Positions 1 to 64,000 of a stretch of 64,000 nucleotides of DNA are shown here, piece after piece. The stretch spans positions 496,001-560,000 of the forward strand of contig NZ_CP049990.1 in assembly GCF_011388195.1 (NCBI RefSeq), written 5' to 3'. Every line of letters begins with the position of its first letter. Within the stretch, counting starts at the first letter, position 1. A program made the position numbers and the translations under genes. The notes below the pieces were generated by a model. The model saw nothing but the letters and a program-made list of their open reading frames with translations. It was not told the origin of the DNA and made no database searches. The stretch comes from Pusillimonas sp. DMV24BSW_D (GTDB taxonomy: Bacteria > Pseudomonadota > Gammaproteobacteria > Burkholderiales > Burkholderiaceae_B).

Positions 1-22
1 ATCATTCTAAATATAGAATGAT
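1..22. repeat. Perfect 9-bp inverted repeat
   Basis: ATCATTCTA and its exact reverse complement TAGAATGAT flank a 4-nt AATA centre. It lies downstream of the minus-strand gntR gene at the window edge, so its owner may be outside the window. It could be a protein-binding dyad; there is no T-run that would make it an intrinsic terminator. Confidence 0.55.
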
Positions 23-32
23 GGTGAGGATA

Positions 33-56
33 TTCTGGTTTACGCGTAGACCAGAA
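33..56. promoter_or_regulatory. 24-bp palindrome with HutC-like half-sites
   Basis: TTCTGGT and ACCAGAA flank a TACGCGTA core, with a single T/G mismatch pair at positions 40 and 49. The half-sites TGGTTTA and TAGACCA resemble the TGGTCTA/TAGACCA halves bound by HutC/NagR-type GntR regulators, but here they are separated by CGCG. The adjacent HutC-type gene makes an operator plausible. Binding is inference only. Confidence 0.4.
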
Positions 57-99
57 AAAAAGAAACTAATTACGCCAAAAGATATCGACCAATTGTGGG

Positions 100-906
100 T
101 CAGGCCGCTTTTTTGCTGCGACGACGCGGCTTGGGTGGGCTCAACTCAACTTCAGTTGAAGCGGAGGTCTCGTCTTCCAGCAAATCCATATGCAAACGAA
201 TGCAATCGCTTGGATACGTAATTTCACCGACGTAAATCACGACATCGTCTTTCGATGTTACGACACAGCGGCACTCTGCGATAGGTGCGCTTAGTGAAAC
301 CCCCAATAAATTGGCCACTTCCGGGTCGGCCGTACCAATTGTCATGGTTTGGTGCGCCCGTTTCACAACCGTTCCACGCAACGTATCGAACACCGCCAGG
401 GCGGTATGCTCCATGAACTCGTCGTAATACTTGTCGAAAATACCTTTCTCGATGTGCACGTTCACAACGGCATAGGGCAAACCGTCGCGTAGCTGCAGGC
501 TGCGCAGGAAACCGTACTCTTCGGCCAGCTTTCCTTCATCGGGCGCAAGCCTGGGGTGCGAGGGCGGGTTGGCCACTTCAATAAAACGCGGGACGTTTCG
601 TTTAATGGAACGAATAATGGCTGACCATGACGTTTCCAATGTGAGCCACCGGCGATCGTTAACCTGCTCGGCCACAAACGTGCCGCGCCCCTGCTGGCGT
701 TTCAACAACCCTTCTTTTTCCAGCAAACCCACCGCCTGCCTGACTGTTACGCGTGCGCGCTGAAACTCTTCTTCAAGCTCCTCAAGCGTAGAGATTTTTT
801 CCCCCGGCAACCACTCGCCCGTTTCGATACGGCGTCGAAGCGCCGAGGCCACTTGAATATAAGCGGGGATATGGCCACTTAAACTCTCTGCTTGTCCTTT
901 TTGCAT
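100..906 (-). CDS. GntR/HutC-family transcriptional regulator
   Basis: This 268-residue protein has an N-terminal winged helix-turn-helix (about residues 15-78; ARVTVRQAVGLLEKEG is the recognition-helix region and GRGTFV the wing) followed by a UTRA ligand-binding domain (about 95-240). That is the HutC subfamily layout. The C-terminus is a basic tail ending KKAA. It is the last gene of the minus-strand group pxpB-pxpC-gntR, 127 bp after pxpC, so it probably controls the divergent pxp/F420 promoters through a small-molecule effector. The effector cannot be read from sequence. The ATG is preceded by an AGAGAACA purine stretch. Confidence 0.85.
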   Translation of the reverse strand: MQKGQAESLSGHIPAYIQVASALRRRIETGEWLPGEKISTLEELEEEFQRARVTVRQAVGLLEKEGLLKRQQGRGTFVAEQVNDRRWLTLETSWSAIIRSIKRNVPRFIEVANPPSHPRLAPDEGKLAEEYGFLRSLQLRDGLPYAVVNVHIEKGIFDKYYDEFMEHTALAVFDTLRGTVVKRAHQTMTIGTADPEVANLLGVSLSAPIAECRCVVTSKDDVVIYVGEITYPSDCIRLHMDLLEDETSASTEVELSPPKPRRRSKKAA

Positions 907-1033
907 GCCCTGTTCTCTTTAAGTCAAATTAACTAACAAATTTACTTTGCTGCCCCATATTAGGGCAAACTTCGTCCAATTTCAGCAATGCAAGCAAGCG
1001 ACCACCCCTATTTTTACACCGCATGCCGGGGCA

Positions 1034-2059
1034 TTAGTTCACACCGCTGCTTAAATTTTCCAGCCTTAACGCCTCAAGATCAATCACCCCGCCGGGCGCA
1101 AAACTGCGCGTGCCGTGACTTTCCAGCTGTTCCAGCCACGCTTGAGTTTCACACGCGATGCTTTCGGCCTGGTCAAGCGTGACCTGCTTGAAATGCACCT
1201 GCGCCCCCGGACGACGACGCCCCAAAATGGGGATATCAGTGGAAATCACGGTGGCGATTTTGGGATACCCCCCAGTTGTTTGTGCGTCGGCCAACAATAC
1301 AATAGGCAGCCCTGAACCCGGCACCTGAATGGCCCCGCTTACAATGCCGTCGGAAACCAGATCATAACCTTCTGCATGCTGAATGACCGGGCCGTCAAGA
1401 CGAAACCCCATGCGGTCGGCCTGCCCCGACACGACGTACGGCTGCGTTAAAAAGCTTTCTATGGCGCTTTCGGTGAAATAATTGTGTTGTGGCCCGAGCA
1501 CGACGCGAATGGGTTGTTCATAACCGTAATCGAAAGGCTCCAGCAACGCCTTTTCGTCTCGTATGTCGGCACTGGATTGCACCAAAGGAAGCCCATCTCC
1601 GCGCTTTAGCGTACGACCTTCCAGCCCCCCAATTCCGCCTCTTACATACGTGGACACACTACCCAGCTGCACCGGCAGGTTGAAGCCGCCTTCAACCGCC
1701 AAATAGGCACTCAGCGATTGCCCCAGCGCACCCACCTTGACCTTATCACCTTTCATCAGCCGAACGCTGCGCCCGGCCGGCACGGTAAACTTGCGTGTGC
1801 CTTCCACGGTGAGGTCGGCTTCGCAGCCGAACAGTGCCATGCGCACCGAATCGGCCTGCACCTCCAGGGCCACGCCTTGCAGCAACATTTCCAACACCGG
1901 ACAATGACGGTCATTACCCACCAGCATGTTGGCGACGCGTGCACTGACCTTGTCCAAGGCCCCCGACACCGGCACGCCGACGTCTTGATAACCCATGCGC
2001 CCCATATCCTGAATCGTAGAATAAGGCCCGGCGTCCAGCACCTTCAACCCGTTACTCAT
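1034..2059 (-). CDS. pxpC: 5-oxoprolinase subunit PxpC (biotin-dependent carboxyltransferase-like)
   Basis: This 341-residue protein belongs to the allophanate-hydrolase subunit 2 / KipA family. The N-terminus shows the family pattern G-P-Y-S-T-I-Q-D-x-G-R-x-G-Y, and a later GLPIVLLADAQTTGGYPKIA stretch is typical. In bacteria PxpC works with PxpA and PxpB in ATP-dependent opening of 5-oxoproline to glutamate in the cytosol. It overlaps pxpB by four bases (ATGA), so the two are translationally coupled. It is slightly longer than the E. coli protein (about 310). Some PxpBC homologues act on other lactams or ureides, so 5-oxoproline as substrate is likely but not proven. Confidence 0.87.
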   Translation of the reverse strand: MSNGLKVLDAGPYSTIQDMGRMGYQDVGVPVSGALDKVSARVANMLVGNDRHCPVLEMLLQGVALEVQADSVRMALFGCEADLTVEGTRKFTVPAGRSVRLMKGDKVKVGALGQSLSAYLAVEGGFNLPVQLGSVSTYVRGGIGGLEGRTLKRGDGLPLVQSSADIRDEKALLEPFDYGYEQPIRVVLGPQHNYFTESAIESFLTQPYVVSGQADRMGFRLDGPVIQHAEGYDLVSDGIVSGAIQVPGSGLPIVLLADAQTTGGYPKIATVISTDIPILGRRRPGAQVHFKQVTLDQAESIACETQAWLEQLESHGTRSFAPGGVIDLEALRLENLSSGVN

Positions 2060-2778
2060 ACCGTCACCTCTTCACATTTAACCTCGTATTCGTCGGCGGC
2101 AACCGCGTCGCGAATGCGTTGATATTCATTTGAATCCACCGGCTTGAAACGCACCTTGTCGCCCGGCTTGAACAAAGCGGGCGCCTCATGGCGCGTGTCG
2201 AACAAACGAATGGGTGTGGCGCCGATAAGATGCCACCCCCCCGGACTTTCAATGGGGTATACAGCCGTCATGGTTGACGCAATGGCCACTGAGCCCGGCG
2301 GCACGCGTGTACGGGGATTGCTGCGCCGAGGCAGCACCAGCTGCTTGGGCAAATCCCCCATATAAGGGTAGCCCGGCACAAAACCAATCATGTAAACATG
2401 AAACTGCGTGTCGGCGTGCAGTTGAACCACCTGATCCGTTGTTAAGCCCGCCGTTTGCGCCACTTCCTGCAAATCGGGCGCATACTCGCCGTCGTAGCAT
2501 ACCGGCACCGACCACTGACGCACCGCCTGCGGTTCCGTGTCTTCGCTTTCCAGCAAGCCCTTAAGGGTTTCCTGCAACTGCGCACCACGCACTTGCGTGG
2601 GATCATAATTAATCAGCAGCGAACGAAACGTGGGCACCAAATCGACCACGCCGGGTACGTTCAATGCGCGAATCCGCCGACTTAAAGCCAGCACCTGATC
2701 GCTTAGTACACGATCAATCACCTCGCCAAACTGCACCACCATCGCGGTATCGCCGGCACTTAGAAACTGCACTGTCAT
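2056..2778 (-). CDS. pxpB: 5-oxoprolinase subunit PxpB (KipI-like)
   Basis: This 240-residue protein is of the allophanate-hydrolase subunit 1 / KipI family. The C-terminal half carries the diagnostic GFVPGYPYMGDLP segment and RVPPGSVAIAS, where the family usually has GFxPGFPYL and PAGSVgI. It is the first gene of the minus-strand group and overlaps pxpC. With PxpC it forms the ATP-using half of 5-oxoprolinase. The 169-bp gap to the divergent pxpA holds promoters for both directions. Separating pxpBC from pxpA by a divergent promoter is unusual, since the three are commonly on one strand. Confidence 0.87.
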   Translation of the reverse strand: MTVQFLSAGDTAMVVQFGEVIDRVLSDQVLALSRRIRALNVPGVVDLVPTFRSLLINYDPTQVRGAQLQETLKGLLESEDTEPQAVRQWSVPVCYDGEYAPDLQEVAQTAGLTTDQVVQLHADTQFHVYMIGFVPGYPYMGDLPKQLVLPRRSNPRTRVPPGSVAIASTMTAVYPIESPGGWHLIGATPIRLFDTRHEAPALFKPGDKVRFKPVDSNEYQRIRDAVAADEYEVKCEEVTV

Positions 2779-2862
2779 CAGTCTTCTCCAAAGGTTGCCG
2801 CCCTTACAGGCTGTCAGAAAACGGCTTGATTCGAATTAGGGTTTTCGATTGATGGAATCATA

Positions 2863-2891
2863 TTGTCTTTCTATCTATAGTACAATATACT
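2863..2891 (+). promoter_or_regulatory. Sigma-70-like promoter with overlapping dyad, pxpA/F420 operon
   Basis: A TTGTCT -35 (2863-2868), a 17-nt spacer and a TATACT -10 (2886-2891) fit a housekeeping promoter reading toward pxpA, with a leader of about 50 nt. The inverted repeat AGTA-CAATA-TACT (2879-2891) overlaps the -10 box and is a reasonable site for the neighbouring GntR-type regulator. The promoter match is seen; the operator role is inferred. Confidence 0.55.
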
Positions 2892-2947
2892 GGTCGCAAC
2901 AGAAAGATCAAAAAAAGTTTTATCCATTCAACCCGAAGGAAAACAAA

Positions 2948-3724
2948 ATGACTTTATCGGTAAATCTTAATGCAGATATGGGCGAGGGGTTTGGTGCATA
3001 CGACATCGGAGACGACAACGCCATTCTGAAAATCATCCGCTCTGCAAACATTGCTTGCGGCTTCCACGCGGGCGACGCCAACACCATGCGGCGCGTTGTG
3101 GAAAATGCCAAAAAAGAAGGCGTCAGCATCGGTGCACATACGGGTTTTAACGACCTGTGGGGCTTTGGCCGCCGCCGCATTCAAATGAAAGCGAGCGACC
3201 TGGAAAACATGATCGCCTACCAAATTGGCGCATTACAAGCCATGGCCGCGTATGCCGGTGAGAAAGTCACCCACGTGAAACCCCACGGCGCACTGAATAA
3301 CATGGCCGCCGAAGACGAAGACTATGCCATGGCCATTGGTCGTGCGCTTAAAACCGTAGACCCTAACCTTATTTACGTTGCGCTATCGGGTTCCGAAATG
3401 GAAAAAGCCGCGGAACGTTTGAATTTGCCGCTGGCACGCGAAGGTTTCTGTGACCGCTTGTACGACGACAACGGCAACCTGGTGTCACGCGCAGTGGCCG
3501 GGTCGGTGATTAAAGATCCGAAAGTGGCCACCGAACAGGTGGTGCGCATGGTCACCGAAGGTGAAATTATTTCGATGTCGGGCAAGCGCGTAAAGCGTCG
3601 GGTTGATTCTTTATGTGTGCATGGCGACGAGCCCACAGCGGTTGCATTGGCCGCCATGGTGCGCGAAGGTTTGGAAGCTGCCGGGGTAAAAATTCTGCCG
3701 CTCACTGAAATGAAGCTTAACTAA
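2948..3724 (+). CDS. pxpA: 5-oxoprolinase subunit PxpA (LamB/YcsF family)
   Basis: This 258-residue LamB/YcsF protein has the family motifs in order: VNLNADMGEGFG at the N-terminus, SANIACGFHAGD, GAHTGF...GFGRR, and VKPHGALNN. PxpA is the metal-binding partner of PxpBC in ATP-dependent hydrolysis of 5-oxoproline. The ATG at 2948 was chosen because AAGGAA lies at proper spacing and the conserved N-terminus begins there; an upstream extension would run through the promoter. It is the first gene of a long plus-strand operon leading directly into F420 genes (18 bp to the next), a coupling that needs explaining. Confidence 0.88.
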   Translation: MTLSVNLNADMGEGFGAYDIGDDNAILKIIRSANIACGFHAGDANTMRRVVENAKKEGVSIGAHTGFNDLWGFGRRRIQMKASDLENMIAYQIGALQAMAAYAGEKVTHVKPHGALNNMAAEDEDYAMAIGRALKTVDPNLIYVALSGSEMEKAAERLNLPLAREGFCDRLYDDNGNLVSRAVAGSVIKDPKVATEQVVRMVTEGEIISMSGKRVKRRVDSLCVHGDEPTAVALAAMVREGLEAAGVKILPLTEMKLN

Positions 3725-3742
3725 CTTATCCAGGAGCTCCAA

Positions 3743-4405
3743 ATGGAAAACCAACCTAAAATTGCGATTCTTGGCGGCACGGGGGCCTTGGGTTCCGGGC
3801 TTGCAAAACGTTGGGTGCAAGCCGGCTTTCCGGTTATTGTCGGCTCAAGAACGGCAGAAAAGGCACAAGAAGCAGCCAACGCCTTAACGCCTGCGGCAGG
3901 CGGCCCCGCCCCCACAGGCATGAGCAACTACGACGCCGCCAAAGCGGCCGACGTTGTCGTGCTTACCGTACCGTTTTCAAATCACGATGCCATTCTCGAC
4001 GAAATCAAAGACGTTGTTGAAGGCAAAATTGTTGTTGATGCGGTCGTGCCGCTGGTACCACCCAAAGTAGCGGTTGTGCAACTGCCGCCTGAAGGCTCGG
4101 CCGGTATGATTGCTCATAACAAAATTGGCGATAAGGCCCGTGTCGTTTCCGCTTTTCAAAACGTGGGCGCCAATAAGCTGCAAGCCGAAGGCCCCATTGC
4201 CTGCGATATTCTGGTTACCGGCAACGATGTTGAATCGCGCAAAACCGTTATTTCTTTAATTGAGCCCATTGGTATGCGCGGCATTGATGCCGGGGCCATT
4301 GCCAACGCCGCTGCGGCGGAAGCCATGACCTCATTGCTGATCGGCATCAACAAACGTTACAAGGTCGATTGCGCAGGCATTCAAATTACCGGCATTAACG
4401 GCTAA
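3743..4405 (+). CDS. npdG: NADPH-dependent F420 reductase (Fno/NpdG)
   Basis: This 220-residue Rossmann protein has an N-terminal GGTGALGSGLA nucleotide-binding loop followed by VGSR, where the Ser-Arg suits the NADP 2'-phosphate. The body matches the F420-dependent NADP oxidoreductase family (VVDAVVPL, SAFQNVGANKL, LLIGINKRYKV near the C-terminus). The enzyme exchanges hydride between NADPH and F420 and supplies reduced F420H2 in bacteria such as picrate degraders. An AGGAG site precedes the ATG. Its place before cofE suggests that the operon both makes and reduces F420. Confidence 0.88.
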   Translation: MENQPKIAILGGTGALGSGLAKRWVQAGFPVIVGSRTAEKAQEAANALTPAAGGPAPTGMSNYDAAKAADVVVLTVPFSNHDAILDEIKDVVEGKIVVDAVVPLVPPKVAVVQLPPEGSAGMIAHNKIGDKARVVSAFQNVGANKLQAEGPIACDILVTGNDVESRKTVISLIEPIGMRGIDAGAIANAAAAEAMTSLLIGINKRYKVDCAGIQITGING

Positions 4406-4415
4406 GGCACGCGTT

Positions 4416-5195
4416 ATGCCCCACCTGCCTCATACGTCGATTCACCTGAACGCGCTGGCCGACTTCCCCATGATTGAGCCAAACAACGATTTGGCCGCAG
4501 TTCTGATTCAAAGCCTGCAACACAACGGCATTGCATTGGAAACACGGGATGTGGTCGTGCTGGCGCAGAAAATCGTATCGAAGGCAGAGGGGCGGCTTGT
4601 GCGCCTGGCCGATGTGCAACCGTCTGCCCGGGCGCTTGAGGTTGCCAAAGAAATCAATAAAGACAGCCGCATGGTTGAGCTGATCTTGTCTGAAAGCCGG
4701 GAAATCGTTGCGCAGCGCCCCGGCGTATTAATTGTTGAGCACCGCCTGGGCTACATCATGGCCAATGCGGGTATCGATCAGTCAAATATCGATCACCCCA
4801 ACGATGAAGAATACGCCCTGCTGCTGCCGGAAAACCCGGATCAAACATGCGCCCAACTTAAAAGCGCGCTCGACCGCCATTTCAATGTCGATGTGGCGGT
4901 CATTATTAACGACAGTTTCGGGCGCCCATGGAGAATGGGTGTGACGGGCGTAGCGCTTGGGGCGGCGGGCTTGCCCAGCTTGCTAAGTTTAATTGGAAAG
5001 CCCGACCTCTATGGCCGTGCAATGCGCGTATCGGAAATTGCTTTTGCCGATGAAATTGCCGCCGCTGCTTCTTTAATTATGGGGCAAACCAGCGCCGGGC
5101 AACCGGTGGTTCACGTGCGCGGGCTTCAATGGGAAGAGCAAAGCAATTCCGCTCAAACCTTATTACGCCCCAGACATCAAGATTTATTTCGTTAG
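4416..5195 (+). CDS. cofE: Coenzyme F420-0:L-glutamate ligase CofE
   Basis: This 259-residue stand-alone CofE domain adds gamma-linked glutamates to F420-0 using GTP. Visible family segments are VVVLAQKIVSKAEGR near residue 48, a GYIMANAGID-type region, and NDSFGRPWRMGVTGVALG near residue 166, the metal/nucleotide-binding core. In actinobacteria this domain is fused to a nitroreductase domain as FbiB; here the two are separate genes of the same operon. It starts 10 bp after npdG and is followed 17 bp later by cofD. The first residues are variable, so the start could lie slightly downstream. Confidence 0.9.
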   Translation: MPHLPHTSIHLNALADFPMIEPNNDLAAVLIQSLQHNGIALETRDVVVLAQKIVSKAEGRLVRLADVQPSARALEVAKEINKDSRMVELILSESREIVAQRPGVLIVEHRLGYIMANAGIDQSNIDHPNDEEYALLLPENPDQTCAQLKSALDRHFNVDVAVIINDSFGRPWRMGVTGVALGAAGLPSLLSLIGKPDLYGRAMRVSEIAFADEIAAAASLIMGQTSAGQPVVHVRGLQWEEQSNSAQTLLRPRHQDLFR

Positions 5196-5212
5196 GAATG
5201 AGGCACAGCGCA

Positions 5213-6205
5213 ATGACCGATCACCGCCCACCTTCCCCTCACTCATCCAAACGTGTGCTGGCCCTGTGTGGCGGTGTTGGCGGCGCCAAACTTGCCCGTG
5301 GCCTGAACGATCTTATTACGCAACCCGGCAACCTCACTATTACGGTAAACACCGGCGACGACTTTGAACACCTGGGCCTGAACATATGCCCGGATCTGGA
5401 TTCGGTTGTATACGCCTTGGCCGACAAGAACGACCGCGAGCGCGGCTGGGGGCGGGCCGGCGAAACCTGGCATTGCCTTGAGTCACTCAAAGAACTGGGC
5501 GCAGAAAGCTGGTTTGCGCTGGGCGACCGCGACCTGGCCATGCACCTTGAACGCAGCCACCGCTTGCGCTCGGGCCAAACGTTGTCTGACGTTACCGCGC
5601 ATATCTGCCGGCAACTGGGCATTCGCGCCCAAGTCATTCCCATGAGCAACAACCCCGTGCGTACGGTATTGCACACCAACGAGGGTGCCCTGGCTTTTCA
5701 GGATTACTTTGTCCGCAAAATGGGCAAGCCCAAAGTGGAAAGCCTCACTTACACTGGTGCCGACACCGCGCAGCCACAAGCCGACTTAATGGCACGACTG
5801 GCCGACCCGGAACTGGACGCCATTGTTATTTGCCCGTCGAACCCGCAGCTCAGTATTGAACCCATACTGGCCTTGAACGGTGTGCGCGAGGCATTGCGTG
5901 TTTCAAAGGTACCGGTTGTGGCGGTGTCCCCGCTGATTGGCGGCAAAGCAGTGAAAGGGCCGGCCGCAAAAATAATGCAAGAGCTTGAAATCCCGGTTGA
6001 CTCCACCGGTATCGCACAGGTTTATCTCGACTTCATCAACGGCGTGGTCATCGATCAGGCCGATGAGCTCGATGCAGCATACGTATCGGTTCCCACTGTA
6101 GTAACACAAACGTTGATGAAAAGCCCGGAAGACGCCTTGAGTCTTGCGCAAGCAACACTTGAATTCGCTGACACATTGCGTCTTGAGGCCACTCAAACAA
6201 AGTAG
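5213..6205 (+). CDS. cofD: 2-phospho-L-lactate transferase CofD
   Basis: This 330-residue CofD/FbiA enzyme transfers the phospholactyl-type moiety from the GDP-activated donor to the deazaflavin Fo, giving F420-0 or its dehydro form. The N-terminus has the glycine-rich CGGVGGAKLARGL motif (about residues 19-31). NTGDDFEHLGL and DLDSVVYAL follow, with CPSNPQLSIEPIL in the second half, all typical. The ATG at 5213 is preferred because GAGG lies nine bases upstream, whereas the ATG at 5198 has no spaced ribosome site. The gene sits between cofE and cofC. Confidence 0.92.
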   Translation: MTDHRPPSPHSSKRVLALCGGVGGAKLARGLNDLITQPGNLTITVNTGDDFEHLGLNICPDLDSVVYALADKNDRERGWGRAGETWHCLESLKELGAESWFALGDRDLAMHLERSHRLRSGQTLSDVTAHICRQLGIRAQVIPMSNNPVRTVLHTNEGALAFQDYFVRKMGKPKVESLTYTGADTAQPQADLMARLADPELDAIVICPSNPQLSIEPILALNGVREALRVSKVPVVAVSPLIGGKAVKGPAAKIMQELEIPVDSTGIAQVYLDFINGVVIDQADELDAAYVSVPTVVTQTLMKSPEDALSLAQATLEFADTLRLEATQTK

Positions 6206-6216
6206 AGCGAGGATGT

Positions 6217-6966
6217 ATGACAGCTCACCGCCTGGCGGCAGTTATACCCGTTAAAAGTTTCAGCTATGCCAAACAACGGCTACAGCCGGTATTGTCGGGC
6301 AGCGAGCGGCGGCTTCTAGCCCAAGCCATGTTTGAAGATGTCATGGACACGCTTACGCAGTGCCGGGCATTAAGCGGCGTTTATGTTATTACCAGCGACC
6401 CCGAAGCGGTACAGCTGGCCGCCGACAGGGGGGTGAACACGCTGCACGACCCGATTATCGGTGGGCTTTCAGGTGCCGTGGCTAGCGCTGCGCAAACCCT
6501 TAAAAGCGTTGGTTTTGAAGGCATGCTGGTGGTGCCGGCAGACGTACCCGGTATCGATACACGAAGTGTTGACCGCATCATCAGCCGGCACGGCGCACCG
6601 CGGTCAGTCACCCTGGTGCCGGCCTTGCGAGACGGTGGCACCAACGCCATGCTATGTTCGCCACCCGATGTTATTCCGAACTGTTTTGGCCACAACAGTT
6701 TCCGGGCGCACTGCCAACTGGCAGCGTCGTCGGGCGCGCAACTGAACACGTTAAGCCTGCCCCAACTTCAATACGACATCGACCGGCCCCTTGATTTGCT
6801 TTCCTTCCTGCAACAGGAAAGCCCGACCCGCACGTACCGCTTTTTAATTCAAAGCGGCATTGCCGACCGTTTACGCGAAACTTCGCGCTCCGTTTTTTCA
6901 TTGGCGAATACGTTTTTTCCGTATGCCGAACAAACGCCGGCCATTTCGAGCATTCACAAAGGATGA
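6217..6966 (+). CDS. cofC: CofC/FbiD guanylyltransferase of F420 synthesis
   Basis: This 249-residue nucleotidyltransferase-fold protein activates 2-phospholactate, PEP or 3-phosphoglycerate with GTP. IPVKSF near the N-terminus, VVPADVPG (metal/nucleotide binding), DGGTNAML and NSFRAHCQLA match the family. It is about 30 residues longer than typical CofC because of a C-terminal tail (after about residue 210) of unknown role. Its donor specificity decides which F420 variant is made and cannot be settled by eye: a Paraburkholderia-type CofC is known to use 3-phosphoglycerate, while mycobacterial FbiD uses PEP. It overlaps or abuts fbiC. Confidence 0.88.
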   Translation: MTAHRLAAVIPVKSFSYAKQRLQPVLSGSERRLLAQAMFEDVMDTLTQCRALSGVYVITSDPEAVQLAADRGVNTLHDPIIGGLSGAVASAAQTLKSVGFEGMLVVPADVPGIDTRSVDRIISRHGAPRSVTLVPALRDGGTNAMLCSPPDVIPNCFGHNSFRAHCQLAASSGAQLNTLSLPQLQYDIDRPLDLLSFLQQESPTRTYRFLIQSGIADRLRETSRSVFSLANTFFPYAEQTPAISSIHKG

Positions 6967-6974
6967 TTATTGCT

Positions 6975-9407
6975 ATGCAAAACTCAAACTCCCGCATGCA
7001 CACGCCTCTTTCTGAAAGCGCGGCCTACGACCTGATTAACCAACCGATTTCGTCGCTATGCAAAACAGCGGCCCAATTGCGTGACGCCGGCCACGGCGAA
7101 GTTGTTTCCTATTCTCGTAAGGTTTTCATTCCGCTTACCCAGTTGTGTCGCGATGTGTGCCACTACTGCACCTTTGCGCAAACGCCGCGCAAAATGCCCG
7201 CGCCCTACCTAAGCATTCAACAGGTTGTTGATATCGCCCGCCAGGGCGCCAAAACGCAGTGCAAGGAAGCCTTGTTCACCCTGGGTGACAAACCCGAGTT
7301 GCGCTACCGCGCTGCACGCGAAGCGCTCGACGAAATGGGTTACGACAGCACCATTAGTTACCTGATTGCCGCCTGCAAGGCGGTGTACGAGGAAACCGGA
7401 CTTATTCCGCATGTGAATCCGGGCCTGCTCACGCGCGACGATTTACTGCAATTGCGCACGGTTTCTGCGTCGCAGGGCATTATGCTCGAGAACGTTTCGC
7501 CCCGTTTGTGCGAACCGGGCCAGGCCCATTACGGCTCGCCCGACAAGGACCCCCAGGCGCGCCTGGAAACCCTGCGACTGGCCGGTGAGACCCGGGTTCC
7601 GTTCACATCGGGCATTCTGATCGGCATCGGCGAAACCCGGCGTGAGCGTATCGACTCACTGTTGGCTTTGCGCAAGCTGGACCAGGAATTCGGGCACATC
7701 CAGGAAATTATTGTTCAGAATTTTCGCCCCAAGCCCGGCACGCTCATGGCCAACGCCGAAGCGCCGTCGCTTGAAGAGCACCTATGGACAATCGCCGCAG
7801 CACGCTTGATTTTCGGGCCGGACGCCAATATTCAAGCGCCGCCCAACCTTCAGCCTGAAGGCCTGAAGCAATTGATTGATGCAGGCATTAACGACTGGGG
7901 CGGCGTCTCGCCCATCACGCCCGACCACGTGAATCCGGAAGCACCCTGGCCGCACCTTGAGGCGCTCTCTAAAGCAACGGAAAAAGCCGGTAAAGTACTG
8001 GCCGAACGTTTAACCGTTTACCCTAAATATGTACGCGAACTGGCCGACTGGGTCGACCCCGGTTTCCATACCCGTATTCTGCAATTAAGCGACGGCTATG
8101 GCCTGGCTTACACCGATGCCTGGACGGCCGGCAGCCAAACGCCACCCCCGGAAAAGATCGTTGAGCAAGCCAAACAAACTCGCGGCAGCGGCCCGGCCGT
8201 GCACAGCGAGGTCAGCGCCATTCTAAGCCGTGCACAGGCTGGAAAAACCTTAACCGAGCGCCACATTGAACGCCTGTTCCAGGCCCACGGCAGCGCCTTT
8301 TCCACCATTTGCCAGGCCGCCGATGAAGTACGCCGTCACGTGAACGGCAACGACGTCACGTTTGTGGTGAATCGCAATATCAACTACACCAACATCTGCG
8401 GTTACCGTTGCCAGTTTTGTGCTTTCGCAAAAGGCAAGGGTGCGGAAGACTTGCGCGGCAAGCCTTACGACTTGCCGTTAGAAGAAATTCAACGGCGTGT
8501 GCTGGAAGCATGGGAGCGAGGCGCAACCGAAGTGTGCATGCAAGGCGGCATTCACCCCTCGTACACCGGTGAAACCTATAAGGAAATTTGCGAGACTGTG
8601 AAAGCGGTGGTGCCGGAAATGCATATTCATGCGTTTTCACCGCTGGAGATCTGGCAAGGCGCCGAAACCTTGAATATGCCGCTGAAAGACTACCTGTTGA
8701 TGCTGAAAGAAAGCGGCCTGTCGACACTGCCGGGCACGGCGGCTGAAATTCTCGACGACGACATCCGCAAGATTATTTGTGTCGATAAAGTCACTACAGA
8801 CCAATGGATGCAGGTCATGCGCTCGGCCCATCAAGTTGGCCTGAAAAGCACGTCAACGATTATGTTTGGGCACATTGAAGGCTACCAACATTGGGCACGC
8901 CACTTATTACTGCTGCGCGAACTGCAAATGGAAACCGGCGGCATTACCGAGTTCGTGCCGTTGCCGTTCGTGCACATGGAATCGCCGATTTACAGAAAGG
9001 GGCGCGCACGCAAAGGCCCCACTTTCCGCGAGGCGATTCTGATGCACGCGGTGGGACGTTTGGCGCTGCACCCGCACATACCGAACATTCAGGCTTCTTG
9101 GGTGAAAATGGGCGTAACCGGTGTTGAGCTGTGCCTGAACGCCGGCGCCAACGACCTGGGCGGCACGCTAATGAACGAAACCATTTCGCGCTCGGCCGGC
9201 GCGTCGCACGGCCAGGAAATGACGGCGCCCACGTTAGAGTCGCTGTTGATTTCGATGGGGCGTACGCCGCGCCAGCGTTCCACTGCCTACGGCCCCGTTC
9301 CCGCCCATTTGCAACAACGGGCGCGGGAAGCCAAGCCCCCCATTCAGGCCATCGTGCCGCTCATGCGCAAACATGCCAAACGCCCCCGGGAAGTGGCTCA
9401 TGTATAG
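6975..9407 (+). CDS. fbiC: Fo synthase FbiC (CofG-CofH fusion)
   Basis: This roughly 810-residue fusion carries two radical SAM domains. The first (CofG-like) has the CRDVCHYC cluster (Cys58, 62, 65) and the second (CofH-like) has CGYRCQFC (Cys475, 479, 482). Together they build the deazaflavin chromophore Fo from tyrosine and the flavin precursor 5-amino-6-ribitylaminouracil. The fused form is usual in bacteria; archaea have separate proteins. An ATG at 6963 overlaps the cofC stop but has no room for a ribosome site. The ATG at 6975 has AAAGGA 11 bases upstream and is preferred. The last bases overlap the next gene. Confidence 0.95.
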   Translation: MQNSNSRMHTPLSESAAYDLINQPISSLCKTAAQLRDAGHGEVVSYSRKVFIPLTQLCRDVCHYCTFAQTPRKMPAPYLSIQQVVDIARQGAKTQCKEALFTLGDKPELRYRAAREALDEMGYDSTISYLIAACKAVYEETGLIPHVNPGLLTRDDLLQLRTVSASQGIMLENVSPRLCEPGQAHYGSPDKDPQARLETLRLAGETRVPFTSGILIGIGETRRERIDSLLALRKLDQEFGHIQEIIVQNFRPKPGTLMANAEAPSLEEHLWTIAAARLIFGPDANIQAPPNLQPEGLKQLIDAGINDWGGVSPITPDHVNPEAPWPHLEALSKATEKAGKVLAERLTVYPKYVRELADWVDPGFHTRILQLSDGYGLAYTDAWTAGSQTPPPEKIVEQAKQTRGSGPAVHSEVSAILSRAQAGKTLTERHIERLFQAHGSAFSTICQAADEVRRHVNGNDVTFVVNRNINYTNICGYRCQFCAFAKGKGAEDLRGKPYDLPLEEIQRRVLEAWERGATEVCMQGGIHPSYTGETYKEICETVKAVVPEMHIHAFSPLEIWQGAETLNMPLKDYLLMLKESGLSTLPGTAAEILDDDIRKIICVDKVTTDQWMQVMRSAHQVGLKSTSTIMFGHIEGYQHWARHLLLLRELQMETGGITEFVPLPFVHMESPIYRKGRARKGPTFREAILMHAVGRLALHPHIPNIQASWVKMGVTGVELCLNAGANDLGGTLMNETISRSAGASHGQEMTAPTLESLLISMGRTPRQRSTAYGPVPAHLQQRAREAKPPIQAIVPLMRKHAKRPREVAHV

Positions 9408-10104
9408 AACGGACACCCTCGAACGACCGTGGCAAGATCCTGCCAACGTCGATGAGGCGTTGCCCGATGCGCGTTTCACCGACGTTGTATTGAACCGGCG
9501 ATCGGTGCGGCGCTACCTGCCCGAGCAGCCGCCTTTGGCAACGATTAACAAGCTGCTGGAAATGGCCCTTACGGCACCGTCGGCGCATAATCGACAACCC
9601 TGGCGGTTTGTGGTGATTCGCAGTTACCAGGAAAAAGCCAAACTGGCCAAAGCCATGGGCGACAAGCTTGAACGAGACCGCACGGCCGACAACGACGACC
9701 CCGTTGACATCAAGAACGACGTGGCGCGCTCTTTCGCCCGCATTACCGGCGCGCCCACGCTCATTCTGCTGTGCGTGACGATGGCGGAAATGGACAGCTA
9801 TCGCGACGCCGACCGAAGCCGACACGAATTCTGCCTGGCGACGCAAAGTGTTGCCATGGCGGGCCAGAACATCATGCTTGCCGCGCAAGCGTCCGGGCTT
9901 TCATCGTGCTGGATGTGCGCCCCCATGTTTTGTCCAACGCTGGTTCAAACAACGCTGAACCTGCCTGAAGGCTGGATTCCGCAAGGCATGCTAACGGTGG
10001 GCTATCCGGCAAACGCGGGCAAACCTTTTGTGCGTAAGCCACTGGAAGAGGTTGTCGTTTATCTCGACGAGGCACCGGTTGCCACGCCGCAATCATTTTC
10101 TTAA
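9400..10104 (+). CDS. Nitroreductase-family protein, FbiB C-terminal-domain-like
   Basis: This 234-residue FMN-dependent nitroreductase-fold protein has the N-terminal VLNRRSVRRYLPEQPP signature and a MALTAPSAHNRQPWRFVVI flavin-binding stretch. Its ATG overlaps the fbiC stop by eight bases, so it is translationally coupled to F420 synthesis. In mycobacterial FbiB the equivalent domain reduces dehydro-F420-0 to F420-0. Because cofE here stands alone, this gene is the natural candidate for that missing half. That assignment rests on context and fold; a general nitroreductase is the alternative. Confidence 0.78.
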   Translation: MYRTDTLERPWQDPANVDEALPDARFTDVVLNRRSVRRYLPEQPPLATINKLLEMALTAPSAHNRQPWRFVVIRSYQEKAKLAKAMGDKLERDRTADNDDPVDIKNDVARSFARITGAPTLILLCVTMAEMDSYRDADRSRHEFCLATQSVAMAGQNIMLAAQASGLSSCWMCAPMFCPTLVQTTLNLPEGWIPQGMLTVGYPANAGKPFVRKPLEEVVVYLDEAPVATPQSFS

Positions 10105-10128
10105 TTACAACGCATCACAGGAGACCTC

Positions 10129-11349
10129 ATGTTCACCCACAACAAAAACGCAACGCGTTCTGACTACCCTACCGAGTTACGGCACATTATGAATCTTGAG
10201 CGCGCCAACGAATCGCGTGAGTGGCTTTCAAGCTGGCGCATGCTAAGCGCGGAACCCACCCCCCTTGTGTCCATGAAACACCTGGCGCAAAAACTGGGGG
10301 TGGGCGCCGTATTCCTGAAAGACGAATCGAAACGCTCTCCTTTAGGCAGTTTCAAAGCGTTAGGTGCATCCATTGCGCTGATCAGACTCATCTTGCGTAA
10401 ATTCCCCGACGCAGGCTTCACAGCACAGTCGCTTTTCAAAGGCGAACACGCGCAGGCACTTAAAGACTTCACGGTTGTCAGCGCCACTGCCGGGAACCAC
10501 GGTTGTTCATTGGCTGCGGCCGCGCGCGACATTGGGTGCCGCTGCGTGATTGTTTTAAGCAGCCAGGTGAGTGCAGACCGCGAAAACGCCATTGCCTCGA
10601 ACGGCGCGGAAATTGTGCGCGTTGCGGGCGACTACGATGACTCGGTTGAACATGCCGAGTCTTTATCGAAAACAGAAGGCTGGCTCGTGGTATCCGACAC
10701 TTCTTACGAAGGCTATGAGGAGATTCCTCGCGACGTGATGCAAGGTTACGCTACGATTCCCTCGGAAGTGATTGACCAATTGGATGCGAAGAATTCAGAT
10801 ACGCCGCCGTTTACCCACGTGTTTTTGCAAGGCGGCGTGGGCGGTATGGCAGCCGGTATTACAGCTTACTTGTGGGAGCGCTACGGCAAAAACCGCCCCA
10901 CCCTGATTGTGGTGGAACCGAACCAGGCCGACTGCCTTTATCAAAGTGCGCTTGCCGGGCATGCGGCCAGCGCAACCGGCGATATCGACTCTTTAATGGC
11001 CGGCCTGGCGTGCGGGGAAGCGTCTCCGCTGGCGTGGCGTTTCCTGCAACCCGCCTGCGATTATTTCATTACCGTATCCGATACGAAAGCCGTTGAAGCC
11101 ATGAAGATATTGGCGGAAGGACAATACGGCGATGTCCCGATTGTCAGCGGCGGCTCGGGTGCGGCAGGTTTGGCGGCCCTTGTTGAACTCACCGAAAATG
11201 CCGCGCAAGGTAAAGAGGCCGGCATTAATGAAACGTCGAAAGTGTTGTTGATTAATACCGAAGGCGCCACCGCCCCCACGGATTATCTGCACCAAGTGGG
11301 TAAAACTGCGGAAGAAGTGCTTGCCGCGGCAGCCAAGGTGCAAGGCTGA
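10129..11349 (+). CDS. dpaL: Diaminopropionate ammonia-lyase
   Basis: This 406-residue fold-type II PLP enzyme converts 2,3-diaminopropionate to pyruvate and ammonia. The PLP lysine is Lys76 in SPLGSFKALGAS, preceded by FLKDESKR. SATAGNHGCSLA and the phosphate-binding SGGSGAAGLAAL near residue 344 fit the family. It has a GGAG-type ribosome site 24 bp after the nitroreductase and is the last gene before a strong terminator. Its metabolic link to F420 or 5-oxoproline is not obvious; a role on another beta-substituted alanine is possible. Confidence 0.85.
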   Translation: MFTHNKNATRSDYPTELRHIMNLERANESREWLSSWRMLSAEPTPLVSMKHLAQKLGVGAVFLKDESKRSPLGSFKALGASIALIRLILRKFPDAGFTAQSLFKGEHAQALKDFTVVSATAGNHGCSLAAAARDIGCRCVIVLSSQVSADRENAIASNGAEIVRVAGDYDDSVEHAESLSKTEGWLVVSDTSYEGYEEIPRDVMQGYATIPSEVIDQLDAKNSDTPPFTHVFLQGGVGGMAAGITAYLWERYGKNRPTLIVVEPNQADCLYQSALAGHAASATGDIDSLMAGLACGEASPLAWRFLQPACDYFITVSDTKAVEAMKILAEGQYGDVPIVSGGSGAAGLAALVELTENAAQGKEAGINETSKVLLINTEGATAPTDYLHQVGKTAEEVLAAAAKVQG

Positions 11350-11374
11350 TTTTTACCTGGCAGGCTTACCAAGT

Positions 11375-11407
11375 AAAAGGGCGGCGAAGAAATTCGTCGC
11401 CCTTTTT
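11375..11407. terminator. Bidirectional intrinsic terminator
   Basis: A long GC-rich stem, AAAAGGGCGGCGAA paired with TTCGTCGCCCTTTTT around a GAAA loop, ends in a T-run on the plus strand. It also gives TTTT on the minus strand. It closes the F420 operon and, read the other way, the ccdAB operon. Confidence 0.9.
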
Positions 11408-11432
11408 ACTGTCACGTGCGCAACGCACCGTA

Positions 11433-11750
11433 TCAATAACCGTGAAACAAAAAATCGAGCGCAGCCGTAATTTTTGCGTGCTCATGCGTTAATGAAGCAA
11501 CAGCATGCTTCAAAACACGCCGTGGTACAGCACCCAACTTAGGCGTTTCCAGTAAATAGTTTTCGCCGTTAATTTCAAATACCGGCGTAAGATGCGCTGA
11601 AAGCTTCACATTCGGAAAGTCGCTTAAACGGCGCAAAGGTATCACAACGCAACTGCCTAAGTCGTCCAGAAGATCGCTTTGCACATTAAGCAAATAAGGC
11701 GTGGTTGTGGCGTGCTTGCCTGGGTTGGCATAAACATCGAAACGCGCCAT
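11433..11750 (-). CDS. ccdB: CcdB-family toxin
   Basis: This 105-residue CcdB homologue begins MARFDVYANPG and keeps PYLLNVQSDLLDDLGSCVVIPL and ETPKLGAVP. CcdB poisons DNA gyrase; the C-terminal residues that contact gyrase in the F-plasmid protein end in Trp-Gly-Ile, but this protein ends FHGY, so gyrase poisoning is not certain. The start at 11750 forms a TAATG junction with ccdA, typical for the pair. It lies between the F420 and cysteine islands. Confidence 0.87.
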   Translation of the reverse strand: MARFDVYANPGKHATTTPYLLNVQSDLLDDLGSCVVIPLRRLSDFPNVKLSAHLTPVFEINGENYLLETPKLGAVPRRVLKHAVASLTHEHAKITAALDFLFHGY

Positions 11751-11986
11751 TAGAAACTTCTCCACTCATCGAGCGGTAATCCTTCATTTTCAATAGTTTC
11801 GTTATAGGCGTTTATAAAACCCGCATGCTCGTTACGCCAACGACGCGCTTGCTCAAGACGAACAATTTCCCGCAAATGTGCATCGCACACTTGCGAAATA
11901 TTGATCCCCAATTGCTTGGCTTGCTTTAAAACGTCGACACTGAGGCTTAAATTGGTCGCACGCTTGGCGGAGTGCGTAATTTTCAT
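11750..11986 (-). CDS. ccdA: CcdA-family antitoxin
   Basis: This 78-residue antitoxin has an N-terminal ribbon-helix-helix (KRATNLSLSVDVLKQAKQL) and an acidic C-terminal tail, ENEGLPLDEWRSF, that would wrap the toxin. AAAAGGA sits six bases before the ATG at 11986, which is preferred over the ATG at 11992 directly abutting that site. It is upstream of and coupled to ccdB, so the CcdAB complex probably represses its own promoter. Confidence 0.87.
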   Translation of the reverse strand: MKITHSAKRATNLSLSVDVLKQAKQLGINISQVCDAHLREIVRLEQARRWRNEHAGFINAYNETIENEGLPLDEWRSF

Positions 11987-11998
11987 TTCCATTCCTTT

Positions 11999-12018
11999 TG
12001 CGCATTTACTATGCGCAT
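11999..12018. promoter_or_regulatory. Tandem TGCGCA dyads upstream of ccdA
   Basis: Two TGCGCA palindromes (11999-12004 and 12012-12017) lie 13 bp apart, just upstream of the ccdA ribosome site and downstream of a TATGAT box. This is the arrangement expected for ribbon-helix-helix autorepression. Function is inferred. Confidence 0.35.
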
Positions 12019-12068
12019 AAATCATAGCCATATATTAATATTGGAATGGAACTTGCGCAACGCGCCGC

Positions 12069-14024
12069 TTACAACAGCCCCGCCAGCCTATTCACAATTG
12101 CACCCATCTCTTCGCTTTCGGTTTTCACCACGACATCGGGCTGTTCCGGTGCCTCGTACGCACTGTTGATACCGGTCATGTTGGGAATTTCGCCTTTGCG
12201 GGCACGCTTGTAGAGGCCTTTGGGGTCGCGGGCTTCACACACTTCCAGCGGCGTATCCACGAATACTTCCATGAAGCGGTCTTCACCGATGAGTTCGCGC
12301 GCCATCTCGCGCTCGCGGCGGTAGGGCGAAATAAAAGCAGTCATGACGATTAAACCGGCGTCCATCATGAGCTTGGCCACTTCGGCAATGCGACGGATGT
12401 TTTCCACGCGGTCGGCTTCGGTAAAGCCCAGATCTTTGTTCAGGCCCTGGCGAATATTGTCGCCGTCCAGAATGTAGGTGCGGCGGCCCTGTTCATGCAA
12501 TTGCTTTTCCAGGGCATTGGCAATGGTGGATTTACCCGAGCCCGACAAACCGGTGAACCAAATAACTTTACCGGGGTGGCCGTTCAGGCGTTCGCGGTCT
12601 TCACGCGTAATGCTTAGCGCCTGCCGATGCACGTTCTGAGCGCGACGCAAGCTGTGGGTAATCATGCCCGCCGCAACGGTGGCATGGGTGAATCGGTCGA
12701 CCAGAATAAAGCCGCCCAGCGCGGGCAGATTGGCATAGGTGTCGAACGCTACCGGGCGGCTTAGCGCCACATTACACACGCTAATGTCATTCAAGCCTAA
12801 CTGCCTGGCGGCTTCATGGGCCAGGGTATTCACGTTAATACGATGTTTAATAGTCGTTAGCGTGGCGCCGGCCCACTGATTGGCCAGCTTCATTTCATAG
12901 CTGCGCCCCACCAGGCCGGGGTCGTCGTGCATCCACACAATGGTGGCTTCGAACTGGTCGGTTGTGTTTAACGGCGTGTCGGCGCGCGTAAGAATGTCGC
13001 CCCGCGAGGCGTCAATTTCGGTGTCTAGCGTTAGCGTAATGGCCTCGCCTGCCTGGGCCTTGTTCAGGTCGCCGTCCATGGTAACGATGCGCGCGACATT
13101 GGCGGTTTGGCCAGAGGCGGTCACGCGCACGGTTTCACCGGGCTCAATATGGCCGGCCACGACGGTGCCGCTAAAACCGCGGAAACTTGCGTCCGGCCGG
13201 TTCACCCATTGCACCGGCAGCACAAACTGCTGATCGTTGCGGCGCGTAACCGTTACGGTTTCCAGATAGCCCAATAAAGTGGGGCCGGTGTACCAGCCGG
13301 TATGGGCGGAGCGCTCTACCATGTTGTCGCCCTTCAGCGCCGACACGGGAATCGCGGTGATACTTTCAAACCCCAACGCCTGGGCAAAGGTTTTGAAGGT
13401 TTCTTCTATTTCATTGAATGTGGCCTGGTTGTAGTTGACCAGATCCATTTTGTTCACCGCCAGCACTACGTGGCGGATACCCACGAGCGACGTTAAGAAG
13501 GCGTGGCGCCGGGTTTGAGTTAGCACACCCTGGCGCGCATCGGCCAGCAATACGGCGACGTCGGCCGTAGAAGCGCCGGTGACCATATTGCGGGTGTACT
13601 GTTCGTGCCCGGGGGTGTCGGCCACAATGAATTTGCGATGCTCGGTGGCAAAGAAGCGGTAGGCGACGTCAATCGTAATACCCTGCTCACGCTCGGCCGC
13701 CAGGCCGTCTACCAACAGCGCGAAATCGATCTCTTCGCCTTGCGTGCCGTGGCGGCGCGAATCGGCTTCCAGCGTGGCAAGCTGGTCATCGAACAGTTGC
13801 TTGGACTCCCAAAGCAAGCGGCCAATGAGGGTACTTTTGCCGTCATCGACACTGCCGCAGGTGATAAAGCGTAACAGGTCGTGGCTGGATTGCTGGGCGA
13901 CCCAATCAGCGGCGCTGGTGTGTTCTGCGGGAGCGCCAGGCGCCGCTTTCATAGACGTTTTTGCGATTGCCGGCGCACCAGCCGGTGGTTTCAGTTGCGT
14001 TGTATTTGTACTTGAACGACTCAT
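12069..14024 (-). CDS. cysNC: Bifunctional sulfate adenylyltransferase large subunit / APS kinase (CysNC)
   Basis: This 651-residue fusion has an N-terminal EF-Tu-like GTPase (CysN): P-loop GSVDDGKST at residues 57-65, [11 protein letters not shown] (G3) and NKMDLV (G4), then beta-barrel domains. The C-terminal APS kinase (CysC), about 465-651, has its own P-loop GLSGSGKST. It drives ATP sulfurylase with CysD and phosphorylates APS to PAPS, matching the PAPS-type CysH downstream. It starts at a TAATG junction with cysD. The first 45 residues are a low-complexity Ala/Pro-rich leader. Confidence 0.95.
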
Positions 14025-15517
14025 TAGAAATATCCTTCCTGTTTTTTCTTTTCCATGCTGCCGGCGCTGTCGGTGTCGATTTTGCGGCCCTGACGTTCGG
14101 ATGTGCGCGCGTTAATGAGTTCCAGCAAAATATCGTCGAGCGAGTCGGCCTGAGATTCGACCGCACCGGTAAGGGGGTAGCACCCCAGGGTACGGAAACG
14201 CACCGGTTTCATTTGAATGTCTTCACCGGGCAACAGGCGGCAGCGGTCGTCGTCAACCATCATGATCATGTCGTCGCGCACCACCACAGGGCGCGGCTCG
14301 GAAAAATACAAGGGCACCACGGGAATGTCTTCCTGGTATATGTATTGCCAGATGTCCAGCTCGGTCCAGTTCGACAACGGGAAAACGCGAATGCTTTCGC
14401 CGGGATTTTTCTTGGTGTTGTACAAGTTCCAGAGCTCGGGGCGCTGGTTTTTGGGGTCCCAACGATGGGTGGCGGTGCGGAACGAGAACACGCGTTCTTT
14501 GGCACGCGACTTTTCTTCATCGCGCCGGGCTCCGCCGAACACCACGTCGAACTTGTATTTATCCAGCGCTTGTTTCAGGCCTTCGGTTTTGGTGATGTCG
14601 GTATGCAGCGCCGAGCCGTGATCGAACGGATTAATATCTTTTTCAATGGCTTCCGGGTTAATGTGCACCAGCAGATCCATACCCGACTCAGCCGCCATAT
14701 AGTCGCGAAACAGGTACATTTCCTGAAACTTCCAGCGGGTGTCTACATGCAGCAGCGGGAACGGCGGCGGCGCGGGATAAAAGGCCTTGCGCGCCAAGTG
14801 CAACATGACCCCGCTATCTTTACCCACCGAATACAACATGGCGGGGTTTTGTGCTTCAGCTACGGCTTCGCGAATAATATGAATACTTTCTGCTTCCAGG
14901 CGCTTTAAGTGAGGCGAAACACCAATGCCCTGGGCCTTGCGGCGCGGGCGCAGGTTCAGTACGGGTTGGTAGGCCTGAAGCAGCAGGGTTATGCCGTTGG
15001 GGATAGCAATGGGGGCAGCGTCACTGGTTGATTCGGCTGCACTTAGGTTGCGCAACAAGCCCACCAGTTCGCCATGCGGAAACACGGCAATGTCTTTGCC
15101 GATATGCTGTTGCAGTTGCACCAGGGCGGCGACTATTGCGTCTTCACCGTTGCCTAACGGCACCCAGAAACGGGCGCCGCGCGGGTCGTTCGCGTGCAGG
15201 CACGGCACGCCGCTGGGTAAATCGGCCAGTTGCGCAAACAGAATACGCTTACGCTGGCTGCGCACTTTTTCCAGCGCCCAATTCAGCACCTGCGTGCGAA
15301 GTGTGCGGCCGTGTTCATCGCGCAGGTTTTCGGCGTTCAGTTCCGCCGGCAACAATTTAAGTTCATGCAAGCGCCGTTCAGTGGTGCGCCGGGTATGCGC
15401 GGCGTTGTCGCCGGCCAAATGAGCATGGGCCAGGTCGATATCCCACACTTGAGGTTGATCGAGCCCTTGCACAGAAATGGCCGGACGGGTTTTAGAAGCA
15501 ACAGTTGATTCAGGCAT
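14024..15517 (-). CDS. cysD: Sulfate adenylyltransferase subunit CysD with long N-terminal extension
   Basis: Residues about 204-497 are a standard Cys[19 protein letters not shown]-loop [12 protein letters not shown] (about 229-240), [12 protein letters not shown], and [14 protein letters not shown], ending GYF. It forms ATP sulfurylase with CysN. Known CysD proteins are about 300 residues; this one carries about 200 extra N-terminal residues (including [20 protein letters not shown] and [17 protein letters not shown]) that match no domain I recognise. No in-frame start codon lies close to the catalytic core, so the extension appears to be translated. It is the first gene of the cysD-cysNC unit, divergent from cysQ. 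Confidence 0.9.
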
Positions 15518-15605
15518 TGTCGTAATTTGCAGTTATTAGCTTAGTATTGTGATTATCAAGGCACGCTGCTAGCATTTCAACTCCCCAATTCGCTATAAGC
15601 AAATA

Positions 15606-16493
15606 ATGCGACACATTAACGCCGGGCTGGAATTGGCCCCATTACTTGAAAAAATTGCCTACGACGCAGGTAAACAGATACTGCGTGTTTATGCGCAGAC
15701 GAACATTAAGGCAAACAGCAAGGCCGACCAAAGCCCGGTAACAGCGGCCGATTTGTTGGCTCATGAAAGCATAGTGCGTGGTTTGCACGCTACATTTCCC
15801 GGCGTGCCGGTGGTTTCCGAGGAAGACGACGCGTCGCTGGCATGGCGATTACCCAAGGGTTGCTATTGGCTGGTGGACCCTCTAGACGGCACAAAAGAAT
15901 TTCTGAATCGCAACGGCGACTTCACGGTCAACATTGCGTTAATTGAAAACGGTCAGGCCACGTTCGGCATGGTATACGCCCCGGCACACGATACGTTCTA
16001 TTGGGGTGGAGCGGGGCTAGGGGCGGCTATGCGTGAGAAAGGCGTTGTGACGGTTTTGGCAAGAAAAGGCAGTGAAAGCCGTTACCCCAATGAAGGGGAA
16101 TCGGCACACAAGAGCCGCCTGCGCGTAGTGGCCAGCAAAAGCCATCTGAATGAACAAACCCAAACGTTCATTCAACAGTTGGGTGACGTTGAGCTGGTGC
16201 AGGCCGGCAGTTCGTTGAAGTTTTGCACTATCGCACGCGGGCAGGCCGACCTTTATCCGCGCCTGGGCCCCACCTGCGAATGGGACACGGCTGCCGCCCA
16301 CGCGGTACTGGAAGGCGCCGGTGGCGTAGTGCTGGACATACACGGCCAACCTTTGCATTACGGGAAGGCAAATGTGCTGAACCCATGGTTTGTTGCGGCC
16401 GCCCGTGGTGAAGATGCCCGTTCAGCGTTACGGTTGAACGCGGCAAATTTACCTTTATCCCAGCCGACAACACAGAAGCCCCATCATGATTGA
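15606..16493 (+). CDS. cysQ: 3'(2'),5'-bisphosphate nucleotidase CysQ
   Basis: This 295-residue member of the inositol monophosphatase superfamily has the metal-binding motifs VVSEEDD, WLVDPLDGTKEF and WDTAAAHAV. CysQ removes the 3'-phosphate from PAP left after PAPS reduction and limits PAPS, fitting the cys genes on both sides. It is divergent from cysD (88-bp gap), and its stop overlaps the next start by eight bases. The ribosome site is weak. Confidence 0.92.
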   Translation: MRHINAGLELAPLLEKIAYDAGKQILRVYAQTNIKANSKADQSPVTAADLLAHESIVRGLHATFPGVPVVSEEDDASLAWRLPKGCYWLVDPLDGTKEFLNRNGDFTVNIALIENGQATFGMVYAPAHDTFYWGGAGLGAAMREKGVVTVLARKGSESRYPNEGESAHKSRLRVVASKSHLNEQTQTFIQQLGDVELVQAGSSLKFCTIARGQADLYPRLGPTCEWDTAAAHAVLEGAGGVVLDIHGQPLHYGKANVLNPWFVAAARGEDARSALRLNAANLPLSQPTTQKPHHD

Positions 16494-17265
16494 CCTAAGT
16501 TACACCGTCGCCGGGGCGTTAACCGGTTTTGTGGTGGGTATTACCGGCGTAGGCGGCGGCGCGTTGATGACCCCTATTCTGGTCTTGTTTTTTGGCGTTG
16601 CGCCCACCACCGCCATTGCCACCGACTTATGGTTTGCCGCCATTACCAAACTGGTGGGGGCCCGCATTCACCAGCGATCCGGCACCGTGGACTGGCAAGT
16701 GGTACGGCGCCTGTGGTGGGGCAGCTTGCCAGTGGCTCTGGCCGTGGTTACGTGGGTCAGCTTAGGCGCCCAAGTACACAAGTTCGATTGGCTGACCGCC
16801 GCCATTGGAGTTGTGGTGGGGATTACCGCCCTGGGCATGCTGGCGGCACCGAAACTGCAAGCCGCCGCCCGCCATCGGCGGCTTGATCACCCTGCGAAAT
16901 TCAAATCATGGCAGCCGGGCCTTACCATTACCGGCGGCGCGGTGCTGGGTTTATGTGTAGCGCTAACGTCAGTGGGCGCAGGTGCGCTGGGCAGCATTAT
17001 GCTGTTGTATTTATACCCGTTACGCATGACCCCCCATAAACTGGTGGCCACCGACATTGTGCATGCCATTCCGCTGGCGATTGCAGCCGGCTTGGGCTAT
17101 TTGTTTGCGGGAATGGTGAACTGGCCCATGCTGCTCAGCCTGCTTATCGGTTCGGTACCCGCCATTGTGCTGGGCAGCCTGCTGGCTGGAAAGTTGCCGG
17201 GGCGGGCGATACAAATTGCGCTGGCGATGGTGTTGCTGATTACTGCGGTTAAGTTGCTGGTTTGA
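16486..17265 (+). CDS. TauE/SafE-family sulfite/anion permease
   Basis: This 259-residue integral membrane protein has seven or eight hydrophobic segments and the family repeat: GITGVGGGALMTPIL in the first half and LTSVGAGALGSIML in the second. TauE/SafE proteins move sulfite, sulfoacetate or other organic anions. Translational overlap with cysQ and the surrounding sulfate genes point to a sulfur oxyanion. No dedicated sulfate ABC transporter is present in the window, so this may be the sulfur permease of the locus. Confidence 0.85.
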   Translation: MIDLSYTVAGALTGFVVGITGVGGGALMTPILVLFFGVAPTTAIATDLWFAAITKLVGARIHQRSGTVDWQVVRRLWWGSLPVALAVVTWVSLGAQVHKFDWLTAAIGVVVGITALGMLAAPKLQAAARHRRLDHPAKFKSWQPGLTITGGAVLGLCVALTSVGAGALGSIMLLYLYPLRMTPHKLVATDIVHAIPLAIAAGLGYLFAGMVNWPMLLSLLIGSVPAIVLGSLLAGKLPGRAIQIALAMVLLITAVKLLV

Positions 17266-17287
17266 TTTAATCGCTCTTAAAGAGACA

Positions 17288-17869
17288 CTAAATTAACTCC
17301 GATGCGTCTCTTAATCGTCCCGCAGTTGTTGGCAAGCCACCCCTTTCCAGAGCATCGGCAAATTCGGCCGGCGTAGACCCCGGCTTTCTGCGTCGCTGGC
17401 GCATACGTTTAAACGCAGCAATTGCATTTACCGGGTCTAAATCCCACTGATTCACGATAAAAGTATCTGGATCGACAGCTTCGAGCTCGAATTCCATCAA
17501 AACTGATGCAGGGAAATCTTGCAAATTAGAGGTGACAATACAATCAACATGTCCTGCAATAGCGGCCGAAAGAACATGACGATCATTAGGGTCGGGCAGA
17601 ACAACGCCATGAAATAATTGCGACCATGCAGATTCCGGTATTTCCCAATCAGGGACCGCTTCACGCATGGCATCGCGGCGAACATTCAGTTTTCCGACAA
17701 GATCAGGTCGATTTCGTTCGATAGCTCTAACCCATTCATCTTCAATTCTTGTTGTCCACTTCGCGGCGAAGAACCCAGCCGTTGCCAGACTCATTAAGGA
17801 ATCAGCCATTGCTAATGGATACAAAACACAAGCATCTAACAATGCGGTGTAACGAACGTGGCCCGCCAT
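17288..17869 (-). CDS. PIN-domain toxin (VapC-like ribonuclease)
   Basis: This 193-residue PIN-domain protein has acidic residues at expected positions: LLDACVLYP near the N-terminus, EDEWVRAIERN, LPDPNDRHVLSAAI and TSNLQDFP. PIN toxins are metal-dependent ribonucleases. It is coupled to the upstream HTH gene by a TAATG junction, which defines a toxin-antitoxin pair. The long C-terminal tail (about 50 residues) is larger than in classic VapC and typical of the PIN_3-like subgroup. Confidence 0.82.
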   Translation of the reverse strand: MAGHVRYTALLDACVLYPLAMADSLMSLATAGFFAAKWTTRIEDEWVRAIERNRPDLVGKLNVRRDAMREAVPDWEIPESAWSQLFHGVVLPDPNDRHVLSAAIAGHVDCIVTSNLQDFPASVLMEFELEAVDPDTFIVNQWDLDPVNAIAAFKRMRQRRRKPGSTPAEFADALERGGLPTTAGRLRDASELI

Positions 17870-18336
17870 TAGTAATCTAAACCAAGTTCACGGGCATTTT
17901 CCGCCATTTTCTTTAGAGCATTTGCTTGTCGGGCACGCATATTTCGACCGTACTCAACCAAATCGTCCAACGCAATTCGTCGATGCGAACCAACCTTCCG
18001 ATACGGCAACCTGCCGGCCTCTATTTCTTTAATAACGAAAGGCCGCGAAACATTCAAAAAATTAGCTGCCTCAACCGTTGTGAACTCTTGATCTGTTGGC
18101 ATCAAGACAACAGGACGACCCTCACTCATTACCCCTAACAGTTGACCAATCAATTTTAATGCAGCAGGCGGCACCTCAACCGTTGGATGTTCCCCCTTAT
18201 CCGTCGTTAATGTAATTGACGCCGCTCTTGAATGATCAAGCGCGGCCATAATGCACCGCTGAGCAACTCGCACCATTTCTTTGTCTTTAGGGCTCAGCGG
18301 CGGCGAAACCTCACGAACCCTGTCAATAGCACGCAT
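17869..18336 (-). CDS. Excisionase-type HTH antitoxin
   Basis: This 155-residue protein has a MerR/excisionase-type helix-turn-helix in the C-terminal half (EFTTVEAANFLNVSRPFVIK, then KVGSHRRIALDDL). It is the antitoxin partner and probable autoregulator of the PIN toxin. A near-ideal AAGGAGAAAC ribosome site precedes the ATG. The pair splits the sulfate assimilation genes into two blocks. Confidence 0.82.
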   Translation of the reverse strand: MRAIDRVREVSPPLSPKDKEMVRVAQRCIMAALDHSRAASITLTTDKGEHPTVEVPPAALKLIGQLLGVMSEGRPVVLMPTDQEFTTVEAANFLNVSRPFVIKEIEAGRLPYRKVGSHRRIALDDLVEYGRNMRARQANALKKMAENARELGLDY

Positions 18337-18550
18337 ATGTTTCTCCTTGCATACTTATCCATAACCCACAGGCCAGAAAGAAATCGGACCCCAAACTCAA
18401 TAATACACTAAGTGAAATAAATGAAATAAACGAAACAAATTACCATTTGATTTCTACATTTTGTATTGTTTCAAAAACACATAAACAAATAACCTGCGCG
18501 GGAATAAGAATATAACCAGCGCAAAAATATAAACATAACGATTCAATTGT

Positions 18551-18578
18551 TTGGTTGGGCGCCAACGGTTCCTAGAAT
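18551..18578 (+). promoter_or_regulatory. Candidate cysJIGH promoter with spacer dyad
   Basis: TTGGTT (18551-18556), a 16-nt spacer and TAGAAT (18573-18578) form a plausible promoter just upstream of cysJ. The dyad GTTGG-GCG-CCAAC (18554-18566) lies between the two boxes, where a bound regulator would block or remodel polymerase. The rest of 18337-18550 is AT-rich with GAAATAAA-like repeats and no gene. Confidence 0.4.
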
Positions 18579-18590
18579 GAAAGCACTTTC

Positions 18591-20489
18591 ATGGAATCAG
18601 CCCAACTTATGTTATCGACTTCTTTGCTTTCCACCGCACAGCGCAGCCAGGTGGACGACTTAACAACCGATCTGGATCCCAATGCGCTGACATGGCTTTC
18701 CGGCTACTTTGCCGGGATTGCGCAGGAGCGCGGCAAGCAAGGGCACGTTAGTGCAGATCCCGTCACACCCGAGCTTGCGCCCGCCGCGGCGCAACCGGAA
18801 GCGAAAAACGCACTTACCGTCACCGTACTGTTCGGCAGCCAAACCGGTAACGCGCAGCGTCAGGCTGAACAGTTGGCCGCCGACCTGCAAACAGCCGGGC
18901 TCACGGTCAACCTGGTGCGGGCCGATCAATACAACGTGCGCGATCTGAAAAATGAACGCTTGCTGTATGTGGTTATAAGCACACAGGGCGACGGCGATCC
19001 ACCGGACGACTCAATGGGGTTTGTTGAATTTCTGAACGGTCGTCGTGCACCGAAACTGCCCGAACTGCATTATGCCGTGCTCGGGCTGGGTGATTCCAGC
19101 TACCCCGAGTTCTGCGGCATTGCCAAAACGCTTGACGCCCGTTTCGATGAATTGGGTGCGCAGCGTTTGCAAGCCGTGGGTACGGCCGACCTGGACATTG
19201 AAACCATTAGCGACCCGTGGCGTGAAAGCGCGGTAAAACATGCGCGAGAACAAGCCGGCAACGATTTGGCGCCAAGCAGGGACACGCTGAACGAGCGTGC
19301 TATCGGCGGCAGCGGCACTGGGGCCACCGTTACTCCGCTGCATCCGGTTCCACGCACTGCCGCCTATTCCCGAAATCATCCTTTCCAGGCGGAACTGTTA
19401 TTGAATCAGCCTGTTGTTGGGCGCGGTAGTGTGAAAGACATTCGCCATATTGAGTTATCGCTGGAAGGCAGCGGGCTGCATTACGAACCCGGCGATGCAT
19501 TGGGCATCTGGCCCAAACAGGATCCCGCATTGGTTCAGGCGGTGTTGCAGGCTACAGGACTGAAAGGCGAGGAAGCCGTCACGTTGGGGGATGACACCCG
19601 CTCCGTGTACGACTGGTTGCGTCAACACCGTGAGCTGACCGTATTAACGCGCCCCTTCCTGGAGGCGCATGCAGGCAAACAGCAAAATACCTCCGAGAGT
19701 CTTGGTTTAAGCGAGCTGCTGGCACCGGAAAACAGCGCCAACCTGCGCGCCTGGCTCACCTCCAACCAACTATTGGATGTGTTGCAAGCATTCCCGGCGC
19801 AATGGACGGCGCAGGATTTCATTCAAGCCCTCCGGCCGCTCACGCCCCGCTTATATTCCATTGCCTCGGCGCAATCGGTGGTGGATGAAGAAGTGCATTT
19901 AACCGTTGCCAATGTCGCTTACGACACGAACGGAGAACCGCGCTGGGGTGTCACCACTCGTTTCCTGAACCAGATTGAGGAAGGCGAATCGGTGCCGTTG
20001 TTTATAGAAAAGAACGAGCGCTTCCGCCTACCGGCCGATTCGCAACGCGACATCATCATGATTGGACCGGGAACCGGTGTGGCGCCCTTCCGCGCGTTTA
20101 TACAGGCTCGCACCGAGGCGGGTGCCACCGGACGCAACTGGCTGTTCTTCGGCAACCCGCATTTTCAAACCGACTTCCTGTACCAAACGGAATGGCAGCA
20201 GGCCGTTGCCAAGGGTGAACTGCACCGGCTTGATCTGGCCTTTTCCCGCGACCAGGCCCAGCGCATCTATGTACAAGACCGCTTGCGCGAACACGCTGCC
20301 GATGTGTATGACTGGATTGAAAACGGCGCCCATGTATATGTGTGCGGCGACGCCACGCGGATGGCCAAAGATGTACATCAAACATTGCTGGACATTGCCC
20401 GCGAGCAGGGCGGTCGCACGCAAGAGCAGGCATCGGAATGGCTGAACAACCTGGCCGCCCAGGGCCGCTACGCACGCGATGTTTATTAA
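18591..20489 (+). CDS. cysJ: NADPH-sulfite reductase flavoprotein CysJ
   Basis: This 632-residue diflavin reductase has an N-terminal tail, a flavodoxin domain with the FMN loop FGSQTGNAQ (residues 81-89), a FAD-binding domain with RLYSIASA, and an NADPH domain with IGPGTGVAPFRAF. It ends in the GRYARDVY terminus shared with E. coli CysJ. It passes electrons from NADPH to CysI. An ATG at 18609 is an alternative start; neither has a strong ribosome site. It is the first gene of cysJIGH. Many Burkholderiales use a ferredoxin-type CysI without CysJ, so this organisation is noteworthy. Confidence 0.94.
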   Translation: MESAQLMLSTSLLSTAQRSQVDDLTTDLDPNALTWLSGYFAGIAQERGKQGHVSADPVTPELAPAAAQPEAKNALTVTVLFGSQTGNAQRQAEQLAADLQTAGLTVNLVRADQYNVRDLKNERLLYVVISTQGDGDPPDDSMGFVEFLNGRRAPKLPELHYAVLGLGDSSYPEFCGIAKTLDARFDELGAQRLQAVGTADLDIETISDPWRESAVKHAREQAGNDLAPSRDTLNERAIGGSGTGATVTPLHPVPRTAAYSRNHPFQAELLLNQPVVGRGSVKDIRHIELSLEGSGLHYEPGDALGIWPKQDPALVQAVLQATGLKGEEAVTLGDDTRSVYDWLRQHRELTVLTRPFLEAHAGKQQNTSESLGLSELLAPENSANLRAWLTSNQLLDVLQAFPAQWTAQDFIQALRPLTPRLYSIASAQSVVDEEVHLTVANVAYDTNGEPRWGVTTRFLNQIEEGESVPLFIEKNERFRLPADSQRDIIMIGPGTGVAPFRAFIQARTEAGATGRNWLFFGNPHFQTDFLYQTEWQQAVAKGELHRLDLAFSRDQAQRIYVQDRLREHAADVYDWIENGAHVYVCGDATRMAKDVHQTLLDIAREQGGRTQEQASEWLNNLAAQGRYARDVY

Positions 20490-20543
20490 TCAACCGCGCA
20501 GCGTTCGCAACGTCAACGTAAATACAGATTGGACTCAAGAATC

Positions 20544-22247
20544 ATGACCGCCCCTTTATCACCGCTGGAACAACTGAAGGCCGATAGCCGGCTCCTGCGT
20601 GGCACTATTCAAGAAGGCCTGGCCGACCCATTAACGGGCGCCATTTCGGAAGACGACAACAAACTGTTGAAGTTTCACGGCAGCTATCAGCAAGACGACC
20701 GCGATTTGCGCGACGAGCGCCGTAAACAAAAACTGGAGCCGGCGTATTCGTTCATGATTCGTGCGCGTCTGGCGGGCGGTGTGGTGTCACCCACCCAATG
20801 GCTGGCTTTTGACGACCTGGCGCGCCAGTACGCCGGCCGCGGTTTGCGCATTACGACCCGGCAAACTTTTCAATGGCATGGCGTCATAAAACGCAACTTG
20901 AAGCCCACTTTGCGTGCAATTAACGATGCGTTGGCCACCACCATAGCGGCTTGCGGCGACGTCAACCGGCAAGTGGTGTGCTCGGTTAACCCATGGCTGT
21001 CAAACACGCACGCTGAAATTGCGCAATGGGCGCAAAAGCTATCGGACCATTTTCTACCGAAAACCCGGGCCTACCACGAGATATGGCTGGACGGCGAAAA
21101 GGTGGAGTTTAATGCCGACGAACCCGAAGCGGAACCGCTTTACGGCCCCACTTACTTGCCACGCAAATTCAAAATTGGTATTGCCGTGCCGCCCTTCAAC
21201 GACGTCGATGTCTTCGCGCAAGACGTCGGCCTGATTGCCATTGTGAGCGACGGCAAGCTGGAAGGCTTTAACCTGAGTATTGGCGGCGGCATGGGTGCTT
21301 CGCATGGCGACGCCACCACCTACCCTCGCGTAGGTAGCGTCGTGGGGTTTGTGACGCAGGAACAGGTGATTGCCGCCGTGGAATCGGTGATGATTCTGCA
21401 ACGCGACCTGGGCAACCGCGATGAGCGCCGCTACGCGCGCCTGAAGTACACCATCGACCGCATTGGCCTGACGGCGTTTGTGGAAAAACTGCAGGCCCTG
21501 GCTGGGTTCACGCTAGCCCCTGCGCGCGAATTCACGTTTCAAAGTAATCACGATCACTACGGTTGGTTCAAGGGTGACAACGATTTGTGGCACCTGGGTT
21601 TGCATGTGGAGTCAGGACGGTTGTGGGATGCCGATCCGTTATCGCGCAATGCGCTTGAGCCCGATACCCAACAGCGTTTATGGCAAACAGGTTTGCGCGA
21701 AATAGCCAAAACTCACGAGGGAGACTTCCTGCTCACGTGCAACCAGAACGTGGTCATTGCCAACGTGAAAAGCGCCGACCGCAAACGCATCAACGCTTTG
21801 ATTAAAAAATACGGCCTGAACACCGGTGAAACATTCAGTGCCTTACGCCAACACAGTATTGCCTGCGTGGCCTTGCCCACCTGCGGCCTGGCAATGGCGG
21901 AAAGCGAACGCTATTTGCCCGAGCTACTGCCCAAGATGGAGGCTTTGCTAGACAAGCATGGCTTGCGCAACACGCCCATTACGCTGCGCCTGTCGGGCTG
22001 CCCAAATGGTTGCTCTCGGCCTTATTTGGCTGAAATTGCTTTGGTAGGTCGCGCGCCCGGCCGCTACGATTTGCGCCTGGGGGCCAATGCCGAAGGCAGC
22101 CGACTGAACCGCATTTATGCTGAAAACATCGACGAGCCCCAAATTCTGGCTACGCTGGATGAGCTGCTGGGTCGCTATGCTGCTGAACGCACATCTAACG
22201 AAGGTTTCGGTGACTTCATTGTACGAACTCAAGAGGTCCCGGCATGA
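20544..22247 (+). CDS. cysI: Sulfite reductase hemoprotein CysI
   Basis: This 567-residue siroheme/[4Fe-4S] enzyme reduces sulfite to sulfide with six electrons. The cluster cysteines are Cys441 and Cys447 (CVALPTC, CX5C) and Cys486 and Cys490 (CPNGC, CX3C). The length equals the E. coli protein (570). The ATG at 20544 begins the conserved N-terminus. It overlaps cysG by four bases. Confidence 0.95.
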   Translation: MTAPLSPLEQLKADSRLLRGTIQEGLADPLTGAISEDDNKLLKFHGSYQQDDRDLRDERRKQKLEPAYSFMIRARLAGGVVSPTQWLAFDDLARQYAGRGLRITTRQTFQWHGVIKRNLKPTLRAINDALATTIAACGDVNRQVVCSVNPWLSNTHAEIAQWAQKLSDHFLPKTRAYHEIWLDGEKVEFNADEPEAEPLYGPTYLPRKFKIGIAVPPFNDVDVFAQDVGLIAIVSDGKLEGFNLSIGGGMGASHGDATTYPRVGSVVGFVTQEQVIAAVESVMILQRDLGNRDERRYARLKYTIDRIGLTAFVEKLQALAGFTLAPAREFTFQSNHDHYGWFKGDNDLWHLGLHVESGRLWDADPLSRNALEPDTQQRLWQTGLREIAKTHEGDFLLTCNQNVVIANVKSADRKRINALIKKYGLNTGETFSALRQHSIACVALPTCGLAMAESERYLPELLPKMEALLDKHGLRNTPITLRLSGCPNGCSRPYLAEIALVGRAPGRYDLRLGANAEGSRLNRIYAENIDEPQILATLDELLGRYAAERTSNEGFGDFIVRTQEVPA

Positions 22248-23692
22248 GCGATAACCCGAAACTATTTCCGGTCTTCATGAATCTGGTCGGCAAGAAGGTA
22301 TTGGTCGTGGGTGCGGGTGAAGTGGCCGCGCGCAAGATACGCCTGCTGCTTGGAACCGATGCCGAGATTCATATCGGGGCGATTCATTTCAGCGAAACGG
22401 TGCTGACATTAACGCAAGCGGGTACTGAGGCACACTTCACCTTACATCAAGGGCCGTATCAAACCGAATGGCTGAATGACGCCTGGTTGGTGATCGCCGC
22501 CACGCAAGACCGCGAGCTGAATGAACGCATTGCCTGCGAGGCTGAGCAACGACGTATTCCAGTCAACGTTGTCGACACCCGTGAACTCTGCGCCTTTCAG
22601 GTACCGGCCATGGTGGAGCGAGGCGATTTAAAAGTCGCGATCTCATCCGGCGGCCATGCGCCCGTCATTGCCCGACGCATACGCGAACGCATTGAAACCT
22701 TGCTCGACCCCAGCCTGAGCACTCTGTTGGCCATGACTGAACGCTATCGCCCGGCCATTCGCCGCGCCCGCCCGTCACTGCCGCAAAGGCGGCAGTTCTA
22801 TAACTGGTTGCTCGACGGCCCGGTAAGCCATGAACTGCGTTCGGGCAACCTGGCGCAAGCCGAATTTATGTTGTTGTCGGCATTGAAACAGGCGCAAGAG
22901 CCCGCCCAAGGCCTCGTGACACTGGTAGGTGCCGGCCCCGGCGACCCCGGTTTGCTGACCTTGAACGCCCAACGCGCGCTGAATGAAGCCGATGTCATTC
23001 TGCACGACCGCTTGGTGGGGGCCGATATTCTGGCGCTGGCCCGCCGCGACGCGCAGTGCATTTCCGTCGGAAAGAAAGCCGGCGAGAACCAGGATGCGAC
23101 ACAAAATCGTATTCACACCCTAATGAAGCACTACGCCGAACAAGGCCTGCACGTGGTGCGCCTGAAAGGCGGTGACCCCTTTATATTCGGTCGCGGCGGA
23201 GAAGAACTGCAGTTTCTGCGCGAACACGATATCGCCTACCGCGTCGTGCCGGGTTTAACGGCTGCGCTGGCCGGTGCTGCCTACGCCGGCATTCCTTTAA
23301 CCCATCGCGATCACGCCCAATCGGTTCGGCTGCTAACCGCCCATCGCCGCCCAGGGCAAGATATTGAAAACTGGCCTGCTTTGACCCAGCCTGGCCAAAC
23401 GCTGGTGTTCTACATGGGGGTGAAGCAAATCGCAGCGCTGCAAACGCAATTGCTGCAACACGGGCAGTCTCCCGACACCGCCGTCGCTTTTATTGAAAAC
23501 GCCACGCTGAAAACACAACGCGTCATACAGGCACGCGTTGCAAACATGGCGGAACAGGCCGGCGAATACAACCTGCAATCGCCCGCACTGATTGTGGTGG
23601 GTGATGTCGTTGCGCTTGGAAAAGACCTGGCATGGTTTCAATCGATCATGAACCAAGATACCCCTGAACACGCAACCGCTAAACTTAATTAA
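22244..23692 (+). CDS. cysG: Siroheme synthase CysG
   Basis: This 482-residue fusion has an N-terminal precorrin-2 dehydrogenase/ferrochelatase (KKVLVVGAGEVAARKIRLLL) and a C-terminal uroporphyrinogen-III methyltransferase (LVGAGPGDPGLLT, GGDPFIFGRGGEE). It makes the siroheme needed by CysI. The ATGA overlap with cysI couples their synthesis. Confidence 0.95.
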   Translation: MSDNPKLFPVFMNLVGKKVLVVGAGEVAARKIRLLLGTDAEIHIGAIHFSETVLTLTQAGTEAHFTLHQGPYQTEWLNDAWLVIAATQDRELNERIACEAEQRRIPVNVVDTRELCAFQVPAMVERGDLKVAISSGGHAPVIARRIRERIETLLDPSLSTLLAMTERYRPAIRRARPSLPQRRQFYNWLLDGPVSHELRSGNLAQAEFMLLSALKQAQEPAQGLVTLVGAGPGDPGLLTLNAQRALNEADVILHDRLVGADILALARRDAQCISVGKKAGENQDATQNRIHTLMKHYAEQGLHVVRLKGGDPFIFGRGGEELQFLREHDIAYRVVPGLTAALAGAAYAGIPLTHRDHAQSVRLLTAHRRPGQDIENWPALTQPGQTLVFYMGVKQIAALQTQLLQHGQSPDTAVAFIENATLKTQRVIQARVANMAEQAGEYNLQSPALIVVGDVVALGKDLAWFQSIMNQDTPEHATAKLN

Positions 23693-23707
23693 ATTGGAGC
23701 ACCTTTC

Positions 23708-24397
23708 ATGTACGACACCATGACCCTTGACTCTCCAGAACAACTTGAATCCTGGTCCGCCGCGGAGCGTGTTCACTGGGCCCTGGAAAACCTGCCCGGC
23801 CAGTTCATCCTGACCTCCAGCTTCGGTATTCAATCGGCCGTTCTGCTGCATTTGGTTAAACAGATTCGGCCCGAGATGCCCGTGCTGTTTATCGACACCG
23901 GTTACCTTTTCCCCGAAACCTACCAGTTCGCCAAAACCTTAACCGAGCGCCTGAAACTGAATCTGAAAGTGGTGGCGCCGGCCTGGACACCGGCCCGCCT
24001 GGAAAGCGTTTACGGCAAGCTATGGGAAAACGGTGTGGAAGGGCTGGACCACTACAACCGCCTGATGAAAGTCGAACCCATGGAACGGGCCTTGAATGAC
24101 TTGAACGTAGGCACCTGGTTCGCCGGCCTGCGCCGCGAGCAAGCCAAATCACGCGCCGACCGGCCAGTGGTGGAACAGCGCAAAGACGGCCGCTACAAAG
24201 TTTACCCGTTAATCGACTGGACCAACCGCGATATTCATCGTTACCTGACTGAACACGACTTGCCCTACCACCCGTTGTGGGAAAAAGGCTATGTGTCGGT
24301 AGGCGACTGGCACACCAGCGTTCCCCTTACGGGCGACATGACCGAAGAGGAAACGCGGTTCTTTGGATTAAAGCGGGAGTGCGGGTTGCATGATTGA
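23708..24397 (+). CDS. cysH: Phosphoadenylyl-sulfate reductase CysH
   Basis: This 229-residue PAPS reductase reduces PAPS to sulfite with thioredoxin. [12 protein letters not shown] (PP-loop-like), [28 protein letters not shown] and the terminal KRECGLHD with the catalytic cysteine are visible. The paired CC...CxxC cysteines of APS reductases are absent, so it uses PAPS, consistent with the CysC domain in cysNC. It ends 9 bp from the convergent hydroxylase gene. Confidence 0.93.
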
Positions 24398-24406
24398 GGG
24401 GTGCAG

Positions 24407-25546
24407 TTAAGCGACCGCTTCCCCGGTTAGCGCTTCATAACGGGCTATAAAGCCCGGATCGCGCTCTTTCAAGTCTTCATGGCTGACACGTCCGGTTCGG
24501 CGCATATAGTCGTAGGCAAAAACCACCGGATCCAGATGCATTTTCCGATCAACCGACTCATACCAATCCAGGCTTCTTGCCGCTGCCGTTTGAAAGTTGG
24601 CTGACGAAGTACGACGCAATTTTTCGAAGTGAGTGAAAGCAGCCGGCAAATCTTTCCCGTGTAAATTCACGGCCTCATATAACGCAATGGCATCCTGCAT
24701 GGCCATGCGAGTACCCGACCCCAAAGAAAAATGCACGGTTCGCAAGGCATCACCCAGCAGCACAATATTCTTGTAAGACCAATTTTCGTTGCTGACGATA
24801 TTGGCAGAAAACCACGTTGAACGGTTGGATAGCAAGCCGTTGCTGCCCAAATCCCTGGCAAATACCTGCTCGCAAAAACGCTGGCTATCTTCATCCGACA
24901 TGGTATCGAGCCCGGCCCGCTTCCAGGTATCAGGGTCCACCTCAATCAGGAAGGTGCTTAAATCCTTACTGTACTGATAACAATGTGCAATAAAGACCCC
25001 GTACTCCGTTTCCCGAAAGATTAATGAAACCGCGTGGAATAGTTGGCGTGTGCCATACCAGGCAAATTTGTTTCGTCGCTTTTCAAAATGCGGTTTGAAA
25101 TGTTGGGCCAACTGGGTTCGAACGCCACTGTTTGCGCCGTCGGCACCCACAATTAAATCGGCCTCGTTCAATAAACCAATATCATCAACCCGCGAATCGA
25201 ACTTAAAATTAACCCCAACCGACTTGCACTCGTCTTGCAAAACCTTAAGCAAGTCGATACGAGAGGCGCGCGAAAAGTGGTTGTTGCGCAGTTGGACATG
25301 CACGTCTTTATGCACCACTTCCATATAGTCACAGCGTTCATGGCTTGCTGTGAACTTCTTATAAAATTCTGCATCGGCCTGCTTCAAAAAGCTTAAAGCA
25401 ACATCGGAAAAAACGACGCCCCAACCGTACGTTGCCCCTGCCGGGTTCTGTTCATATACGGTAATGTCGTGACTTGCATCGCGCTTTTTCATCAACAACG
25501 AAAAATACATACCAGCGGGTCCGCCGCCCACAACTGCAATCTTCAT
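24407..25546 (-). CDS. FAD-dependent hydroxylase, salicylyl-CoA/anthraniloyl-CoA type
   Basis: This 379-residue flavoprotein monooxygenase has an N-terminal VVGGGPAGMYFSLLMKK FAD fold, a central VGADGANSGVRTQL motif, and GDALRTVHFSLGSGTRMAMQ, the GD motif variant typical of salicylyl-CoA 5-hydroxylase and the monooxygenase domain of 2-aminobenzoyl-CoA enzymes. It probably hydroxylates an ortho-substituted benzoyl-CoA made by the ligase of the same operon. The ATG at 25546 is chosen because GAGAGGG precedes it. It is the last gene of the operon. Confidence 0.82.
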   Translation of the reverse strand: MKIAVVGGGPAGMYFSLLMKKRDASHDITVYEQNPAGATYGWGVVFSDVALSFLKQADAEFYKKFTASHERCDYMEVVHKDVHVQLRNNHFSRASRIDLLKVLQDECKSVGVNFKFDSRVDDIGLLNEADLIVGADGANSGVRTQLAQHFKPHFEKRRNKFAWYGTRQLFHAVSLIFRETEYGVFIAHCYQYSKDLSTFLIEVDPDTWKRAGLDTMSDEDSQRFCEQVFARDLGSNGLLSNRSTWFSANIVSNENWSYKNIVLLGDALRTVHFSLGSGTRMAMQDAIALYEAVNLHGKDLPAAFTHFEKLRRTSSANFQTAAARSLDWYESVDRKMHLDPVVFAYDYMRRTGRVSHEDLKERDPGFIARYEALTGEAVA

Positions 25547-25560
25547 AAAAACCCTCTCAA

Positions 25561-26292
25561 TCAAACGCCCACATAACGCTGAACGCGTTGCGTATCGGCC
25601 ATTAGCATTTCTGTGTCGCCTTGCCAGGCAATACGGCCCTTTTCAATCATGTAATGCCTGTCAGCCAACTTCGACAACGCCTTTACATCTTTATCGACTA
25701 CCAGAATCGATTGCCCGGTGCTTTTTACCTGCGCCAGCGTCTGCCAAATCTCCTGTCGAATCTTGGGCGCCAACCCTTCCGTCGCCTCGTCAAGAATCAA
25801 CAACTTGGGATTCGTCATGAGTGCGCGGCCAATCGCCAACATTTGCTGTTCACCGCCCGACAATTGGCCACCGCCGTTAAAGCGTCGTTCACGCAGTCGC
25901 GGGAACAATTCATACACGGAGTCCAACGTCCAGCTATGGTTTAAACCTTTGCGCTTAACCGCCGTGGCAACCAGATTTTCTTCAACACTCAAACTGGGAA
26001 AGATCAACCGCCCTTCGGGCACCCACCCCAAACCCATGGCGGCAATACGATGCATGGCCATGCCGCGCGTTAAACGCGAATTAAAATGGATCTCGCCCTT
26101 GCGCACCGTGAGCATGCCCATAATGGTGCGAATCAATGTTGTTTTCCCCATGCCGTTTTTGCCCATGAGCGAAACAACTTCGCCTTCACCAATCGTTAAG
26201 GACACATCGAACAGCACTTGTCCGCGACCATACCCGCTGTCAACCTCCGTCACAGACAACATCGCTTTTGATCGCGCTTGCGGATTATTCAT
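25561..26292 (-). CDS. Branched-chain-amino-acid-type ABC transporter ATPase (LivF-like)
   Basis: This 243-residue ATPase has Walker A GKNGMGKTT, signature LSGGEQQ and Walker B LLILDEA. Together with the neighbouring LivG-like ATPase, two permeases and binding protein it forms a complete importer in the cytoplasmic membrane. The ATG at 26292 has GGGGGA upstream and overlaps livG by eight bases. The substrate is inferred to be the aromatic acid handled by the operon. Confidence 0.9.
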   Translation of the reverse strand: MNNPQARSKAMLSVTEVDSGYGRGQVLFDVSLTIGEGEVVSLMGKNGMGKTTLIRTIMGMLTVRKGEIHFNSRLTRGMAMHRIAAMGLGWVPEGRLIFPSLSVEENLVATAVKRKGLNHSWTLDSVYELFPRLRERRFNGGGQLSGGEQQMLAIGRALMTNPKLLILDEATEGLAPKIRQEIWQTLAQVKSTGQSILVVDKDVKALSKLADRHYMIEKGRIAWQGDTEMLMADTQRVQRYVGV

Positions 26293-27040
26293 CGTTATCC
26301 CCCAGGTAAGCACGCTGCACTACCTCGCTTTCGCGTACTTCATCAACCGAACCACTAAATACAACGCGGCCGGATACCAAAACGGAAATGCGGTCCGCCA
26401 GGGAAAACACAGCATCCATATCGTGCTCAATCAGGAGCAGCCCATAATGCTGTTTAAGCTCGGCCAATAGTTGAACCATTTGCTGGGACTCCGTCGGCCC
26501 CAAGCCCGCCATTGGTTCATCGAGAACGAGCAACTGCGGGTTAGCCGCCAATGCCATGGCCAGTTCAAGTTGCCTTAACTCACCGTGCGCAAGTTCAGCG
26601 CATGGGCCGTCACCCGTTTGTGCCAAGCCTACTTTGGCCAACCATTCAGACGCCTGCTTCTGCGCTGCCTCGTACCGATGCGCCGCTTTCCAGAAATGAA
26701 AGCCAAGCCCGGCACGTGCGCGAACCACAAGCGCAACATTTTCAAGTGCGCTTAATGTGGGGAACACGCTGGTAATCTGAAACGAGCGCCCCAGACCCAA
26801 TTGAGCACGTTCAGCGGTGGTCAGGCCTGTAATATCCTTGCCTTCGAAATAAATGCGCCCGGAATCCGACGGCACCAGACCTGACAATTGCCCAACCAAG
26901 GTGGTTTTCCCTGCACCGTTGGGCCCAATCAAAGCGTGAATTTCACCTTTTTCAACGGTTAACGAAACATCATCGGTAACAGTTAAAGCACCATAAGATT
27001 TCTTCAGGTTCTTAATTTCAAGTAATGGTGTCGTATCCAT
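26285..27040 (-). CDS. ABC transporter ATPase (LivG-like)
   Basis: This 251-residue ATPase has Walker A GPNGAGKTT, the LivG-type signature LAHGELRQ and Walker B LVLDEPMAGL. It starts at a TGATG junction with the upstream permease, so translation is coupled. It is the second ATPase of the importer in the aryl-CoA operon. Confidence 0.9.
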   Translation of the reverse strand: MDTTPLLEIKNLKKSYGALTVTDDVSLTVEKGEIHALIGPNGAGKTTLVGQLSGLVPSDSGRIYFEGKDITGLTTAERAQLGLGRSFQITSVFPTLSALENVALVVRARAGLGFHFWKAAHRYEAAQKQASEWLAKVGLAQTGDGPCAELAHGELRQLELAMALAANPQLLVLDEPMAGLGPTESQQMVQLLAELKQHYGLLLIEHDMDAVFSLADRISVLVSGRVVFSGSVDEVRESEVVQRAYLGDNDE

Positions 27041-28020
27041 CAGTGGCCTCCCGAAGCCGCCCGATCTGCCGACAATTCGGCACTTCGCGTGCGGGAAAAC
27101 AAACCATAGATTCCGTTCTTCAGGAACAACACCCGAAACACAATCAAGGGGCCGAAAATCAGCATCCAATGCTCGGTCAAGTCGGACAGCATATGCTCAA
27201 AGCCCACGAAGACAGCGGCACCCAGAATAGGCCCCACCAACGTACCCACTGAGCCCAGAATCACCATCACCAGCAACTCACCGGATACCAGCCAATTCAC
27301 ATAACCAGGAGCAATGTATGACGTTAAATTCGCCATGAGCGCCCCAGCCAGGGTTGCCACCGCGCCCGACACAACAAACATCACCAGCTTGTAGGGATAA
27401 GGGTCTACCCCCACGGCATGAACACGCGTTTCGTTATCACGCGTGGCCACCGCGATACGCCCAAAAGGCGAGTTCACCAAACGTCGGCTAAGGTAAAGGC
27501 ATGCCAGCAAAACAACCAAACTGGCATAGAACAACGTAATGGCGTTCGACAGTGCAACACTGGGAAGAAGCGTACTTGCGGTCTCAAGGGGAAAGCCGTC
27601 GTCGCCGCCGTAAGCACGCAGACTTTGCGCGCCATAGAACACCATCTGTGCAAAAGCCAGCGTAATGAAAATAAAGTACAAACCGCTGCAACGCAAAGAA
27701 ATAAAGCCCACGAACAAGGCGAACAAAGCGCCCAGTAGCATGGCTAAAGGCCATACGATCCAAACCGATGCATAGCCCATTGAAGCCATGATGCCCACGG
27801 TATAGGCACCAATAGCCATGAACGCCGCATGCCCGAAACTGACCAGGCCTAAATAACCCACCAGAAGGTCGAGGCTTAATGCCGCAATGGCAAAAATCAA
27901 CATTCGGGTCACCAGCTTGATGTAGTACGTTTCACCCGAAAAAGGCAACAACACCACCAGCGCGAATAGCAACCAAAGAATCCAGCTTCGCCTGAATGCA
28001 GTATTGAATATTTTGCTCAT
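27040..28020 (-). CDS. ABC transporter permease (LivM-like)
   Basis: This 326-residue membrane protein has about nine or ten hydrophobic segments and the LivM-type ALSLDLLVGYLGLVSFGHAAF motif region. The EAA-like loop (ATRDNETRVHAVGVDPYPYK) would contact the ATPases. The start at 28020 overlaps livH by four bases (ATGA). It ends in a polar cytoplasmic tail. Confidence 0.9.
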   Translation of the reverse strand: MSKIFNTAFRRSWILWLLFALVVLLPFSGETYYIKLVTRMLIFAIAALSLDLLVGYLGLVSFGHAAFMAIGAYTVGIMASMGYASVWIVWPLAMLLGALFALFVGFISLRCSGLYFIFITLAFAQMVFYGAQSLRAYGGDDGFPLETASTLLPSVALSNAITLFYASLVVLLACLYLSRRLVNSPFGRIAVATRDNETRVHAVGVDPYPYKLVMFVVSGAVATLAGALMANLTSYIAPGYVNWLVSGELLVMVILGSVGTLVGPILGAAVFVGFEHMLSDLTEHWMLIFGPLIVFRVLFLKNGIYGLFSRTRSAELSADRAASGGH

Positions 28021-28916
28021 GAGTGGCCTCCCCGCGTGGTGAAAAGCCCCGCAGGGCGGTAATACAAAACGGCCGCCATCAATATGTACACCAGCATGTT
28101 GGCCAAGGCATTGCCTGCAGCACCAAACCATTGCGGTGCGAAAATGCGGCCAAACGTGTCAAGCAGACCCACTAGCAACGACGCCACCAAAGCCCCTTTC
28201 AACGACCCAAAGCCACCAATGCACACAACGGTTAACGTTAAGATAAGAATGGGATCACCTACCCCCGGCTGCATGGCGATAAGCGGGCCCGACATCATGC
28301 CGGCCAAGGCAGCCAGAAGCGCTGCCAGCGCAAACACAAGTGTGTACAGCACCGTTACGTTTACTCCCAGGCCTGCCACCATAGTACGGTTGTCGGCGCC
28401 TGCACGAACCAACATGCCAAAACGGGTTTTGGCAACCAGCCACATCAGGATCAGCCCAGCCAAAATCGCCACCCCGGTAATCGCCAGCCGATAAACCGGG
28501 TAAGGAAAACCGAGCATTTCAGTATGGCCGTCAAGTATGTCGGGGATGCTCACAAATACCGGCGCACGCCCCCAAATCACGACAATGAGCTCGTTCAGCG
28601 TTAACGTCACGCCGAACGTTGCCAGCAGTTGATCCAAATGCCCGCGCCGGTATAGGGGACGAACAATCAATATCTCGATAACGGCCGCCATAATGGCCGC
28701 CCCTACCAGGGCACACAAGGCGGCCAGCCAAAATGAACCGGTGGCTTGCGCAGCAGCGCTGGCAAGGTAACCTCCCACCATGAACATAGAACCGTGGGCC
28801 AGATTCACCAGCCGCATCACACCAAACACCAGCGTGACCCCAATAGCCATCAAGAACAGCAACATGCCATACTGAAAGCCATTAAATAACTGCTCGAGCA
28901 GTATCGAGAAACTCAT
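28017..28916 (-). CDS. ABC transporter permease (LivH-like)
   Basis: This 299-residue LivH-type permease has eight or so hydrophobic segments, VMRLVNLAHGSMFMVGGYL near the N-terminus and RAGADNRTMVAGLGVNV as the ATPase-contact loop. It follows the binding-protein gene by 21 bp and is coupled to the LivM-like gene. Confidence 0.9.
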   Translation of the reverse strand: MSFSILLEQLFNGFQYGMLLFLMAIGVTLVFGVMRLVNLAHGSMFMVGGYLASAAAQATGSFWLAALCALVGAAIMAAVIEILIVRPLYRRGHLDQLLATFGVTLTLNELIVVIWGRAPVFVSIPDILDGHTEMLGFPYPVYRLAITGVAILAGLILMWLVAKTRFGMLVRAGADNRTMVAGLGVNVTVLYTLVFALAALLAALAGMMSGPLIAMQPGVGDPILILTLTVVCIGGFGSLKGALVASLLVGLLDTFGRIFAPQWFGAAGNALANMLVYILMAAVLYYRPAGLFTTRGGHS

Positions 28917-28937
28917 TGCCGATCCCCCAAGCCGCCG

Positions 28938-30104
28938 TTATTTGCCCATTGGGCATTCGGCGGCGTAGCGATCTTCTACATTCTTGGATGCCACGCCAAT
29001 CAAGTTCAAAGCCAGTTTTCCATCTTCACCCTTTTCGATCCTCTGGGCGTAGATATTCTGAATAGGCATATGATTGTGGTTGAATTTGAAATCGCCACGA
29101 ACACTGGTGAACGGTGTGGAACCGATTAATTCCTGCAGCTTTTTGCGATCGATTTCTCCGGCCGGGAGCTGGGCAACGACCTTATCCAGCAGCATGATTG
29201 CGTCGTACTGTGAAGCGGCATACAAAGAAGGCTTACGACCGAACTCTTTGGTGAAATCCGCTACAAATTGCTTGTTGGCTTCATTTTCAATTCCCGCGTT
29301 GTAGTGACTTGAGAACACCGAACCTATGGCGGCATCATCGAACGCAGCCAAGAATAAGGTATCAACCCCCGCGCTGGAGAACAAAGGAATATCCAAGCCC
29401 GACTGCGCGTACTGCTTTACAAATGCAACCGCCGCGCTACCAGGATAGAACGCGAACACAGCCTCGGGTTTGGCTGCACGAATTTGTGCCAGCTCGGCCG
29501 AGAAATCGAGTTGCGACTGGGGTGTGAAGATCTTCCCGAGGTTTTCACCTTTAAAGGTGCGTTCGGCACCACCAACGTGATCCCAGCCTGCCTGATAATC
29601 CATGCCGATAAAGTAGGCGCGCTTGATTCCCTGCTCATTCATGTAACGGCCCATGGCTTCGCTCCACTGGTCGTTCTGAAACGCAATGCTGTAGTAGTTA
29701 GGCGTGCAGTCTTTGCCCGCTAAAGGGGAAGGCCCGCCATTCGTGCCCAACAGCGTCAGCCCGGCAGCTTCAATAGGTTTGACCATTGCCATAATTTCAT
29801 TCGACGCGGTGCCGCCGGTAATAACGTCGACGTCTTCTTTATCAACCAGTTTGGAAATTTCCTGCACCGCCACACCGGGTACAGCGCGAGAGTCGGCCGT
29901 ATAGAGCTCCACCTCGCGACCACCCAATCGATTATTCAAATGCTCAAGCGCCAGGTTAAGGCCTCGCTGTTGTTCCGCACCCAACACGCCCAACGGCCCG
30001 CTTAGTGCAGCGATGAATCCAAGTTTGATCTTGTCTTCAGCATGTGCCTGAAAGGCCAGAGCGGCCAGCGACACAGCCAATACGGCTTTTAAATTTCTTT
30101 TCAT
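28938..30104 (-). CDS. ABC transporter periplasmic substrate-binding protein
   Basis: This 388-residue type I periplasmic binding protein has a clear Sec signal (MKRNLKAVLAVSLAALAFQA, cleavage after QAHA) and a mature start DKIKLGFIAALSGPLG. GAGGAGAC lies just upstream of the ATG at 30104, which fixes the start. Operon context predicts an aromatic carboxylate rather than an amino acid, as for other Liv-type binders in aromatic operons; this is inference. Confidence 0.88.
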   Translation of the reverse strand: MKRNLKAVLAVSLAALAFQAHAEDKIKLGFIAALSGPLGVLGAEQQRGLNLALEHLNNRLGGREVELYTADSRAVPGVAVQEISKLVDKEDVDVITGGTASNEIMAMVKPIEAAGLTLLGTNGGPSPLAGKDCTPNYYSIAFQNDQWSEAMGRYMNEQGIKRAYFIGMDYQAGWDHVGGAERTFKGENLGKIFTPQSQLDFSAELAQIRAAKPEAVFAFYPGSAAVAFVKQYAQSGLDIPLFSSAGVDTLFLAAFDDAAIGSVFSSHYNAGIENEANKQFVADFTKEFGRKPSLYAASQYDAIMLLDKVVAQLPAGEIDRKKLQELIGSTPFTSVRGDFKFNHNHMPIQNIYAQRIEKGEDGKLALNLIGVASKNVEDRYAAECPMGK

Positions 30105-30142
30105 GGTTTGTCTCCTCATATAGGGAATAGCAACTGCAAGGA

Positions 30143-30595
30143 TTACGGTGCATCGAAAGTTTGATGCGCCTTCAGTTTTTCTTGGAAGTATTCGGGTATA
30201 GGTATCGACTCGCGCTGCCCTCTTACAATGCAAATCGGGGTTAAACACGCGGTGAAGACGGTGTCACCCTCCAGATCGCGGGCATGCATTAATAGCTGAT
30301 AAGTACTGGTGCCGATTCGCCCTACACGCACCTCGGTATCGAACTGCTGATCGGGGCGCAGCGATTTACGAAAATCAAATGTCAGGCCGCGTGTAGGCGT
30401 ACCGAATTGATATTTATCTTTTGCCTGTTGCGGCCCTTGCCCGAACAAACAGCCGTAAAAAAGCTCGGCCGTTGAAATAACGTATTCGGCGAAGACCACC
30501 GTATACACAACTCCGGCGGGATCACACTGGCCCCACTTCACCGTTCGACGCACCGTGAAAGGCAATTCGGAAATGACGTGCTCAGTGCTAATCAC
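30143..30595 (-). CDS. 4-hydroxybenzoyl-CoA-type acyl-CoA thioesterase
   Basis: This 150-residue hotdog-fold thioesterase begins at a GTG that overlaps the ligase stop by eight bases. TVKWGQCDPAGVVY contains the catalytic aspartate of the 4HBT family. Its place between ligase and transporter suggests that it releases the hydroxylated acid from CoA (for example gentisyl-CoA to gentisate). The GTG start is chosen because the conserved fold begins directly after it and longer forms would read through the ligase gene. Confidence 0.82.
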   Translation of the reverse strand: MISTEHVISELPFTVRRTVKWGQCDPAGVVYTVVFAEYVISTAELFYGCLFGQGPQQAKDKYQFGTPTRGLTFDFRKSLRPDQQFDTEVRVGRIGTSTYQLLMHARDLEGDTVFTACLTPICIVRGQRESIPIPEYFQEKLKAHQTFDAP

Positions 30596-32273
30596 TTTGC
30601 ACCCCGTCGTTTTCAGTTTGCTCAGCGGCCAACTTGCCGGCAATGTCTTTCCGCATAGCCACTTTGTCGACCTTTCCCACACGCGTAACGGGATAGGAAT
30701 CCACCACTTCAATACGCTCGGGGCACTTGAACTTTGCCAAGCCTTGACCGGTAAGAAATTCAGCCAGCGCTTTAACGCTCGGCGCATCGCATCCCTCATG
30801 CAGAATTAGATACGCACAGGCTTTTTCTCCGTAGAAAGGGTCGGGCATTGCCACCAGTTTTGCGTCGGACACCGAAGGGTGGCGACTAATGAACCCTTCC
30901 ACTTCTTCGCAGCCAATTTTCTCACCGCCACGATTAATGTTGTCGCGCAAGCGGCCCTGGAACGCGAAGTACGACTTACCATCTACAACATGCTCAATCA
31001 CCATATCGCCGGTACGGAAGAACCCGTCGGAAGTCAGTGACTTCGCCGTTGCCTCGTCGTCGCCGTAGTAAGCAAGCAAGCTGGAAGGCCCGCGAAAACA
31101 AAGCTCGCCCATCGTGCCGGGCTCGATCGGTTTTTCACTTTCGGGATCCAGCACACGCACTTCATCGAACGGGCAGCCGGAGGCGCCTTGAGTGTGATGA
31201 CGCGCAAACTCGGGTTCGTCTGGCGCACACCCCATCAATAAACCTTCCGTAATGCCAAAAAGGTTTGAGCACGGCACACCCAAATGCTCTTCCAATTTGC
31301 CTGAACGACTCATCGTGACAAACAACTGTAACGATGAGATGTCGTGTTGCTTAATGTTTTTATAGGCAATCAGCTGCGGAGCGATAGGGCCAATAGACAG
31401 CCCATGGGTTACCTTGTGTTCCTCAATGAGCTGCAACATACGCTCGATATCAACTTTAGGCATCAACACTGACGTCAGGCCCAACACAACAGGGGGCATA
31501 AGCGCATATAACTGGCCCGCATTATGAATAATGGGAAGCGACCAGATAATGCACGAGTCACTGCTTATTTTGTAGCAATAAGAAAACGCCGCACTGTGGC
31601 CCAAATACTCACCGTGAAACCGCGGAATGATTTTTGGTAAACCGGTGGACCCGCCCGACAACTGGAAAGTCAGCACGTCTCGGGGGCCCAAGTTAACGGC
31701 CTTTAACCGCTCGCGCGCGTCGCTTAACGACATCCGGTTCAGAAGCGCGTTGAATGCAGTTGCACCCTGGGGCGCCTTACCCCGAACCACCACTATGTGT
31801 TCAATTGCCGGGTTCTCTTCGCGCATCCTTAGAGCAAACTCAACCAGATCGAACTGACTGAAATCCGCCTGCACAAAATGCGCTTTGGCCCCGCTTTTTC
31901 GGCCCAGTGCACCTATTTCCACTTCGCGATACTGTGGAATAGTGCAAACGGGGATGATTCCCGCTTTATGGCAGGCATGGGCCACTAAAACCGTTTCAAT
32001 GTTCGTTCCCAACTGGAACAAGGCCCGATCACCCGGCGTGAGTCCCATGTCCAGTAGTGCCGCTCCAATCAGGTCGGTTTTTTCATCCAGCTCCTGAAAG
32101 GTAATGGTTTGCTCGTCGCTGATGAAAGCGGGCCGATTCGGGTAACGCGCCGCAGTGGCGCGTAATGCGTCACCCACCGTACTGTTTATCCAGGCGCCAT
32201 TGTCCAGGTAATAAGCCGCTTTCTCATCGCTCTGATAAACCACCCCGGCAATAGGATTACGTATCTCTTGCAC
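30588..32273 (-). CDS. Aryl-acid adenylate-forming ligase (EntE/DhbE-like; likely salicylate-CoA ligase)
   Basis: This 561-residue ANL enzyme resembles 2,3-dihydroxybenzoate-AMP ligases. The P-loop is LSGGSTGLPK, followed by PIIHNAG, where the Asn after His contacts the 2-hydroxyl of the substrate in DhbE. The hinge region is GRLRDNINRGGEKIG and the catalytic lysine lies in RVGKVDKVAMRK. With the hydroxylase and thioesterase it would start a CoA-dependent salicylate-like pathway. The GTG start at 32273 is supported by AAGGAAG seven bases upstream. No aryl-carrier protein or siderophore gene is nearby, which argues for CoA as acceptor. Confidence 0.82.
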   Translation of the reverse strand: MQEIRNPIAGVVYQSDEKAAYYLDNGAWINSTVGDALRATAARYPNRPAFISDEQTITFQELDEKTDLIGAALLDMGLTPGDRALFQLGTNIETVLVAHACHKAGIIPVCTIPQYREVEIGALGRKSGAKAHFVQADFSQFDLVEFALRMREENPAIEHIVVVRGKAPQGATAFNALLNRMSLSDARERLKAVNLGPRDVLTFQLSGGSTGLPKIIPRFHGEYLGHSAAFSYCYKISSDSCIIWSLPIIHNAGQLYALMPPVVLGLTSVLMPKVDIERMLQLIEEHKVTHGLSIGPIAPQLIAYKNIKQHDISSLQLFVTMSRSGKLEEHLGVPCSNLFGITEGLLMGCAPDEPEFARHHTQGASGCPFDEVRVLDPESEKPIEPGTMGELCFRGPSSLLAYYGDDEATAKSLTSDGFFRTGDMVIEHVVDGKSYFAFQGRLRDNINRGGEKIGCEEVEGFISRHPSVSDAKLVAMPDPFYGEKACAYLILHEGCDAPSVKALAEFLTGQGLAKFKCPERIEVVDSYPVTRVGKVDKVAMRKDIAGKLAAEQTENDGVQSD

Positions 32274-32293
32274 GTGTCTCTTCCTTGCTTTTC

Positions 32294-33160
32294 TTAAGGT
32301 TCAATGCGCACAATGTCGCGATCAAAAACCGTAATGTTTCCGTGAATTCCACTGGTAAACAGGCCATACCAAAGTGCCGGCTTCAAGCCCAATGCTTTGC
32401 GTCCGAACTCGATGGGACCACTTGATTTGATTAGCCAATATTCCTCGCTGAAATCCTCAAGCTCACAGTCGGGATTTTCTTTTGCCGCCTGAACCAACGG
32501 CTCGAACTCCGGCACTTTAAGCACCGGCAGACAAACGCTGTTGTCCGGCGCAGTCTTTAGTAAATTCCTCGCCTTACGATGCCAAACCTCATCAATAGAG
32601 GCAATGTCCGCAACGCCACCCTGGCGCTCTGCTTCCAGTTCAATAGCGGCTTCCAGGGTACGTGCTGCATCGTTGTAATCGCCGGAGTCCAGAGGACGCA
32701 ATTTGCGACTGATTTCCAGGAAGTAGCCGTTGGGGTCACGAAAGTAAATAGACTCAATCACCTCATGTCGCGTTTCCACCGACACCTCAACACCCTTTTC
32801 TTGCAGTTGCTCTTTCCACGCATGTAACTCTTCTTCGGTTTCAACCAGCCAGGCAGTGTGTGTGGCATCGGTCACAAAGTCCTCCGGCCACGGCTTGGCA
32901 TGCTCACGGCCTTGCATGGTTTCAGGGGCCCACGTGCCAAGGTAATAAAAGAAGGCAATGGTGCTGCCTTGTCCGCTATCGAAAAAGAAATGCAGAAAAT
33001 CGGGGTGCGTGCTGGGACCCCACCCTCGGGCCGAGATTGTGTGAATTAAAGGCAAACCCAACTTGTCGCGATAGAATTCGACCGTTTCCTTTAGTTTCCA
33101 GGTGGGTCGTGCCGTGTGGTCAACGCCTTTGAGAACCAGACGGTTTAATGCTGTGCTCAT
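32294..33160 (-). CDS. VOC-superfamily protein (extradiol dioxygenase/glyoxalase fold)
   Basis: This 288-residue protein has an N-terminal VOC domain (about residues 10-160). KGVDHTARP, with a likely metal histidine, and FYRDKLGLPLIH begin it, and GYFLEISRKLRPLD, with a likely metal glutamate, ends it. About 120 further residues follow without a recognised domain. It could be a ring-cleaving or isomerising enzyme of the pathway. The ATG at 33160 has AAGGAA upstream and lies 11 bp after the hydrolase gene. The exact reaction is unknown. Confidence 0.7.
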   Translation of the reverse strand: MSTALNRLVLKGVDHTARPTWKLKETVEFYRDKLGLPLIHTISARGWGPSTHPDFLHFFFDSGQGSTIAFFYYLGTWAPETMQGREHAKPWPEDFVTDATHTAWLVETEEELHAWKEQLQEKGVEVSVETRHEVIESIYFRDPNGYFLEISRKLRPLDSGDYNDAARTLEAAIELEAERQGGVADIASIDEVWHRKARNLLKTAPDNSVCLPVLKVPEFEPLVQAAKENPDCELEDFSEEYWLIKSSGPIEFGRKALGLKPALWYGLFTSGIHGNITVFDRDIVRIEP

Positions 33161-33171
33161 TGATCTATTCC

Positions 33172-34458
33172 TTACTTGAATCGTGCCTTCAACCAATCCT
33201 GAATTAAGCGGCCGGCAATATAGCGGCCCGCTTCATCTTCTGAGCTCAACGCGCGGCCGTGATGGTCGCCTTTAACACGCTCATGCTGTTTATCAGTTGC
33301 CGCGATGTCATTGAAAATTTTCCTGATAGTTGACGGGAAACAAGCCTGGTCGCCCGTGTACTCAATTAACAACGTTGGCTGAGTCAGGGCCGGCAAGGTT
33401 TTTTCCAGTAATGCGTTCGAAGAGATACCCGACCAGGTCGATAGCCAGCTTTCCGGTGAGCACAAACGGGCGAACCCCACCGAACCGTAATTGGAGGCCA
33501 AAGGATTGTTACCCCATAAAGAACCCGGCTTTCTGTCGGATGGATCAAGCGACAAATCGAAACAGTTGAGGTCGGCATCGGTGCGCCATACGGTCATAAC
33601 AGGCGTATGAGCCGCCATTTTTTTGTCGTGCGACGTCGCCCCCCCTGACTTAACCCGCTTCCGGGCCGCCATCCGTTGCGCCACCAGCTCATGTGCAATG
33701 GCATCCAGCCGCTCCACTCGTTCATACTGTGCCTGGCGATATCGCTCTATGAACTCAGGCGTATACGCGGCGCCTTCCTTCGGTGAGCGGTAACCGTTTT
33801 CATCGCTAAATGGATCAAGCGCAGAATCAACGGATAAAGGGTCTTTCTCGTCGGTAACCGACGGGTCGATACACTGCATCAACAACGCGCCTTGGCCCGG
33901 ATGCGGCGCAACGAAAATCATGCCCTGGGCTTGCGGCATTTCCAATTCAGCTAGGCCGGTGGGGCGGCCTGCCGGTGTTCTGGCGATGCGTTCCGATGGC
34001 GGCAAGGCAGCTTGTTGAATGTAAAGACTGTAAAGACCACTTCCACCCGAATTGCCCAGGAACACGACATTGCGAAAGCCGGCTTCGCGCAGATAGGCCA
34101 TGGAAGCCGCCACATCGAACAGCGCAATTTCGTGCTCGAGGCGTAAGTCGTTACCCACGGAACGCGGCCACTGCGACCACGCGGCATAGCCTGCCGAAAC
34201 AATGTCGGGAACCAGATAATGACACGCCATGAATTCACGCGGATGCATGATGCACACCACGGTATCGGCACCGTTTGGCGGGCAATACAACGCGCCGCCT
34301 GTAGCGGCCTGGTCTTGCGTGCGCAACACCACATTGCGCGTGCTTGCATCGGCAGGTAAGTCACGTGGGGTCCAGTCCGTATTCAGAAACCCTGCTGTCA
34401 CCTGCCCCGCCCCATGCATGGGCGCTTTTGATGCATCGCGATCTTTGTTCGAGTCCAT
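33172..34458 (-). CDS. Alpha/beta-hydrolase-fold protein
   Basis: This 428-residue protein has a nucleophile elbow GNSGGSG (serine near residue 136), a late Asp in LLIEYTGDQACF and a His in VKGDHHGRAL, a plausible Ser-Asp-His triad. It is much longer than common C-C hydrolases because of an inserted helical region (about 200-300). It is the first gene of the aryl-CoA operon, with a strong AAGGAGAC ribosome site. It could hydrolyse an ester of the aromatic acid or a ring-cleavage product. I cannot name the substrate. Confidence 0.7.
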   Translation of the reverse strand: MDSNKDRDASKAPMHGAGQVTAGFLNTDWTPRDLPADASTRNVVLRTQDQAATGGALYCPPNGADTVVCIMHPREFMACHYLVPDIVSAGYAAWSQWPRSVGNDLRLEHEIALFDVAASMAYLREAGFRNVVFLGNSGGSGLYSLYIQQAALPPSERIARTPAGRPTGLAELEMPQAQGMIFVAPHPGQGALLMQCIDPSVTDEKDPLSVDSALDPFSDENGYRSPKEGAAYTPEFIERYRQAQYERVERLDAIAHELVAQRMAARKRVKSGGATSHDKKMAAHTPVMTVWRTDADLNCFDLSLDPSDRKPGSLWGNNPLASNYGSVGFARLCSPESWLSTWSGISSNALLEKTLPALTQPTLLIEYTGDQACFPSTIRKIFNDIAATDKQHERVKGDHHGRALSSEDEAGRYIAGRLIQDWLKARFK

Positions 34459-34472
34459 ACCTTGTCTCCTTC

Positions 34473-34489
34473 TGATTAAATTCTAATCA
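34473..34489. promoter_or_regulatory. Inverted repeat TGATTA-N5-TAATCA, candidate operator
   Basis: Perfect 6-bp arms around AATTC lie immediately upstream of the hydrolase ribosome site, in the gap shared with the divergent TetR gene. A TetR dimer bound here would block the operon leader. A second weaker dyad (AGTG...CACT) lies near 34527-34540. The regulatory role is inferred. Confidence 0.4.
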
Positions 34490-34604
34490 AAAAATTTGAC
34501 ATATGTGTGAAATAATTGTCGTTATAGTGGAAAACACTTAGATGAAGCACTCGGCTCGACTTCTATAATCAAGCTTCTTATTGATCTAAAACTGCGATTA
34601 ACTT

Positions 34605-35321
34605 ATGCCCAAACCCCCTCGTGTCAGTGCAAAATCCTCCCGCAGGGAGCTGTTGCAAGAGTCGATACTGGAAGCCGCATCTACGTTGTTTATTCAACGT
34701 GGTTTCCAAGGCACCAGCATGGGTGATATTGCGGAAGCAATGGGGGTCACACGCACAGCCATTTATTACTACTTTCGTAACAAAGGCGATATTCTTCGCG
34801 CGCTTACCTCGGAAATCACGGAAATGGCGGGAAAAATTGCCGCCAACACACTTGAACAGCAACGCGACCCCAGCGACGCATTGGCTGAACTGGTTCGCGG
34901 CCACGCCAGGCTGGTGCTGAGCCACCCTTTACAGTTTCGGGTGGTCGAACGCAACGAAGAACACCTAACCCCCACGTTGCGCAAGAAGGCGGAAGCCTCG
35001 CGGCGTCTGGTACTGGACCGTTTCGTAACGGCCATTGAAGCGGGCATTAAAGCCGGACAGTTTCGCGACGTTGAGCCCAAAGTCACCGCGTTTGCGCTGC
35101 TTGGCATGTGCAACTGGGGGGCCTGGTGGTTCAACCCAAAAGGGGCCATTTCCCTTGAGCAAGTGGTAAACGGCATTGCCAACCTGGCACTGAACGCCGT
35201 GGTAAGGGGCGAGGAGCGACGACTGCGCAACGACAGCATCGACGAAACGATGCGTCAATTGCGTGAAGACTTGAACTTGCTGGAAAAACGGCTAGACGTT
35301 AAAGCGGTCAAGCGGGGCTGA
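34605..35321 (+). CDS. TetR-family regulator of the aryl-CoA operon
   Basis: This 238-residue TetR protein has an N-terminal HTH (about residues 15-60: LEAASTLFIQRGFQGTSMGD then TAIYYYFRNKGDIL) and an all-helical ligand domain. It is divergent from the catabolic operon with a 146-bp gap, the usual arrangement for a local repressor that responds to the pathway substrate or its CoA ester. Confidence 0.88.
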   Translation: MPKPPRVSAKSSRRELLQESILEAASTLFIQRGFQGTSMGDIAEAMGVTRTAIYYYFRNKGDILRALTSEITEMAGKIAANTLEQQRDPSDALAELVRGHARLVLSHPLQFRVVERNEEHLTPTLRKKAEASRRLVLDRFVTAIEAGIKAGQFRDVEPKVTAFALLGMCNWGAWWFNPKGAISLEQVVNGIANLALNAVVRGEERRLRNDSIDETMRQLREDLNLLEKRLDVKAVKRG

Positions 35322-35395
35322 TTAGCCGGTTAAGCAGATCGCGCAAACGTAACCCTTTTTTCCTCAATACACTTGCGCCCAACCAACATGACGGC

Positions 35396-35430
35396 TAAAG
35401 TAGTTAAAAGTAATACCCTTAACTACTTTA
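35396..35430. promoter_or_regulatory. Perfect 12-bp inverted repeat, antitoxin operator
   Basis: TAAAGTAGTTAA and its exact reverse complement TTAACTACTTTA are separated by 11 nt and end eight bases before the antitoxin ATG. This is the standard position for autoregulation by a ribbon-helix-helix antitoxin. Confidence 0.65.
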
Positions 35431-35438
35431 TAAATACC

Positions 35439-35711
35439 ATGGCCACGACAGTAAAACTGGATGACGACCTAAAGGACCGCATTCAAAATCTTGCAAAAGC
35501 ACGGCATCGCTCTGCCCACTGGATCATGCGCGAGGCAATTCGGCATTATGTCGATCAAGAGGAAAAACGTGAGGCCTTCAAACAAGATGCCTTGCGTGCC
35601 TGGCAAAACTATCAAGAAGATGGACAACACTTAACATCCGAAGAGGCCGACGCATGGCTGGAAAAACTTGAAGCGGGCCTCGACGCGGAGCCACCTAAGT
35701 GTCACGACTAA
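35439..35711 (+). CDS. Ribbon-helix-helix antitoxin (CopG/RelB-like)
   Basis: This 90-residue protein starts MATTVKLDDDLKDRIQNLA, a classic ribbon-helix-helix N-terminus, and has an acidic C-terminal half for toxin binding. The start at 35439 is preferred because the inverted repeat lies immediately upstream. It overlaps the toxin gene by 13 bases. Confidence 0.85.
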   Translation: MATTVKLDDDLKDRIQNLAKARHRSAHWIMREAIRHYVDQEEKREAFKQDALRAWQNYQEDGQHLTSEEADAWLEKLEAGLDAEPPKCHD

Positions 35712-35989
35712 TTTGGTCTCCCGCCGCGTTGGCAGACACCCAGCGCCTTTATCGGTTTTTAGCACCAAAAAACAAAGCTGCGGCACAACGCGCAATTACC
35801 GCCATTCGTAATGGGGTAAAAATGTTAGCGGCACAACCAGAGGCAGGGTGCCCCCTAGACGATCTTGACCCCAACTTCCGCGAATGGATAATCGACTTCG
35901 GAGGTAGCGGCTATGTGGTGCTGTACCACTTCAACGGGCATGAATCAGTTATTCTTGCCGTTCGAAATCAAAAAGAAGCCGGTTATTGA
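35699..35989 (+). CDS. RelE/ParE-family toxin
   Basis: This 96-residue toxin starts at a GTG inside the antitoxin gene. LIWSPAALADTQRLYRFL at the N-terminus and YVVLYHF...ILAVRNQKEAGY at the C-terminus are typical of ParE-like proteins. Target (gyrase or ribosome-bound mRNA) cannot be decided by eye. It is convergent with the asparaginase gene. Confidence 0.85.
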   Translation: MSRLIWSPAALADTQRLYRFLAPKNKAAAQRAITAIRNGVKMLAAQPEAGCPLDDLDPNFREWIIDFGGSGYVVLYHFNGHESVILAVRNQKEAGY

Positions 35990-35993
35990 GTGG

Positions 35994-36971
35994 TTAAGCA
36001 AACCGCGCGAATGTAGCCCGTACTTCCTGAACGTTCTGCCCCGCACCTAACGCTGCAGCCAACAGTATTCGGGCTTTATGCGGTGAAAGCCAACCGGCGG
36101 GAATCACCCCCCTGCGAATCAGGTCGATTTCCGATCCGGGGAAGCCATAGGTATTCTGAAAAACCGGGCCGGCGGGCACACGCGAAGCCAGCACCACGGG
36201 AATACGTTCAAGCAGCGTGTCAAGCGCATCCAGATATTGAGCCGGCAAATGCCCGGCTCCCATCGCTTCAACCACCACACCGTGATAACCCAAATCCAGC
36301 GTTGCGCGAAGCAAGGCGTCGTCGCCATCCAAAACCGCTTTCACCACAGCCACACGCTCGGGCGCGACACGGTTGCTGAATAGTACGGCACGATGCTGCG
36401 GCGCCGGATGCAGGAACCGGGGCCGACCTTCAAAGTAATACCCCACCGCGCCACCATTCACCGATTGAAAAGCCTGAACCAGACCCTTGTGCATTTTCTC
36501 AACGTGCAGGGCTTGATGGATTTCATCATTCAACACCACCAGCGCTCCCCGATCTGCAGCCTCGGGATGACCCGCCGTGTGAATGGCAGCCAGCAGATTG
36601 GCCGGGCCGTCGGCACTTAACGCCGAAGCCCCCCGCATGGCGCCGGTTACTACGACCGGCGCTTGTGCGTTGTGCAATAACCCGAGAAAGAATGCGGTTT
36701 CATCGATGGTGTCGGTGCCCTGAACCACAACATGACCCTGGGCAGGATCATCTTGAATCATGGCTGCCACGTTAGTCAATTCAGCAAAGGTCAGCGACGC
36801 CCCCGGCTTCAGAAACGGCGTTTTCACGACCACGTTGGCCACATCGCGCAAACCCGGCACCTGCGCCATGAGATCTTCGCCCGAAAGCTTAGGGACAATG
36901 CCGGTGCCGGCACCGCCCGCCATGGTAATGGTGCCGCCCAAAACATAAACGTGAACGGTGGGAAGCGTCAT
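35994..36971 (-). CDS. Asparaginase-family amidohydrolase
   Basis: This 325-residue L-asparaginase family protein has the first catalytic Thr in VLGGTITM (Thr14), then QGTDTIDETAFF and MRGASALSADGPANLL. The second catalytic motif is usually HGTDT; here Gln replaces His. No signal peptide is visible, so it is probably cytoplasmic. It is the last gene of an operon with a Liv-type importer and a PuuE-like deacetylase, so its true substrate may be an imported amide rather than asparagine. Confidence 0.85.
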   Translation of the reverse strand: MTLPTVHVYVLGGTITMAGGAGTGIVPKLSGEDLMAQVPGLRDVANVVVKTPFLKPGASLTFAELTNVAAMIQDDPAQGHVVVQGTDTIDETAFFLGLLHNAQAPVVVTGAMRGASALSADGPANLLAAIHTAGHPEAADRGALVVLNDEIHQALHVEKMHKGLVQAFQSVNGGAVGYYFEGRPRFLHPAPQHRAVLFSNRVAPERVAVVKAVLDGDDALLRATLDLGYHGVVVEAMGAGHLPAQYLDALDTLLERIPVVLASRVPAGPVFQNTYGFPGSEIDLIRRGVIPAGWLSPHKARILLAAALGAGQNVQEVRATFARFA

Positions 36972-36973
36972 TT

Positions 36974-37684
36974 TTAAACACCTAAATGTCGTTGCAGGAT
37001 GTCGGGACTGTTTTTCAGTTCCAACGCCGTACCGGAGTATACGAGTACACCCGTTTCCATAATGTGTGCGCTATCAATCAGCGACAACGCACTGCGCAGG
37101 TTTTGCTCAACCAACAATACGGTTAGGCCTTCATCCCGAAGAACACGCACCGCTGCTTCAACGTGTTGAACCATCACGGGTGCCAGACCTTCGGTAGGTT
37201 CATCCATTAACAACAAGTCGGGGTTGCTCATGAGCGCACGCACAATTGCCAACATTTGTCGTTCGCCTCCCGAGAGCTGATTGCCTCGATGCTTGCGCCG
37301 CTCACCCAACCGCGGAAATAACTCGAACGCGCGATCTACCGACCACGCACTGCGACCCGACGGCGCATCCCGGCGCGGGCAAATTTCAAGATGCTCCATG
37401 ACCGTAAGCGAGGCGAACAGGCGCCGCCCCTGCGGCACCAAGCCAATGCCCAGCCCCGCAACCTGATCGGGCTCGCGCCCGACGAGCTCATGATCATGGA
37501 AACGAATGGAGCCGGAAATCACGCGCGGTGGGGTTAGCCCCATAACCGAACGAATCAACGTTGTTTTACCCATGCCGTTACGGCCCAGCAAACCTGTGAT
37601 CTTCCCTTCGGGAATGGATAAGTTCACGCCGCGCAATACGCTGGCTTCACCGTAGTTGCTATGTAAATCTTTTATTTCAAGCAT
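36974..37684 (-). CDS. ABC transporter ATPase (LivF-like)
   Basis: This 236-residue ATPase has GRNGMGKTT (Walker A), LSGGERQ and LLMDEPTEGL (Walker B). The ATG at 37684 overlaps livG by eight bases. It belongs to the second Liv-type importer in the window. Confidence 0.9.
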   Translation of the reverse strand: MLEIKDLHSNYGEASVLRGVNLSIPEGKITGLLGRNGMGKTTLIRSVMGLTPPRVISGSIRFHDHELVGREPDQVAGLGIGLVPQGRRLFASLTVMEHLEICPRRDAPSGRSAWSVDRAFELFPRLGERRKHRGNQLSGGERQMLAIVRALMSNPDLLLMDEPTEGLAPVMVQHVEAAVRVLRDEGLTVLLVEQNLRSALSLIDSAHIMETGVLVYSGTALELKNSPDILQRHLGV

Positions 37685-38450
37685 GGTGTTCCGAGGCCCC
37701 AAAGTAAACCGCCTGCACCTTCTCGTTGCGCCTAATTTCATCGGGTGTGCCTTCGGCCAACACCTCGCCGAAATGAAGGCACGTGACCCGATCGGCCAAG
37801 CCCAGCGCCAACTCCATATCATGCTCGATAAGCAACACAGTAAGGTCGTCGGGCAACTGACGCACGATATCGGCCATAGGCCCGCGTTCGGCAGGCGACA
37901 ACCCCGCCGCCGGCTCATCGAGCAACAACACAGCGGGATCACATGCAAGCGCAATGGCAAGCTCAAGCTGGCGTTGCTGACCATACGACATGGCGGATGC
38001 TTTTGTATAGCGGAAATCGTGGATATTGCAACGAGTCAGCAACTCTTCAAGACGCATTGATTCAATGGAAGTGGGTTTCGCGCTTCCAAACATGGAATAC
38101 TTTATTTTCTGCTTTCCCCGCAACGCCAACAATATGTTTTGCTCAACGGTTAAGCCACCCAACACATTGGTAATTTGATACGTTCGCCCAATACCGGCCA
38201 ACGCCCGGCGTGTCGCCGACCATTTGGAAATATCGGTACCGAACAAACTGATGGTGCCGGACGACAACGCCAGTTCACCTGAAATCAGTGCGAACAATGT
38301 TGTTTTACCGGCTCCGTTCGGGCCGATGACCACATGAGTCGAGCCGGCCGTGACCTTTAGATTGACATCGTTAACGGCGCGCAACCCACCAAAGCTGCGC
38401 CCTACACCATCTAACGTCAGGGCCGGCACGGAAGGAACGCATTGCGTCAT
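37677..38450 (-). CDS. ABC transporter ATPase (LivG-like)
   Basis: This 257-residue ATPase has GPNGAGKTT, MSYGQQRQ as signature and LLLDEPAAGL. A four-base overlap with the upstream binding-protein gene couples them. It partners the LivF-like ATPase. Confidence 0.9.
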   Translation of the reverse strand: MTQCVPSVPALTLDGVGRSFGGLRAVNDVNLKVTAGSTHVVIGPNGAGKTTLFALISGELALSSGTISLFGTDISKWSATRRALAGIGRTYQITNVLGGLTVEQNILLALRGKQKIKYSMFGSAKPTSIESMRLEELLTRCNIHDFRYTKASAMSYGQQRQLELAIALACDPAVLLLDEPAAGLSPAERGPMADIVRQLPDDLTVLLIEHDMELALGLADRVTCLHFGEVLAEGTPDEIRRNEKVQAVYFGASEHHA

Positions 38451-39706
38451 TTGGCCACGCCCTGGAAGTCGCGACTAAAGGGTGGCTGCTTCAAATACTC
38501 TTCAGGCGACAAGTTACCAAATTGCGAAACTTCAGCATAAGAACCGATCACCGCATTCACCAACTTGCCATCGGGTCGCTCAACCACTTCCCGAATGTAG
38601 ATGTTGTAAACGGGGTTGCCGTAATCATCCATATGCAGATTCTGACCGAGTGGGCTATCAGGAATGGTAGTGCTTTTGACTGCGTCGAGGAATGCCGGAA
38701 TGTCTTCCACATTACCTTGAACCTTCTTGATGGCATCGGCAATCCACAGCCCGGCGGTAAAGCCCTCAGCCGCGAAAATAGCCGGAAGAATCTTGAATTC
38801 TTTTTCGTACGCGTCAACGAACTGCTTCACCGCAGGGTCGTCGGCCCCTTCGGCATAGTGAGCCGAAGAAACGATACCGAGGGCCTCAGCGGGCAACAGA
38901 TTGCGAATAATGGACTGGTCGGTTGTGTTTTGCGAGGTCACCAACGGGAACTGCTGCTTCATGCCGAAGCTGTACCATTGCTTGAGCAAACGTGCGGCGT
39001 CGGCGCCGGTTTCAATTGCCAATACAACATCGGGAGAGAACGAAGGAATTTGACCGAGGTACGGGCTGAAATCCGCCGTATTCAAGGGATGCCAAAGTTG
39101 CCCGGCCAAGGTGCCGCCACCTTGGGTAAAGTTTTGAATAAAACCGCCGGCTTGCTCATGCCCGAATGTGTAATCCTGGCCAATCGTCACCACCCGCTTA
39201 TAACCTTGCTTCAGGCACCAATCAGCCAGCGGCCGCGTCATTTGGCTGGCCGCGAAGCCGGCTACACGCAATACGTTGGGAATACGCGTACGCTGTGTAA
39301 GATCGTCGGCCGCCACCACCGGCATGAAATAAGGGGTTCCGGTGCCTTTGGCATATTCCGCCACCGCCAGGCCGGTGTTGGCCAGAATGTCGCCCACCAG
39401 CATGTGTACATTTTGCTGCTGCACTAAGCGCCGGGCTTTTTGCAACGCAGTATCCGGGCTGGACGCATCGTCCTCCACGATGACCTCAACCTTGCGGCCG
39501 GCCAGCTCCATCCCGGCCTGTTGCCAATACAGATTCCAGCCATCAACCAATTCCCGCCCGGCTGATGCGGCCGTACCGGTAAGCGGCGCCAGAAAGCCAA
39601 TACGAATGGGGCCGGATGTTTGCGCAAGCGCCATACGCAGATTGCCGGAAACAAGAGTCAACGCACCGGCAGCACCGGCCGTTTGAAGAAAATGACGACG
39701 ATTCAT
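38447..39706 (-). CDS. ABC transporter substrate-binding protein with Tat-type signal
   Basis: This 419-residue type I periplasmic binding protein has a twin-arginine-like signal, MNRRHFLQTAGAAGALTL, with cleavage near ALAQT. The mature part begins with PIRIGFLAPLTG. GGAGGTCC precedes the ATG at 39706, fixing the start. The gene order (permeases, binding protein, ATPases) places it mid-operon. The ligand is probably an amide, ureide or related compound given the hydrolases at both ends. Confidence 0.88.
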   Translation of the reverse strand: MNRRHFLQTAGAAGALTLVSGNLRMALAQTSGPIRIGFLAPLTGTAASAGRELVDGWNLYWQQAGMELAGRKVEVIVEDDASSPDTALQKARRLVQQQNVHMLVGDILANTGLAVAEYAKGTGTPYFMPVVAADDLTQRTRIPNVLRVAGFAASQMTRPLADWCLKQGYKRVVTIGQDYTFGHEQAGGFIQNFTQGGGTLAGQLWHPLNTADFSPYLGQIPSFSPDVVLAIETGADAARLLKQWYSFGMKQQFPLVTSQNTTDQSIIRNLLPAEALGIVSSAHYAEGADDPAVKQFVDAYEKEFKILPAIFAAEGFTAGLWIADAIKKVQGNVEDIPAFLDAVKSTTIPDSPLGQNLHMDDYGNPVYNIYIREVVERPDGKLVNAVIGSYAEVSQFGNLSPEEYLKQPPFSRDFQGVAK

Positions 39707-39751
39707 AATGGACCTCCGTTTGGTCATAGTAGGTAAGAGCTGCGTTTCAAA

Positions 39752-40702
39752 TCAGGATTTCGACGATTGACTTTTGAGCCAGCGCCGAGACAGCGCACGC
39801 CCCTTGCCCAGAAGACCTTCCGGTGCAAAAAGCATGGTTAAGACAAACAACAAACCTAAAATAGTCATCCAACGTTCGGTATAGAAACTGACGACGTTCT
39901 GCAGAAGAATAATGACGGCGGAGCCAATGAAACTGCCCCACAAGGTGCCGACCCCACCCAGAATCGCCATGAGCAAACCTTGCGTTGACAACGCCAACGC
40001 CACACTATTAGGGCTTACAAAATTATTCAGATACACAATTAGGATACCGGCCACGCCCGCAAAGAAGCCCGACACCATGAAGCCGATGGTGAGCACCAGG
40101 GGCACGTTGTAGCCCAGTGTGCGCATGCGCGAATCACTCTCCTTAATACCTTGCATAGCCTGGCCAAATGGAGAGTAGACAAACCGCCGCACGATGAGCG
40201 CCATGACGGCAACGACACCCAACACAAAGTAGTAGTAAGTATCCAGGTCAGTTAACACCTGGGGGCGCGCCACGCCCAACAAACCATTTTCCGCACCGGT
40301 TACCGATGTCCATCGGTAGGCAACGCCCCACACTACCATCCCGAGCGCCAGCGTAAGCAGCAGGAAGTACACCCCGCTTGTGCGCACCGCCAAGGCACCG
40401 AAAATTGCCGAAACCAGGACGGCAGCGAGCAGACCGAACACGATGGCCAACCAGGGGTCACCATTCATGGTGGCCACGTAATACGCCACCACATAGCCGG
40501 CAGTACCAAAAATAGCACCGTGACCCAAAGAGGTGCGTCCCGCAAAGCCCGCCAGGATGTCGATCGACATGGCGAATAAGCCATAGATCAGGATTTCGGT
40601 GGCCAACGTTTTCGGATAATCGCCGAAAATGTGAGGCACGCTTAGCAGGAACAACACCAAAACCCCAATGAGCGTATAGCGTATGGCAGGAGTCAGAATC
40701 AT
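39752..40702 (-). CDS. ABC transporter permease (LivM-like)
   Basis: This 316-residue LivM-type permease has about nine hydrophobic segments and AMSIDILAGFAGRTSLGHGAIF, the family landmark. The ATPase-contact loop is QGIKESDSRMRTLGYNV. It is three bases downstream of the LivH-like gene. Confidence 0.9.
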   Translation of the reverse strand: MILTPAIRYTLIGVLVLFLLSVPHIFGDYPKTLATEILIYGLFAMSIDILAGFAGRTSLGHGAIFGTAGYVVAYYVATMNGDPWLAIVFGLLAAVLVSAIFGALAVRTSGVYFLLLTLALGMVVWGVAYRWTSVTGAENGLLGVARPQVLTDLDTYYYFVLGVVAVMALIVRRFVYSPFGQAMQGIKESDSRMRTLGYNVPLVLTIGFMVSGFFAGVAGILIVYLNNFVSPNSVALALSTQGLLMAILGGVGTLWGSFIGSAVIILLQNVVSFYTERWMTILGLLFVLTMLFAPEGLLGKGRALSRRWLKSQSSKS

Positions 40703-40705
40703 GTT

Positions 40706-41560
40706 TTACGCCTTTCCAAAAAGACCCAGGGGGCGGAATGCCAGCAAAAGCGCCATTGGCCCGAAAATAATGAAGTACGACAATTCCGGCACCCAAACTT
40801 GACCAAAGTTGGCCAGAAAGCCCACCAGCAAACTTCCAACGGCAGCACCCACCAGGCTGCCGCGCCCCCCAATAATGACGATCGCCAGCGCGAACACCAG
40901 AATTTCAGCGTCGGCACCGGGATACAAGGTAAGAAACGCACCGCCCAGCGTGCCGGCCATGCCTGCCAATGCAGAACCCAACATAAACGTGAAAACGAAC
41001 AAACGCCGAATATTGATTCCCATCGCCTGAACCATTTCGCGATCATCGACGCCTGCCCGTATAAGCGCACCCAGCTTGGTTCGGTTGTAAACAAACCAAA
41101 GCACCACAAAAATCGCAATGCCCGCAATAATCACCAACATGCGGTATTTCGGATAAAAGAAATTACCGATTTTGATTGCCCCGACAAGAAGCTCGGGAAT
41201 CGGAATGGTTCGGGTATCGCCGCCCCATGCAACCAGCGCAAGATCATTCAAGACCATGGCTACGCCAAGCGTTAACAACACCTGCTTCAGTTCCGCATCT
41301 TTCACCCTGTTCAGCAGCCAGCGATCGAGGCAGTAACCCATTACCGCAATGACCAGCGCGGAAGCGATGAATGCGAGCAGAAATGAACCGGTGGCAACCG
41401 CCACCATCATGCCAACATATCCCCCCACCAGATACAGCGAACCATGCGACAAGTTCACCACGCGCAATAAGCCGAAAATCAGCGTAAACCCACTGGCCAC
41501 GATGAACAGCAAGGCAGAAAACGACAACGCATTTGCAATCTGGATGAGGTTGCCGATCAT
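40706..41560 (-). CDS. ABC transporter permease (LivH-like)
   Basis: This 284-residue LivH-type permease contains LLRVVNLSHGSLYLVGGYVG and the coupling loop RAGVDDREMVQAMGINI. The ATG at 41560 has a good GGAGGGAC site and overlaps the deacetylase stop (ATGA), so the two are coupled. Confidence 0.9.
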   Translation of the reverse strand: MIGNLIQIANALSFSALLFIVASGFTLIFGLLRVVNLSHGSLYLVGGYVGMMVAVATGSFLLAFIASALVIAVMGYCLDRWLLNRVKDAELKQVLLTLGVAMVLNDLALVAWGGDTRTIPIPELLVGAIKIGNFFYPKYRMLVIIAGIAIFVVLWFVYNRTKLGALIRAGVDDREMVQAMGINIRRLFVFTFMLGSALAGMAGTLGGAFLTLYPGADAEILVFALAIVIIGGRGSLVGAAVGSLLVGFLANFGQVWVPELSYFIIFGPMALLLAFRPLGLFGKA

Positions 41561-42447
41561 GCTTGTCCCTCCGTGCGCATTTGGTCGTCGTACCATTCCA
41601 GCAGCTGCTCGCCTGTCCAGAACAGCACCCCCGGGCGATTCACATAGTTGAGGGCCTCTTCAAGATATCGAATACGATGCGGCACCCCCGACAAAAACGG
41701 ATGCACCGCCATACACATCACCCGCGGCTGATCGGCGCCTTCTTCATACAGGCGATCAAAAGTGTCTTGAACCCGTTTTAAAAAGACATCCGACTGGTGC
41801 TGCTGCACCGCCATCATGGGAATGTCATTCAATTCAACCGTATAGGGCATGGCTACCATGGGTCCGGCTTCCGTTTCAAAGCGCATGGGTTGATCATCAA
41901 TAGCCCAATCACCGATATAGCGAATACCGGCTTTCGCTAGATGATCGACCGTATCGAATGTTTGCGTAAGCCCTGGCCCAAGCCAGCCCACCGGCGCCTT
42001 GCCCGTGAAGGTGCGAATGGTGTCGACCGTACGCTTGATCATGGCGGGTTGGTCGTCGACCTGATGCGTAGGCATTTGAATATAGCCATGACCCATGAAC
42101 TCCCAACCCGCGTCGCGCGCCGCACCGGCCACCACCGGGTAGGTTTCACACACACGCCCGTTAATGGATAGCGTGGCTTTGGCCCCCACTTTGTCGAGCG
42201 CATTTTTAATGCGCCAAAACCCCACCCGCATGCCGTATTCATGCCAGGCCCAATTGGCAATATCGGGTAAAACAGGTGCCGCAGTCGGCGCGGGTAATAC
42301 CTGTCGCGCCATGGGTCTTGAGATGTCCCAATCTTCCACGTTCACCACCGGCCAAACAACAACACGCGCGTTATCGGGCAAGGTGAGTTTGGGTCGATCG
42401 ACAATGGACTGATAGGGCAAACGCTGAGCAGGGGTGCGAGATTCCAT
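41557..42447 (-). CDS. Polysaccharide-deacetylase-fold amidohydrolase (PuuE/allantoinase-like)
   Basis: This 296-residue NodB-fold protein is of the PuuE branch. WEFMGHGYIQMPTH supplies candidate metal histidines, and VHPFLSGVPHRIRYLEEAL matches the HP-x-x-x-G-x-P-x-R-I end motif of that branch. PuuE-type enzymes hydrolyse cyclic ureides and related amides, not polysaccharides. It is the first gene of the operon that imports an unknown amide and ends with the asparaginase-like gene. The ATG at 42447 is preferred over a weak upstream TTG. Confidence 0.78.
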   Translation of the reverse strand: MESRTPAQRLPYQSIVDRPKLTLPDNARVVVWPVVNVEDWDISRPMARQVLPAPTAAPVLPDIANWAWHEYGMRVGFWRIKNALDKVGAKATLSINGRVCETYPVVAGAARDAGWEFMGHGYIQMPTHQVDDQPAMIKRTVDTIRTFTGKAPVGWLGPGLTQTFDTVDHLAKAGIRYIGDWAIDDQPMRFETEAGPMVAMPYTVELNDIPMMAVQQHQSDVFLKRVQDTFDRLYEEGADQPRVMCMAVHPFLSGVPHRIRYLEEALNYVNRPGVLFWTGEQLLEWYDDQMRTEGQA

Positions 42448-42530
42448 GGCAATAAATTTCAAATAAAAGAATTTATAGAAGCACTTATTTCCTGATAAAT
42501 CCTATATATCAACGTTATTAGCGTCAATGC

Positions 42531-42543
42531 ATTAAAATTTAAT
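42531..42543. promoter_or_regulatory. ATTAAA-A-TTTAAT dyad in IclR intergenic region
   Basis: A perfect 6-bp inverted repeat sits in the AT-rich gap between the divergent deacetylase and iclR-type genes. It is a possible regulator site; AT-rich dyads also occur by chance. Confidence 0.25.
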
Positions 42544-42578
42544 TCCATTAATTGGACTTACTAAGGGTTTCAACGGAC

Positions 42579-43355
42579 ATGGGCGCTCAACCTTCTTCCC
42601 CCGCAAACGCAGGTGCACAAACCGTGCGACGCGCCATACAGGCATTGAAATTAATTGCTGCGAAAACCGGAGACGGCATGCGATTGGCCGACGTTGCACA
42701 AGCCCTTGACCTTGAGCGTCCGACAACGCACCGTTTGTTGAAGGCACTGGCAGCGGAAGGCATGTTGTCGCAACACCCCGGCAATCGGCGCTACTTCCTG
42801 GGCTCGTTGGTTTTTGAGTTGGGCCTGAATGCCACGCATCAATTCAACCTGATTGATTTATGTCGACCGCAGTTGCATAGCCTGGCCGAACAAACGGGCG
42901 ACACCACCTTTCTTTTTGTTCGAAGCGGTAATGATGCCATTTGCTTATCGCGGGTTCAGGGCCCATACCCTATTCAAACGCCGGCCGTTCCAGTGGGTGC
43001 TCGGCAACCATTGGGCGTGAATGCCGGGGGGCTGGCGTTGTTAAGCGCATTATCGGAGCGCGAGGCGTATGAAATTACGCAAACGGTTGCACCCCGATTG
43101 GCCGTATACGGGAACCTTACGCCGGAACAAATTATGGAGCACTGGGCACGCGCCCAAATCTCGGGCTATGCACTCATCGGTAACCGCGCGGTTCCTGGGG
43201 TCACCGCTGTAGGCCTTCCGGTGATCAGCGAAAAGGGTGCACCCATTGCCGCCATTACAATTGCCGCAACGTCATCACGCATGACTGAGGAACGGGTGGC
43301 GGAAATTGTGCCGTGGCTTCGTCAAACCACGGAAATCGTGGCACAACGACTGTAA
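42579..43355 (+). CDS. IclR-family transcriptional regulator
   Basis: This 258-residue protein has an N-terminal winged HTH (about 15-75; MRLADVAQALDLERPTTHRL) and an IclR effector domain with GVTAVGLPVISEKGAPIAAI near residue 210. It is divergent from the deacetylase/Liv/asparaginase operon and most likely its regulator. AAGGG lies upstream of the ATG at 42579; a TTG at 42552 is less likely. Confidence 0.87.
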   Translation: MGAQPSSPANAGAQTVRRAIQALKLIAAKTGDGMRLADVAQALDLERPTTHRLLKALAAEGMLSQHPGNRRYFLGSLVFELGLNATHQFNLIDLCRPQLHSLAEQTGDTTFLFVRSGNDAICLSRVQGPYPIQTPAVPVGARQPLGVNAGGLALLSALSEREAYEITQTVAPRLAVYGNLTPEQIMEHWARAQISGYALIGNRAVPGVTAVGLPVISEKGAPIAAITIAATSSRMTEERVAEIVPWLRQTTEIVAQRL

Positions 43356-43358
43356 ATT

Positions 43359-44441
43359 CTAAACCTGTCCCAGCCGCTGCCTTTGATACGAACCATCTTG
43401 CACGTGTTCGCACCATACCCTGTTCTGCAAATACCATTGCACGGTTTTACGCAGACCCGTCTCAAACGTTTCCTGCGGCACCCAGCCCAGTTCGCGCTGA
43501 ATCTTGCCGGCATCAATGGCATAACGCATGTCATGCCCAGGGCGGTCAGCCACAAATGTAATCAGGCTGCGGTGCGATTGGGTTTCATCGTTATTGGGTT
43601 GCGGGCGTGTGTTGGGGCTGAGCTCATCAAGCAGGTCGCAAATGGTGTGCACCACATCCAAATTGCGCTTTTCATTGTGGCCGCCAATGTTGTAGGTTTC
43701 ACCGACTTTGCCTTCAGACACCACTTTGTATAAGGCCCGTGCGTGGTCTTCCACATAAAGCCAATCGCGTATCTGTTGACCCTGGCCGTACACGGGTAAA
43801 GGCTTGCCTTCCAGGGCGTTCAGTATCACCAAAGGAATAAGCTTTTCCGGGAAGTGATACGGTCCGTAGTTGTTGGAGCAGTTGGTCACCACCACCGGCA
43901 AACCATAGGTGCGCATCCAGGCGCGCACCAGGTGGTCGGAACTGGCTTTGCTGGCCGAGTACGGCGAGCTGGGCGCATAGGGCGTGGCTTCGGTAAACAG
44001 CACCGACGGATCCTCAGGCAAGTCGCCATACACTTCGTCGGTGGAGACATGGTGAAAGCGAAAGCCGGCCCGTTGGGTGTTGTTCAAGCTCAACCAATAA
44101 GCACGGGCCGCTTCCAGCAAGGTGTAGGTGCCCACGATATTGGTTTCAATAAACGCTGCCGGGCCGTCGATGGAGCGGTCGACATGCGATTCGGCCGCCA
44201 GGTGCATGACCGCAACGGGCTGATAGGTTTGAAACACGCGATCCAGTGCAGCGCGGTCGCAAATATCGACTTGTTCAAATGTGTAGCGTGGGCTGTGCGA
44301 CACCGATTCGAGCGACTCTAAATTACCGGCGTAAGTGAGCTTGTCGACATTCACCACGTGGTGTTCGGTGTGGTTGATTAAGAAGCGCACCAGGGCCGAG
44401 CCAATAAATCCGGCGCCGCCGGTAACCAGAATTGTAGACAT
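43359..44441 (-). CDS. rfbB: dTDP-glucose 4,6-dehydratase
   Basis: This 360-residue extended short-chain dehydrogenase has an NAD loop [13 protein letters not shown], the catalytic STDEVYGDL and [11 protein letters not shown] (Tyr-x-x-x-Lys), and [18 protein letters not shown], all characteristic of RfbB. It makes dTDP-4-keto-6-deoxyglucose for surface sugars. No rfbA, rfbC or rfbD and no glycosyltransferase is adjacent, so it is an orphan here. It is convergent with the IclR gene (3-bp gap). Confidence 0.92.
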
Positions 44442-44513
44442 AGTGATCAGAACCGTTTAGATGATGAAAGTATAACGGCTCATCACAGCCTTCTCGCCTT
44501 GTTCAAGCCCAGC

Positions 44514-45011
44514 TCAGCGCGTTCTGCATGGGGCGCCGAATACGATCTTCAACGCGCGCGACTGATTCACCGCGCCATCATGCACTTGTCCTGCCGAACG
44601 CACTATTTGCGTGCTGGCGTCGTCGATTGACTGCGCACCGTGATTGACCCGATTAGTGGCTTTAGCCGTCGATTGCAACGCGTTATGCAATGCCAGCGCG
44701 GCCGCAGACCGCGGAGCCTGTTTTGCAGGCGCCAAATTAATTTGCCCTTCATTGTCCGCCAGGCCGTCCACCATGGCCCGCAATTCGGCCGACTGCAACG
44801 AGCGCGTAATGCGCGCGCCCGGGCGCAGAAAAATGAACAGCGAGGGAATAGCGGCGGCCGGCAAGCCCACCAATAACGCCGGCATGTAAGTGGCGTACCA
44901 AGGCGTCAGTGCCAACGCCATAATGAACAGCAGCCATAACACCGGCAGCATGATTTTGTCGACCTGACGGTATTGCGTGTTCAGGTGCGCGCGAATGGGG
45001 GGAGTTGTCAT
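44514..45011 (-). pseudogene. Remnant of a methyl-accepting chemotaxis protein
   Basis: This 165-residue product has two adjacent hydrophobic segments (VLWLLFIMALALTPWYATYM and ALLVGLPAAAIPSLFIFL), then LRPGARITRSLQSAEL, followed abruptly by a short Ala/Gln-rich helical segment containing NRVNHGAQSIDDASTQIVRSAG. The latter resembles part of a receptor signalling helix. A working receptor is about 500 residues with a conserved hairpin tip, which is absent. I read it as an internally deleted, truncated receptor. A small membrane protein of unknown role is the alternative. Confidence 0.55.
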
Positions 45012-45240
45012 TTCATCAGCTTATGTGAAGTGGCACAGGATAAACGAGGCGTTCGAATATACCAGCGGCAAGCTACAGAAATGACGCCTGAAAACTTTAA
45101 AGCGGGACAACAATTTGCACCGCGTTCAGCCCCATTTCACGCAATATTTTTCCTATCTTGCGTTTCTACGAGTGGACAAAAAGTGCCCTAAACAAACACT
45201 AACTATTTCAATTTAACTACATTGGATCAGTTGATATATA

Positions 45241-45255
45241 TGCCACTAAGTGACA
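45241..45255. promoter_or_regulatory. Dyad TG-N-CACT-A-AGTG-N-CA before the HigB-like gene
   Basis: The symmetric sequence TGCCACTAAGTGACA lies eight bases before the toxin start. It is a fitting operator for the Xre-type antitoxin encoded downstream. The remaining 45012-45240 is AT-rich at its right end and shows no gene. Confidence 0.4.
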
Positions 45256-45262
45256 TAATTTT

Positions 45263-45661
45263 ATGGTCCGAATATTCAAAACCCGCCACTTTTCCCGCTG
45301 GACGCTGAAAGCGGGTATTCACGATAAAGCGCTTACCCAGGCAATAGACGAGATGATATTGGGACTATCAGATGCGAACCTTGGCGGGAGTGTTTTCAAG
45401 AAAAGACTACCCGCCCCTGGAAGAGGAAAACGCGGTGGTTTTCGCACTCTTATCGCAACACGAACTGAACAATATTATTTTTTTGTATTTGGTTTTGAAA
45501 AGAACAAACGAAGCAACGTCACTACGACAGAGCTTCAAGCGCTTCAAGCATTAGCTATTGAACTATTGTCTTTAACCGAACACCAAATTATTGACGCCGT
45601 CGAAGACGGCGCTATCCAGGAGATCATGTATGACGCGGAAAACAAAAAGCGCCATTCTTGA
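45263..45661 (+). CDS. RelE/HigB-like toxin
   Basis: This 132-residue protein of the RelE-type toxin family (PF06296-like) starts MVRIFKTRHFSRWTLKAGI. It contains LPAPGRGKRGGFRTLIATR and FVFGFEKNKRSN, typical for toxins encoded before an Xre-type antitoxin. It probably cleaves mRNA. It precedes and overlaps its partner by 32 bases, the toxin-first order of HigBA. Confidence 0.82.
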   Translation: MVRIFKTRHFSRWTLKAGIHDKALTQAIDEMILGLSDANLGGSVFKKRLPAPGRGKRGGFRTLIATRTEQYYFFVFGFEKNKRSNVTTTELQALQALAIELLSLTEHQIIDAVEDGAIQEIMYDAENKKRHS

Positions 45662-45947
45662 TGCCGTTCATGAAACTACGTCTGACCTGCATCGCCTGGG
45701 CTTTATCGACAAACGCAAACTACAGAAGTTTCAAGCTTTGTGTTTAACGCCCGTGCCGGAATACAATAGTGAACAAATACGCGCTCTACGAGAACAACTG
45801 AAACTTTCACAAACCGTACTTGCTTCGGTTCTGAACACCAGCGCTTCAACTGTCCGGAAATGGGAAATTGGCGAAAAACGCCCTAGCGGCCCTTCGCTTA
45901 AGCTGCTGAATCTGCTTGAGCGAAAGGGCTTGGATGCGGTGCTTTAA
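45630..45947 (+). CDS. HigA-like antitoxin (Xre HTH)
   Basis: This 105-residue protein has a C-terminal helix-turn-helix (IRALREQLKLSQTVLASVL then STVRKWEIGEKRPSGP). The ATG at 45630 lies inside the toxin gene. It neutralises the upstream toxin and probably represses the operon. It is convergent with the TIM-barrel gene. Confidence 0.84.
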   Translation: MTRKTKSAILDAVHETTSDLHRLGFIDKRKLQKFQALCLTPVPEYNSEQIRALREQLKLSQTVLASVLNTSASTVRKWEIGEKRPSGPSLKLLNLLERKGLDAVL

Positions 45948-45976
45948 TACGTAAAGCACACCCGCAGCCTATTACT

Positions 45977-47035
45977 CTACTCACCGTAATACGGCCACTG
46001 TACCAACCCCGCCTCATGCAGGGCTTTCACTTCTTTCCATGCCCGGCGAATGAATTTCGCGCACTCCACGTTCTGCTCAAACAGGTTGTATTTAGCACCC
46101 AAACCGTAATCGGGCAGATTGATCATTTCGGTGGTGATATAGCGCAGCGGGCTGCTCTCATGGGTAATGTGATAACGCATGGCCATGCGAATGGCTTCCT
46201 TGGACGGCTCCAGCAAATAGGCATGCCATTGCGAGTGCCACTCACCGGGTGCCGGGCGCGTAATGGGATATTGGATGCCGCGCGCGTAGGAACCGTCTTC
46301 GTTTTTCCACCACAAGTTTTTAGGCTGATTCGGCCCCACCGTGCGTAGCTGCGTCCACTTCACCATATTCAGGTTTAACCACTCTTCCAGAAGCGAACCG
46401 GGTTCGAAGGGGTCCAGCTTCATTTCACCGGACTCCACCGCTTCACGGCACTCGGAAATGTCCAGCTCTTCGGCGTTGCCGATTTTGAAGGCCACGTGGC
46501 TGTAATCGATGTTGTAGTGGAACGGTACGCCGCGCGCCTGAATGGCTTTGGCAATAGGTGTCACGCGGGCGAAGCTTTCCGTCCACATGTTCACATGCAA
46601 TTCAAACACCGGCTCAACACCCAGTTTCATTCCTTCGTCGTATACCTGCAGATAATGATCAATAATTTCCGCATCGGTAATCACATGGCCGTCGGCATGA
46701 TGCGTGAAGGTCATGATGTTGTGCGCTTTGGCACCAATTTCCGCGCACATTTTCAGGTTGTCGGAAAGCAGCGCTTCGTCGCGACCCAGCATGTAAAACC
46801 AGCTGGCGGTATGAACAGGCAACTGATGCTTTTCAATGGCCTGACGGTATTCATTGATATTGCTGCGCAAAGGAATGCGATCAAAATAATCGAATACGCC
46901 CGATTCTTTCACCAGCCGGAACTGTTCGTCGATGCTAACTTCTTCCAGGGAAACGGGGTTACTCAAGGAAGAAGGCTGCGCGCCGCGGCCGTTACAGCCC
47001 AGAAGAAAAGGGAAATCGGGATCAATCGGTTTCAT
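45977..47035 (-). CDS. TIM-barrel sugar-phosphate-isomerase-like protein
   Basis: This 352-residue protein has the pattern of xylose-isomerase-like TIM barrels: PVFELHVNMWTES and HYNIDYSHVAFKIGN contain candidate metal-binding Glu, Asp and His residues. It follows the Rieske oxygenase by 15 bp with a good CGGAGC site. A role as isomerase, hydrolase or lyase acting on the oxygenase product is plausible. I do not recognise the specific family member. Confidence 0.65.
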   Translation of the reverse strand: MKPIDPDFPFLLGCNGRGAQPSSLSNPVSLEEVSIDEQFRLVKESGVFDYFDRIPLRSNINEYRQAIEKHQLPVHTASWFYMLGRDEALLSDNLKMCAEIGAKAHNIMTFTHHADGHVITDAEIIDHYLQVYDEGMKLGVEPVFELHVNMWTESFARVTPIAKAIQARGVPFHYNIDYSHVAFKIGNAEELDISECREAVESGEMKLDPFEPGSLLEEWLNLNMVKWTQLRTVGPNQPKNLWWKNEDGSYARGIQYPITRPAPGEWHSQWHAYLLEPSKEAIRMAMRYHITHESSPLRYITTEMINLPDYGLGAKYNLFEQNVECAKFIRRAWKEVKALHEAGLVQWPYYGE

Positions 47036-47050
47036 TCATTTGCTCCGTGG

Positions 47051-48097
47051 TTAAGCCGCTTTCACGGCCGAGCGCCCGGCCTTTTCTTCTTCAATCATAC
47101 TTTCCACTTTGCGGCGCATGCGTACCACCGAGGCATCCAGATTCAGCATGGTGGTTTTGAAGTCGGGGTAGGCGCGTTCGTTCTTATGAATGGCTTCCAG
47201 AATGACCTTGTCTTCATTGAACGCTTCGCGGAACGATGCCGACATTTCCGCATTGGTTTTGGCATCGGCCTTGAAGTTCTTAATGTGCATCCAATGGTCG
47301 ATAGTGGTGTTTTCGTCGACCGGAGTCATGAAGTGACAGGCGTAAATTTGTACGCAATCGTCGCGGTTGCCTTCGGGCGCACCGGTGCCGGTTTTAGCAG
47401 TACCGAAGTCAATGACCGCAATGCTGGGGGCGGTGTAATGGTAGTAGTGCCAGCGGTCTACATTGGTGGTGAAGCCGCCGAACTTCTGGAAAATTGGAAT
47501 AGCCGGCGCGTCGATCACCCATCGCCAGGTCAGCACGCCGTCTTCCGTACGCTCGGAGTTCACCGGCACATCTTCGCTGGCGGCATTGCCCAGTGTGGTT
47601 AGGTGTACAAAGCTTACGTGCGACGGGTCGCACAGGTTGTCGCACAGGTTCAAGTAGTTGCAATCAATTTGCAGGGCGTCACCTTCCACCACGTCCCATG
47701 CCGGGTCGTGGTATTGCTCAAGGTTGTATACCTTCGAGGTATCGGCCTTTTCAGCATCGCCCATCCAGATCCACACCAAACCCATATGCTCGTGCACGGG
47801 GTAGGTGGTGACCTTGGCGCCGGCGGGAATCTTTTCCTGACCGGGAATGCGCACGCATTTACCGGAGCAGTCGAACTCCATGCCGTGGTAACCACATTGA
47901 ATGGCATCGCCTTTCAAGCGGCCCATGGAAAGCGGCATCATACGGTGCGGGCAGATGTCGAGTTGCGCCACCACGTTGCCGTGGCTATTGCGGTACATCA
48001 CCACATCTTTTTCAACAATACGGCGCTTGGTGAGGCTATTGGTAATGTCGCGTGACCAAGCAATGGGATACCAGGTGTTCAATACGTATTCAGCCAT
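47051..48097 (-). CDS. Rieske non-heme iron oxygenase (VanA/TsaM-like)
   Basis: This 348-residue oxygenase alpha subunit has Rieske ligands Cys49, His51, Cys68 and His71 (CPH...CGYH) and mononuclear iron histidines His160 and His165 in CDPSHVSFVH. The layout fits the O-demethylase/methyl-monooxygenase branch. It needs a reductase that is not in the window. CGGAGATG precedes the ATG. It is the first gene of a two-gene operon divergent from a TetR regulator and may add oxygen to, or demethylate, an N-heterocycle or aromatic ether. Confidence 0.87.
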   Translation of the reverse strand: MAEYVLNTWYPIAWSRDITNSLTKRRIVEKDVVMYRNSHGNVVAQLDICPHRMMPLSMGRLKGDAIQCGYHGMEFDCSGKCVRIPGQEKIPAGAKVTTYPVHEHMGLVWIWMGDAEKADTSKVYNLEQYHDPAWDVVEGDALQIDCNYLNLCDNLCDPSHVSFVHLTTLGNAASEDVPVNSERTEDGVLTWRWVIDAPAIPIFQKFGGFTTNVDRWHYYHYTAPSIAVIDFGTAKTGTGAPEGNRDDCVQIYACHFMTPVDENTTIDHWMHIKNFKADAKTNAEMSASFREAFNEDKVILEAIHKNERAYPDFKTTMLNLDASVVRMRRKVESMIEEEKAGRSAVKAA

Positions 48098-48123
48098 GAT
48101 GCATCTCCGGTGAGTGCTGGTTT

Positions 48124-48149
48124 ATTTATTTAGTGTTCACTACATAAAT
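48124..48149. promoter_or_regulatory. 26-bp TetR operator candidate
   Basis: Arms of 12 bp (ATTTATTTAGTG / CACTACATAAAT, one mismatch) flank TT. The site coincides with the predicted start of transcription for the Rieske operon, directly downstream of its -10 box, and lies in the gap with the divergent tetR gene. Confidence 0.6.
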
Positions 48150-48151
48150 GA

Positions 48152-48181
48152 ATCATATACCGAATAGGCGCAACATGGCAA
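48152..48181 (-). promoter_or_regulatory. Promoter of the Rieske operon
   Basis: Reading on the minus strand, TTGCCA (48181-48176), an 18-nt spacer and TATGAT (48157-48152) make a good sigma-70 match. Transcription would begin inside the 26-bp palindrome, so repression by a bound TetR dimer is expected. Confidence 0.5.
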
Positions 48182-48249
48182 AATATTTTTTCATTCGATT
48201 GATTCACGCTGTAAACTAGGTCCTTCAGGCTTAAACTTTCAACTTATTC

Positions 48250-48966
48250 ATGACACGCAAAGACGACGACGTTATGGCTTCAACCATTAACCTGGCGGCC
48301 AGCGCCGAAGAGGCCGGCATACCACGCAAAAAGGGGCGCACAAGGTCATCTAAAACCACGCGGGAAAATATTCTGAAAGCGGCTAAAAAGATTTTTGCGC
48401 GCGACGGCTATGGTGGGGCGCGGGTGGATAAAATCTCGAAAGCGGCCAAATCGTACGACAGCCTTATTTACTATTACTTCGGCAGCAAGGAAAAACTCTT
48501 CGTTGCAGTGCTGGAAGAGGCCTATAAAGATATTTTCGAGGCGGAAAAAAATCTGGACCTGGATATGAACGACCCGGTTGAGTCGTTACGCACCATTATT
48601 CAGTTTCCGTTTCGTTACTACATTGAAAACCCCGAACTCATCGTGCTGCTGAATGCAGAAAACCTGAACAAGGGAAAGCACATTGCCAAATCGAAAAGCG
48701 CCGACCAGTACGCCGGCCCGGCTATTTCCATTTTGCGCAATGTCATTGAAGAAGGCCAAAAGAAAGGCTTGTTTCGCAACGATGTCGATTGCGAACATTT
48801 GTACATGGCCATGACGGCCCTGGGCTACTTTTATATTTCCAACCGCTACACGTTTTCCGCGTTCCTGGCGGCCGACTTAATGGACCCGAAAGAAGTGGAA
48901 CATTGGGCCAAGTACATTAGTGATTTGCTCATGCAGTCGGTGCTCAAGTCTGGCCTGAAAATATAA
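48250..48966 (+). CDS. TetR-family regulator (paralogue of the right-edge TetR)
   Basis: This 238-residue TetR protein has a basic N-terminal tail, an HTH at about residues 35-80 (RENILKAAKKIFARDGYGGA, then LIYYYFGSKEKLF) and a helical ligand domain. GLFRNDV, ALGYFYISNRYTFSAFL and the NAENLNKGKHI stretch recur almost unchanged in the partial TetR at 63322-64000, so the two are close paralogues. It is divergent from the Rieske operon and is its probable repressor. Confidence 0.88.
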   Translation: MTRKDDDVMASTINLAASAEEAGIPRKKGRTRSSKTTRENILKAAKKIFARDGYGGARVDKISKAAKSYDSLIYYYFGSKEKLFVAVLEEAYKDIFEAEKNLDLDMNDPVESLRTIIQFPFRYYIENPELIVLLNAENLNKGKHIAKSKSADQYAGPAISILRNVIEEGQKKGLFRNDVDCEHLYMAMTALGYFYISNRYTFSAFLAADLMDPKEVEHWAKYISDLLMQSVLKSGLKI

Positions 48967-48976
48967 ATTTGAAAAT

Positions 48977-50356
48977 TTAATTGCGATACCGGGTTACCAA
49001 ATCGTGAAGCCGCACCTTGCATGTAAGTGCAATGTTTTCAAATAAGCTCGCAGGCATGTCAGGAGCATGGTTATGAATATCTTGCTCAACCTTGGCAATT
49101 GCAATTGACGCTTTGTCGTTTAACTCGTCGATCCACTGGTTCATTGTGTCAACGCCACCCGTTAAATGTCGCAACCTCATGTTGAATAAGTCATAGTGAC
49201 GCTTTTTGCCTTGTGCCCATGCCATGGATAACTTCAACCGACGTAAATGGAAATCGGGAAAGTTGGGCGACTGAACCAATGGCAACAACGAGATGACATC
49301 GTAAAGCGGCGTTAAAAAATAAGCGCCCGCACGATCAAGATACACACTGAAGTTCTTCGCATGGCCATCGGTTGCCGCCAGGGCGTAGAACAAGGCCTGA
49401 GCACGAAAGAACGTCGCCAAATCGGCCTGGGCATTGCGACCTTGTTCCAGCAAGCGCGCTATTTGATTAATGCCTGGCCCGCCATCCCTTTCATATTTCA
49501 TATGCGGGGGCAACCCAAATGCCTGACACATATCCTCTTGTGGAAGCCGCAACAAATTATTTTCTTGCCAATCGCGGTCGAAACGCTCAACTACTAGCAC
49601 GTTACGATGGCCCAAGGCTTGTATTGTGGTGTTAGCAACGGGGATACCGAAATGACGCAAGAGACGGCTGCACAACCACTCATTCTCTACCGAATACAAC
49701 GCGCTTAAGGCCGCGTTTCCGCCCACCTGCCCTAATGGAAACTTGATAATGTGTGTGGTGGGCGTAACACCGCGCGGTAACATCCATTGCCCCTTGTGCC
49801 ACAACAATGCCGTTTTTTCCTGCGCGCCGGCCAACGAAATGCGAAAATCGTTGGGGTTATCTTGATGCAATAATGGCCCGCCCGACAACACCGAATCAAA
49901 ATAATCTGCCAAGGCATGTTCTGAAAGGGCAACGCCTTGCACCGGCCCTGGAGAAGCAGCTTCCTCATCGTCTTCAAGCAGTTGCAGCGCACCGATGCAA
50001 TCACGACCCACTTCGCGTAACAGGGCAAAAGAGTCGCTAGGGCTTACCCCAAAACGCTGGCCGATACGACGACGAATATTGATATTGTCGGGCAATAGGT
50101 TGTCGAAATAGGCCCTAACGTGCGGCCCATTTTGTGTCAGCATACCGTTAACCACTGGCATTGAAAGAGACACCGGGCGAAAAGCCGGGTGATGCAGCCA
50201 CGCCAAGTCATACTCGAAGGTGTCAGAGCTTGGCTGCGCGCCGCGCCAGGTTACCCACCATCCTACCCGCACGCCGTTCATCCAAACGGACAGCCGACGA
50301 CGCTGCGAAGGCCTGCCCGGCCTTGCCGTTGAAGAAGCAGACTCGCCGGCTACCAT
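48977..50356 (-). CDS. hipA: HipA-family Ser/Thr kinase toxin
   Basis: This 459-residue HipA kinase has the N-terminal subdomain LSVWMNGVRVGWW, HVRAYFDNLLPDN, an ATP-binding HIIKFPLGQ region, and the catalytic/metal segment TDGHAKNFSVYL with PLYDVISLL. HipA toxins phosphorylate tRNA synthetases and slow translation. About 20 residues precede the usual start. The gene overlaps hipB by seven bases. Confidence 0.9.
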   Translation of the reverse strand: MVAGESASSTARPGRPSQRRRLSVWMNGVRVGWWVTWRGAQPSSDTFEYDLAWLHHPAFRPVSLSMPVVNGMLTQNGPHVRAYFDNLLPDNINIRRRIGQRFGVSPSDSFALLREVGRDCIGALQLLEDDEEAASPGPVQGVALSEHALADYFDSVLSGGPLLHQDNPNDFRISLAGAQEKTALLWHKGQWMLPRGVTPTTHIIKFPLGQVGGNAALSALYSVENEWLCSRLLRHFGIPVANTTIQALGHRNVLVVERFDRDWQENNLLRLPQEDMCQAFGLPPHMKYERDGGPGINQIARLLEQGRNAQADLATFFRAQALFYALAATDGHAKNFSVYLDRAGAYFLTPLYDVISLLPLVQSPNFPDFHLRRLKLSMAWAQGKKRHYDLFNMRLRHLTGGVDTMNQWIDELNDKASIAIAKVEQDIHNHAPDMPASLFENIALTCKVRLHDLVTRYRN

Positions 50357-50658
50357 TGCGGCTTGCTTCGCGTAACTGAAACCCCGGGTTCTTGCAAAGT
50401 GGGTTCCGCGAATACAGCATCCCGCGGCTGAGCCTGCAATTGCATGCCCAATATCGCTAGTATTTGCATAAATTGCTCGACCCGCATAGCGGTTGGATTA
50501 GACAAGAGTTCTGACACGCGTGACTGCTGCAAACCCAGCCGTTTGCCCAGCTCTTTTTGACTGATTTTTTGTTGCTTGCGCAAGCCATTCAACAATACGC
50601 TGATTTCACGTTCAGTACGTAAAGGAACAGGCTGCACAGAAACAGACTGTGTATTCAT
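50350..50658 (-). CDS. hipB: HipB-family antitoxin
   Basis: This 102-residue Xre-type HTH protein (KQQKISQKELGKRLGLQQSR then SELLSNPTAM) is encoded before hipA. It would inhibit HipA and repress the operon. The C-terminal 30 residues are a loose Ala/Gln-rich tail. Confidence 0.87.
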   Translation of the reverse strand: MNTQSVSVQPVPLRTEREISVLLNGLRKQQKISQKELGKRLGLQQSRVSELLSNPTAMRVEQFMQILAILGMQLQAQPRDAVFAEPTLQEPGVSVTRSKPQW

Positions 50659-50708
50659 TGTTCAATCCATTTATATCGCTATAAGCAATTTAAATGAATT
50701 AATTGGTA

Positions 50709-50727
50709 AAAGCAATATTATTGCTTT
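50709..50727. promoter_or_regulatory. HipB operator candidate
   Basis: AAAGCAAT-ATT-ATTGCTTT is a perfect 8-bp inverted repeat 50 bp upstream of hipB. Further ATTGCTAATACCAAT-like half-sites follow in the AT-rich gap. HipB family proteins bind such repeated dyads. Confidence 0.5.
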
Positions 50728-50754
50728 ATTGCTAATACCAATAAAGAATACACC

Positions 50755-51972
50755 TTAAACCGCGCCGGCCTTTTTCAACGACTCAATGGTTTGCGCATCA
50801 ATGCCCAGTTCACCCAGCACCTGTTCGGTATGCTGCCCCAGCGTGGGCGGCGGCGCAGTGTATTCAATCGGTGTGCCGGAGAACTTCATCGGGCTGGCCA
50901 CTAAATTCAGTGACCCATACGTTTCCGACGGCACTTCCACCTGCATATGGCGCGCCTGTACGTGGGGGTCGTCGAATACGCGGTCAATGGTGTTAATGGG
51001 GCCACAGGGAAAACCGTTTTCAATGGCTAACCGGCACCATTGGTCAATCGTTTTCAGCAACATGCGCTCTTGCAGCAAAGGCACGAGTTGATCGCGATTC
51101 GCCACGCGCTGTGCATTAGTGCTGAAGCGTTCATCTTCAGCCAAACCGCCGCAGCCGGCCGTTTCACAAAAGGCTTTGAATTGGGTGTCGTTGCCAATGG
51201 CTAACATAACGTAGCCGTCGGCACATTGAAATGGCTGGTACGGCACGATAGATGGGTGCGCACTGCCCAAACGCCCCGGCACTTTGCCGCTTAACAGGTA
51301 ATTGCTGGCCTGGTTCGCCAACGAAGCCACTTGCACGTCGAGTAACGCCACATCGATGTGCTGCCCCTGGCCGGTTTGTGTACGCGCATAAAGCGCCGCC
51401 AGAATGGCCGATGTGGCATACAGGCCCGTCAGAATATCCACCACGGCTACGCCCACTTTTTGCGGACCGCCACCCGGTACGGTGTCAGGCTCGCCGGTAA
51501 TGCTCATTAATCCACCCATGGCCTGAATCAAGGCATCGTAACCGGGGCGTTCGGCATACGGGCCGGTATGGCCAAAACCGGTAATGGAGCAGTAAATCAG
51601 TTTCGGATTCACCTTGGCCAGGCTGTCGTAATCCAGACCATACTTTTTCAGGCCGCCGAACTTGTAGTTTTCAACCAGAATATCGGCCTTGGCCACCAAC
51701 TCAAGCAACACTTTCTTGCCTTCAGGCTGGGTGAAGTCCAATGTAATGGAACGCTTGCCGCGGTTGGCACAGAAGTAATAGGCAGCGTCGCGGGGTTCGC
51801 CTTCAGCCGTATTCACAAACGGAGGCCCCCAGGCGCGGGTGTCGTCGCCCTTGCCCGGGCGCTCGACTTTAATGACGTCGGCCCCCAGGTCGGCCAGGTT
51901 CTGGGTCGACCACGGGCCGGCCAGAATTCTGGACAAATCAAGAACAACCACCCCGTTTAACGCGCCTGACAT
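50755..51972 (-). CDS. Class III CoA-transferase (CaiB/BaiF family)
   Basis: This 405-residue formyl-CoA-transferase-like enzyme has the catalytic Asp146 in ERPGYDALIQ, N-terminal LDLSRILAGPW and TGQGQHIDVALLD. It moves CoA between carboxylic acids. As the last gene of the hnr-like operon it could activate the dicarboxylic end product (for example glutarate) for beta-oxidation-like breakdown. That substrate is inference from the pathway. It is 15 bp after the amidohydrolase gene. Confidence 0.88.
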   Translation of the reverse strand: MSGALNGVVVLDLSRILAGPWSTQNLADLGADVIKVERPGKGDDTRAWGPPFVNTAEGEPRDAAYYFCANRGKRSITLDFTQPEGKKVLLELVAKADILVENYKFGGLKKYGLDYDSLAKVNPKLIYCSITGFGHTGPYAERPGYDALIQAMGGLMSITGEPDTVPGGGPQKVGVAVVDILTGLYATSAILAALYARTQTGQGQHIDVALLDVQVASLANQASNYLLSGKVPGRLGSAHPSIVPYQPFQCADGYVMLAIGNDTQFKAFCETAGCGGLAEDERFSTNAQRVANRDQLVPLLQERMLLKTIDQWCRLAIENGFPCGPINTIDRVFDDPHVQARHMQVEVPSETYGSLNLVASPMKFSGTPIEYTAPPPTLGQHTEQVLGELGIDAQTIESLKKAGAV

Positions 51973-51987
51973 CTACTTCACCCCTTT

Positions 51988-53178
51988 TTACTTTTCAATC
52001 ACCGGCAATTCCGTGGCCGGCGGTGTATTGCGGCTGCGCTGACAACGCACAATGCCGTCGATAATAACCATGCCAATACCCGGAATATCACCCAACTGGA
52101 CACTTTCCAGAATGTTTTCGGCCGGTGTGTGCTGGGCACGGTCCATAATCACGAAGTCGGCCGCACGCCCCACCTCGATCAAGCCGCAGTCCAGATCGCG
52201 CATGCGGGCCGTATTACCGGTGGCAAAACAGAACGCAATTTCAGCGGGAATGTCGGCCAGACTGGACAACTGTGCAATCATACGCAGAATCCCCAAGGGC
52301 TGCACACCCGAGCCGGCCGGGCCGTCGGTGCCCAGAATGACACGGTGCAAACAGCCTAGTTCATGCGCGTGGCGGGCAGTCAGTATGGCAATGCGCTCAT
52401 TACCGTTATGCACAATTTCAATGCCGCGCGTGGAGCGCTCACACAATTCACACACATGCTTGTAGGGCAAGGCCGTGTGACCGCCGTTAATGTGGCCGAT
52501 AATGTCGGCGTCGGCTTCCAGCACCACGTCTTTGTCAATGAGACCCGAACCTGGAATGGACGGGCCGCCGGTGTGAATGGTGCTTTGAATACCGTATTTG
52601 CGCGCCCACTTCACCATTTCAGCAGCTTCGTCACCCGCCTTCACGCTACCCAGACCAATCTCACCCAGCAGCTTCACACCCGCGTCGGCCAGATCTTTGA
52701 AGTCGGACTCAACCATGCCCTTTTCAATGACCGGCGCGCCGGCCAAGACTTTCACACCACCCGGGCGGGCGTTTTCAAAGGCACGTTGCGAAGTGATTGC
52801 CAACGCTTTCAAGCCCACGATATCTTTTGGGCGACCGGGGTAATGCACTTCCCCGGCTGAAATCATGGTGGTCACCCCACCGTTCAGGGTTGAGTCGATC
52901 CAGCCAATTTGCCCCTGGCGCGGCGTCCAGTCGCCCGCAACAGGGTGAACGTGTGAGTCGATGAGGCCGGGCGCCAGTGCGGTGCCCCGGCAATCGATAA
53001 TGCGATCGGCCCCTTCCACATCGCAATCTTTGTATTTACCCACCGCCGCAATACGGCCGTCGTTCACCACAATGGTGTCGGCTTCAAGAATGGGGTTGTC
53101 GAGGTCACCCGACAAGAGCAAACCAATATTTTTAATGACTACTTTGCCGGATTTGGCTTCGGGAGCTACTGCTGCCAT
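51988..53178 (-). CDS. Enamidase-like amidohydrolase
   Basis: This 396-residue amidohydrolase-superfamily protein has metal ligands His76 and His78 (DSHVH), the bridging Glu173 (LLGEIGLGS) in place of the common carboxylated Lys, His202 (TIHTGG), His229 or His234 (GHINGGH) and Asp285 (LGTDGPAGSG). A bridging glutamate and the late GNTARM...GLIEVGRAADFV segment resemble enamidase of the Eubacterium barkeri nicotinate pathway, which opens tetrahydro-6-oxonicotinate to 2-formylglutarate. A perfect AGGAGGA site precedes the ATG. The hnr-like gene in the same operon supports this reading; another cyclic enamide or lactam is possible. Confidence 0.8.
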   Translation of the reverse strand: MAAVAPEAKSGKVVIKNIGLLLSGDLDNPILEADTIVVNDGRIAAVGKYKDCDVEGADRIIDCRGTALAPGLIDSHVHPVAGDWTPRQGQIGWIDSTLNGGVTTMISAGEVHYPGRPKDIVGLKALAITSQRAFENARPGGVKVLAGAPVIEKGMVESDFKDLADAGVKLLGEIGLGSVKAGDEAAEMVKWARKYGIQSTIHTGGPSIPGSGLIDKDVVLEADADIIGHINGGHTALPYKHVCELCERSTRGIEIVHNGNERIAILTARHAHELGCLHRVILGTDGPAGSGVQPLGILRMIAQLSSLADIPAEIAFCFATGNTARMRDLDCGLIEVGRAADFVIMDRAQHTPAENILESVQLGDIPGIGMVIIDGIVRCQRSRNTPPATELPVIEK

Positions 53179-53233
53179 GTTGTTCCTCCTGTTGTATGCC
53201 GCGCCCTTTGATTAAGTGCGCGGTGTACATTAT

Positions 53234-53818
53234 TTAACGTAAACCGTCTTCGCCCTTGATTTCATCTTTGGTGAGCCCGCCTACGCGCGGCAAGGGACGG
53301 CCGGAATCGGTGACTGCCACGGCCACCACAATTTCATTGGCGCGTGGTGCGTCAGACACGCGTGCTTCTACCGCGTCGAAGTGGGTACGCACATAGGCCG
53401 CATCCTTGTGCCCCAGGGGAACGTCGATTGCAGCTCCCACACCGCCCATTTTCTTGGACGACGGCACCAGCGCCGCACCTTTTTCAATGGCTTTGCGCAA
53501 GGGGGCGCCCAGCTTGGGGTGCAAAATCGCGGCGGCATGCTCCAACTCGCCGGCTTCACCCACAATGGCGGCTTTACCATAACTTTCCGCCTGACTAGGC
53601 TGAATACCCAATGCCTTTACGCACTTTTCGCCCAGCAAACCGCCCAGCTCTTCACCCGCGGCAATCAGATCGTCGAGGCTTTCAACATATTTACCGGCAT
53701 ACGGGTTTTCAATAACCGCTACCGCCACCGCACGACGTGTGGGTGGGTTTATTTGCTTGCCCATTTCGATACGGGTTTCGTCAACGGTGACGACTATCTT
53801 ACGAATCTTTGCTGCCAT
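53234..53818 (-). CDS. DUF1185 'amino acid synthesis' family protein, short paralogue
   Basis: This 194-residue PF06684 protein has KAAIVGEAGELEHAAA, PSSKKMGGVGAAIDVPLGHKDA, and the terminal RVGGLTKDEIKGEDGLR. The structurally known member of the family has a chorismate-mutase-like fold; no reaction has been assigned. Relative to its neighbour it lacks a roughly 20-residue insertion after the first histidine region. AAGGAGAG precedes the ATG. The two paralogues in tandem suggest a hetero-oligomer. Confidence 0.8.
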   Translation of the reverse strand: MAAKIRKIVVTVDETRIEMGKQINPPTRRAVAVAVIENPYAGKYVESLDDLIAAGEELGGLLGEKCVKALGIQPSQAESYGKAAIVGEAGELEHAAAILHPKLGAPLRKAIEKGAALVPSSKKMGGVGAAIDVPLGHKDAAYVRTHFDAVEARVSDAPRANEIVVAVAVTDSGRPLPRVGGLTKDEIKGEDGLR

Positions 53819-53905
53819 TTTTACTCTCCTTACGGGTCTCTTCTGACACTAATTTTTGCTGAATTTCTACTGTTTTTTTAAACACTTAGCCTGAATGCAA
53901 AGCGC

Positions 53906-54559
53906 TTAACGCAAGCCGTCGTACTTGCTGATCTGGTCGGGTGTTAAGCCGCCCACGCGCTGATGAATTCGCCCACCGGTGGCCATCACCAGAACAAACA
54001 CAATTTCGTCGCGTGCCGGAGCACCGGGCACCCACACTTCCATGGCATCGAAATGGCCACGCACATAGCTGGCGGTAACATGGGTAAGGGGCACATCCAG
54101 ACGCGTACCGGGATCACCTACTTTCTTGGTCGATGGCACAATGGAAAGTGCGCGGCCCATTTCCAAACCTTTTTGCCCCGAACTCTGACCTTGTTTGTAC
54201 GAAGAACGGTCGCCCTTCCAGCCCAGTAATTCACGCATGGCGTAGCCACCGGGCACATGCCAAAGCGCACCATGCTCCAGTTCGCCGGCACTGCCCACAA
54301 TGGCGCCTTTACCGTAACTTTCGATATCGTCGGGCGTGACTTCCATGGCTTTCACCAGGCGCTCGGCCATTTCCAGGCCCACGGGATTCAAGGCTTCCAT
54401 CATGGGCACAATGTCGGGCTCATAGCGCCCGGCATAGGGGTTTTTAAGCACGGCCGCCACCGAACCCCGAATTAACGGCTTATCGGCCACCGGACCGAAT
54501 TCATGAAAAATCGTTTCAACCTGGGTTTGGATGTTCCGTACTTCGATAAGGTCTGACAT
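53906..54559 (-). CDS. DUF1185 'amino acid synthesis' family protein, long paralogue
   Basis: This 217-residue protein shares GAIVGSAGELEHGA, VPSTKKVGDPGTRLDVPLTH, SYVRGHFDAMEV and RVGGLTPDQISKYDGLR with the downstream paralogue. It has an extra segment around GWKGDRSSYKQGQSSGQ. Function is unknown; conserved His and Glu in the GELEH motif could be catalytic. It follows the UPF0280 gene by 35 bp. Confidence 0.8.
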   Translation of the reverse strand: MSDLIEVRNIQTQVETIFHEFGPVADKPLIRGSVAAVLKNPYAGRYEPDIVPMMEALNPVGLEMAERLVKAMEVTPDDIESYGKGAIVGSAGELEHGALWHVPGGYAMRELLGWKGDRSSYKQGQSSGQKGLEMGRALSIVPSTKKVGDPGTRLDVPLTHVTASYVRGHFDAMEVWVPGAPARDEIVFVLVMATGGRIHQRVGGLTPDQISKYDGLR

Positions 54560-54594
54560 GACGTTCCTTCCTGCTTTCCTGGAAATTTAAAGAA

Positions 54595-55584
54595 TCAGTT
54601 CAATGCGTTTTCAGTAATGTTTTGCGGCAAAATAAAGCGAGCCTGCCCTTGCAACACCATCACTGCACCTAAAATGGCGCCTTGTTCAAACATAGCGCGG
54701 GCGGCAGCTTCCCCGGCGTCAAGCGCCTGTTTAATCGCCTCAGGCGGCAATGGGCCTACGGCCACTGTGACGGGTAAATCACCTAAATCTGTGTCATCTT
54801 TTAAGGTGTTGGCCGGTGCGCGTTCAATGGCATCATGCGACACATTCACCTGGTTGGCAATGAGCGTAGCGGCCACGTCGGCCTGTGCCGCTTGCGGGGC
54901 AAATACCGTTACGCTGTCGGCAATACCCAGGCTTTGGCTGCGCCCACGCCAGCCGCTGGTGGCAATCCCGCCAATGCCCATTTCAGGGGTAATGGTGAAA
55001 CGACCGTCTACCGCCAAGCCGCCGCCTTCAACATGAATCGCTTCGGGGTTACTAAGCAAGCCCACGGTGTAGTGTCGGCCGGGCGCAAGATGCAAGGCGA
55101 TATCGCCACCGTTATTTACGTAAGCGCGTGGGAAGTCAGGGCGCACATCTGCCCCGGACATTGATGAGCCTGAACGAGATCCGTCGAATGCAGTTGTAGC
55201 CGATCGCCCTAACAAAGCATCTAGAACCTCATCGGCCACCGAACCCGCCACGGCCGCCATGGGGGTGACGAATTGCGCTCGATGGCGCCAACAGGCGGCA
55301 AACATGCGTTGGGCAACTGCCGAATGAAAAGATGCGCGTGGTTCTAATGTATTCGGAATAGGCCGGCGCAGGGCTTTCAACTCGATCACCAGTTCAGGCA
55401 ATATCTGTGCGAACCGTTCCCAGGCGCGCTCCAACCCGGCATTAACCGCGTCGGGGTCACCTTCAACCCCAATAATCAAATCAATCGGGCCATGCTGAAA
55501 ATGCATGCGCCCATCGGGCAATGTTGCGCACAACGCCCCCGAAGGGGCGCTGCGCGTGCGTTCCTGAAGCGCGTGCTGCGTCAT
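54595..55584 (-). CDS. UPF0280 family protein (ApbE-like fold)
   Basis: This 329-residue protein has AAVAGSVADEVLDAL, AYVNNGGDIALHL and GIATSGWRGRSQSLGIADSVTVFA, the pattern of the UPF0280 branch of the ApbE-like superfamily. ApbE proteins attach FMN to other proteins; UPF0280 members have no established reaction. The gene lies 18 bp after the hnr-like gene, so a role in flavin attachment or assembly of that reductase is a testable inference. The ribosome site is weak, suggesting translational coupling. Confidence 0.78.
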   Translation of the reverse strand: MTQHALQERTRSAPSGALCATLPDGRMHFQHGPIDLIIGVEGDPDAVNAGLERAWERFAQILPELVIELKALRRPIPNTLEPRASFHSAVAQRMFAACWRHRAQFVTPMAAVAGSVADEVLDALLGRSATTAFDGSRSGSSMSGADVRPDFPRAYVNNGGDIALHLAPGRHYTVGLLSNPEAIHVEGGGLAVDGRFTITPEMGIGGIATSGWRGRSQSLGIADSVTVFAPQAAQADVAATLIANQVNVSHDAIERAPANTLKDDTDLGDLPVTVAVGPLPPEAIKQALDAGEAAARAMFEQGAILGAVMVLQGQARFILPQNITENALN

Positions 55585-55602
55585 GCCCGGGCCACAAGCC
55601 GT

Positions 55603-57207
55603 TTAGGCCAGCATGGGTTTGTGGCCCAACGGCCAGGGGCTGTTTTCGTCGTGCCATTCAATAATGCGGTGGCGGTCTTTTTCCACAACATCTTGAATCG
55701 AACGCACTGCATCGGCATGGCCACCCAAGCGGGTGTAATCGTCAAGCTTCATGGAAAACTCGATCGGCGCCACAATAGCCGGTGTCGGCACATAACCAAA
55801 AGAGTTATCGGGCATGCGAAGCACATCGACCATCACGGTAATACCGCCACCCGGCCAAATATACGCAGGCGCCCCGCCACACGTTACATTCACCAATGAC
55901 GTTTTAATGGAGTTCGTCAGCCAAATGGGGTTTTCGGTGACTCCGGCACGCAAAGAGCCACCCGCACCCGCCAGGAACAACACGCTGGCCAGCGAGGGTT
56001 CGCAGTTTTCACCGATGCGCTCTACTGTTTTCTGCAGTGCATCGGGCATGGGCTTACGCTGCGGTTTCAGGTCTTCGTCAAGCTCGTAGTATTCAGCATG
56101 CTCGCCGGTGGTGGACGTAATCAGCATACGCAAGCCCGGCCAGGCCACGTCGGGGTTGAAACCCTCAATAATGGCGAGCGGGTCGGAAATGTCGGTACCG
56201 CCCCAACCATTACCGGGGTTGGCCACCTGGAAGTAACGACCCGGTGTCGATTTACGCCCTTTCATTTTGATGCCGGTAGGGGGAATATCCAAACAACGCC
56301 CGGCCTGGTGCTCGCTGAGCACCCCGGTAATGTGGTCGTCGACCACCACAACTTCGTCGGTATGGCCGAACCATTGTTTAGCAAAAATGCCGATCGCCGC
56401 TGAACCACAGCCCACCCGCATGCGCTTTTCTTCCACGCCGTCGACAATGGGGGCCTTGCCTGCCTGAACCACCAGTTGGGCGCCGCCGTCGATCGACAAC
56501 TCTACCGCTTCCTTATTACCCAACGCCATCATCATGTCGCAGGTCATGCGGCCTTCTTTCTTGCTGCCACCCGTTAAATGATGCACGCCACCCAATGACA
56601 ACATTTGCGAACCATATTCCGCGGTTGTAACGTGGCCGACAATTTCGCCTTTGAAACGAATATTCGATTGCTCTGGCCCCAGATAGCGGTCGGTATCGAT
56701 TTTGACCTTGAAACTGCAATAACTGAAGATACCTTCGGTGACCACAGTAACCATATCCACATCGTTCGCTTTCGAAGAAACAATAAACGGTGCAGGTTTG
56801 TAATCGGGGTAGGTGGTACCTGAACCAATGCCGCTGACGAACAAATCGTTCGGGTCGGAAACGGCATTCGCCTCAACATCGCGCGTGCGGGCATTCACCA
56901 GGCCCTCGGGGGCGTCGCCCGCAACGGGTTCGTGGCGCGTGGCCAGCCCCGTATCGTCAAGCCGGCGCATCAGGATGACGGGGTCGATACGAACCAGGTT
57001 GCCGTCTTCATTTCCCCAACGATCACAGGCACCCGTGCGGCCATCCGTAATTTGGCACAGCACCGGACAGGCGTTGCACTCTACCTTGTTTGAAGCCATT
57101 TTCTCGCTTCGCGGCTTGGATTTTTCCAATACCGTTGGCCCCGAGGTACTGGACGTGGTGTCGTCCAGGTTATCCATGCTGTGATCGATTTTTGTGTGTT
57201 CAGTCAT
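55603..57207 (-). CDS. 6-hydroxynicotinate-reductase-like iron-sulfur protein
   Basis: This 534-residue protein has a low-complexity N-terminal 40 residues, then CNACPVLCQI and GACDRWGN (Cys44, 47, 51, 61), a likely Fe-S site. The long C-terminal part contains GSGTTYPDYKPAPFIV, MRVGCGSAAIGIFAKQW and GGTDISDPLAI. This matches proteins annotated as 6-hydroxynicotinate reductase, which in E. barkeri reduces the pyridine ring to tetrahydro-6-oxonicotinate with ferredoxin. AAGGAG sits upstream of the ATG at 57207. It is the first gene of a six-gene operon with an enamidase-like hydrolase. The electron donor in this organism is unknown. Confidence 0.78.
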   Translation of the reverse strand: MTEHTKIDHSMDNLDDTTSSTSGPTVLEKSKPRSEKMASNKVECNACPVLCQITDGRTGACDRWGNEDGNLVRIDPVILMRRLDDTGLATRHEPVAGDAPEGLVNARTRDVEANAVSDPNDLFVSGIGSGTTYPDYKPAPFIVSSKANDVDMVTVVTEGIFSYCSFKVKIDTDRYLGPEQSNIRFKGEIVGHVTTAEYGSQMLSLGGVHHLTGGSKKEGRMTCDMMMALGNKEAVELSIDGGAQLVVQAGKAPIVDGVEEKRMRVGCGSAAIGIFAKQWFGHTDEVVVVDDHITGVLSEHQAGRCLDIPPTGIKMKGRKSTPGRYFQVANPGNGWGGTDISDPLAIIEGFNPDVAWPGLRMLITSTTGEHAEYYELDEDLKPQRKPMPDALQKTVERIGENCEPSLASVLFLAGAGGSLRAGVTENPIWLTNSIKTSLVNVTCGGAPAYIWPGGGITVMVDVLRMPDNSFGYVPTPAIVAPIEFSMKLDDYTRLGGHADAVRSIQDVVEKDRHRIIEWHDENSPWPLGHKPMLA

Positions 57208-57262
57208 TTCTGACAACTCCTTGTGCTGTGTGCACGCCACCCACTTACCACGTGTTAGTTAC

Positions 57263-57283
57263 ATTTATATTTTATAAACACTA
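57263..57283. promoter_or_regulatory. AT-rich dyad with CACTA half-site, hnr-like operon
   Basis: TTTATA-TTT-TATAAA (57264-57278) followed by CACTA (57279-57283) lies directly downstream of the hnr-like -10 box. ATTTAT and CACTA also occur in the TetR operator candidate at 48124-48149, at two-base-different spacing. A shared or related regulator is possible. Confidence 0.35.
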
Positions 57284-57289
57284 TATTTG

Positions 57290-57318
57290 ATAATAGCTTA
57301 AAAGATTTTTGACGACAA
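57290..57318 (-). promoter_or_regulatory. Promoter of the hnr-like operon
   Basis: On the minus strand TTGTCG (57318-57313), a 17-nt spacer and TATTAT (57295-57290) form a good sigma-70-type promoter, giving a leader of about 75 nt before the hnr-like start. Confidence 0.5.
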
Positions 57319-57356
57319 TAATTGTAGTGTATACGTGCAAATTTCTTTCGCTGATC

Positions 57357-58034
57357 CTACCGCCATAAATGCGGCACATCGTCGACCATCAGCACATCAC
57401 CAAACAAAGTTTGTACGTTATTCAGAGTGGCGTTGTGCTCTTCATCCGTTAACGTCGCGTTGGCATCCGCCAGAAACACCACCTGGTAATTCATTTGTTG
57501 TGCATCACGTGCAGTACTTTCCGAGCAGCAGTTGCTCATGGTGCCGGAAATAATCACAGTCTCAATACCGCGCTCTTTCAATATTCGATCCAACTCACTT
57601 GTACCGGGCGTAAAACCACTGAAGCGCGTTTTGTTTACGATCAGATCATCGTCTTGCACCTCAAGCTTGGGCCATAACTGATGACCATGCGCGCCCTCCC
57701 AAAAAGCTTCGGCAGATGCCCGTTTGGATTCCGGCGACGCAATCACGTTGTACCAAACCGTCCACGGGGTCGCTTCGGTTTCATCGTAGGTAAAACGCAA
57801 GAACACATTCACGCCACCTGCGCGGCGCATCTCGGCGCTGACCTTATTAATGTTGGGTACAATCTCGCGCGCCAACGGAATTTCCACAGCGCCGCCCGGC
57901 TCAACGAAGCCGTTCTGCATATCGATAATAAGGTGGGCGGTTTTACGAGGGTCAATTCGATGAAAGGCCTGAACACGGCCACGATGGCCGCGGCTACGCT
58001 CAACCAAATCGGGGTTCAATTGAATCTTATGCAT
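57357..58034 (-). CDS. Isochorismatase-fold cysteine hydrolase (first copy)
   Basis: This 225-residue cysteine hydrolase has the triad Asp38 (LIIDMQNGF), Lys135 (IVNKTRFSGF) and Cys170 (MSNCCSEST). Relatives hydrolyse N-carbamoyl compounds, maleamate, biuret or ureidoacrylate. It overlaps the LivM-like gene by eight bases and ends the transporter operon, so it may process the imported amide. Its sequence differs clearly from the second copy at 62648. Confidence 0.85.
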   Translation of the reverse strand: MHKIQLNPDLVERSRGHRGRVQAFHRIDPRKTAHLIIDMQNGFVEPGGAVEIPLAREIVPNINKVSAEMRRAGGVNVFLRFTYDETEATPWTVWYNVIASPESKRASAEAFWEGAHGHQLWPKLEVQDDDLIVNKTRFSGFTPGTSELDRILKERGIETVIISGTMSNCCSESTARDAQQMNYQVVFLADANATLTDEEHNATLNNVQTLFGDVLMVDDVPHLWR

Positions 58035-59049
58035 TAGCTTTCCTTGTTATTGAACGGTCGCCACCACGCAACGGGTTGCGCCACTTACGCGGCAACGGCA
58101 GCTTGAATACACGCCCGAAAATACCTTCAGGCATCACGACGACCGTAATAATGAACAGCACACCCAGCGTGAGCAGCCAGTACGCGCCTAACGCGCTCGA
58201 CAAAAGGCTTTCCACCCAGCGCACCAGAATCACACCCAGAAAAGCAGCCATCAGCACGCCCCGACCACCCACGGCCACCCAAATCAGCACCTCCGTAGAC
58301 AACGCCATCCCAATAACGGCAGGCGACACAAAACCAAACTGCGCAGTGAACAAGGCCCCTGCGTAACCCGCCATCGCACCCGAGAACGTAAAGGCCAGTA
58401 CTTTGAAGTCGGTTGTTTTGTAGCCAAACGAAGCCGTTCGCACTTCGTTGTTGCGGATACCCGCCAGCACCGCCCCTAACGGCGAGCGCTGAACAAACAA
58501 AGCTACCAAGTAAATCAGCAAGGCGGAAATGAGCACCACATAGAACATCTCGTTAGTGGTCATCATGTCGCCATCGCGCCATCCCGCAAACAAGGGTGGC
58601 ACACCCAGCAAACCGTCAAACCCGCCAATGAACTCAATGCGTTGGGCCACAATCTCAACCACCACGGCGGCGCACAAGGTCACAATAGCAAAGAACGCTC
58701 CCGACAAACCCCGACCCACAAACAGCAATTTGCCGAGAATATAGGCTGCTATGGCCGGCCCTACGGTTGCCAGCAACAGGCCCATAATTTGCGAACCGCC
58801 AAACCACGTAAATTTCTCCAATGTGGTTAAAGCCATAAGATACGCACCCAGGCCAAAGAAGATAGCCTGGCCGAAACACAAAATACCCACCTGCCCCCAG
58901 ATAAAAGCCAGGCTCATGGCCAAAATGCCGTAGGTAAGATATTGGCCGAACTGACTCACCGTCCATTCGTCCAGCGCCAACGGCGCCAAGAACAGCAGCA
59001 CCCAAACCAGCACAGTTAAATTAACGCCTAAAAATCCTTGCTTATTCAT
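58027..59049 (-). CDS. ABC transporter permease (LivM/UrtC-like)
   Basis: This 340-residue permease has nine or ten hydrophobic segments, AMSLAFIWGQVGILCFGQAIFF and the coupling loop AGIRNNEVRTASFGYKT. The FGQAIFFGLGAY motif is closer to urea/amide (UrtC-type) permeases than to LivM. The start at 59049 is one base after the LivH-like stop. Confidence 0.88.
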   Translation of the reverse strand: MNKQGFLGVNLTVLVWVLLFLAPLALDEWTVSQFGQYLTYGILAMSLAFIWGQVGILCFGQAIFFGLGAYLMALTTLEKFTWFGGSQIMGLLLATVGPAIAAYILGKLLFVGRGLSGAFFAIVTLCAAVVVEIVAQRIEFIGGFDGLLGVPPLFAGWRDGDMMTTNEMFYVVLISALLIYLVALFVQRSPLGAVLAGIRNNEVRTASFGYKTTDFKVLAFTFSGAMAGYAGALFTAQFGFVSPAVIGMALSTEVLIWVAVGGRGVLMAAFLGVILVRWVESLLSSALGAYWLLTLGVLFIITVVVMPEGIFGRVFKLPLPRKWRNPLRGGDRSITRKANA

Positions 59050-59050
59050 A

Positions 59051-59905
59051 TCAACGCTTCCGGGTAATGAGGCCTTCCGGGAAAAGGCGAATGAGGACAA
59101 TAGCCAGAATGAACACGGCCACCTGCGCCGCCACTTGGGTATCAATAGAGGCAATCACCGTATTGGTGGAGCCAATTAGGCCTACACCCAAAACGACCCC
59201 CATAAGATGTGCCACCCCACCCACCATAATGGCCAGGAACGCCGGGATCAGAAAGCCGCCGCCCATTTGCGGATCAACACTCATGATGGGAGCCATAACC
59301 GCACCCGCAAAACCAGCCAGCGCAGCGCCAAAGGCGAACGTCCAGCGGTCCATACTGCGCGTATTCAAACCCAGCGAGGCCGCCATAGGACGATTGGCAA
59401 TCACACCTCGCACCGCCAGGCCCAAGTGTGTGCGGTAAAACACGATGAACACCGCCAAGGTCACCAGCAAGGCCATGCCCATAATGAATAAGCGCATCGA
59501 CGGATACACCACACCCAAAATATTCACAGGCTCGGGAATGGGGTTCACAATACTTTGTGACGTGGGCCCAAAACCAATCACAATGGCTTGTTTAATGACA
59601 ATCGACAAACCCCACGTGGCCAAAATGGTATCGATAAAGCGGTGATAAACATGTCGGATCACAAGCTGCTCAATCACTATGCCGATGACCGCCAGGAAAA
59701 GCGGTGCCAGAATAAGTGACAGCCAATAAGGCATCTCCATCGCCTGAACGGCCAACACGGTGTAAGCACCCAACAGAAAAAATTCACCGTGCGCCATATT
59801 AATGACATTCATCAGGCCAAAAATCACCACCAGCCCTAACGCCACCAACAGCAGGCTTAGGGAATAGCTCAGGGTGTCCAGGCCCAGTTCAATTGCAAAT
59901 TCCAT
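59051..59905 (-). CDS. ABC transporter permease (LivH/UrtB-like)
   Basis: This 284-residue permease has LMNVINMAHGEFFLLGAYT near the N-terminus, as in UrtB-type proteins, and the coupling loop RGVIANRPMAASLGLNT. It is 18 bp downstream of the LivF-like ATPase gene. Confidence 0.88.
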   Translation of the reverse strand: MEFAIELGLDTLSYSLSLLLVALGLVVIFGLMNVINMAHGEFFLLGAYTVLAVQAMEMPYWLSLILAPLFLAVIGIVIEQLVIRHVYHRFIDTILATWGLSIVIKQAIVIGFGPTSQSIVNPIPEPVNILGVVYPSMRLFIMGMALLVTLAVFIVFYRTHLGLAVRGVIANRPMAASLGLNTRSMDRWTFAFGAALAGFAGAVMAPIMSVDPQMGGGFLIPAFLAIMVGGVAHLMGVVLGVGLIGSTNTVIASIDTQVAAQVAVFILAIVLIRLFPEGLITRKR

Positions 59906-59923
59906 TTATTGCTCCATAGAAAC

Positions 59924-60631
59924 CTAGACCGCCAAGTACTTGTGAATGGGCGCCGGATCATCCCTCAACGCCTGTACTTCGTCTGTTTCATAAACCACCT
60001 GACCGTTTTCCATGAACAGGCAACGCTGCGCCATGCCCAGTACCAGCTCCATATTTTGCTCAACCAACAAAATGGTGAGGCCTTGCTCTTTGGCAATGTC
60101 ACTTAATACCCGGCCGATATCCTGCACAATCGAAGGCTGAATCCCTTCCGACGGCTCATCAAGAAGCAACAGCTTGGGCTTGGCAATTAAGGCCCGCACA
60201 ATGGCCAACTGTTGTTGTTGCCCACCGGAAAAACTACCCGCGCGCTGAGTACGGCGCTCACGCAAAATGGGGAACAGGTCAAAGGCCCAGTCGGGAATCT
60301 CCTTCGACTTACCTGGGTGCCCCAGCAAACCCATGCGCAAATTTTCTTCCACGGTGAAATCGGAAAAAATATCGCGCCCCTGAGGTACGTAACCCATTCC
60401 CATGCGCGCAATTTCATAAGGTTTTTTACCAGCCAGTTCCTGACCATCGAACAACATGGAACCTTGGGAAATGCCTACGTGGCCCATTAACGCTTTCAGA
60501 AATGTGGTTTTGCCCATGCCGTTACGGCCTAACAGCGCCACCACCTCGCCCTTTTTGATCTCAATGGAGAACCCATCGAGCACCCGACTGCCGGCCAAAT
60601 AGCCCGCAATCACGTTTTCAACCTTCAACAT
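59924..60631 (-). CDS. ABC transporter ATPase (LivF/UrtE-like)
   Basis: This 235-residue ATPase has GRNGMGKTT, FSGGQQQQ and LLLDEPSEGIQPSI, the last typical of the UrtE branch. It starts at a TAATG junction with the LivG-like gene. Confidence 0.9.
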   Translation of the reverse strand: MLKVENVIAGYLAGSRVLDGFSIEIKKGEVVALLGRNGMGKTTFLKALMGHVGISQGSMLFDGQELAGKKPYEIARMGMGYVPQGRDIFSDFTVEENLRMGLLGHPGKSKEIPDWAFDLFPILRERRTQRAGSFSGGQQQQLAIVRALIAKPKLLLLDEPSEGIQPSIVQDIGRVLSDIAKEQGLTILLVEQNMELVLGMAQRCLFMENGQVVYETDEVQALRDDPAPIHKYLAV

Positions 60632-61365
60632 TACGCACTACCTCCCAGGTACGCCGCCACGACTTCGGGATCATTCTGAATATCGTCCAACGACCCTTCG
60701 CGCACAATACGACCGCGCAGCATTACCACCAAACGGCAATCCAACGCACGTACGAAGCTCATGTCGTGCTCAATCACCAACACGGTTTTCCCGTACTCGG
60801 TTTGCAAGCGACGCACCAATTCCGCTGTCTTCTGCGTTTCGGGAACGGACATCCCTGCCGTGGGTTCGTCGAGCATAATGAGGTCGGCGTCGTAAGCCAG
60901 CAACATGGCAATTTCCAACCACTGCTTTTCGCCGTGCGCCAAGGTTTCCACTTTATCGGTGGCTTTATCGGTTAGGCCGCACAGATCAAGCAGTTCGGCC
61001 AATCGTTCGGTGGGGCTGGAAAACAAGGTTGACATCACCCCCGCTTTGCCACCCTGACCAGCCAACGGAATCATCAGGTTTTCCACGACACTGAGTTCAG
61101 GATAAACGCCCGGAATCTGAAATTTGCGTGAAATACCACGGCGCGCCACCAAATACGCCGGCATGCCGGTCACCTCGGTGCCATTCAAAAATACCTGCCC
61201 TTCTTCAGGGCGCAGGTTCCCGGTAATAATATTGAACAGCGTCGTTTTGCCACAACCGTTCGGCCCAATAATGCAAGTAACGGTACCCGGCTGCACGGCC
61301 AACGAGAGGCCATGCAGCACGGTGATACCGCCAAAGCGTTTCACCACAGATTTAACTTCCAGCAT
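60631..61365 (-). CDS. ABC transporter ATPase (LivG/UrtD-like)
   Basis: This 244-residue ATPase has GPNGCGKTT, the signature LAHGEKQWLEI and MLDEPTAGM, all matching the UrtD branch of urea/amide importers. It lies 33 bp after the binding-protein gene. Confidence 0.9.
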   Translation of the reverse strand: MLEVKSVVKRFGGITVLHGLSLAVQPGTVTCIIGPNGCGKTTLFNIITGNLRPEEGQVFLNGTEVTGMPAYLVARRGISRKFQIPGVYPELSVVENLMIPLAGQGGKAGVMSTLFSSPTERLAELLDLCGLTDKATDKVETLAHGEKQWLEIAMLLAYDADLIMLDEPTAGMSVPETQKTAELVRRLQTEYGKTVLVIEHDMSFVRALDCRLVVMLRGRIVREGSLDDIQNDPEVVAAYLGGSA

Positions 61366-61398
61366 GCCGCCCCCTCGTTACCCGACAACACATCACTT

Positions 61399-62607
61399 TC
61401 AGGCTGCGCATTGCTGTGAAGCTTTAATCAGCCCCATATCTTCCAGGACCTGCATCTTGCCACCCTGTGCCTGTGCAATAAGGATGTTCAAGTCAGCATG
61501 ACGATCACTTTCGCGCAGGGTGACTTTGCCATTGCCTGACATCAAGGTCTGCCCTACGATGGCATCGGTGATGGCTTCCTTGTCGGCCGAATTCGCTTTC
61601 TTGATCGCCTCAATGTAAAACTGGGTCATGGTGTAGTGCGCATCCACCGTGTTACTCACGATGGCGTCTTCACCGAAACGATCACGCACTTTCCTAACCA
61701 AGGCTTTTGCTTCCGGCTTGTCGAGTGCTTCAGTAAAGTTGCATACGGTGTAAATACCTTCGGACTCATTCGGCGTTAGACCGGCCAAATAGTTTTCACT
61801 GAAACCGAAGAAAGCCACTTTCACCTTGTCTTGCAGGCCCGCGGCGGCGAACTGCTTAATAAAAGTCACCGCGTCGGCGCCGACAATCGACATCACAACC
61901 ACATCGGCACCCGAAGACTCTATTTTGCGCAAAGTGCTGGTGTAATCTTTGACACCCCAGGGAGTGTATTCCTCCGCCACCACTTTCGACCCCTTCTCAG
62001 CGGCCACTTTGCCAATGGCTTCATTAATTTTGCGTGGCCATACGTAGTCGCTGCCAATCAGGAACATATTCTTGCCCACGTTCTCGGCCAGGTACGGAAT
62101 GAAAGTGCTTACCCATTGATCAGGCACTGAACTGTACAGCGTGACGTAGCGGCTACATGTGCCTCCTTCGTAATCGGTGGCATAAAGCAAGGGCGTTTTG
62201 TAGCGTTCTACCAGTGGTTGAATAGCATCCCGTTCGGCGCTTGTCACGGGCCCGATAATGGCATTCACGCGATAACGGCGAATCAACTCATTGGTCCGTT
62301 CAACAGCGGTTTTAGGGTCGGTTTTGGTGTCGGCGCGAATCATTTCAAACGTGCGTCCACCCAGAATGCCACCCGACTCGTTCACTTCCTCGAGCGCCAG
62401 GCGCGTTGCCTGACCTCCCTGCGCTCCCAATGCTTCCAGGCCACCCGAAAACGGCTGCAAAATGCCAACTTTAATGGTCTCTTCGGCACGGGATAATGTC
62501 GGCAAGCCAACCAAGCCTGCGCCCATTAAACCGGCCGAGGCCAACATCATGGAACGCCGGCGAGGGCTAACAAGGGAAGAACGGGTAAGGGTGTGTTTGT
62601 TACTCAT
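61399..62607 (-). CDS. ABC transporter substrate-binding protein (UrtA/FmdD/AmiC-like)
   Basis: This 402-residue type I binding protein has a twin-arginine-like leader (SPRRRSMMLASAGLMGAGL) and a mature start TIKVGILQPFSGGLEALG. LLYATDYEGGTCSRYVTLYS and IGSDYVWPRKINE are hallmarks of the urea/short-chain-amide group. AAGGAG before the ATG at 62607 fixes the start. With both flanking cysteine hydrolases it suggests uptake of an amide, urea derivative or heterocyclic amide. Confidence 0.88.
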   Translation of the reverse strand: MSNKHTLTRSSLVSPRRRSMMLASAGLMGAGLVGLPTLSRAEETIKVGILQPFSGGLEALGAQGGQATRLALEEVNESGGILGGRTFEMIRADTKTDPKTAVERTNELIRRYRVNAIIGPVTSAERDAIQPLVERYKTPLLYATDYEGGTCSRYVTLYSSVPDQWVSTFIPYLAENVGKNMFLIGSDYVWPRKINEAIGKVAAEKGSKVVAEEYTPWGVKDYTSTLRKIESSGADVVVMSIVGADAVTFIKQFAAAGLQDKVKVAFFGFSENYLAGLTPNESEGIYTVCNFTEALDKPEAKALVRKVRDRFGEDAIVSNTVDAHYTMTQFYIEAIKKANSADKEAITDAIVGQTLMSGNGKVTLRESDRHADLNILIAQAQGGKMQVLEDMGLIKASQQCAA

Positions 62608-62647
62608 GTGTTGCTCCTTCACTTTTGTAGATCGCGCCTGAGCGCAT

Positions 62648-63289
62648 TTATTTGCATTCCACCAAACGCAATTCACTGCCTTGCTTTAACGACTGGATAA
62701 CGGAGTCGGATCGCGACACAACACCGAAATGGGTGGCGATGTCATATAAAGAGGAAGCTTGTTCTCGCGGCCCGGTTGCGGCAACGCCGTCTTCAACCAC
62801 GACCACTCGATACCCCAGGAAAAAAGCATCGTGAACAGTTGAACGCACACAGATATTAGTCACTACGCCCATCACAACCAGTGTATCGACGCCCAGATCC
62901 TTTAGCGTTAAATCCAGATCGGTATTGAAAAAGCCCGAAAAACGGCGCTTGGTTACGTAATGGTCTTGCGGCTTTTGCTCTAGCTCATCCACGATGGCCG
63001 AACCCCATTCGCCTTCCATGCAGTGCGGGGTACGTTTCAAAAATTCACGATCGCACTTCATGCCGTGACGGTGCTTATCCTGGATATGCACCACCGGCAC
63101 ACCGACTTCCCGCGCGGCTCTCATCACCGCATTCTGCGGTGGATAAAGCACGTCAGCCCCGGGCAACATCATGGCGCCGCCCGCCGTACAGAAGTCATTA
63201 ATCATGTCGATTACCAATACGGCCGTACGGGAAGCGTCCAGCGTAATAATTTGATCAGACTGACGATGTTCGGAGAAAGATGAAGTCAT
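62648..63289 (-). CDS. Isochorismatase-fold cysteine hydrolase (second copy)
   Basis: This 213-residue cysteine hydrolase has the triad Asp28 (LVIDMINDF), Lys114 (YVTKRRFSGF) and Cys147 (VTNICVRST). It is nearest in style to RutB/nicotinamidase-like enzymes that cleave ureido or amide bonds. It is the first enzyme gene after the TetR gene and 40 bp before the binding-protein gene. Confidence 0.85.
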   Translation of the reverse strand: MTSSFSEHRQSDQIITLDASRTAVLVIDMINDFCTAGGAMMLPGADVLYPPQNAVMRAAREVGVPVVHIQDKHRHGMKCDREFLKRTPHCMEGEWGSAIVDELEQKPQDHYVTKRRFSGFFNTDLDLTLKDLGVDTLVVMGVVTNICVRSTVHDAFFLGYRVVVVEDGVAATGPREQASSLYDIATHFGVVSRSDSVIQSLKQGSELRLVECK

Positions 63290-63321
63290 ACGGAAATCCT
63301 GCGCAATAAAAAATGAATAAA

Positions 63322-64000
63322 TTAGAACGAAGGTGCGCCGACTGATGCCGACTGCCCCACATCGATAGGTGACGCTTTGCGCGCATCGGTCGGATTGGTC
63401 TGCTTAACCGAGCGCAAAGTCACGTCTGTAATGAACGCTTTCCAGTGCGCCAGGTTTTCGGCCGAACGCAAATCCACATTCAAAAACGCGCTGAGCGTAA
63501 AGCGATTGGACAAATAGAAATAGCCCAACGCCGCGATCTCGATATAAAGATCACGCGCGCTGATGTCATTACGAAACAAGCCTTTCTTGACCCCGGCCAC
63601 CAACACCTGATCCAGCACCTGGACCGCCGGCGACGATAGTTTGGACACCCGGGCGGATTTCTTAATATGTTTACCTTGCTGCAAGTTCTCGCTGTTGAGC
63701 AGCGTTATCATCTCCGGGTGATCAAGGTAGTACTGCCAAACAAAATGCACCACGGTGGTCAACGCCTTTTCCGGGTCGTCCAGGTCGAACTCCAGTTCCG
63801 CCTCTGCCTCGTTCATACGGGCGTAAGCCGTTTCAAGCACTTCAACAAACAAGCGCTCCTTGCTGCCGAAGTAGTAGTAAATCATGCGGTCGTGCGTACG
63901 CGACAACTTCGAAATTTGCTCGATTTTGCCGCCCGCAAAGCCGTTGCGGGAAAATACACGGGTGGCGGCGCGCAAAATGGCGTCGCGCGTTTTCTGAGCG
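63322..64000 (-). CDS. TetR-family regulator, 5' end outside window
   Basis: The reading frame is open to the window edge (…AQKTRDAILRAATRVFSRNG), so the gene begins beyond position 64000. The HTH (IYYYFGSKERLF) and ligand domain closely match the TetR at 48250-48966: NSENLQQGKHI, KGLFRND and ALGYFYLSNRFTLSAFL are shared nearly residue for residue. It probably controls the transporter/hydrolase genes that follow 33 bp downstream. Confidence 0.88.
   Translation of the reverse strand, partial: AQKTRDAILRAATRVFSRNGFAGGKIEQISKLSRTHDRMIYYYFGSKERLFVEVLETAYARMNEAEAELEFDLDDPEKALTTVVHFVWQYYLDHPEMITLLNSENLQQGKHIKKSARVSKLSSPAVQVLDQVLVAGVKKGLFRNDISARDLYIEIAALGYFYLSNRFTLSAFLNVDLRSAENLAHWKAFITDVTLRSVKQTNPTDARKASPIDVGQSASVGAPSF

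Follow-up and report, generated by a model that had tools for sequence, protein, structure and literature searches.

Which compound is degraded by an operon that joins a reductase resembling 6-hydroxynicotinate reductase to an enamidase-like amidohydrolase, with no nicotinate hydroxylase among its genes? The window analyzed here (the whole stretch of 64,000 nucleotides, genome positions 496001–560000) carries such an operon, and a first-pass annotation had read it as an undescribed pathway, possibly for a substrate other than nicotinate. Judging from the sequences, the operon is likely to encode the lower steps of the reductive (Azorhizobium-type) route for nicotinate, in a bacterium resembling Neopusillimonas maritima. 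The host is a marine bacterium, and nicotinate is vitamin B3. The features concerned are the following:

45977–48097, minus strand: Rieske oxygenase (VanA-type C-terminal domain) and a second protein read as TIM-barrel-like, a linked module
48250–48963, plus strand: TetR-family regulator 1, divergent from the Rieske-containing pair (PF17938, PF00440)
50755–51972, minus strand: CoA-transferase family III (PF02515, E 8e-134)
51988–53178, minus strand: enamidase-like amidohydrolase (PDB 2vun, ENAMIDASE)
53234–53818, minus strand: DUF1185 (PF06684) paralogue b (E 5e-73)
53906–54559, minus strand: DUF1185 (PF06684) paralogue a (E 2.5e-66)
54595–55584, minus strand: UPF0280 (COG2122) protein, ApbE-like fold (NCBIfam NF003322 and model)
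55603–57207, minus strand: 6-hydroxynicotinate-reductase-like protein (HNR), probably iron-sulphur (annotated homologues, Cys motif)
57357–58034, minus strand: isochorismatase-family cysteine hydrolase 1, accessory, amidase-like (PF00857, E 5e-38)
58027–62676, minus strand: ABC transporter of the branched-chain-amino-acid/urea type (two permeases, two ATPases, binding protein; from the ORFs), accessory import
62648–63289, minus strand: isochorismatase-family cysteine hydrolase 2, accessory, amidase-like (PF00857, E 4e-47)
63322–64000 and past the window end, minus strand: TetR-family regulator 2, divergent from an aldehyde dehydrogenase outside the window

The six core genes, from the CoA-transferase to HNR, all lie on the minus strand with small gaps in the ORF list of the window, and the coordinates and names first given to them were confirmed by ORFs and by Pfam, NCBIfam and PDB matches. 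From strand and spacing they would be co-transcribed. The operon extends upstream past 57207 with the two hydrolases, the ABC transporter and a TetR regulator. Among the 80 closest relatives, HNR, UPF0280 and DUF1185 were found together in all 56 long loci, so the grouping of the core genes is not due to chance. Within the same 56 loci an enamidase was nearby in 54, a match resembling DUF1185 a was present in 51, a regulator at least 35% identical to TetR regulator 2 in 50, and a molybdenum hydroxylase was within range in at least 42. A wider sampling within the same order (20 loci) showed UPF0280 next to HNR in 16 cases and DUF1185 in 14.

At E 0.001 neither Pfam nor NCBIfam gave a family for HNR, and its name comes from annotated homologues, many homologous plasmid genes being annotated as hnr or 6-hydroxynicotinate reductase. 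Cysteines C44, C47, C51 and C61, invariant in 28 sequences, make up an iron-sulphur cysteine motif, and the MTEHTK start of the protein is common to loci L004, L100 and L107. PMC3511419 reports that the homologue of strain SG-6C is 42% identical to Hnr of E. barkeri. In a tree of 63 HNR rows, all 12 window-type loci fell into one clade (support 0.999) that, together with L114, was the sister group of clusters carrying both hydroxylase and enamidase (support 0.965).

The lack of a nicotinate hydroxylase was correctly noted for the window, where no MoCoBD_1 match was found (genome 496001–560000), but it does not extend to the genome. Nicotinate-hydroxylase-type molybdenum hydroxylase genes are located at ~2.81 Mb, beside NicC. 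An orthologue of the iron-sulphur subunit (75–100% identical) is present in all 12 window-type genomes, and the molybdenum subunits adjoined it in the 10 loci fetched (L225–L234), 7 of which also carried a fused-permease ABC transporter. The fused permease of our genome is 67% identical to the permease of a type B hnr cluster (L004). NicC itself is not found in the window operon, and a NicC of at least 83% identity was missing from 6/12 window-type genomes. In these six no NicC was found between the hydroxylase genes, and their homologues were more distant, 56% identical in G494 (elsewhere in the genome) and 39–44% in the others, with none at E 1e-80 in G300.

The assignment of the amidohydrolase comes from its best PDB match, 2vun (E 7e-115, 387 bits over 380 residues), the runner-up reaching 40 bits. 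Residues H76, H78, E173, H202, H229 and D285 align with identical residues of 2vun (His-X-His, Glu, two His, Asp), and we take them to be the metal ligands, with the Glu bridging. Opening of 1,4,5,6-tetrahydro-6-oxonicotinate is the proposed reaction. The CoA-transferase is closest to succinate–glutarate CoA-transferase (NF052585), with 515.8 bits, under the 750-bit cut-off and therefore not filed as a member, while the next model gave 309; glutarate activation is proposed. Other matches to it in the genome at E 1e-60 were 34–36% identical. Just beyond the window end, and divergent from the operon, there is a C5-semialdehyde-dehydrogenase-like gene, found beside the operon in 11/11 sister loci (79.6–98.5% identical), whose closest model is alpha-ketoglutaric-semialdehyde dehydrogenase, with a score under the cut-off. 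As this enzyme and the CoA-transferase both score under the cut-offs of their best models, we infer their substrates.

In the pathway that we propose, nicotinate would be imported and converted to 6-hydroxynicotinate by the molybdenum hydroxylase of the second locus (~2.81 Mb). HNR, perhaps with a covalent flavin and matured by UPF0280, would reduce this to 1,4,5,6-tetrahydro-6-oxonicotinate, and the enamidase would open the ring to give 2-formylglutarate and ammonia. Loss of CO2, for which DUF1185 a/b is the candidate enzyme, would yield glutarate semialdehyde, to be oxidized to glutarate by the divergent aldehyde dehydrogenase and activated to glutaryl-CoA by the family III CoA-transferase. 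The gene set would thereby cover most of the steps from 6-hydroxynicotinate to glutaryl-CoA. The order read in the first-pass annotation, ring reduction followed by hydrolytic ring opening and CoA activation of a dicarboxylate, is in agreement with this pathway. The gene-neighbourhood comparison suggested there, once carried out, points to nicotinate.

The reductase family as such is not tied to nicotinate, as there are HNR clusters with no enamidase in range (e.g., L048, L051–L055, L058, L060), among them clusters with hydantoinase-type genes, and these enamidase-free clusters fall elsewhere in the HNR tree, together with three enamidase-bearing loci (L047, L050, L248). Such diversification would suit a pathway for a different N-heterocycle, with reductase and amidohydrolase retuned to another lactam, and so would an operon that has no hydroxylase and owns a transporter and two amidase-like hydrolases not needed for nicotinate alone. 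We consider this quite improbable, since the hydroxylase orthologue accompanies the operon in every window-type genome, its sister clusters in the tree are hydroxylase-linked, and HNR and enamidase are 63–72% and 75–85% identical, respectively, to their counterparts in the remaining relatives identified, which are in many cases also hydroxylase-linked. Besides, the transporter and hydrolases are missing from window-type loci L095, L097, L099, L101, L102 and L103 and are therefore not essential to the core. It is possible, if rather doubtful, that the operon here mainly serves a pyridine amide, perhaps already 6-hydroxylated, that enters the HNR route at 6-hydroxynicotinate after ABC import and deamidation by the isochorismatase-family enzymes; candidates would possibly be 6-hydroxynicotinamide, or N-methyl-2-pyridone-5-carboxamide via the linked Rieske oxygenase. 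The transporter and hydrolases adjoin the reductase in 5/12 window-type genomes (G000, G301, G303, G495, G420), whereas in the seven remaining genomes the interval from regulator to reductase does not contain them. Weaker isochorismatase-family ORFs (29–30% identical) occur near HNR in L129, L137, L146 and L172. In each of the two hydrolases, D, K and C occupy the positions that a cysteine-hydrolase triad would require; however, neither matches any nicotinamidase model well. Hydrolase 1 is RutB-like with a score far under the cut-off, and the binding protein of the transporter matches UrtA-type models, also under cut-off. The Rieske pair is found near HNR in L095, L098, L099, L100, L162, L051 and L052, the first four with TetR regulator 1 in the same place; its second protein matched nothing in Pfam, nor any NCBIfam model at E 1e-20. 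None of the papers listed in a literature search named the pyridone carboxamide. Within the nicotinate pathway, the transporter and the two amidase-like genes probably serve as an accessory input, bringing in a related pyridine amide and deamidating it.

For UPF0280, the match to NF003322 (349.4 bits, cut-off 290) and the predicted structure (pLDDT 88.1) can be considered together. The model superimposes on the COG2122 protein DVU1097 (2o34; Z 18.9, rmsd 3.3, 216 residues) and on the FMN transferase 4ifw (Z 15.6, rmsd 3.3, 218 residues), so that the predicted fold is that of ApbE flavin transferases. The catalytic His motif of ApbE is HxIDPxTG, and H-x-I-D was found in 0/28 sequences; despite its fold, the protein was not filed as a flavin transferase proper. 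One possible role is in the maturation of HNR, perhaps at the level of the flavin, which we take to be covalently bound in Hnr. In the homocysteine synthesis system described in PMC5764234, a COG2122 protein likewise has a dedicated partner enzyme, although there it is DUF39 and here it would be HNR. No Pfam match joined HNR and DUF39 at E 10, a search in which filters drop weak matches.

The DUF1185 pair (244.7 and 222.9 bits against the PF06684 cut-off of 27; 41% identical to each other; solved relatives of b, 2qtp at E 2.6e-95 and 3byq) is the candidate for decarboxylation because CO2 loss from 2-formylglutarate is the one step without an assigned gene; b would be the decarboxylase and a possibly its partner subunit. 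DUF1185 is near aldehyde dehydrogenases in the window type and in L243, L244 and L246, the latter presumably a trigonelline-type (tgn) cluster by its gene make-up, where the DUF1185 protein is TgnF. A flavin-dependent monooxygenase opens the ring in tgn clusters, whereas the window route would reduce it, but a step of the trigonelline type should also release a 2-formyl-dicarboxylate. Tentatively, and we regard it as unlikely to hold in full, DUF1185 would be a 2-formyl-dicarboxylate decarboxylase (2-formylglutarate to glutarate semialdehyde for nicotinate, 2-formylsuccinate to succinate semialdehyde for trigonelline) and UPF0280 an ApbE-fold maturase that attaches the flavin covalently to HNR, for which the invariant D291-H-I-T294-G-V motif may be the site. 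Decarboxylation of 2-formylsuccinate would explain how TgnF 'assists' the semialdehyde dehydrogenase. It is also quite possible, if short of probable, that DUF1185 is no decarboxylase and helps semialdehyde dehydrogenases, e.g., by opening a lactol form, as suggested for TgnF. According to work cited in PMC7913881, TgnF stimulates the TgnE-dependent oxidation of succinate semialdehyde, and the aldehyde dehydrogenase neighbours agree with such a role, but the same source saw no effect of HcdD on its partner. Moreover, among the 80 closest relatives a window-like aldehyde dehydrogenase was in range only in L113, and most HNR clusters thus carry DUF1185 with none nearby.

How aerobes break down nicotinate reductively has been known, in chemical terms, for decades. 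In 2006 Alhapel reportedly described that Eubacterium barkeri ferments nicotinate with Hnr and enamidase and then methyleneglutarate mutase, to propionate and pyruvate; the window shares the first two enzymes, while its CoA-transferase and semialdehyde dehydrogenase point to glutaryl-CoA. In PMC3511419, an hnr-containing cluster is described for Azorhizobium caulinodans ORS571, Bradyrhizobium japonicum, Rhodopseudomonas palustris and Bradyrhizobiaceae SG-6C and already assigned to nicotinate, with the pathway continuing via glutarate, and "undescribed" is therefore not a term that we would keep. Compared by that description, the hnr-like reductase, UPF0280, DUF1185 and enamidase of the core are alike, and the window lineage differs in having the hydroxylase at another locus, a CoA-transferase with an adjacent aldehyde dehydrogenase and, in some members, another type of ABC transporter together with two hydrolases upstream. 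The reductive route being already known from a few bacteria, the gain here is a near-complete gene list and candidate roles for the DUF1185 and UPF0280 families. A search of the open literature found no paper assigning genes after ring opening, and since this lineage groups most of the set together, the search for the decarboxylase and the maturation factor can be narrowed to a handful of proteins.

In Pseudomonas putida, the oxidative nic pathway (NicAB, NicC) has the nicotinate hydroxylase step in common with this route and then hydroxylates 6-hydroxynicotinate, which the window operon should reduce. With NicC and NicAB-like genes elsewhere in the window genome, 6-hydroxynicotinate may enter either route, and a single genome would carry genes for an oxidative (NicC) and a competing reductive (HNR) fate. 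If true, the reading of DUF1185 and UPF0280 given above would provide jobs for two function-less families and close the Azorhizobium pathway at the gene level.

Gene content suggests that the substrate of the cluster is most likely nicotinate, by way of 6-hydroxynicotinate. The six genes proposed as an operon in the first-pass annotation were found in their places, all on the minus strand and with small gaps between them, and Pfam and NCBIfam searches backed the identities of the family III CoA-transferase, the amidohydrolase, the two DUF1185 proteins (PF06684) and UPF0280. The 6-hydroxynicotinate-reductase-like protein (HNR) matched no family of either collection at E 0.001, and at E up to 10 its sole Pfam match was GCV_T_C (E 0.11). 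Many plasmid-borne homologues are annotated as 6-hydroxynicotinate reductase, and C44, C47, C51 and C61 were invariant in 28 sequences. Its AlphaFold2 model was poor (mean pLDDT 60.8, pTM 0.49; best Foldseek E 0.22) and allowed no conclusion, including on a relation to DUF39. Against 2vun, the enamidase of E. barkeri, the amidohydrolase scored 387 bits (E 7e-115), with the next entry at 40 bits, and its H76, H78, E173, H202, H229 and D285 align with the same residues of 2vun. Upstream the operon continues with an isochorismatase-family hydrolase (ISOC1), an ABC transporter (its binding protein at 61402-62676), a second isochorismatase-family hydrolase and a TetR regulator, and a divergent aldehyde dehydrogenase lies directly beyond the window end. 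Other features of the window are:

4416-9407, plus strand: cofE, cofD and fused cofGH (coenzyme F420 synthesis), all three passing the cut-off of one or more NCBIfam models
24407-34458, minus strand: genes for an ABC transporter, an acyl-CoA/aryl ligase and a protein resembling salicylyl-CoA 5-hydroxylase
36974-42462, minus strand: another ABC transporter operon, which includes a gene for a polysaccharide-deacetylase-family protein (PF01522) and is transcribed divergently from an IclR-like regulator gene
45977-48097, minus strand: Rieske oxygenase and a protein without Pfam match, recurrent near HNR clusters of differing types
48977-50658, minus strand: HipA/HipB-like toxin-antitoxin pair between the regulator TetR1 and the CoA-transferase, with a HipA N-terminal domain match

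The F420 synthesis genes are found here in a betaproteobacterium. The second cluster of the list is, as predicted from its genes, another aromatic catabolic operon, and a transporter operon like the third directly adjoins the CoA-transferase in one relative (L094). Rieske-based N-demethylation of methylpyridones was considered as the main job of the cluster and set aside, a literature search on it being uninformative; it is retained as part of a rival explanation. The HipA/HipB-like pair, whose HipB-like ORF had no NCBIfam match, is present also in Neopusillimonas maritima (L093 and L113, a single genome) and was not detected in L095, L098, L099 or L100.

We compared the loci of relatives and distinguished three arrangements. 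Type A (the window and L093-L103) has HNR, UPF0280, both DUF1185 genes, enamidase and CoA-transferase, mostly the regulator and sometimes the transporter and hydrolases, and is free of a nearby molybdenum hydroxylase. Type B has the molybdenum hydroxylase, a fused ABC permease, enamidase and often a ferredoxin-NADP reductase, with no CoA-transferase nearby. Type C usually combines HNR with a xanthine-dehydrogenase-like hydroxylase, has no enamidase in range and in several cases has hydantoinase genes. In an HNR tree of 63 rows, with types labeled from the neighbourhoods and identical rows for L109 and L192, the 12 type A loci formed one clade (0.999) that L114 joins (0.994), sister to type B (0.965), with type C outside both. 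The enamidase-bearing L047, L050 and L248 fell among enamidase-free or plasmid clusters.

HNR of the window is 99.6-100% identical to that of N. maritima 17-4A (L113) and is carried by all five genomes of the genus, its own counted. Matches were found in 40 of 268 family genomes, some weak or partial, and in 25 of 300 order genomes, one weak; that of G176 was weak and partial. From a scan of at least 581 relatives among named genomes the best 80 loci were kept, and as these are the closest the counts favour type B. The sets overlap, since each of the pairs L093/L113, L046/L180, L106/L181 and L109/L192 is a single record. Paraburkholderia xenovorans LB400 also carries the cluster (L119). Among the 56 kept loci longer than 17 kb, with presence taken as a match of at least 35% identity within a 9 kb flank, HNR, UPF0280 and DUF1185 each occurred in all 56, the fused permease in 53 and a window-like TetR regulator in 50. 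The CoA-transferase, the aldehyde dehydrogenase and both hydrolases were found in a single locus, that of N. maritima. ORFs with weaker isochorismatase similarity (29-30% identical) appeared in L129, L137, L172 and the shorter L146, and an ISOC1 orthologue (67% identical) lies apart from the reductase in G454. Enamidase was present in 19 of 20 same-family loci, the exception being a 3.6-kb contig. Of the 20 same-order loci, 16 have UPF0280 beside HNR, 14 DUF1185 and 6 enamidase; DUF1185 is present in all six that have enamidase. An all-against-all comparison of 11 type A loci, some cut by contig ends, found no further gene (at least 180 aa, outside the reference set) common to more than two.

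The first-pass annotation had stated that no nicotinate hydroxylase is present. This holds for the window, which contains none of the eight MoCoBD_1 matches of the genome (3,191,899 bases, one contig), and fails for the genome, where a type B-like hydroxylase is found at ~2.81 Mb (L071; Fe-S subunit 67% and Mo subunit 55% identical to those of the type B cluster L004). It adjoins NicC, a 6-hydroxynicotinate 3-monooxygenase (5eow, E 1e-156), and an ABC transporter of a type other than the window's, with a fused permease 67% identical to that of L004. Orthologues of the Fe-S subunit (75-100% identical) are found in all 12 type A genomes, in which the pathway is thus encoded in two places. NicC of at least 83% identity is found in 6 of the 12, so about half of the type A genomes have no close NicC competitor; L225, L226, L227, L228, L232 and L234 carry the hydroxylase genes with no NicC between them. 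Of the six genomes without a close NicC, G494 has a 56% homologue elsewhere, four have homologues of 39-44%, the level of a second protein of the window's own genome, and G300 yielded no homologue at E 1e-80. In the own genome two routes, through NicC and through HNR, may compete for 6-hydroxynicotinate, and nicC would likewise give N. maritima a way around HNR.

The literature places the hnr cluster of A. caulinodans and SG-6C in nicotinate breakdown via tetrahydro-oxonicotinate and glutarate (PMC3511419), so this kind of cluster was already known and is not undescribed as initially thought, and restates reduction followed by hydrolytic ring opening to 2-formylglutarate (PMC9304392). The gene content agrees in outline with the ring reduction, ring opening and CoA activation proposed in the first reading. 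In the work of Kitts in 1992, the product of ring opening reportedly lost CO2, the aldehyde was oxidized to glutarate, and CoA was then transferred from succinyl-CoA. For these late steps the aldehyde dehydrogenase would form glutarate and the CoA-transferase would carry out the transfer from succinyl-CoA. The former adjoins the operon in all 11 sister loci L093-L103 (79.6-98.5% identical). The best models were alpha-ketoglutaric-semialdehyde dehydrogenase (541.8 bits, cut-off 770) and succinate--glutarate CoA-transferase (515.8 bits, cut-off 750), and since both scores are below cut-off we infer the substrates.

A different substrate, as the first-pass annotation suggested, is a minor rival. 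The neighbourhoods, with enamidase in 54 of the 56 long loci (absent from L133 and L180) and molybdenum hydroxylase in at least 42 (a lower bound, as the flank was only 9 kb), the hydroxylase in trans and the HNR tree all point to nicotinate. Judging from these data we consider the reductive, Azorhizobium-type nicotinate pathway quite probable; the exceptions in the tree and the 56% NicC homologue of G494 keep us from rating it higher. Seven other loci (L048, L049, L051, L058, L060, L007 and L008) have HNR with hydantoinase or oxoprolinase genes and no enamidase in range. Such clusters may be candidates for a truly different substrate, and the earlier idea may apply there.

The predicted structure of UPF0280 was confident (pLDDT 88.1). 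Its closest solved relative was DVU1097 (COG2122; Z 18.9, 216 residues), followed by ApbE-type flavin transferases (Z 15.6, 218 residues), with other folds at Z 7.3 or less. The HNR of E. barkeri bears a covalent flavin, and the motif D291-H-I-T294-G-V, invariant in HNR, resembles the ApbE target motif. A role of UPF0280 as maturation factor of HNR is plausible. L247 (G746), where the run is hydroxylase-UPF0280-DUF1185a-DUF1185b and HNR is missing from its usual place, and L056, L057, L059 and L061, with HNR and neither UPF0280 nor DUF1185 in range, argue against a strict dependence.

DUF1185 was found in 8 of 274 genomes of the class, its own counted, and we examined seven loci (L242-L248) from six of them. 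L246 has DUF1185, an alpha/beta hydrolase, a flavin reductase, a luciferase-like oxygenase and an aldehyde dehydrogenase, which we take to be the make-up of a trigonelline cluster; L243 and L245 partly resemble it, L244 has an aldehyde dehydrogenase, L242 has no clear partner, and L247 and L248 represent the arrangement hydroxylase-UPF0280-DUF1185. The chemistry of trigonelline degradation is the basis for a 2-formyl-dicarboxylic acid intermediate. The nicotinate and trigonelline routes should both pass through such an acid, losing CO2 before a semialdehyde dehydrogenase acts, and DUF1185 is therefore proposed, tentatively and with considerable doubt, as its candidate decarboxylase. One article states that the DUF1185 protein TgnF stimulates the oxidation of succinate semialdehyde during trigonelline degradation and that HcdD of a coumarin pathway showed no effect of this kind (PMC7913881); the literature searched gave no hint of DUF1185 function beyond TgnF. 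Loci with DUF1185 and no enamidase in range (L046, L048, L051-L054, L058 and L060) argue against an exclusive role on 2-formylglutarate, unless hydantoinase-type opening gives a like product. The proposal leaves unexplained the coumarin case, the enamidase-free type C clusters and the third DUF1185 copy of the genome:

L064:9174-9752: third DUF1185, beside ORFs read by eye as FAD-monooxygenase-like and cupin-like and an ABC transporter

The new elements are the split arrangement, the extra glutarate genes and the accessory module for import, together with roles for DUF1185 and UPF0280 that can be tested.
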